Assembly: GCA_934202215.1 (NCBI GenBank)
Contig: CAKPXR010000021.1
Span: 1-24,444 of the forward strand
Length of the DNA stretch: 24,444 nucleotides
Reading direction: 5' to 3'
From: an uncultured Veillonella sp.
GTDB lineage: Bacteria > Bacillota > Negativicutes > Veillonellales > Veillonellaceae
A program made the translations under genes and the position numbers. The notes under the pieces are model-generated. The model made no database searches and had not been told where the DNA came from. It worked only from the letters and a program-made list of their open reading frames with translations. This document shows, piece after piece, positions 1 to 24,444 of the stretch (the first letter of the stretch is position 1; each line of letters opens with the position of its first letter).

Positions 1-768
1 GTGGCTTACGCAGATATGTCTGAATTCGATAAATGGGCATTGTTGCGCTTAGAAGAAGTACGTCAAAAGGTTACTGATGCATACGAAAACTATGAATTCC
101 ACATGTTGTACCATGCAATTCATAATTTCTGTACAGTAGACTTGAGCTCCATCTACCTTGATGTAATGAAAGATACAATGTATGCTGAAAGCAAAAACAA
201 CGTAGCTCGTCGTTCTGCGCAAACAGCAATGTACGAAATCTTGAAAACATTGGTAGCTATGGTATCTCCAGTGCTTTCTTTCACAGCAGAAGAAGTTTGG
301 AAATATATGCCTAAAGAAGACGGCATGCCTGAATCTGTTATGCTTCAAGATTGGCCACAAGGTCATCCTGAACACTTCGACCAAGCATTGGCAGATAAAT
401 GGAGTCAATTGTTAGATTTGCGTACATCTGTACAAAAAGCATTGGAACTTGCTCGTCAAAACAAAACAATTGGTCACCCATTGGATGCATCCGTTACCGT
501 ATATGCTGAAGGCGCTACATTTGACGCATTGAATGCTCTTGGTGAAGAAGGCTTAGCTAAACTCGTTATCGTATCCGAAGCTCACATCGTTAATGGCGCT
601 GCACCAACAGAGGCTGTAAAAGACGAAGAAACAGGTGTAGCAACAGTAGTAGCTCCATCTGAACTTGAAAAATGTGAACGCTGCTGGATCCACCGTGATA
701 CAGTAGGTCAAGATAGCGAACACCCTACACTATGCCATCGTTGTGCAGAAGTAGTGAAAGCGCTCTAA
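1..768 (+). CDS. ileS: Isoleucyl-tRNA synthetase, C-terminal part (5' end outside window)
   Basis: The frame is open from base 1, so this is the C-terminal 255 residues of a protein of roughly 900; the GTG at base 1 is probably an internal valine. Isoleucyl-tRNA synthetase charges tRNA-Ile in the cytoplasm. What is visible is the all-helical anticodon-binding domain (about residues 1-120), including the segment SPVLSFTAEEVWKYMP that is typical of class Ia enzymes. A C-terminal zinc finger follows, with cysteines at 225, 228, 245 and 248 (CERCW ... CHRC), which distinguishes IleRS from ValRS and LeuRS. The gene ends TAA and a long hairpin terminator begins 26 bases later. No catalytic-core motif is visible because it lies upstream of the window. 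Confidence 0.95.
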   Translation: MAYADMSEFDKWALLRLEEVRQKVTDAYENYEFHMLYHAIHNFCTVDLSSIYLDVMKDTMYAESKNNVARRSAQTAMYEILKTLVAMVSPVLSFTAEEVWKYMPKEDGMPESVMLQDWPQGHPEHFDQALADKWSQLLDLRTSVQKALELARQNKTIGHPLDASVTVYAEGATFDALNALGEEGLAKLVIVSEAHIVNGAAPTEAVKDEETGVATVVAPSELEKCERCWIHRDTVGQDSEHPTLCHRCAEVVKAL

Positions 769-793
769 TAGCGATTTATTTTAATACAATATA

Positions 794-875
794 AAAAATA
801 TCCCCTCCGATAAGCTCCACCGGCTTTAACGACCTAGCGGTCTAGCCAAAGTCGCTTCTCGAAGGGGATATTTTT
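794..875 (+). terminator. Long hairpin terminator after ileS with a conserved-type loop
   Basis: A perfect 13-bp stem pairs AAAAATATCCCCT (794-806) with AGGGGATATTTTT (863-875). The A-rich 5' side and T-rich 3' side suggest it can terminate in both directions. The 56-base loop is far longer than a normal terminator loop. It contains CACCGG and GCCAAAGTCG, both also present in the repeat unit at 7201-7337, so it looks like a member of a repeat family placed inside a gene-specific stem. Confidence 0.8.
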
Positions 876-928
876 ATTGGCGTCGGACGCCGAATACATC
901 AAATAATGGGACATTACGTCAGATTTGG

Positions 929-1630
929 TTGCATCGTGGGGATGAGATTTTATTTTCAAAAGTGGGAGAATTGACCTTTAAACAAGAGCCTTTTAACGAG
1001 GTCGTTGTTAGCGATATATTAGCATATTTTGATGTGCCTTATATTACGTACTATTTGGATTATATGTCTGATGAAGCAGAGAATGTATCCGTATGTGACT
1101 GTTTTACGAATCGCAATGTAGAATACATTCCTGCATGGCAATTGACGGCTAATACAAAACCAAATGATGTGGGTAAATACGCGCATTATGTGAATCAGTT
1201 GCATTCAGTTGGACTTACTGATGTGACGAATCAGTTAGAGCAAATAATTGTGCTTGATGCACTCATTGCTAATGAAGATCGTCATTGGGGTAACTTTGGG
1301 GCTCTTCGTGATAGTGAAAGCCTAGAATTCATCGGTCTTGCGCCTATTTTTGATAATGGAAATTCCTTAGGGTATAAAGCGGCATCTGTTATGCGCAATC
1401 GTAATGCAGATGTGTCTGTAGCCTTTAATAAGACACATACGCTAGAATTGAAACATGTGTCCTCTGCTGTAAAAGTAAACTGGGATGGTATTATTAATTG
1501 TTGTATGGAGATTGTAGAACATAGATATAATCAATTAGTAGAACCGGAGTTTGGCATGGATCGGGCACATGTGATTGGCCAATTGATACAAGAACGAGCA
1601 AAAAAATTAAGAATTTTTTTAGATTTATGA
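929..1630 (+). pseudogene. HipA-like kinase, 5'-truncated remnant
   Basis: The product resembles the C-terminal lobe of HipA-type Ser/Thr kinases. It has a catalytic-loop motif NEDRHWGNFG (Asp near residue 117) and a DFG-like PIFDNGNSLG segment about 30 residues later, which would bind Mg-ATP. The N-terminal nucleotide-binding lobe is missing. The first possible start is a TTG at 929 with no Shine-Dalgarno sequence. The frame is open upstream to 830, and the residues just before 929 (NNGTLRQIW) read like the family, so homology appears to continue upstream until it runs into the ileS terminator. I infer decay after deletion of the 5' part. There is no HipB-like partner nearby. A truncated but expressed protein cannot be excluded. 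Confidence 0.7.
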
Positions 1631-1666
1631 ATTCATTGCATACTACTGTTTTCCTTGAATATATGA

Positions 1667-1681
1667 TGATAATTGTTATCG
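1667..1681. promoter_or_regulatory. Fur-like palindrome
   Basis: TGATAATTGTTATCG is a 7-1-7 inverted repeat (TGATAAT / CGATAAC arms) resembling the Fur-family consensus. It lies about 140 bases upstream of the 25-residue peptide gene and about 70 bases upstream of its predicted -35 box. That distance is long for simple repression, so the role is uncertain. Confidence 0.35.
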
Positions 1682-1693
1682 TCTGTTTTTCCT

Positions 1694-1731
1694 CATGAAA
1701 CCTTTATGTGTAAAAATCTACTCGTTTCATG
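1694..1731. repeat. Inverted repeat CATGAAAC ... GTTTCATG
   Basis: Two perfect 8-base inverted half-sites (1694-1701 and 1724-1731) are separated by 22 bases. They end a few bases before the predicted -35 of the small peptide gene. No T-run follows, so a terminator is unlikely; a dimeric activator or repressor site is possible. Confidence 0.4.
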
Positions 1732-1737
1732 TTAAGA

Positions 1738-1766
1738 TTAACAAACTTGTTTATGATATTTATAGT
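1738..1766 (+). promoter_or_regulatory. Predicted sigma-70 promoter of the 25-aa peptide gene
   Basis: TTAACA (1738-1743), a 17-base spacer and TATAGT (1761-1766). The implied transcript start near 1773 gives a leader of about 30 bases, ending in the strong RBS AAGGAGGAAT. Confidence 0.6.
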
Positions 1767-1805
1767 TAGTTTAGTAAATGAGTATATGAGAAGGAGGAAT
1801 ATGCA

Positions 1806-1883
1806 ATGGTAGTAACAATCATTAAAGCTGTTATGACTGCTCTTACTGGTTTGGTAAACGCATTATTGCCTTTATTTAAATAA
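1806..1883 (+). CDS. 25-residue amphipathic hydrophobic peptide, unknown function
   Basis: The peptide starts MVVTIIKAVM and ends LLPLFK. An ATG at 1806 follows a near-perfect RBS (AAGGAGGAAT), and two consecutive TAA stops end the gene. It has its own promoter and a strong terminator, so it looks like a dedicated, highly translated single-gene unit. Polar residues fall at T4, K7, T11, T14, N18 and K25, spaced by about three or four for most of the length, with V, I, L, M, A and F elsewhere: an amphipathic helix with net charge of about +2 and no cleavable signal. Such peptides occur among phenol-soluble-modulin-like toxins, leaderless bacteriocins and type I toxins. I recognise no named family. 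I saw no dedicated immunity or export gene next to it. The small size means chance cannot be fully excluded, but all expression signals agree. Confidence 0.7.
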   Translation: MVVTIIKAVMTALTGLVNALLPLFK

Positions 1884-1904
1884 TAAAGTCTACAAAACCC
1901 TCAT

Positions 1905-1949
1905 AAACCCTCAAAGTTTAAGTATATATACTTAGCTTTGAGGGTTTTT
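1905..1949 (+). terminator. Intrinsic terminator of the small peptide gene
   Basis: A 12-bp stem, AAACCCTCAAAG (1905-1916) with CTTTGAGGGTTT (1936-1947), is followed by a T-run to 1949. The loop contains a 14-base perfect palindrome, AAGTATATATACTT (1920-1933), extending the hairpin. It begins 21 bases after the peptide stop. Confidence 0.9.
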
Positions 1950-2042
1950 CTTTATGTCTATTTTTTGTATATTAGCATGTAAAAACATACAATTTTAATG
2001 TTTAAACGATATTTATTATTGGTTTAAATATAAGTACTTTTA

Positions 2043-2071
2043 TTGACTATATCTAAAAATATACATATAAT
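2043..2071 (+). promoter_or_regulatory. Predicted sigma-70 promoter of the inverse-autotransporter pair
   Basis: TTGACT (2043-2048), a 17-base spacer and TATAAT (2066-2071): a near-consensus promoter in a very AT-rich stretch. It leaves a leader of about 50 bases before the first barrel gene and likely serves both tandem genes. Confidence 0.75.
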
Positions 2072-2129
2072 AAAAATGAATTATAGATGAATTGTCATCT
2101 AAAAACGTAATAAAGAGAGAATGAGAGAA

Positions 2130-3263
2130 ATGAAAAGAATATTAGTGGTAAAAGCTATGGTTCTTGGGGCCATAGCTTGTTCAATTAGTGCTGTAGGATT
2201 TGCAGCGGATGTAGATGCTCAGCATATACAAGCTTTAGATAACACACAACAAAATATACAACGAACAGATACACAGGATGCTGTCCGTTCTAATTGGATG
2301 GATCGTACCGACATTAAGGTAGGGGCACAAGCTAAGACCGGTATGCAAGTATCTGTGGACACATTGCAACCATTAACTCATTATGATGAGAATTCTAAGT
2401 CCGTACTCTTTGTACAAAGTGGTATCGGTAGAGGTGGTCAAGAACAGTCTGTTAGTTATTTCCATGGTTTTGAAGGCTTTTGGTATCCTTATAATCCTGT
2501 TACTGGTAAAGGTGATCAACGGATTATAGCAGAAAAATATGAAAATACTAAAACGGTAGGTGCTGTAGCTAATATTGGTATAGGATATCGGCATCTTAGT
2601 AAGAATGAACATGCTTATGTAGGTCTTAATGCCTTTGTTGATCGTGCCTTTTCCGAGAATGCTAATCGTGTAAGTGGGGGATTAGAATATGTATCTGGTC
2701 TTAACGAAGTCCGCGCTAATGTATATAGAGGATTAGGGGATACAAACCCTGAATCATATTTGGTACGGTTATCTCCGGACTATTTTACATTTAATTTGAA
2801 TGGGGCGCCAGCTAACTATACGGTATTTAAGACTCAAAAGGCCATGTCTGGATATGATATAAGTTACGCTCGTACCTTTAAAAATGCTCGTTGGGCTCGT
2901 GCTTATGTTGGGGCATATCATTGGAACGGTCGTAGTGTTCTTAACCATACTGATGCATTATTGAAGTCCCTTGAAGTTGGTCACAATCATGGATGGAAAG
3001 CAGGAGCTACGTTACAAGTAACACCACATGTATCGCTAGATTTAGGCTATACTTCGGATAGTAAGTATGCTAGTGGTGCCTATGGATTTGTTAAGTATAC
3101 ATTGGGGACATCTAAGTTTGCTTGGCATGGTGGCAAGCATAGTGATAATACGGTTACAAATGCGCGCGCTAGAATGTTAGATAAGGTGGAACGTAGTCCA
3201 ATGACAATAGGTCGCACATATGAAGAAGACTGGTATGCAATACCTAATGGTCATTTAACCTAA
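2130..3263 (+). CDS. Inverse autotransporter beta-barrel protein without passenger (copy 1)
   Basis: This is a secreted outer-membrane protein of 377 residues. The signal peptide begins MKRILVVKAMVLG and is probably cleaved after VGFA. The barrel shows hallmarks of the intimin/invasin inverse-autotransporter domain: WMDRTDIKVG at the start, then NIGIGYRHLSKNEHAYVGLN, RVSGGLEY and RANVYRGLG, ending in KYTLGTSKFAWHGGKHS. The segment ARARMLDKVERSPMTI resembles the linker that in intimins leads from the barrel to the Ig-like passenger. Here the protein ends about 20 residues later, so no passenger is encoded. I chose ATG 2130 over the in-frame ATG 2121 because GAGAGA is correctly spaced only for 2130 and because the paralogue also begins MKR. 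It forms an operon with the paralogue 56 bases downstream. A role as porin or adhesin anchor is inference. Confidence 0.85.
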   Translation: MKRILVVKAMVLGAIACSISAVGFAADVDAQHIQALDNTQQNIQRTDTQDAVRSNWMDRTDIKVGAQAKTGMQVSVDTLQPLTHYDENSKSVLFVQSGIGRGGQEQSVSYFHGFEGFWYPYNPVTGKGDQRIIAEKYENTKTVGAVANIGIGYRHLSKNEHAYVGLNAFVDRAFSENANRVSGGLEYVSGLNEVRANVYRGLGDTNPESYLVRLSPDYFTFNLNGAPANYTVFKTQKAMSGYDISYARTFKNARWARAYVGAYHWNGRSVLNHTDALLKSLEVGHNHGWKAGATLQVTPHVSLDLGYTSDSKYASGAYGFVKYTLGTSKFAWHGGKHSDNTVTNARARMLDKVERSPMTIGRTYEEDWYAIPNGHLT

Positions 3264-3273
3264 TGGTCATTTA
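3243..3273. repeat. 16-base tandem duplication across a stop codon
   Basis: CCTAATGGTCATTTAA (3243-3258) is immediately repeated as CCTAATGGTCATTTAT (3259-3274). The stop codon of the first barrel gene lies in the second copy, so the duplication has changed the last residues of the protein. Confidence 0.7.
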
Positions 3274-3319
3274 TAAAATTAATGATTATGTATAAGCATC
3301 AAAGGGGAGAAGTTTAGTA

Positions 3320-4540
3320 ATGAAACGTAAGTTAGTATTAACATCTATGATGCTAGGTGTCATAGTGTGCAACATGAATGCCGTAGTGGGAGCGGCCGAT
3401 GGAGTACAACAGGTGAGCGATACAGCAAAACATGATGCTGTGCAATCTAGTTGGATGGACCGCACGGATATTGTAGTCGGCATTGGTATGAAAAATTCTG
3501 AAGAGTCGAGTAGCCATCAATACCATAATTTTATGCCTTGGCAAAATCATCCTATGGTGGGGACTGCTGATAAATCTAAATCTACAGAACTTAACAAGTT
3601 ATACATTGAGACATTACAACCTGTAACTCATTACGATGAAAATGCTAAAAGTGTTGTCTTTGTACAAGGGCGTATAGGTCGTAGTGGTGAAAAAATATCC
3701 TATAATAAATTAAATAACTATTGGGTCCCAGATAGACCTGCAGGAACGTTTACAGTACACAACAGACAAGCCGATAAGGAAGAGTCATTAGGTGTGAATG
3801 CGAATATTGGTATTGGCTATCGTCGCCTTAGTAAAGGTGAACATGCTTATGTTGGTGTTAATGCATTCTATGACCACGTATTTAAAGGTGGTTATAAGCG
3901 CGTTAGTGGCGGTGTAGAATATGTGGCAGGCCTTAATGAATTTCATGCTAATGTATACCGAAATGTGGGGCCTGATGGTAGAAAATATATAGGGCTCCCT
4001 GGTCGAACTAGTGAATGGTATGATCCTACAGGGTTGTATCCATATGGTAGAGATAGTGATACTGGTCTTTATAATTATGCTAAAGTTGATTACGAAAATC
4101 ATTGGATGTTATCAGAAAAGGTTGCTGCCAGTGGATTTGATGTAGGATACTCACGAACCTTTAAACATGCTCGCTGGGCCCGTGCCTATGCGGACTATTA
4201 TAACTGGCGTGGTAGATCTGCTATGAGAGTAGGCTATGAAACATTAAATAAACGAGATGCCATAAAAGGTTTTAAAGTGGGTGCAGAATTCCATATCACA
4301 CCGCATCTTACACTTGATGCGGGTTACAAAACCGCATCTCATCATTTGAGTGGCCCTTATGCAACCTTGAAATATACAATCGGCACATCTAAGTTTGCTT
4401 GGCATGGTGGTAAACATAGTGAAAGTGCGATTACAACGGCTCGGGCTAAGATGCTTGATAAGGTACATCGCAGTGAAATGGTTGTACAAGAAATTATGGA
4501 AGAAAATTATGACCATGGTGTTACCGATGTAGGTTTATAA
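3320..4540 (+). CDS. Inverse autotransporter beta-barrel protein without passenger (copy 2)
   Basis: A 406-residue paralogue of the preceding gene. The signal peptide begins MKRKLVLTSMMLG, with likely cleavage after VVGA. The same ordered motifs occur: SSWMDRTDIVVG, ETLQPVTHYDENAKSVVFVQ, NIGIGYRRLSKGEHAYVGVN, RVSGGVEY, HANVYRNVG and TSKFAWHGGKHS, then the linker-like ARAKMLDKVHRSEMVV and an acidic 20-residue tail. It differs from copy 1 by insertions in two regions that are probably surface loops (about residues 55-85 and 220-255). AGGGGAG 8-12 bases upstream of ATG supports the start. Length matches barrel plus linker only; invasin-type Ig repeats and lectin domains are absent. A convergent hairpin terminator follows. 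The pair probably arose by tandem duplication followed by loop diversification. Confidence 0.85.
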   Translation: MKRKLVLTSMMLGVIVCNMNAVVGAADGVQQVSDTAKHDAVQSSWMDRTDIVVGIGMKNSEESSSHQYHNFMPWQNHPMVGTADKSKSTELNKLYIETLQPVTHYDENAKSVVFVQGRIGRSGEKISYNKLNNYWVPDRPAGTFTVHNRQADKEESLGVNANIGIGYRRLSKGEHAYVGVNAFYDHVFKGGYKRVSGGVEYVAGLNEFHANVYRNVGPDGRKYIGLPGRTSEWYDPTGLYPYGRDSDTGLYNYAKVDYENHWMLSEKVAASGFDVGYSRTFKHARWARAYADYYNWRGRSAMRVGYETLNKRDAIKGFKVGAEFHITPHLTLDAGYKTASHHLSGPYATLKYTIGTSKFAWHGGKHSESAITTARAKMLDKVHRSEMVVQEIMEENYDHGVTDVGL

Positions 4541-4576
4541 GCCATAATAAAATGGTCTTAATTTAATAAAAACAAT

Positions 4577-4629
4577 GCACAAAGGCCTCGTTATTTAATC
4601 AATAGATTGAATAACGAGGCCTTGTGTGC
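4577..4629. terminator. Long hairpin between convergent genes
   Basis: A hairpin of about 24 bp (4577-4600 paired with 4605-4629, tetraloop AATA) has the core AAGGCCTCGTTATT / AATAACGAGGCCTT. The 3' side on the minus strand is T-rich (TTGTTTTTATT), so it best fits termination of the minus-strand gene ending at 4653. It probably also stops plus-strand reads from the barrel genes. Confidence 0.8.
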
Positions 4630-4652
4630 TCTATTAGAAGTTACTAGCCGTA

Positions 4653-7022
4653 TTATTTCAAATCCTTTGGTACGCTTAGCGGCTTCCAGTTACCTAGTTC
4701 CGGAATGTCTAAGGTGGTAATAGTTCGTTGTATCCAGTAGTTCAAGGATACTTCATTGCCAAAGTGTTGTTCAAATAGGTATGTATTACCTGGAATATCT
4801 TGTTGCTTACCTTGCTTATTAATTATGTGCCGTACCGATTCTTTCAAATACAGTTGTACCCTAAATGGTGTGGATCCTTTACCTTTAAAGATAAAATAAG
4901 ATGGTCCAATGAAGTCGTGGGTACGAATATTGATTTGTTTGTATTGATTGCTTTTTAGACCGTCTAAGGCTGCTTGAATCATAGCGTTGGCGTCATCATA
5001 TTCTTCTAACAAGAATGGCTCTTGATCTACATCGAGTACATAATGCCAACTAGCCTTTTCCTCATTTTTTTCAATAGCCCATGCATCTGAAAGTTCTGGA
5101 ATGTGGGGACTTTCATATAGTGTATGCCACAAATGATTCGTCTCCTCAGCGGTAAGTACCGCTTTGTAAATAGTTTCATGTTTCTCGGTTGGATCATAAC
5201 CATACAACCGTATTTGATACATGTTACGCGGCATCGATTTCGTTTCTAATTTATAAATGTTGTGTAGTGTATCTGGAATAGATAGGCAATGATTATAAAA
5301 GCTGAGTACTACCGTATCCTGTGTTGTTAACGCTTTATCGATGGTGGTTATATCATATAATGTTGTGTCCCATTGAAAGCCGTTCATATTGACAGACAAT
5401 CGTGCTGCGTTTTGTGGCCATGTGGTTGGGGCAAGGCGAACAGTTGTTGAGGATTCGGTCACCCCCTCCTTGTAATACCAATGACCATCTATTTCTTCAA
5501 AAGCCGTCAATCGTTCAGCTGCTTCATCATCGACAGGAATGTCTTTAATTTCCTCGCCGCAATTGGCAATATGAGACAGGATGTATTGATGTGAGCTTTC
5601 ATAATAATGAACTGCATTATCAAGGTCAGGTGATCCTGTTACATAGCCTTTTTCATAGGCATAGCCCAAGGCAACTCGCGTTAAAGCACGAGTAATATCA
5701 TAAAAAAGAACACGGTTTTCCTCTTGGAGAGCACGTTTTTCTTCCTGTAATACTCGAGCTAAGGATTGAACAGCAAAGAGGGTATTTTGGGTCACCCCGA
5801 TACCATGAATGCGCATGTAACTCATGTACGGTAAGGAGAATAAAAATCGATCCTTAGTGGCTGCCATGTGTGTTAAATCGGCAATAAGGCCCCAATCAAG
5901 CGGAAGATTGCCAATGTGAAACATATAGTTAAACGCAGCTTGTAATGCTGCATAACCAGCATCATTAAAGTCCTTTGTCGCTGCTTGTTGATATAATTCA
6001 GTAGCTTGTATAGGATCGTACGGAATAGCAGTGCGCAAGGTCGGTTGTGTATAAAAATGGTAATAGTAATCAGCCAGTTCGGAAATACATTCTGGTTGAC
6101 CGAGGTCGGCCCCTTTTTTAAACCATGTGAAAGCCTCTGTAAATTCCCCTTTTTCATGATGGTCAAGGCCGGTGTATAACATCATGGTAGGATTACCGAG
6201 GTCGGCTGCTTGATGAGCCACACGACGTGCATTTTCGTAATCCCCTTCATCAATATAAATATTGCGCAAGTTTCCTTGAAACATAGCAAGGCCGTGGTCT
6301 AGGGCCTTGTTAAACCAGAATTTGGCTTGTTCACGAGCGTTTGCTTGTAATGCATCTTCGTCTATCATGCCACGTAAGGTCGATAGGCTTTTACGTAAGC
6401 TTTTGCTTCGCATAGCATGTCGTAATCGTTGACTAAAGGTCGCTTTTTCTGGGTGCAATAGCTGCTTAGCAGGATTGATGATATGATAATCGCCCCAAAA
6501 AAAGACATTGCCTATAATATATTGACAATATGCATCATCTTGTTTGGCATAATTATAAATAATATGGAATGCATCAGCAAAGGATAATTGCATATCTCGT
6601 CTTACCGTAGGCGTAATTGAGCCAGCTATGCGCAACGCTTGTAATGTACCAATCGGGCTGTGACGACGGATGCTATCATGCAGACATTGGTAGGTGCGCA
6701 TATTATCCTCTGGAAAGCCAGACTCAGCCCAGGTGAAGAGGGGGCCTGCGTATACGCGTGCCAATAGGGCATAAGCATCTCCCAATTCACGCTCCTCAGG
6801 GGATAATGCCTTTTGGTATAGTTCCTTTGCATCGCTGGCACACGCGCTATCTGGCGTTGTGCTCGTTGAGCATAGCTCATGCTGAGATGGCTGGGTATCA
6901 TTTGACTGATTATTTACAATCGACTCTAATATACGGAGCCCTTCTTGGGCGGATTGTTGATCATAGGACATAAAAATTAAATGGAAGACCCGTTGTAGGC
7001 GGTCCGTGAAGTATTGAGCCAT
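4653..7022 (-). CDS. Large Sel1/TPR-repeat protein of unknown function
   Basis: A 789-residue protein with no signal peptide or clear membrane segment, so probably cytoplasmic. The start at 7022 (MAQYFTDRLQRVF) is chosen because AAAGGAGGGCCT sits directly upstream; an open extension further upstream runs through the repeat hairpin and is not coding-like. The middle holds Sel1-like helical repeats, for example NARRVAHQAADLGNPTMMLY and AFTWFKKGADLGQPECISEL (about residues 255-310), then more degenerate repeats to about residue 480. Sel1 repeats normally mediate protein-protein contacts. The last 250 residues (from about 530) are not repeats, are rich in W, Y, D and E, and match nothing I recognise. 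It is a monocistronic unit with a TATAAT-type -10 upstream. Confidence 0.8.
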   Translation of the reverse strand: MAQYFTDRLQRVFHLIFMSYDQQSAQEGLRILESIVNNQSNDTQPSQHELCSTSTTPDSACASDAKELYQKALSPEERELGDAYALLARVYAGPLFTWAESGFPEDNMRTYQCLHDSIRRHSPIGTLQALRIAGSITPTVRRDMQLSFADAFHIIYNYAKQDDAYCQYIIGNVFFWGDYHIINPAKQLLHPEKATFSQRLRHAMRSKSLRKSLSTLRGMIDEDALQANAREQAKFWFNKALDHGLAMFQGNLRNIYIDEGDYENARRVAHQAADLGNPTMMLYTGLDHHEKGEFTEAFTWFKKGADLGQPECISELADYYYHFYTQPTLRTAIPYDPIQATELYQQAATKDFNDAGYAALQAAFNYMFHIGNLPLDWGLIADLTHMAATKDRFLFSLPYMSYMRIHGIGVTQNTLFAVQSLARVLQEEKRALQEENRVLFYDITRALTRVALGYAYEKGYVTGSPDLDNAVHYYESSHQYILSHIANCGEEIKDIPVDDEAAERLTAFEEIDGHWYYKEGVTESSTTVRLAPTTWPQNAARLSVNMNGFQWDTTLYDITTIDKALTTQDTVVLSFYNHCLSIPDTLHNIYKLETKSMPRNMYQIRLYGYDPTEKHETIYKAVLTAEETNHLWHTLYESPHIPELSDAWAIEKNEEKASWHYVLDVDQEPFLLEEYDDANAMIQAALDGLKSNQYKQINIRTHDFIGPSYFIFKGKGSTPFRVQLYLKESVRHIINKQGKQQDIPGNTYLFEQHFGNEVSLNYWIQRTITTLDIPELGNWKPLSVPKDLK

Positions 7023-7056
7023 AGGCCCTCCTTTCGTTTTTATACAATACACTATT

Positions 7057-7085
7057 ATTATATACCGAATACACAGCTCGTGAAA
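7057..7085 (-). promoter_or_regulatory. Possible promoter of the Sel1-repeat gene
   Basis: On the minus strand a perfect TATAAT (7057-7062) lies 17 bases from a poor -35 (TTTCAC, 7080-7085). The sequence around the -10, ATTCGGTATATAATAAT, also occurs on the plus strand at 7565-7581, at the head of the third repeat unit. Confidence 0.4.
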
Positions 7086-7094
7086 GGTAGAAGC

Positions 7095-7170
7095 GGTGAT
7101 GGTGCCTCTGAAAGCCGACACGCTACTGCGCTTCGCGGAGCCCGAAGTCGTTTTCAGAGGCACCATCACC
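7095..7170. repeat. Hairpin element with conserved core (type II)
   Basis: A perfect 19-bp stem pairs GGTGATGGTGCCTCTGAAA (7095-7113) with 7152-7170. The enclosed core (GCCGACACGCTACTGCGC ... GCGGAGCCCGAAGTCG) matches the core of the terminator at 7705-7786 in inverted orientation, with two differences over 50 bases (7109-7158), while the outer stem differs. No T-tract follows on either side, so it is not an obvious terminator. Confidence 0.75.
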
Positions 7171-7200
7171 TTCAACTATCTCGTTCTAGTGTTGATTCGA

Positions 7201-7337
7201 AATATAATAGTAGTGAAATTGATAAAATCCGTTATCGCCTACCCGACCGTTTGACAGGAGAGTGTGATGGCGTGTCCTGAGAACCTTCACCGGCCAGGTC
7301 TGACTACGCTCTTCGGGCTCCGCAGGGCCAAAGTCGG
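7201..7337 (+). repeat. 137-base direct repeat, unit A
   Basis: Starts AATATAATAGTAGTGAAATT and ends CAAAGTCGG. It matches unit B (7386-7522) with six substitutions and no gaps, offset by 185 bases. It begins with a TATAAT and contains the GC-rich core CTTCGGGCTCCGC also found in the type II hairpins. I found no convincing ORF in it. The outer closing stem seen in unit B is degraded here on its right side. Confidence 0.85.
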
Positions 7338-7385
7338 ATTTTTGAGTCCATCGGTTCTATCTCTCAATCCATAGCCGACACGCGG

Positions 7386-7533
7386 AATATAATAGTAGTG
7401 AAATTGATAAAATCCGTTATTGCCAACCCAACCGTTTGACAGGAGAGTGTGATGGCGTGTCCTGAGAACCTTCACCGGCCGGGTCTGACTACGCCCTTCG
7501 GGCTCCGCAGGGCTAAAGTCGGTTTCAGGACAC
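7386..7533 (+). repeat. 137-base direct repeat, unit B, with intact hairpin
   Basis: The second copy (7386-7522) is about 96% identical to unit A. In this copy a 9-bp stem, GTGTCCTGA (7457-7465) with TCAGGACAC (7525-7533), extended by AACC/GGTT, encloses the core CACCGG ... GCTAAAGTCGG. The design, a variable outer stem around a conserved core, is the same as in the elements at 794, 7095 and 7705. Confidence 0.85.
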
Positions 7534-7570
7534 TTCGTCGCCCTGCGCATTACACTTGGTGTACATTCGG

Positions 7571-7626
7571 TATATAATAATGTGAAATTGAAAAAATGTT
7601 ATCGCCAACCCAACCGGGGGACAGGA
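7571..7626 (+). repeat. Degenerate third repeat unit
   Basis: TATATAATAATGTGAAATTG ... TTATCGCCAACCCAACC ... GACAGGAG follows the first 56 or so bases of units A and B with substitutions and a short deletion, then diverges. It is preceded by TTACAC 17 bases before TATAAT, giving a plausible promoter. Two small hairpins follow: GGGCC/GGCCC (7627-7639) and CTGCG/CGCAG (7640-7652). No gene is visible from 7171 to 7810. Confidence 0.6.
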
Positions 7627-7704
7627 GGGCCTACGGCCCCTGCGTAGCGCAGTACCCCTCTAGGTATAATAAAAAATAATTTCTACTTACGATGATAGGA
7701 TAGT

Positions 7705-7786
7705 AAAAAAAGAACCGGTTCTGAAAACGACTTCGGGCTCCGCTTAGCGCAGTAGCGTGTCGGCTTTCAGGACCGGTTCTTTTTTT
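7705..7786 (-). terminator. Terminator of the amino-acid-binding protein gene, type II core
   Basis: A 22-bp stem (7705-7726 with 7765-7786, one mismatch) consists of A7-GAACCGGT type arms and ends in a T-run in both orientations. It lies 25 bases after the stop of the minus-strand gene at 7811, so it is its terminator. The 38-base loop carries the conserved core shared with 7095-7170. Confidence 0.85.
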
Positions 7787-7810
7787 TAAACGTATAATAC
7801 GTAATAGAAA

Positions 7811-8593
7811 TTATTTTTGGTTAGCGTCACCAAACCATTTATCATAGATTTTTTGGTATGTGCCGTCTTCTTTAAGTTCTTTAAGTGCTTTGTTGATAGC
7901 TTGTTGCAATTCTGTGTTGCCTTTTTTCACACCAAGAACAGTGCCTGGGGATTGAGTAGGTTCACCTACGAGTTTAAGGTCTTTGTCAGCACCTTGTTTG
8001 AGGTAGTACATAGCTACTGCATTATCAATGATGGCACCATCGATTGTACCAGCTTTCAATTCCATAAAGATATTGGAGTTGGAGTCCATTTCTTTTACTG
8101 TTGTGTTAGGAATGGCTTTTGCCATATCTGCAGGAACAGTGCCGATTTGAACGCCTACAGTTTTGCCTGCCAACTCGTCCATGTTGTGGATTGTAGTGTT
8201 GTCTTTACGAACCACTGTGATAAAACCACCTTTATCAAAGTATACATCGGAGAAGTCCAATGCTTTTTCACGTTCTGGTGTTGCGTTGATGCCTGCTGCA
8301 ATCATGTCGATATCGCCAGATTGAACTGCAGGAATTAAAGCATCAAAGCCCATGGATTTGAATTCCATTTTCATGCCTAATTTTTTAGCGATAGCTTCGG
8401 ACAAATCAACGTCAAAACCAACGTATTTATCGCCTTCAGTGAATTCGAATGGTGGGAATGTAGTTTCAGAACCTACACGTAGCACACCTTCGTCGTGTGT
8501 CATTTTGCTTTTTTCACTGCCACAACCAGCCAATAAACCCATAGCAGCAACGGCTACGAGTGCGATAGCTGTCAATTTTTTGAATTTAAACAT
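7811..8593 (-). CDS. Amino-acid ABC transporter substrate-binding lipoprotein
   Basis: A 260-residue family-3 solute-binding protein (glutamine/polar amino acid type) that captures its ligand at the cell envelope. The start at 8593 follows AGGAGGA. A lipoprotein signal ends in LLAGC, with Cys24 as the lipidated residue. The mature part begins with the classic GVLRVGSETTFPPFEF, followed by GFDVDLSEAIAKKLG, FDALIPAVQSGDIDMIAAG and TPEREKALDFSDVYF, and ends KIYDKWFGD. Length is typical. No permease or ATPase gene is adjacent, so it is an orphan component that must use membrane parts encoded elsewhere. It is transcribed divergently from the M20 hydrolase, with overlapping promoters. The exact ligand cannot be read from sequence. 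Confidence 0.92.
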   Translation of the reverse strand: MFKFKKLTAIALVAVAAMGLLAGCGSEKSKMTHDEGVLRVGSETTFPPFEFTEGDKYVGFDVDLSEAIAKKLGMKMEFKSMGFDALIPAVQSGDIDMIAAGINATPEREKALDFSDVYFDKGGFITVVRKDNTTIHNMDELAGKTVGVQIGTVPADMAKAIPNTTVKEMDSNSNIFMELKAGTIDGAIIDNAVAMYYLKQGADKDLKLVGEPTQSPGTVLGVKKGNTELQQAINKALKELKEDGTYQKIYDKWFGDANQK

Positions 8594-8636
8594 AGTATCC
8601 TCCTCAAACACGATACAAACATAATATTCTGTTTCT

Positions 8637-8665
8637 ATTGTACGGAATTTTGAACCAATAGACAA
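8637..8665 (-). promoter_or_regulatory. Promoter of the amino-acid-binding protein gene
   Basis: On the minus strand: TTGTCT (8660-8665), a 17-base spacer and TACAAT (8637-8642). The leader would be about 40 bases, ending in GAGGAGGA. Confidence 0.7.
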
Positions 8666-8679
8666 TAACATTGTATAAT
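8650..8679 (+). promoter_or_regulatory. Promoter of the M20 hydrolase gene, overlapping the divergent one
   Basis: TTGAAC (8650-8655), an 18-base spacer and a perfect TATAAT (8674-8679). Its -35 box lies inside the spacer of the minus-strand promoter, so the two polymerases would compete for the same DNA. Confidence 0.65.
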
Positions 8680-8764
8680 TAAAGATACGTGAACAAATTA
8701 TGTGGCCAATGGGTATCTTGTATTCATTGAGCTTAGTTATAAATATAAATCCTTGGGAGGATAT

Positions 8765-9946
8765 ATGTCTCTTATTGAACAATTTTCAATTGCTTGTGAA
8801 AGCTTCGCCCAAGAGGCTTTCACCATTAACTATACATTGGCGAAGCATCCAGAGATTTCTAGCCAAGAATTTGAATCTGTAAAAACTATCGGTGCTGTTC
8901 TTGAAAAGCATGGTATGGATGTAGATTATGAGTTTTGTAATTTACCTACAGCTTTTAAGGCGTCTGCTGTGAAAGTAGATAATCCTAAAGGCCGTTTAGC
9001 CATATTATGTGAATACGATGCGCTCCCAGATGTGGGCCATGCGTGCGGACACTCTGCTAGCGGATCTATGAGCGTATTAGCAGCGCTTGCATTACATAAG
9101 ATGCAACAAGATGGTATTGCTTTTAATATGGATATCGATATTATCGGTACTCCTGATGAGGAAGCAACAGGTTGCAAGGTAGATATGTGTAATGCAGGAG
9201 TGTTTAAAGACTATGATTTTGCTATCATGGTTCACCTTGATGGGGAAGAAACACGACCTAATTCACAATTCCTTGCATTAGACTGTTTCCGTGCTCGTTA
9301 TCATGGCAAACCAGCTCATGCAGCAGGTGAGCCTTGGAACGGCATTAATGCGGTAAACGGTGTACAACTTGCTATTCACGCCATGGATATGATGCGCCAA
9401 CAAGTGCGTCCTGAAACACGTATCGGTACGTGGATCATTAACGGCGGTACTGCGTCTAACGTCATTCCTGCTTATGGCGAACTAGAAGTGACCGTACGTC
9501 ATACAGAACGGGAGTATTTGAACGGATTATCCGAGCAAATCAAAAAGATTTTTGAAGGGGCGGCCCTTTGTACTGGTACAACTGTAGACGTTGAATTTTA
9601 CGGTAACCCTTACGATGATATGAACCAAAACCATCGCGGCACACACCTCATCGAAGCAGTGATGACCGACATGGGCCTCGATTTTAAACCAGGTCCAGCC
9701 GATATTAGTGGTAGTTCAGATATTGGTAATGTGAGTTATCAATGTGCCGCGTTCCATCCTAAATTGCGCTTGGCCGGCCCAGATAAAGTGTGCCATGCTA
9801 AAGAATTTGCGGATGCCATGCTTGAACCAACCATTGAACAAACCATTGTGGACGGTGCCAATATTATTGGTCGTACAGTATTGAACTTGGTTGAAAATCC
9901 AGCAATTTTACAAGAGATTGTAGCCGAATTTAATGCAACTAAATAA
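8765..9946 (+). CDS. M20-family amidohydrolase (AbgB/ACY1L2-like)
   Basis: A 393-residue cytoplasmic zinc-type amidohydrolase that would split an N-acyl or peptide amide bond of an amino acid. ATG 8765 is chosen because GGGAGGATAT lies just upstream; in-frame codons further upstream include the promoter region. Metal-site motifs are visible: GHACGHSASG (H92, C94, H96), TPDEEATG (E132/E133) and the dimerisation-lid segment GKPAHAAGEPWNGINA. The GHxCGH form and MVHLDG point to the AbgB/PM20D2 branch rather than the HipO branch. Divergent arrangement with an amino-acid-binding lipoprotein suggests a shared task in scavenging amino acids or small peptides, which is inference. The substrate is unknown. 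Confidence 0.88.
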   Translation: MSLIEQFSIACESFAQEAFTINYTLAKHPEISSQEFESVKTIGAVLEKHGMDVDYEFCNLPTAFKASAVKVDNPKGRLAILCEYDALPDVGHACGHSASGSMSVLAALALHKMQQDGIAFNMDIDIIGTPDEEATGCKVDMCNAGVFKDYDFAIMVHLDGEETRPNSQFLALDCFRARYHGKPAHAAGEPWNGINAVNGVQLAIHAMDMMRQQVRPETRIGTWIINGGTASNVIPAYGELEVTVRHTEREYLNGLSEQIKKIFEGAALCTGTTVDVEFYGNPYDDMNQNHRGTHLIEAVMTDMGLDFKPGPADISGSSDIGNVSYQCAAFHPKLRLAGPDKVCHAKEFADAMLEPTIEQTIVDGANIIGRTVLNLVENPAILQEIVAEFNATK

Positions 9947-10145
9947 AGTGCTTTCTATATCTATCGGGGGAGCTGTAATATCGTAGATAGAATTCATTGT
10001 CTCTTTCAGCGATGACGGGGATGTATTTAAACTCAAGAAATTCAAATAAACTAGCTATGGTGATGTCATTTGGTACAGTAAATTCTTTGCAATGATGACT
10101 CATATTTTTTATTCAATTTATCGATGTTGTATTACAGGAGGTTTC

Positions 10146-11096
10146 ATGTCTTCAACTGAAACTTTAGAAATTAAAAATTATATAGGCCTTACTGGGGATT
10201 TACCGATTCGATTTATTGCATCCGATGTGGATGGTACATTGGTCAATGATGCTAAGTCCGTAGATCCAGAGGTGGTCAATGCGGTTCGTGCTGCTCGTGA
10301 AAGCGGTATTCGCGTGGCTATTGCATCGGGGCGTGCCTGGCATGAGATGGATGATATTATCGAGGCCATGCCGTGCCTTCGGTACTTTATATGTACTAAT
10401 GGTGCCTACGTCATGGATAAAGAAGAGCAAAAAGAACTGTTACATATTACTATTGATAAAGCTCGTGCCTTAGGGTTAGTACGAAAATTGATGAATTATG
10501 GCGTATTTGTAGAGGCCTATGTGAAAGCTGAGATTTTCGGACAATATCCTGTCGTTGGTAATGAAACTGCCCAAGCAGAATACTTTTTTAGACCGAATAT
10601 TAGACCTTTCATCTTGAAAACGCGTACAATGGTACCGGATTTACTTGCTCACTTAGAATCGTTACCAGAAGGACCTGAAAAAATTCAGATCTTTTATGGT
10701 GATGAGGCTCTATCTGAACGTATTTTGACCGATTTACGAGATGAATTTCAAGGGGCTGCCATGGATGGTAAAGGTCGCGAACGCTTTTACGATGTTCTTG
10801 AATCGAGTGAAGGCAACTTAGAATTTGTGTTACCTCATACGACAAAAGGAACCGCAGTAGAGGCATTGGCTAATCATTGGGGATATACAGCGGATGAAGT
10901 CATGACGATTGGTGATAGTGAAAATGACCTATCCATGATCCGCTTTGCTGGTGCTAGCGTAGCTATGGGGAATGCACGAGATAATGTGAAAGCTGCGGCA
11001 CGATATGAAACAATGGATAACAATCATTGTGGTGTAGCTCAAGCACTCTATTCGGCCATTGCATATAATCGTGAATTGGAAGGTAATAAACGATAA
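10146..11096 (+). CDS. Cof-type HAD-IIB family phosphatase
   Basis: A 316-residue cytoplasmic phosphatase of the haloacid dehalogenase superfamily. The nucleophile motif is DVDGTL (D27, acid/base D29) and the C-terminal Mg-binding motif is GDSENDLSM (D257, D261). A large C2 cap domain lies between them, with the thresholds ASGRAW and CTNGA typical of Cof/YbiV-like enzymes that dephosphorylate sugar phosphates or cofactors. ATG 10146 follows CAGGAGG; the N-terminal 20-residue extension before the motif is slightly long for the family. It appears monocistronic; the substrate cannot be read from sequence. The 199-base gap upstream shows no obvious gene. Confidence 0.88.
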   Translation: MSSTETLEIKNYIGLTGDLPIRFIASDVDGTLVNDAKSVDPEVVNAVRAARESGIRVAIASGRAWHEMDDIIEAMPCLRYFICTNGAYVMDKEEQKELLHITIDKARALGLVRKLMNYGVFVEAYVKAEIFGQYPVVGNETAQAEYFFRPNIRPFILKTRTMVPDLLAHLESLPEGPEKIQIFYGDEALSERILTDLRDEFQGAAMDGKGRERFYDVLESSEGNLEFVLPHTTKGTAVEALANHWGYTADEVMTIGDSENDLSMIRFAGASVAMGNARDNVKAAARYETMDNNHCGVAQALYSAIAYNRELEGNKR

Positions 11097-11134
11097 CGCT
11101 GATTACATAAAATAATACGGATCACATAAAACAT

Positions 11135-11174
11135 AATGCCGTTACAGAATCAATAATGTCGTTATAGAATCAAT
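11135..11174. repeat. 20-base tandem repeat
   Basis: AATGCCGTTACAGAATCAAT (11135-11154) is followed directly by AATGTCGTTATAGAATCAAT (11155-11174), two differences. It lies in the AT-rich gap ahead of the ferredoxin gene; the function is unknown. Confidence 0.7.
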
Positions 11175-11210
11175 ACTTATATCTTATGCTCCATAGAGAG
11201 GTGATGTCAT

Positions 11211-11402
11211 ATGGGTTATATAAAATTTGATATAGACGATACCTGTGTTAAATGCGGGGCTTGTGCGGAAGACTGCCCTGTACAATGCATCACCGAAGGC
11301 GTTACAAAATTTATTGTTGGCAACGGCTGTATCAGTTGTGGTGATTGCTACTCCATCTGTCCTGTTGGGGCCGTACAGATGCATAAGAAATCCGAACGTT
11401 AA
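11211..11402 (+). CDS. 2[4Fe-4S] ferredoxin
   Basis: A 63-residue bacterial-type ferredoxin, a soluble low-potential electron carrier of anaerobes. It has two CxxCxxCxxxCP clusters: C12, C15, C18, C22 and C40, C43, C46, C50. Each set of four binds one [4Fe-4S] cluster together with the usual swap between halves. An extra cysteine at 26 is present. The RBS is GAGAGGTGATG. It ends with a short basic tail (HKKSER). It has no enzyme partner next door and sits between a phosphatase and guaA, so its redox partner is unknown. Confidence 0.93.
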   Translation: MGYIKFDIDDTCVKCGACAEDCPVQCITEGVTKFIVGNGCISCGDCYSICPVGAVQMHKKSER

Positions 11403-11420
11403 AAAGTAAACTATAACTTT

Positions 11421-11462
11421 CATACGGAATATATGGAGTCCGTATGGTTCCTATGGTATAAT
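11421..11462 (+). promoter_or_regulatory. guaA promoter region with overlapping dyad
   Basis: A perfect TATAAT (11457-11462) has a poor -35 (TGGAGT, 11434-11439). A perfect 8-base inverted repeat, CATACGGA (11421-11428) / TCCGTATG (11439-11446), spans the -35 region. It could be an operator, or a weak hairpin after the ferredoxin gene; there is no T-tract. Confidence 0.5.
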
Positions 11463-11576
11463 AGACTGTAATGAAAAATTAGCGTTTTACTTAGTAAGCG
11501 CACCCCCAGTACAGGAATGTATGGACATTATACATTGGTGAATATACTTTCATAAATAGATGCATACGGAGGAACT
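11463..11576 (+). promoter_or_regulatory. Structured leader of guaA
   Basis: A leader of about 105 bases contains two possible hairpins: GCG-TTAC/GTAA-CGC (about 11481-11501) and a composite helix CACC (11501-11504)/GGTG (11537-11540) closing AATGTAT/ATACATT (11516-11522 with 11530-11536). It does not match the purine riboswitch core I know. The RBS ACGGAGGAACT ends just before ATG. Confidence 0.4.
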
Positions 11577-13112
11577 ATGGAAAACAAGGAATTTGTTATT
11601 GTTGTCGATTTCGGCGGTCAATATAATCAGTTGATTGCACGCCGTGTACGTGAAAATCATGTATACTGCGAAGTATATCCATACAACAAAGCATTGGAAA
11701 AAATTAAGGAATTGAAACCGCAAGGTATCATCTTTACTGGTGGCCCTAACAGCGTGTACGAAGAAAATTCCCCTAAAATTGAAAAAGAAATCTTTGAACT
11801 TGGTATTCCAGTTCTTGGCATGTGCTATGGTATGCAATTTATGGCGCATACATTGGGCGGCGAAGTTAAATCTGCGGACAACCGTGAATTTGGTAAAACA
11901 CCTACTAAAGTGGACACCACATCTCCATTGTTCAAAGGCTTGGACGAAGACCAAGTTGTTTGGATGTCTCACGTTGACTATGTAGCAAAGGTACCAGAAG
12001 GTTTTGAAATCGTTGCACATACAAAAGACTGTCCTGTTGCATCCATGCAAAATACAGAACGTAAATTGTACGCTATGCAATACCATGCAGAAGTATTGCA
12101 CACTGAACATGGTAAAGAAATGCTTCACAACTTCTTGTATGAAGTATGTGGTTTTACAGGCACATGGACAATGGCAAACTATGCAAAAACGGCTATTGAA
12201 GACATTCGCAACACAGTAGGCGATGGTAAAGTATTATTGGCCTTATCTGGCGGTGTAGATAGCTCCGTTGCAGCAGCTCTTATTTCTAAAGCTGTTGGCG
12301 ACCAATTGACTTGTATCTTCGTTGACCATGGTTTAATGCGTAAAAACGAAGGCGACGAAGTTGAAGCAGCTTTCAAAGATTCCGGTATGCATTTCATTCG
12401 CGTCGATGCTGAAAAACGTTTCTTAGATAAATTGGCTGGTCTTGAAGACCCAGAAGCAAAACGTAAAGCTATCGGTGAAGAGTTCATCCGCGTATTTGAA
12501 GACGAAGGTCGTAAAATCGGCTCCGTTGACTTCTTGGCGCAAGGTACAATCTACCCTGATGTTATTGAGTCCGGTACTGGTGAAGCTGAGGTTATTAAAT
12601 CTCACCACAACGTAGGCGGCTTGCCTGCAGTGGTAGACTTCAAAGGTCTTATCGAACCATTGCGTAACCTCTTTAAAGATGAAGTGCGTGAACTTGGTTC
12701 TGAATTAGGTTTGGCTGACTACCTCGTATGGCGTCAACCATTCCCTGGTCCTGGTTTAGCTATTCGCGTAATGGGCGAAATCACGAAAGAGAAACTCGAC
12801 ATCTTGCGTGATGCGGACTACATCTTCCGTGACGAAATTGCAAAAGCTGGCCTTGATCGTAGTATCAACCAATACTTTGCCGTATTAACATCTACACGTA
12901 CCGTAGGCGTTATGGGTGACTTCCGTACATACGACTATACCTTGGCATTGCGTGGCGTAACAACAACAGACTTCATGACTGCTGACTGGGCACGCATTCC
13001 TTACGACGTATTGGACACAATCTCCCGTCGTATCGTAAACGAAGTACAACACATCAACCGTATCGTATATGATATTACATCTAAACCACCTGCAACTATT
13101 GAGTGGGAATAA
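11577..13112 (+). CDS. guaA: GMP synthase (glutamine-hydrolysing)
   Basis: A 511-residue cytoplasmic enzyme that converts XMP to GMP using ATP and glutamine, the last step of guanine nucleotide synthesis. The N-terminal class I glutamine amidotransferase domain has the nucleophile in GMCYGMQ (C83) and the triad partners in [11 protein letters not shown] (H170, E172). The PP-loop ATP pyrophosphatase motif LSGGVDSS is near residues 223-230. The C-terminal dimerisation domain ends in the highly conserved KPPATIEWE. Length is exactly typical. The start is set by CGGAGGAACT. It is a single-gene unit with its own promoter, a structured leader and a terminator. Codon use is GC-richer at third positions than in the island that follows. 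Confidence 0.97.
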
Positions 13113-13125
13113 AATATGAGTTTTG

Positions 13126-13154
13126 AAGGGCTACATAAATTGTGGCCCTTTTTT
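13126..13154 (+). terminator. guaA terminator
   Basis: A 10-bp stem, AAGGGCTACA (13126-13135) with TGTGGCCCTT (13141-13150, one G-T wobble) and loop TAAAT, is followed by T6. It begins 14 bases after the guaA stop and marks the left edge of the AT-rich island. Confidence 0.9.
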
Positions 13155-13232
13155 CTGGTCATATGAAATACGTAAATAAAACATTTAATTATTTTTTTTT
13201 GAATCGATTAGAACGTATGTTTGCAAATTAAT

Positions 13233-13260
13233 TTGATTAACGTATTATTTTTGGTATAAT
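13233..13260 (+). promoter_or_regulatory. Promoter of the restriction-modification/OLD operon
   Basis: TTGATT (13233-13238), a 16-base spacer and a perfect TATAAT (13255-13260), about 35 bases before the first methyltransferase start. No controller (C-protein) gene is present, so constitutive expression is the simplest reading. Confidence 0.7.
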
Positions 13261-13294
13261 AAAGTTAATGATTCTTAGTACAGGGGGTGGTTTG

Positions 13295-14128
13295 ATGAAT
13301 AATTTGTTATTGAGTCCATTATTGAAATGGGTAGGTGGTAAACGACAATTATTGTCTGATATTATTCCTATGATTGATAATAAATGTTCTACTTATGTGG
13401 AACCATTTATTGGTGGTGGTGCTGTATTGTTTAGTCTTCAACCTAAGAAGGCTATAATAAATGATTATAATCATGAGTTGATTAATGTATATAAGGTAGT
13501 TCGTGATAATCTTGATGAACTGTTGGAGTTACTTTATATTCATCAAGCAAATAATTCCTCTGAGTATTACTATGAAGTTAGAGCTTGGGATCGTGGCGAG
13601 TGTTTAAAGGAAATGTCTAATATTGAAAAAGCTGCACGTATCATTTACTTAAATAAAACTTGTTATAATGGCTTGTATAGGGTTAATTCAGCTGGGCAGT
13701 TTAACTCTCCATATGGTAGATATAAGAATCCTAATATCGTTAATGAAGCCGTATTAAAGGCCGTTTCAAATTATTTTAAAAATAATGATATAGATATCCG
13801 TAATGGAGATTATAGAGATACATTAATAAACTTGGATAAACGATCATTTGTGTACCTAGATCCACCTTATATGCCAATTTCATCTTCATCTTCATTTACA
13901 GGTTATACAGAAGGTGGGTTTGGATATAATCGTCAAGTAGAACTAAAAGAAGAGTGTGATAAATTAACTCGACAAGGCATTCGATTTGTACAGTCTAATT
14001 CTGACTGTGATGAAATTAGAGAATTATATAAAGAGTATAAAATTAAAACAGTAAAGGCAAAGAGAAGTATAAATAGTGTGGCTAAGAAGCGTGGAGAGAT
14101 AAATGAGGTTTTAATTTATAATGTCTAA
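13295..14128 (+). CDS. D12-class (Dam-like) DNA adenine-N6 methyltransferase
   Basis: A 277-residue alpha-class m6A methyltransferase that protects host DNA from the linked nuclease. The SAM-binding signature LKWVGGKRQLL (about residues 10-20) and EPFIGGGAVLF are followed by the catalytic DPPY at 189-192 in YLDPPYMPIS. The later segments FVQSNSD and VKAKRSINSVAKKRGEINEV resemble Dam/DpnM-type enzymes, some of which act on GATC, but the specificity here cannot be read. ATG 13295 is preferred because CAGGGGGTGG lies just upstream. It is the first gene of a four-gene operon, overlaps the next gene by 8 bases, and is markedly AT-rich compared with guaA, consistent with horizontal transfer. Confidence 0.92.
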   Translation: MNNLLLSPLLKWVGGKRQLLSDIIPMIDNKCSTYVEPFIGGGAVLFSLQPKKAIINDYNHELINVYKVVRDNLDELLELLYIHQANNSSEYYYEVRAWDRGECLKEMSNIEKAARIIYLNKTCYNGLYRVNSAGQFNSPYGRYKNPNIVNEAVLKAVSNYFKNNDIDIRNGDYRDTLINLDKRSFVYLDPPYMPISSSSSFTGYTEGGFGYNRQVELKEECDKLTRQGIRFVQSNSDCDEIRELYKEYKIKTVKAKRSINSVAKKRGEINEVLIYNV

Positions 14129-15425
14129 TAAATTTATAACAGCTAATGAAGCATGGAGCATGCTCATAGAAAAATATGATATTGTAAATAGGGTCATTAA
14201 AGATGGTATATTTCATATTAAGGCTAGTGAAATAAAAGCTTTTAAGGAGCCTCGGTTAATGGCGAAGTGGGATTGTATAGCTGCTTTGCCGACAGTTTTA
14301 AAAAAAAATAATTTAAATATCCTACCAGATAGTAGAAGTTCCTATGTTCTGGGGGATTTTCTTTTATATCAGGAAATACCAGAGTTACAAGAAGAAGTTT
14401 TTAATATGGATTATGTTGAAATCCCTGATTATGAAACGATAGATATCAATAATATTTCTTCAGAGGCAGTCGCCATAAATGTTCTAGTTATTTCTGGTAT
14501 ATTGGATGATTTTCTTGGTGTTGATGGAACTGTACAGACTTTTAGTGGTCGAATGGGAACTGGTGAATTTGATTTTGTAGTTGACACAGTAAGAGGTAAT
14601 AAACAAAAAATTTTTGTTAAAAATGCTCAATGTGAAATAGATGGCGGATTTGAAAATGAGCATGAAGTCGTTATTATGGAAGCTAAAAATGTCTTAAATG
14701 AAGAATTTCATGTTAGACAACTATATTTTCCGTATAGATTGTGGTGCAAGAAGGTTACAAAGCCTATAAGATTGATCTTTTCGATATATTCCAATATGAT
14801 TTTTCGTTTATTTGAGTATAGGTTTGTTGAAATAAATGATTATTCATCTATAGAATTAATAAAAACAAAAAATTATTCACTTCAAGATACAACAATAGAT
14901 ATTGAAGATTTAATAGAAGTTAGAAATAATACTAGGATTTGTTATCAAGATAATCAATATGATGATTTGAAAGTGCCCTTTATTCAAGCAAACTCTTTTG
15001 AACGTGTTGTATCATTATTGGAAAATATGAAAGATAACCCTATGACAAAAGAACAAATTGCTGAATTGATGGTGTTTGATGAAAGACAGTCAGACTATTA
15101 TTATAATGCAGGCGCTTATTTAGGATTATTTGAAAAGAAACGTGAAGATAAGATCAGTAAGGTATTTTTAACGAGATTGGGCGACAATGTATTTTCGTTA
15201 AATTATAAGGAACGGCAATTAAAATTTGTTGAATTAATCTTAAAACATCAGATTTTTGCTGATTGTTTTGACATGGTTATAAATAGTGGAGGGGAATTAC
15301 CTGACATAGAAACGATAGAAAGCCTAATGCGTGAATATAATGTTTGCAATGAAGGACAGATAAATAGACGAGCTAGTTCAGTTCAAGGCTGGATCAAATG
15401 GATTTTTAATCTTAGAAATTTATAA
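14121..15425 (+). CDS. Probable type II restriction endonuclease (PD-(D/E)XK plus winged helix)
   Basis: A 434-residue protein between two methyltransferases. Residues 170-190 read QCEIDGG ... VVIMEAKN: D174 and E187-x-K189 with 12 residues between, a good PD-(D/E)XK nuclease active site flanked by beta-strand-like sequence. The N-terminal part contains KEPRLMAKWD and NILPDSRSSYVLGDF, which I associate with uncharacterised restriction-type proteins, though I cannot name the family securely. Residues about 300-355 (MTKEQIAELMVFDERQSDYYYNAGAY as two helices, then FLTRLGDNVFSL) look like a winged helix-turn-helix, probably for DNA recognition. Its start overlaps the methyltransferase stop by 8 bases, implying translational coupling so that methylation leads cleavage. 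An alternative is a non-cleaving regulatory subunit. Confidence 0.72.
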   Translation: MSNKFITANEAWSMLIEKYDIVNRVIKDGIFHIKASEIKAFKEPRLMAKWDCIAALPTVLKKNNLNILPDSRSSYVLGDFLLYQEIPELQEEVFNMDYVEIPDYETIDINNISSEAVAINVLVISGILDDFLGVDGTVQTFSGRMGTGEFDFVVDTVRGNKQKIFVKNAQCEIDGGFENEHEVVIMEAKNVLNEEFHVRQLYFPYRLWCKKVTKPIRLIFSIYSNMIFRLFEYRFVEINDYSSIELIKTKNYSLQDTTIDIEDLIEVRNNTRICYQDNQYDDLKVPFIQANSFERVVSLLENMKDNPMTKEQIAELMVFDERQSDYYYNAGAYLGLFEKKREDKISKVFLTRLGDNVFSLNYKERQLKFVELILKHQIFADCFDMVINSGGELPDIETIESLMREYNVCNEGQINRRASSVQGWIKWIFNLRNL

Positions 15426-15437
15426 AGGACAAAATTT

Positions 15438-16169
15438 ATGAAATGGGAGCCTGATAATTTTCAATTGGAATATAATTCCGTGTGGTCATTTCCGGAAAGA
15501 GGAAATTGGGCGACACATGACTCAAAATGGAGGGGGAATTGGTCTCCCTATATTCCTCGTAATATTTTGCTTAGATATTCTAATATGAATGAATTAGTAC
15601 TCGATCAGTTTGCTGGTGGTGGAACTACTCTTATAGAAGCGAAGCTATTAAATCGAAATATAATAGGGGTTGATATAAATACTATTGCACTTCAGCGATG
15701 TAAAGAAAAGATCAGCTTTAAGCATGAGGGAGCTAATGGGAAAATATATTTACGTAAAGGTGATGCAAGAAAATTAGACTTTATTTCTGATGAATGTATT
15801 GATTTAATATGCACACATCCACCATATGCTGATATTATTAAGTATAGTGAGAATATAAAAGGGGATTTGTCACTTTTAAATGTAGAAGACTTTATTAATG
15901 AGATGAAGTTAGTAGCTATTGAAAGTTATCGTGTATTAAAAAAAGACAAGTTTTGTGCTATTCTCATGGGAGATATTCGGCGGAAAGGTAATATAGTTCC
16001 AATAGCTTTTTATGTAATGAAAGTATTTCAGGACATTGGATTTACGTTGAAGGAATTGGTTATAAAAGAACAACATAATTGTAGAAGAACGGAATATTGG
16101 AAAACGAGTGGAGTGAATTATAATTTTTTGCTTATTGCTCATGAATATTTGTTTGTATTTAGAAAGTAA
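15438..16169 (+). CDS. Second DNA amino-methyltransferase with HPPY motif
   Basis: A 243-residue SAM-dependent DNA methyltransferase (m6A or m4C). Target-recognition-like sequence comes first (SFPERGNWATHDSKWRGNWS). The SAM motif DQFAGGGTTLIEA follows (F58-G62), with GVDIN as the acidic motif II. The catalytic motif is THPPYADIIKYS, with H127-PPY130, where most relatives have D, N or S. That places it near beta-class DNA modification methylases but leaves the target base open. ATG 15438 follows AAAGGA. It begins 12 bases after the nuclease gene. Two methyltransferases with one nuclease is typical when the site is asymmetric and each strand needs its own enzyme, as in type IIS systems, or as in DpnII. 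Confidence 0.85.
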   Translation: MKWEPDNFQLEYNSVWSFPERGNWATHDSKWRGNWSPYIPRNILLRYSNMNELVLDQFAGGGTTLIEAKLLNRNIIGVDINTIALQRCKEKISFKHEGANGKIYLRKGDARKLDFISDECIDLICTHPPYADIIKYSENIKGDLSLLNVEDFINEMKLVAIESYRVLKKDKFCAILMGDIRRKGNIVPIAFYVMKVFQDIGFTLKELVIKEQHNCRRTEYWKTSGVNYNFLLIAHEYLFVFRK

Positions 16170-16178
16170 AGGGGTTTT

Positions 16179-17984
16179 ATGATACGTATTGTAAAATGTA
16201 GTATATCAAGATATCGTTCTATTTTATCAATGACTTTAGATATTTCGCAAGAGTCAAATAGTATTGCAATATGTGGCCCGAATAATGTAGGTAAAACTAA
16301 TACATTGAGAGCAATTAATTTGTTTTTCTATCCTGAAGACTATGTTAGAGAGATAGATATGCCTAAAATTAAAAGTGCAACAGGAGGGCAGTCGACGCAC
16401 CCTAAAATTGAATTAACTTTTTGGGATGAAGACCGATCTAGATATTATGTTTTATGTAGAGATATGAAAGTTTATTCAGAAAATTCTTCAGAAACTAGTC
16501 TTACAGGTTTCTCCTATGAGCCTCATAATAAAAAGAATAAATTAGTGCTGTCATCAGAAGAAGTTTTAGAGTTATTTGGAAAAATGGAATTTGTTTATAT
16601 TGAATCAATTAATACATTTATTCCGGAGTTGATTAGAAAAATAACGGACGGTATGATTGATGTTGAGTATGATAAAAGTCGGTTGTCAAAGTCTAAAAGG
16701 AAATTGAAAGAGGCTTATGATACATATGTAGATGGATTATCCCAGATATTAGGAACCTTTGCAAATGATATTTCAGATACGTTTAGACATTTTAGAGAAA
16801 ATTGGAAAGTAGAGTTTGTTGTACCTAAAAATTCGGAAACATTTAAAGATTTGGTGTCTGAAGACGTGAAATTATCATTAAATGATAATGGAAGTATTGG
16901 TGTTTTAGATAAAGGTGCAGGGCTGCAGCGTTTAGCGACTATTCTTTTAAATTTTGAAATGTTATCTCGTCTTGATAGTAAGAAAAATATTTTTGTATGT
17001 ATTGATGAGCCAGATGCTTATTTACATGAAGGTTTACAAAGAAAACTAAAAAGACTTTTTGACGAAAAAAATAATTCTATGCAATTATTTTTTACAACCC
17101 ATTCAAAAATATTTATAAATGAATATAATATGCAAAACGTATTTTTATTAAATTCAAAGTATTATGAAAAATTTTCAACTAGGAAAAAGAAAAATATTAA
17201 TGTAATGGAAACGGAAATTGTCGACATTAATGAGCAAAATGGGTATGATCAAATATGCTCGCATTTAGGGATTGAGCCTGTAACTTATGAATTATTGCAA
17301 TGTAATAATATATTAGTTGAAGGTAATTGTGATAAAAAATATTTAACAGAATTAATTAAGTTTTTTGGATTTGATTGCCCTAATATAGAATCACTTAATG
17401 GTGCAGATAATGCCATAAAATATTTGGAGTTTTATAATTCGTATTACCATAATAATACATCCAAATATAAGCCCAAAATTAAAATAATTTTTGATAATGA
17501 TCCAAAGGGGCGAGAAATATATAATAAGATAAGAGCGAATAATTATCAAAATATAGAAGTGAAATCAATATTAATCAATAACCATATGAATACTGGAAAT
17601 ATAAATGTAGAACATAATAACACCAATAATGAGATTGAGGATTTTATGTATCCAGAGGTTATGGTTTTTTTGATTAATTTACTTTTACAAAGAAAGAATA
17701 TGGCTAAATTAAATAAAACCAAAATTTGTAAAAAGGTTCACACACGCGCATTTTCTGTAAAAGGGATCTTGGAATTATGTGAGTATGAGAAAAATTCTGT
17801 GAATCCAGATAAAGGTGCTGAAATATCGTTTATATCTTCAGGAAATCAAACTAATAGAATAAAAGAAGGCTTAGCGGGTATGTTTAATTTGGAAGCTAAC
17901 AAACCTTTGTTATCCTTACTAGCAGCGTGTAATGTTAAATATCCTTATGTTAAAGAGGCCCTTAATGAATTGTGTACCTTTTGA
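16179..17984 (+). CDS. OLD-like ATPase with TOPRIM nuclease domain
   Basis: A 601-residue protein. The N-terminal ABC/SMC-like ATPase has Walker A GPNNVGKT (33-40), a signature-like LDKGAGLQRL near 243-252, Walker B FVCIDEPD (D276, E277) and the switch FFTTHSK. A TOPRIM domain follows, with the acidic residue in LVEGNCDKKYL (E381) and the DxD pair in IIFDNDPKG (D439, D441). This order defines OLD-family nucleases, which include the phage P2 Old protein and Gabija GajA. There is no UvrD-like GajB partner and no retron here. Only 9 bases separate it from the methyltransferase gene, so it belongs to the same operon. I infer a backup or abortive defence effector. ATG 16179 follows AAAGGGG. Confidence 0.88.
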   Translation: MIRIVKCSISRYRSILSMTLDISQESNSIAICGPNNVGKTNTLRAINLFFYPEDYVREIDMPKIKSATGGQSTHPKIELTFWDEDRSRYYVLCRDMKVYSENSSETSLTGFSYEPHNKKNKLVLSSEEVLELFGKMEFVYIESINTFIPELIRKITDGMIDVEYDKSRLSKSKRKLKEAYDTYVDGLSQILGTFANDISDTFRHFRENWKVEFVVPKNSETFKDLVSEDVKLSLNDNGSIGVLDKGAGLQRLATILLNFEMLSRLDSKKNIFVCIDEPDAYLHEGLQRKLKRLFDEKNNSMQLFFTTHSKIFINEYNMQNVFLLNSKYYEKFSTRKKKNINVMETEIVDINEQNGYDQICSHLGIEPVTYELLQCNNILVEGNCDKKYLTELIKFFGFDCPNIESLNGADNAIKYLEFYNSYYHNNTSKYKPKIKIIFDNDPKGREIYNKIRANNYQNIEVKSILINNHMNTGNINVEHNNTNNEIEDFMYPEVMVFLINLLLQRKNMAKLNKTKICKKVHTRAFSVKGILELCEYEKNSVNPDKGAEISFISSGNQTNRIKEGLAGMFNLEANKPLLSLLAACNVKYPYVKEALNELCTF

Positions 17985-18294
17985 TAGAAGATATAATAAA
18001 TAAAGAAATTAATAAAGCGGGTTAGTACGAAATATTTTGATTGAAACTTTTTTGTTAGATTACGTTTAATTATAATTAGTTTTAAACAAAATAAGTAATC
18101 TTGTTTTCATATAATCAGAAATTTGTAGTTAACCATATAATTTTTGAAAATTATTATAAGTATTTCGCTACGATATAAGGAGATAGTGAACATATACTTT
18201 ACAGGTGATATGGTATATGTAATCGATGAGGCCTGAGATGAGTGATTTAGATTTTACGATTAGTTGCACTGTTATCTTCTTTAACTAGAAGATA
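17985..18294. other. AT-rich non-coding gap after the defence operon
   Basis: 310 bases with no convincing gene. No clear terminator follows the OLD-like gene: I see no strong stem with a T-run. The only structure noted is a 9-bp dyad at the right edge (18272-18295). I found no repeat shared with 13155-13230 that could mark insertion of the island. Confidence 0.6.
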
Positions 18295-18295
18295 A
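18272..18295 (+). promoter_or_regulatory. Hairpin covering the start of the 85-aa gene
   Basis: TTATCTTCT (18272-18280) pairs perfectly with AGAAGATAA (18287-18295), loop TTAACT. The right arm contains the only Shine-Dalgarno-like bases (AGAAG) and the first base of the ATG, so folding would hide the start site. No T-run follows. Confidence 0.45.
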
Positions 18296-18552
18296 TGAAC
18301 CCACCGAATTTAAGTAATGGAAAGTATAGATACCATATTGTTATAAAGGGCAGTGAGGAATATCTTGAGTTCAACTTTATTGATGGTGAAGATCTCATCT
18401 TTGATAATCTAATACGCGCCAATGCGTTGTCAGTAGATGAGGATGTAGATTATTCTAGTTTACAAGTTGGTACGGAGTTCCTTATTATAGAAGGTAGTTC
18501 AATTGTTGGAGAGGGGCTTGTAAAAAGGAATCTTCCAACATACACCGTATAA
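18295..18552 (+). CDS. Small acidic protein of unknown function
   Basis: An 85-residue protein I do not recognise. It is acidic and has alternating hydrophobic/polar stretches that suggest beta strands (YRYHIVIKGSEEYLEFNFID, VGTEFLIIEGSSIVGEG). No signal peptide, membrane segment or cysteine is seen. The start is uncertain: an in-frame TAG lies 9 bases upstream of ATG 18295 and the RBS is weak and inside a hairpin. The coding stretch is otherwise free of rare features and its amino-acid use looks protein-like. It lies between the defence operon and two GNAT genes; it could be a cargo gene of the island or ordinary host content. Confidence 0.55.
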   Translation: MNPPNLSNGKYRYHIVIKGSEEYLEFNFIDGEDLIFDNLIRANALSVDEDVDYSSLQVGTEFLIIEGSSIVGEGLVKRNLPTYTV

Positions 18553-18591
18553 CAAGAAATAGTTGTGGGGATAATATCCGTTGGAGTTTTT

Positions 18592-19059
18592 ATGATTAAC
18601 ATAGTTGATGGTAAACCGTATTTAGATCAGGTAAAAGAGTTAATTAAAGAGTACACTCATTGGCTCGGTCGCGATTTGTCTTTTCAGAATCTAGATCAGG
18701 AATTAGCCGATATTGCTGAGAAATATACAGCTTCGAATGGTGAGTTATTGGTGGCTATCGATGATAATGATGTGGTGCTCGGCATGGTGACGTATTATCA
18801 GCATAGCGATACTCGCTGAGAAATGAAACGTCTCTATGTGCGTCCCGAGGGGCGTGGGCATGCTCTAGGTGATTATCTGATTGAAAGTATCATGGACCAT
18901 GCTAAGGCCTCCGGTTATAAAGAAATGGTGCTAGATACAATTGAACCGTTGCAAGCCGCTTTACATTTATACAAGAAGCATGGTTTTGTTGAATGTGAGC
19001 CGTATTATTATAATCCTATGGCTGATGTAATCTATATGAGAAAGGAATTGACTGAGTAA
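18592..19059 (+). pseudogene. GNAT N-acetyltransferase interrupted by in-frame TGA
   Basis: A 155-codon reading frame typical in length for GNAT enzymes, which move an acetyl group from acetyl-CoA to an amine. The start at 18592 follows TTGGAG. Codon 76 is TGA (18817-18819), between YYQHSDTR and EMKRLYVRPEGRG. The latter is the acetyl-CoA-binding start of motif A, and relatives usually read CEMKRLYV, so the TGA sits exactly where a cysteine codon (TGT or TGC) is expected. The rest is intact, including LHLYKKHGFVE and a normal TAA. The simplest view is a recent nonsense mutation giving a pseudogene. A sequencing error, or UGA decoded as selenocysteine, is possible but less likely. One base separates it from the next GNAT gene, so the two probably form an operon. 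Confidence 0.8.
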
Positions 19060-19060
19060 T

Positions 19061-19543
19061 ATGATAGTTCGTAAAGCCACCGTGGCAGACTTAGATTTAG
19101 TAACACATATAGAATCCACTTGTTTTCCTCCAGCTGAAGCAGCCCCTCGTGAAGCGTTTAAAGAACGCCTTGCTCATTATGCAGATCATTTCCTTATCAT
19201 CTTTGATGGTGATACGCCTATCGGTTTTATCGATGGTTTTGTATCTGATGATGAAATTTTAACAGATGAAATGTTTGCTGATGCGTCCCTCCATAATCCC
19301 AATGGTGCTTGGCAGATGATATTTGGCCTAAATACAATGCCAGCGTATCGGAATCGCGGTGTAGGAGGTCGGTTGATTGAGGCTTTCATAGAACTTGCAA
19401 AAGAGGAGCATCGAAAGGGCGTTATTTTGACATGTAAGGAAGAAAAGCTTCATTATTATGCAAAATTTGGTTTTGTAAATGAAGGCGAATCGATTTCTAA
19501 TCATGGCGGGGCTAAGTGGTATCAGATGCGTATCACTTTTTAA
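19061..19543 (+). CDS. GNAT family N-acetyltransferase
   Basis: A 160-residue cytoplasmic acetyltransferase. N-terminal MIVRKATVADLDLVTHIEST is a typical GNAT opening. The acetyl-CoA pyrophosphate loop is in MPAYRNRGVGGRLIEAFIEL (the RxxGxG/A pattern), followed by LTCKEEKLHYYAKFGFVNEG. The segment ESTCFPPAEAAPREAFKERL resembles serotonin-acetyltransferase-like (AANAT-type) bacterial members, which suggests an arylalkylamine or small amine substrate, but this is inference. ATG 19061 is one base after the stop of the interrupted GNAT gene, and AAGGAATTG inside that gene acts as RBS, so translation is probably coupled. Confidence 0.88.
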   Translation: MIVRKATVADLDLVTHIESTCFPPAEAAPREAFKERLAHYADHFLIIFDGDTPIGFIDGFVSDDEILTDEMFADASLHNPNGAWQMIFGLNTMPAYRNRGVGGRLIEAFIELAKEEHRKGVILTCKEEKLHYYAKFGFVNEGESISNHGGAKWYQMRITF

Positions 19544-19571
19544 TCTATATGGTGGTCCCCCTATACGTTTA

Positions 19572-19600
19572 TTGACACTGTATATTTCGCATGCTACGAT
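19572..19600 (+). promoter_or_regulatory. Promoter of the corrinoid import operon
   Basis: A perfect TTGACA (19572-19577), a 17-base spacer and TACGAT (19595-19600). Predicted transcript start near 19607, just before the riboswitch. Confidence 0.75.
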
Positions 19601-19626
19601 GTAAGAAAAATCACATATCATTGGAT

Positions 19627-19815
19627 TAGGTGTCGTTTAGACTTAATAGAGAATTTGGTATAAGCTAAAGCGGTCACGCCACTGTAACAGGGAGAATCTT
19701 TGCATAAGATTTTAATGGAATCTTGGTCACTGATGTATATTGGGAAGACGCAAAGAAACGATGAACTGGAGCCAGGAGAACTGCCTAATTAACAATTACC
19801 GATGGACCTGCGAGT
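19627..19815 (+). promoter_or_regulatory. Cobalamin riboswitch
   Basis: Conserved blocks of the B12 aptamer appear in order: AGGTGTCGTTTAGACTTAAT near the 5' side, AGAATTTGGTATAAGC, GGTCACGCCACTGTAA, GGTCACTG, TGGGAAGACG and the B12 box AGCCAGGAGAACTGCC (19770-19785). The aptamer lies between a consensus promoter and a set of BtuFCD-like genes. The cell would lower importer expression when adenosylcobalamin or a related corrinoid is plentiful. The 3' limit is approximate. Confidence 0.92.
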
Positions 19816-19896
19816 GACGGGAATGGGAATTTTGATACACTAATGTGCATACTATAATGGTGTGATAGCTGTAGTATTGTGTTTGCTTATCATAGG

Positions 19897-19924
19897 GCCC
19901 GTTTCCTTTTTGTAGGGGATGGGC
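19897..19924 (+). promoter_or_regulatory. Hairpin in the riboswitch expression platform
   Basis: GCCCGTTTCC (19897-19906) pairs with GGGGATGGGC (19915-19924) through ten pairs including G-T wobbles; the loop is TTTTTGTA and an AT-rich tail follows. It lies between the aptamer and the first gene and may be the ON/OFF structure, acting as a weak terminator or as a fold that affects the RBS at 19976-19986. Confidence 0.45.
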
Positions 19925-19991
19925 TATTTATATTTATAAATGGTGATGGTTTGTTTTGGTATGAAGCTCGGTTTGAGAGGAGAGACATGAG

Positions 19992-21164
19992 GTGTTGTTT
20001 CAAAAAAAGTATGTTCCTTATGTAGCAGTTGTATTTCTTATACTAATTAGTATGCTTATCTCTGCATGTGTAGGCCCTAATGATGTAAAAACAGAGTTAG
20101 GACAAAATAGTAAACCTATAGAAATTACAGATGTAACGGGGCGGACGATTACATTAAAGAAACCAGCAGAACGTATCATTTTACAATGGAGTGGCGCTGG
20201 AGGTCCTTTCTTCACAATTTCTGCTCTTATGGGGAAAGATACACCTAAGGTGATTGCTGGTATGGACACTTCACTACAGGATTATAGGGCGGATATGTGG
20301 AAACACTTTACGGATGAACTTCCTGAATTAGCCAAGATTCCTGTAGTAGGAACTGTAGGTGATAAAACATTCAATGTAGAGCAAATTATTGCGTTGAAGC
20401 CGGATGTTATTTTTATTCCCTTAGACTTAAAAAGTCAGTATGAGTCTGATGCAAAAGAAAAACTTGATGCTGCCGGTGTACAAACTATTTATATAGACTT
20501 TCATGCAGAAAAACTTGAAAGTCACCAAAAGTCCATTGAAGCTATTGGCAAGGCTTTGGGCAAAGAGGAGCGAGCCGCTGAGATCAATCAGTTTTATACA
20601 GAGCATGTGACAAGGGTATTAGATCGGGTTAGTAAGCTTGATAAACCAAAACCAACTATCTATATGGAAGTAGGTATGAATGGGCCAGAAGAATTTGGCA
20701 ATTCGTTTAGTGGAAATTATTCTTGGGGTGCTTTGGCTACGATGTGTGGGGCTGATGTAATCACAAAAGATGTAATTAAGAAATCTTCCCCTATTAATCC
20801 AGAAGTTATTTTAGAAAAGAATCCAGATATTATTATGATTATGGGATCCTATTGGCCTAAAAAACCGACTTCTATGCGGCTAGGATTTGAAGCTAACGAA
20901 GAACAGTCTCAAGCATTATTGAAAGCTTTCACCACGGAACGTCAAGGATGGGACCAACTGAAAGCGGTAAAAAATAAGCAAGTGTATGCTGTTAATCATG
21001 CTCTCCCTCGAGAGGTGTTTGATGCGGCAGTGTTTGAATATTTAGGTAAAACATTCTACCCGGAAGAGTTTAAAGATGTTGATCCAGAAGCTACGCTTAA
21101 AGAGTTTTATGACAGATTTTTACCATACTCTTATAGTGGTATTTGGTTTATGCATATGAAATAA
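19992..21164 (+). CDS. Corrinoid/metal-chelate ABC transporter substrate-binding lipoprotein (copy 1)
   Basis: A 390-residue BtuF/FepB-type (PF01497-like) binding protein anchored to the cell envelope. It starts at GTG 19992, six bases after GAGAGGAGAG; the nearby ATG 19987 is in another frame and stops early. The lipobox is LISAC (Cys26). The fold shows through ITDVTGRTITLKKPAERII, NVEQIIALKPDVIFIP, EAIGKALGKEERA and EKNPDIIMIMG. The B12 riboswitch upstream points to cobalamin or cobinamide as ligand, though siderophores or haem are bound by the same family. A close paralogue follows after 105 bases. Confidence 0.9.
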   Translation: MLFQKKYVPYVAVVFLILISMLISACVGPNDVKTELGQNSKPIEITDVTGRTITLKKPAERIILQWSGAGGPFFTISALMGKDTPKVIAGMDTSLQDYRADMWKHFTDELPELAKIPVVGTVGDKTFNVEQIIALKPDVIFIPLDLKSQYESDAKEKLDAAGVQTIYIDFHAEKLESHQKSIEAIGKALGKEERAAEINQFYTEHVTRVLDRVSKLDKPKPTIYMEVGMNGPEEFGNSFSGNYSWGALATMCGADVITKDVIKKSSPINPEVILEKNPDIIMIMGSYWPKKPTSMRLGFEANEEQSQALLKAFTTERQGWDQLKAVKNKQVYAVNHALPREVFDAAVFEYLGKTFYPEEFKDVDPEATLKEFYDRFLPYSYSGIWFMHMK

Positions 21165-21269
21165 ATGTATGGTAATAGATCGAAAGGTATGTTGATTACT
21201 TATTTTTATGTAACCTGTAAGGGGTGTACGGGGGATTATATTAATGTTATGAAATGAGGTACTGGTATA

Positions 21270-22439
21270 ATGCAGAAAAAGAATTATATGGCATATGTTG
21301 CGGCTATGTTTCTATTGATTGTAAGTATGCTTGTCGCTGCTTGTGGCGGGCCAGGTGATATGAAAAGAGATGGGGCGCAAACTGGTAAACCTATCGAGAT
21401 TACGGATGTATCTGGTCAAACGGTTACGTTGAAAAAACCTGCTGAGCGTGTAGTCGTTCAATTGAGTGGTTCTGGCGGTGCATTTTTAACTATGGCTGCA
21501 TTAGAAGGTAAAGATGTGGCTAAGACTATCGTTGGTATGGATCCTAATATCAGTAAATTACGTGCCGATATGTGGAATCACTACAAGGCAGACGTACCAG
21601 AATTAGAAAAGATACCTATCATTGGTAATGTAAATGACAAAACATTTGATGTTGAACAAGTGATTGCATTGAATCCAGATGTTATCTTTATGCCATTGTA
21701 TCTTAAAGAGCAATATGAAACTGATTATAAGCCAAAAATGGATGCTGCTGGTATTACTACTATTTATATTGATTATCATGAAGAAAAGCTTGAAAATCAT
21801 CAAAAATCTATTGAAGCCATCGGGAAAGCACTAGGGAAAGAAGAGCGTGCTGAAGAAGTTAAACAATTCTATACTGATCACTACAATAATGTCATGGATC
21901 GTTTAAGTAAAATTATGAAACCAAAACCAACTGTTTATATTGAAACTGGTAATGAAGGTCCAGAAGGTACGGGCTTCTCTTATAGTGATAAGGTAGCATG
22001 GGGCGCTTTAGCGACAAAGGTTCGCGGTGATTTGATTACCAAAGATGTGGTTAAATCAGCAGGTCCTGTTAATCCAGAGTTTATTTTAGAACGAAACCCA
22101 GATATCATTATGATTATGGGATCTTATTGGCCTAAAAAAGCTACATCGATGCGTCTTGGCTTCGATGCAGATGAAGCGCAGTCTCAAGAATTGTTAAAGG
22201 CTTTCACTACAGAACGTCAAGGTTGGCCTGAATTGAAAGCTGTTAAAGATAAACAAGTATATTCTGCTCATCATGGATTACCACGTGAAGTATATGATGT
22301 AGCTGTATTTGAATATTTGGCAAAAACATTCTATCCTGAAGAATTTAAAGATGTAGATCCAGAAGCTACACTTAAGGAATTCTACGATAAATTCTTACCA
22401 TTCTCGTATGGTGGTATTTGGTTTATGCATTTAAACTAA
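21270..22439 (+). CDS. Corrinoid/metal-chelate ABC transporter substrate-binding lipoprotein (copy 2)
   Basis: A 389-residue tandem paralogue of the preceding gene with the same length and order of motifs. The lipobox is LVAAC (Cys25), followed by ITDVSGQTVTLKKPAERVV and DVEQVIALNPDVIFMP. The C-terminal 120 residues are nearly identical to copy 1 (TTERQGW, YPEEFKDVDPEATLKEFYD, GGIWFMHLN), while the region of residues 200-240 differs more (NEGPEGTGFSYSDKVAWG against MNGPEEFGNSFSGNYSWG). That pattern suggests duplication followed by change in the ligand pocket. The RBS is GAGGT, nine bases before ATG. It is followed after 16 bases by the permease. Confidence 0.9.
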   Translation: MQKKNYMAYVAAMFLLIVSMLVAACGGPGDMKRDGAQTGKPIEITDVSGQTVTLKKPAERVVVQLSGSGGAFLTMAALEGKDVAKTIVGMDPNISKLRADMWNHYKADVPELEKIPIIGNVNDKTFDVEQVIALNPDVIFMPLYLKEQYETDYKPKMDAAGITTIYIDYHEEKLENHQKSIEAIGKALGKEERAEEVKQFYTDHYNNVMDRLSKIMKPKPTVYIETGNEGPEGTGFSYSDKVAWGALATKVRGDLITKDVVKSAGPVNPEFILERNPDIIMIMGSYWPKKATSMRLGFDADEAQSQELLKAFTTERQGWPELKAVKDKQVYSAHHGLPREVYDVAVFEYLAKTFYPEEFKDVDPEATLKEFYDKFLPFSYGGIWFMHLN

Positions 22440-22455
22440 GAAAGGTCTTGGTATA

Positions 22456-23505
22456 GTGGAAGCGGTAAAACATCAGTATGATTATAAAAAGCATAGTTAT
22501 CGGAAACTGTTGTTCATCGTTATCGGGTTATTAATTTGTTTAGCTAGCTTTGTTACTGATATCATCGTAGGGCCTGCATCATTAACCTTGCATGATGTAT
22601 TAGCTGCATTAATCGATCCGTCTGAGGTTTCGAAAAATGCGTATGTGATTATTTGGTCCATTCGCCTACCAACAGCGATTATGGCGTTGATGGTAGGGGC
22701 TTCTTTAGGCATTGCTGGGGCTGGTATGCAAACAATCCTAGATAACCCTCTTTCTAGTCCGTATACACTTGGTATATCTGCCGGGGCCGGCTTCGGTGCT
22801 TCTCTTATGGTTGTTGTGGGGGCCAGTGCATTAGAATTTTTAGGTGCTTTCATGGTACCTTTTGGTGCCTTTGTATTTGCCGGGTTAACAAGTTTCTTTA
22901 TCTACTCTATTAATAAGATTAAAAATTTCTCTTCTGAAACGATGATTCTAGCTGGTATTGGTATGATGTTCTTGTTCCAAGCATTGCAATCATTAATGCA
23001 GTATATGGCATCTCCTGAAGCACTTCAAAACATCGTGTTCTGGACTATGGGTAGTTTGGCAAAAGCAAACTGGATTAACATTTTTATTGTGTTTATTGTT
23101 CTTGTTATCATGCTTCCGTTAATGATGCGTGAATCCTGGCGATTAACGGCATTAAAATTAGGTGATGAAAAGGCATCTGGCCTTGGTGTTAATGTTGAAA
23201 GTTTGCGTGTAAAAGTATTCGTTTTTATTTCTATCATTACTGCCGTTGCAGTTTCCTTCGTTGGAACCATTGGTTTCATTGGTATCGTAGGACCGCATAT
23301 TGCACGTATGCTCGTTGGGGAAGATCAGCGTTATTTCTTGCCTCTATCTGCCATATGTGGTATGGCCATTTTATCGATTGCTTCTATTGCTAGTAAAATG
23401 CTAATTCCTGGGGCGATGTTCCCAATTGGTATTGTGACCGCAATCATCGGGGTACCATTCTTCTTCTCGTTGGTGTTAACTAGGAAAAGGAGCTATTTTA
23501 AATGA
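22456..23505 (+). CDS. FecCD/BtuC-family ABC transporter permease
   Basis: A 349-residue inner-membrane permease with about ten hydrophobic segments. Family hallmarks are RLPTAIMALMVGASLGIAG, GAGMQTILDNPLSSPYTLGI, GIGMMFLFQALQSLMQYM and, near the C-terminus, GTIGFIGIVGPHIARMLVG, which contains the loop that contacts the ATPase. It starts at GTG 22456 with AAAGG about eight bases upstream. It ends TGA inside ATGA, overlapping the ATPase start by four bases, so the two are translationally coupled. It should work as a homodimer, taking substrate from either or both of the upstream lipoproteins. Confidence 0.94.
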   Translation: MEAVKHQYDYKKHSYRKLLFIVIGLLICLASFVTDIIVGPASLTLHDVLAALIDPSEVSKNAYVIIWSIRLPTAIMALMVGASLGIAGAGMQTILDNPLSSPYTLGISAGAGFGASLMVVVGASALEFLGAFMVPFGAFVFAGLTSFFIYSINKIKNFSSETMILAGIGMMFLFQALQSLMQYMASPEALQNIVFWTMGSLAKANWINIFIVFIVLVIMLPLMMRESWRLTALKLGDEKASGLGVNVESLRVKVFVFISIITAVAVSFVGTIGFIGIVGPHIARMLVGEDQRYFLPLSAICGMAILSIASIASKMLIPGAMFPIGIVTAIIGVPFFFSLVLTRKRSYFK

Positions 23506-24278
23506 TTGAAGTTCATAATCTAACATTTGGGTATTCTACTCAAGAAGAGGAACAGATATTAAAGGGTGTTGATTTTACCGCTAAAACTAGTAAATTAACC
23601 GCTCTTATTGGTACCAACGGTGCTGGTAAATCGACTCTTCTAAAAACCATTATGGGAATCTTGAAAGGTAAAGGTGACGTTGCCATTAATGGCAAATCTG
23701 TAACTGAATATTCTAATAAGGATTTCAGCCGTACCGTTAGTTATTTGTCTCAAGATAATGATTGTAAAGTGAATCTAACTGTTTTTGAAGTCGTTATGTT
23801 AGGACGTATGGGTTCTATGTCTTTCCGTGTAAGAGAGGAAGATATTCAAGCAACACAAAAGGCGTTAGAACGGTTAAATTTACAACAGTTTGCTTCCCGT
23901 AGCATTATGGAGCTTAGTGGTGGTCAACGACAACTTGTATTCATGGCACAGGCCCTTGTGAAAGAACCTCAGATCTTAATTCTTGATGAACCTACTAGCG
24001 CACTAGATTTGCATAAGCAATTTGATTTATTAACATTATTGAAGCATTTAACGCAAGAACATGGTTTTACAACGCTTGTTACATTGCATCATCTAGATTT
24101 AGCGGCTATGTTTGCTGATGAAATTATTGTCCTAAAAGAGGGTAGAGTATATGCTCAAGGGACACCACAAGATATCTTTACAGAATCTATGATGGAAGAC
24201 GTATATCGTATTAGAACTAAAATCTATATGGATGATAAAGGTATGCCTCATGTTATTCCGTTAGAAGCTATAATTTAG
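23502..24278 (+). CDS. FecE/BtuD-family ABC transporter ATPase
   Basis: A 258-residue cytoplasmic ATPase that powers import through the adjoining permease. Walker A is GTNGAGKST (37-45), the Q-loop is YLSQDND, the signature is LSGGQRQ (138-144), Walker B is LILDEPTSALD (D162, E163) and the switch histidine is in TLHHLDLA. Length is typical for FecE-like proteins. The RBS AAAAGGAGC lies inside the permease gene. It is the last gene of the riboswitch-controlled operon; a hairpin terminator follows at the window end. Confidence 0.94.
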   Translation: MIEVHNLTFGYSTQEEEQILKGVDFTAKTSKLTALIGTNGAGKSTLLKTIMGILKGKGDVAINGKSVTEYSNKDFSRTVSYLSQDNDCKVNLTVFEVVMLGRMGSMSFRVREEDIQATQKALERLNLQQFASRSIMELSGGQRQLVFMAQALVKEPQILILDEPTSALDLHKQFDLLTLLKHLTQEHGFTTLVTLHHLDLAAMFADEIIVLKEGRVYAQGTPQDIFTESMMEDVYRIRTKIYMDDKGMPHVIPLEAII

Positions 24279-24403
24279 TAAAGCTTTCAATCGATTCTGT
24301 AATCTGGAATCACTAACGATGACTATTTAGTTTATAGAATAGCCAATATAAAAGGAGCTGACATCTAATTAGGGTTATAGGACAAAACGTGTTGGTTTTA
24401 TAG

Positions 24404-24441
24404 GCGATAGAGTCAGTAGATTACTGGCTCTATCGCTATTT
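24404..24441 (+). terminator. Terminator of the corrinoid import operon
   Basis: A 15-bp stem, GCGATAGAGTCAGTA (24404-24418) with TACTGGCTCTATCGC (24422-24436, one wobble), loop GAT, and a short T-rich tail TATTTT at the window edge. It lies 125 bases after the ATPase stop. Confidence 0.7.
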
Positions 24442-24444
24442 TAA

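Follow-up and report, generated by a model that had tools for sequence, protein, structure and literature searches.

Does an OLD-family gene that closes a small type II restriction–modification (RM) operon act together with that operon, or is it only a neighbour? The question is raised by four genes, here called M1, R, M2 and OLD, in a 24,444-nucleotide stretch of DNA from an uncultured Veillonella sp. (the window). The genes and the signals ahead of them are as follows.

13125–13151, + strand: terminator-like hairpin closing guaA, upstream border of the operon; pattern match only
13233–13260, + strand: promoter-like site TTGATT-N16-TATAAT, with TG ahead of the second hexamer; consensus match only
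13268–14128, + strand: M1, DpnM/Dam-type D12 N6-adenine methyltransferase (MTase), predicted GATC-specific; PF02086, TIGR00571, PDB match
14121–15425, + strand: R, restriction endonuclease of the DUF6996-DUF6997-DUF7226 family with a PD-(D/E)XK-like motif; Pfam, PADLOC, motif reading
15438–16169, + strand: M2, N6_N4-type DNA MTase (VLDQFAGGGTT ... THPPY), accessory; Pfam, PADLOC, recurrence
16179–17984, + strand: OLD-family ATPase-Toprim protein; Pfam, PADLOC, Foldseek, profile–profile alignment, motifs

Operon Structure

ORF calling recovers the four genes, closely packed on one strand, in the order that an earlier note on this DNA had described; M1 and R overlap by 8 bases, and gaps of 12 and 9 bases separate R from M2 and M2 from OLD. 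The AT-richness pointed out in that note is likewise confirmed, with GC contents of 0.312 (M1), 0.300 (R), 0.321 (M2) and 0.284 (OLD) against 0.428 for guaA. The consensus promoter it proposed stands in part: the site is present, but the match by itself is weak, since 45 promoter-like sites occur in 12900–18600 against 35.2 (sd 6.1) in shuffles; the candidate is backed by its position behind the guaA hairpin. Its −10 box lies only 7 bases ahead of the first M1 ATG, and a Shine–Dalgarno-like run, AGGGGGTGG, precedes the second ATG at 13295; this spacing and this run suggest that M1 probably starts at 13295, giving a protein of 277 aa. A flanking direct repeat that would mark an insertion was not seen among the 20 listed out of 31 repeat families, and a tRNA search of the window found none.

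M1 and R

M1 carries a D12 domain (PF02086, E 1.3e-73; TIGR00571 also matched), and its best PDB match is M1.DpnII (2dpm, E 4.9e-83), followed by E. coli Dam. The residues that we take to read GATC, as in Dam, are retained in the M1 alignment, and the enzyme is predicted to methylate GATC. Pfam domain calls place M1 in the D12/Dam type and M2 in the N6_N4 type, and the locus does encode two MTases, as first proposed.

R matches the PADLOC model REase_II (E 8.2e-96). The earlier view of R as a novel-type nuclease is ruled out, as its family is already modelled both in Pfam (DUF6996/6997/7226) and in PADLOC; its description as a PD-(D/E)XK protein fares better, an EID-x(n)-EAK motif read by eye and the PADLOC name both pointing to an enzyme of this type. 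R is predicted to cut unmodified DNA at a GATC-containing site. By gene content, the M1 and R families (Pfam, PADLOC) supply the paired MTase and endonuclease genes of a type II RM system, and M1-R is also found as a two-gene system on plasmids and chromosomes. Ten R loci were sampled, drawing on 4 of 21 plasmid records from one search; a D12 gene adjoins R in nine of them (divergent in L013). The R protein alone had no relatives in viral contigs, and nothing on DUF6997 was found in the literature searched.

OLD-family Protein

The OLD gene encodes an N-terminal ABC-type ATPase (AAA_15, E 2.1e-23; AAA_21, E 7.7e-14; Pfam) with the Walker A motif GPNNVGKT (residues 33–40) and the Walker B motif CIDEPD, followed by the Toprim-type residues E381/D385, D439-N-D441, N483-N-E485 and K538; E381, D385, D439, D441, E485, K538 and both Walker motifs are invariant in 17 aligned sequences. 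In Pfam the Toprim half falls under the cut-off (PF20469, E 0.013). Alignment of the whole protein to a profile of ten PF20469-positive controls gives a probability of 99.4% (E 3.8e-21) and extends from Walker B as far as the Toprim core, where the VEG and DxD motifs of the two sides coincide, so that E381 and D439-N-D441 fall on the VEG and DxD of the controls; the Toprim part alone reaches 19% (E 0.0012). The order and spacing from E381 to K538 appear to resemble those of E400, E404, D455, D457, E508 and K562 in BpOLD (PMC6755086; this and the other PMC sources are cited from the parts available). The ATPase-Toprim assignment made at first sight is therefore upheld, and the protein is predicted to be a nuclease.

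Foldseek places Thermus OLD (E 1.4e-17) and GajA first, with low TM-scores (0.31–0.35) and an rmsd of 17–20. SMC/Rad50 heads superpose better than OLD or GajA on the ATPase half; since such ATPase heads fill the VIA-align rows, the absence of PARIS or other chains from them carries no weight. The model of the isolated Toprim domain is poor (pLDDT 54.8), and Foldseek against a viral library returned mostly low-TM ATPase-type proteins, some named ATP-dependent endonuclease.

Among PADLOC models, PARIS AriA is the top hit for the ATPase part (E 7.9e-25), which would fit a protein whose ATPase detects an anti-restriction protein of the phage, either a DNA mimic or a restriction inhibitor, in place of DNA ends, and whose Toprim part then halts the cell, perhaps through RNA cleavage. 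Single-gene AriAB fusions have been reported (PMC9122126), and a protein guarding restriction would be expected beside restriction genes, like PrrC in EcoprrI (PMC12707154); however, Pfam gives no DUF4435 (AriB) match within an E limit of 1, PADLOC places the AriAB fusion model below Old (5.9e-12 against 2.8e-20), and the first solved structures among the Foldseek hits are OLD and GajA. PARIS moreover can do without a type I RM or BREX system in its host (PMC9122126), and we regard a PARIS-like role as unlikely.

Genomic Context of OLD Relatives

Six OLD loci were found at a threshold of at least 50% identity.

Window: M1-R (DUF6997)-M2-OLD
L001: D12 (truncated at the contig end)-RE_AlwI-PIN_12-OLD
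L002: DpnI-M2-OLD, with OLD broken by a frame change; metagenome assembly
L003: Dam-DpnA-like-DpnII-OLD
L017: Dam-Mrr-DpnII-unknown-M2-OLD
L016: OLD alone on a phage contig, with no RM genes

In five of the six, OLD follows a type II system of the GATC class, and the endonucleases ahead of OLD belong to four families, DUF6997, DpnI, DpnII (twice) and AlwI, the last of which also holds GAGTC enzymes and need not consist entirely of GATC readers. In all five, OLD is the last gene, on the same strand, 8 to 120 bases past the preceding gene. Genes for D12, M2, DpnI, DpnII, AlwI and R are found at none of 13 control loci with PF20469 OLD-like genes, taken from 109 genomes that belong to the same class as G001; the difference (Fisher p 0.0005; 0.0016 without the window; 0.002 without the window and one control stretch of only 3.4 kb) is to be read with most controls being other OLD types, since only 5 of 13 match the OLD profile at 1e-6, with two control matches falling in short open frames (106 and 167 aa), with three of the six OLD loci coming from a single pattern scan for close relatives, and with case loci matching by construction, since the test profiles were made from their genes together with L004, L018, L038 and L040. 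Pfam independently confirms DpnI, DpnII, AlwI and D12 in the case loci. Searches with OLD at order, family and genus level gave nothing beyond the known loci, and scanning viral contigs with the OLD protein alone turned up no relatives. The phylum-level search gave one further, distant OLD beside hsdR/hsdM (L045).

Among the R loci, OLD is present in one of ten, the window itself; its absence from the other nine makes it dispensable, and fixed membership of the M1-R-M2 trio is rejected as a strict rule. The earlier note had expected OLD to be conserved with this trio and had held that the genes would otherwise be independent neighbours. The first expectation fails, and the second conclusion would mislead, because the recurring partner is a class of restriction system and not a particular enzyme: conservation beside restriction genes does hold for GATC-class RM (5/6 against 0/13).

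M2 likewise recurs beside such systems, at 12 of its 15 places; an intact M2 with OLD beside it occurs at three of the 15 (the stretches at L005, L007, L008 and L020 are short or truncated). M2 directly adjoins OLD in the window, L002 and L017, three of the six OLD loci, and this adjacency would suit a two-gene modification–restriction pair in which M2 labels the cell's own DNA and OLD cleaves DNA without the label. Such a pair is very improbable in our judgement, given the low count among M2 places and the lack of an intact M2 beside OLD in L001, L003 (a remnant with stops) and L016. M2 also occurs without OLD (L004, L018, L019, L033–L036), and the two as obligatory partners are rejected as a strict rule.

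That M2 and OLD are each found alone is also what would be seen if both were independent defence genes gathering at a recombination-prone cassette flank of GATC-type operons, with no joint action. Several unrelated defence-type genes sit behind such RM genes, namely AIPR (L037), DUF1883-TIR (L035), GmrSD_N (L039) and AbiJ_NTD3 (L018), and DpnI, DpnII and DpnIII are alternative cassettes in Streptococcus (PMC12707154); the linkage can thus come from a common landing place rather than from cooperation. Set against this, the linked GATC-class systems span four endonuclease families, the spacing is operon-like, and none of the 13 controls shows the link; independent gathering is considered unlikely.

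Proposed Mechanism

The explanation that we favour, with confidence and doubt evenly divided, is a GATC type II RM operon with an exchangeable accessory module, M2 and OLD, in which OLD is the second-line effector; OLD has the look of an exchangeable second line because its relatives sit behind different restriction enzymes that apparently read GATC. The sample is small, and one of the six OLD loci (L016) has no RM genes, which counts against this explanation. M1 would mark GATC and R would cut unmodified DNA at a site containing it, while OLD would be held idle under its ABC ATPase as long as restriction and host end-processing work. If incoming DNA survives, with its ends blocked from RecBCD/AddAB or with the restriction enzyme inhibited, OLD would be triggered; it would then engage linear or protected DNA, and the Toprim site would cut. 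Both this trigger and a functional cooperation with the RM genes are proposed, the action of OLD being modelled on proposals for Gabija GajA and P2 Old; Gabija is reported to be licensed when phages keep RecBCD away from DNA ends (PMC12407980). Cutting need not be the mechanism of OLD, since in YbjD, a class 1 OLD, Toprim is reported to be dispensable for anti-phage phenotypes (PMC13261556).

A wider claim is offered tentatively, with rather more doubt than belief: "restriction-coupled" OLD proteins may form a further context-defined class, a mobile fail-safe swapped among GATC systems of both signs and attacking DNA whose restriction ends are shielded by end-binding proteins of the phage. Both signs here denotes enzymes that cut GATC when it is unmethylated, together with DpnI, whose target is the methylated form. 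An OLD that reads the methyl mark itself is disfavoured; adenine methylation of GATC should be missing from the DpnI host (L002) and present in the others, and the mark is an unlikely trigger because the clade adjoins enzymes needing GATC in either state.

Comparison with Known Systems

Class 1 OLD proteins (P2 Old; Thermus scotoductus OLD, 6p74) are like the window protein in being a single chain of about 600 aa with an ABC ATPase, a C-terminal Toprim and no helicase; they are described as single genes away from other candidate defence genes (available text of PMC10568477), whereas this clade lies behind RM genes in five of six loci, L016 being the one that would fit. Class 2, the Gabija GajA-GajB system, has an architecture in common with the window protein, and the Toprim residues of the two are similarly ordered and spaced. 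A UvrD/PcrA/Rep-like helicase was not found among the main window ORFs (Pfam), in agreement with the picture first drawn of a type II RM operon ending in OLD and lacking a helicase partner, and no UvrD-like helicase was recognised among immediate neighbours at the other OLD loci (ORF lists by eye, partly Pfam-scanned). For class 3, the retrons, there is no reverse transcriptase among the window ORFs scanned, and a search of the window for retron RNA gave nothing at gathering score. Class 4, PARIS AriA-AriB, gives the best PADLOC score for the ATPase part, but PARIS consists of two genes and the window OLD is one gene with no match to DUF4435.

Nearer in arrangement are the TOPRIM/OLD effectors beside BREX, in which OLD is likewise embedded in a modification-based defence as a supposed backup (PMC12839542); they accompany BREX core genes, whereas the present clade accompanies type II GATC-class systems that are small and have interchangeable enzymes. 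PrrC of EcoprrI is also an effector inside a restriction locus, where it is taken to respond when restriction is inhibited (PMC12707154), but it is an anticodon nuclease paired with type I restriction, and here a Toprim protein goes with type II. The DpnI/DpnII cassettes are similar in that M1 is DpnM-like and OLD relatives sit behind DpnI-family and DpnII-family genes; in the available parts of the sources, an OLD gene is not described in the classical cassettes.

Significance

According to the available text of a 2023 review, P2 Old was the only class 1 OLD known to protect against phage (PMC10568477); YbjD has since been added as an anti-phage member (PMC13261556). Backup effectors of the TOPRIM/OLD type beside BREX are already published (PMC12839542). 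An OLD gene behind DpnI-, DpnII- or AlwI-type operons was not found in the literature searched, which for the most part did not extend to subscription journals or supplementary tables and included the available parts of PMC10568477, PMC6755086, PMC12796447, PMC12707154, PMC12839542, PMC9122126 and PMC12407980. Should the coupling prove functional, even restriction systems of very small size could come with their own response to phages blocking restriction or end-processing, and OLD nucleases would gain a defined partner.

Operon Layout and Signals

The four genes lie head-to-tail, flanked by guaA and by a small unknown ORF that is followed by GNAT-type ORFs:

13125-13151: hairpin and T-run closing guaA (pattern match)
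13233-13260: promoter-like site
13268-14128, + strand: M1, Dam/DpnM-type methyltransferase
14121-15425, + strand: R, DUF6997-type restriction endonuclease
15438-16169, + strand: M2, N6_N4 methyltransferase
16179-17984, + strand: OLD (gene 4), ATPase-Toprim protein

The gene coordinates of the earlier note, its 8-base overlap and its gaps of 12 and 9 bases were all reproduced from the window sequence, and the AT-richness it described also held (GC 0.28-0.32 in the operon vs 0.43 in guaA). The promoter it named is a good match at 13233-13260; however, such sites are common in the AT-rich stretch around the operon (45 observed, 35.2 expected). M1 more likely starts at 13295 than at the first ATG, because a Shine-Dalgarno-like run lies just upstream. 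GATC occurs 51 times in the whole window against 82 expected by a crude estimate from base composition, which could reflect avoidance.

Elsewhere in the window, the adjacent short ORFs 18565-18816 and 18823-19056 look like one broken acetyltransferase gene, since the latter hits the C-terminal portion of a GNAT acetyltransferase; an intact-looking GNAT gene follows at 19061-19543. A cobalamin riboswitch (19611-19802, 86.5 bits) precedes genes for two periplasmic-binding proteins, FecCD and an ABC ATPase, predicted to form a B12-controlled transporter. A tandem gene pair with inverse autotransporter beta-domains occupies 2121-4540, and the ORF at 929-1630, with a weak HipA_C match below cut-off, is possibly a kinase-toxin-like remnant.

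The Operon Proteins

M1 is a Dam-family methylase whose top solved relative is M1.DpnII (E 4.9e-83), followed by E. coli Dam; alignment with these shows that the LKW.GGK lysine and the N.L.R...P...Y set are retained, residues which we take, from Dam-DNA structures, to be the GATC readers. R belongs to the DUF6996-DUF6997-DUF7226 family by Pfam, matches a type II restriction enzyme in PADLOC (E 8.2e-96) and carries an EID-x(n)-EAK motif; sequence search gave no solved relatives at E up to 1, and DUF6997 as a literature term returned no paper. M2 is an N6_N4 methylase in which motif I precedes THPPY; some of its relatives bear the NCBI name 'TRM11 family'.

Pfam assigns gene 4 an AAA_15 ATPase and, below threshold, an OLD-like Toprim. 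Its structure model (mean pLDDT 80, pTM 0.58) retrieves Thermus OLD first and Gabija GajA second in Foldseek, at low TM-scores of 0.31-0.35. When gene 4 is compared by profile with ten OLD-like proteins that carry PF20469, the probability is 99.4% (E 3.8e-21), and the aligned region extends from Walker B to the core of the Toprim domain, with the VEG motifs and the DxD motifs each coinciding; for the Toprim part by itself the value is 19%. E381, D385, D439, D441, E485 and K538 are invariant across 17 sequences with identity down to 54%, and in our reading, made by eye, their order and spacing resemble those of the lysine and metal-coordinating residues of BpOLD as described in PMC6755086.

Association of OLD with GATC-Class Systems

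Relatives of OLD with at least 50% identity occupy five loci, one in each of four genomes and one in a phage contig, which makes six with the window.

Loci with relatives of the window's OLD (identity; gene order)
L001: 72%; D12 methylase (truncated at the contig end), AlwI-family endonuclease, PIN_12 protein, OLD
L002: 65%; DpnI, M2, OLD (interrupted by a frame change in the assembly), 468-aa protein
L003: 56%; Dam, DpnA-like, DpnII, OLD
L017: 50-51%; Dam, Mrr, DpnII, unknown 353-aa protein, M2, OLD
L016: 52%; phage contig, OLD alone at 8001-9806, with putative SSB-, DnaB- and terminase-like genes

DpnI, DpnII, AlwI, PIN_12 and D12 were named by Pfam, Mrr of L017 by 48% identity to a Pfam-named protein of locus L004, and the L016 genes from sequence. 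A GATC-class type II system, its GATC reading predicted, lies upstream of OLD in five of the six loci (window counted), with four endonuclease families represented; the OLDs of the window, L001 and L002 are more similar, yet their endonucleases differ, so OLD is not bound to a single enzyme. The lone OLD behind the SSB-like gene of L016 recalls phage-borne P2 Old.

Controls came from a PF20469 search of 109 genomes of the class of genome G001, which hit OLD-like Toprim sequences at 13 places in 10 genomes; a surrounding stretch of 3.4 to 14 kb was scanned at each with the profiles used on the cases. D12, M2, DpnI, DpnII, AlwI or R genes occurred at 0/13 controls vs 5/6 OLD loci (Fisher p 0.0005; 0.0016 with the window omitted), a comparison that covers these gene kinds among restriction-modification (RM) genes, uses profiles derived from case genes, and draws most of its controls from other OLD types, two of the 13 being matches in short frames.

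The earlier note had made retention of OLD with the M1-R-M2 trio a test of the operon, and this linkage failed: across ten R loci (the window, L012-L015 from 4 of 21 plasmid records, and the chromosomal L037-L041 from 200 genomes), the profile scan found OLD in the window only. The same scan places a D12 methylase beside R in nine (divergent in L013), and M2 in two, the window and L039, where M2 is an open frame lacking the usual start; R of L041 is truncated beside a putative transposase-like gene. Four plasmids gave any OLD match, and the 20 R-bearing plasmids listed include none of them. Within the window's genus, OLD and R clusters have longest contigs of identical size (242,489 and 20,804 bases), which suggests that both lie on the same contigs and hints at a stable form.

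The RM 3' Flank as a Proposed Slot for Second-Line Genes

M2 adjoins a GATC-class endonuclease in 12 of 15 places (DpnII 7, AlwI family 2, DUF6997 2, DpnI 1), and is therefore considered a second accessory of these systems. The places are the window, L002, L004, L005, L007, L008, L017-L020, L033-L036 and L039; contig ends remove part of the restriction system in L005 and L034, a D12 gene sits between M2 and R in L039, and the M2 of L008 is a remnant adjoining the DpnII operon of L003. No adjoining GATC-class endonuclease is seen at L007, where M2 contains a stop, or at L020, where M2 is incomplete. The count leaves out a 424-aa protein in L041 and the more distant M2-like proteins (about 33%), which make up most of 155 plasmid records. 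L018 and L019, contigs classed viral, carry AlwI-family endonuclease genes with M2, and L018 has two D12 methylases.

Genes behind the RM genes
L037: AIPR
L039: GmrSD_N
L035: DUF1883-TIR, 7379-8137, directly behind Dam-DpnII-M2; candidate further backup effector
L018: AbiJ_NTD3, gap about 425 bases
L019: AAA ATPase and subtilase-family protein, 3356-6716, behind the AlwI-M2 unit, gap about 545 bases; possible protease-based defence pair
L036, L038: FBPase and CobA-type gene, named by Pfam
L033: unknown 162-aa protein
L034, L040: no defence gene recognised

Given their gaps, the genes in L018 and L019 may be separate.

Proposed Action and Published Context

M1-R would cut unmodified GATC-type DNA, and R-made ends, if shielded by a phage, would be linear DNA of the kind acted on by Gabija, a well-studied relative reported to act on linear DNA with RecBCD excluded (PMC12407980); by this match OLD may be a fail-safe for restriction. 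A methyl mark is an unlikely trigger, as the clade accompanies methylating systems and also DpnI, in whose host GATC is expected to be unmethylated. The main rival to the fail-safe is a PARIS-like guard reading of OLD; the Toprim of YbjD is reported dispensable (PMC13261556), so cutting may explain the action only in part.

Published OLD classes include single genes, Gabija, retrons, PARIS and archaeal Cran1 (PMC10568477, PMC12796447); clades U1-U11 are listed, with U11 promoted to class 5 (PMC12796447), and the window's clade may be one of the remaining U clades. Species-specific operons hold 107/837 old genes, whose neighbours serve many functions, defence among them (PMC6755086). The principle is already known from TOPRIM/OLD backup effectors in BREX loci (PMC12839542) and from RM loci with guardian genes (PMC12707154, which also describes the DpnI/DpnII/DpnIII cassettes); the literature searched held no case of one OLD clade being tied to GATC-class type II systems that are exchangeable. 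The association is considered real and suggests a functional link between OLD and restriction. In L045 (6836-15045), excluded from the six loci, a distant OLD is followed by type I hsdR and hsdM and by a putative hsdS, so such coupling may be wider than GATC systems.
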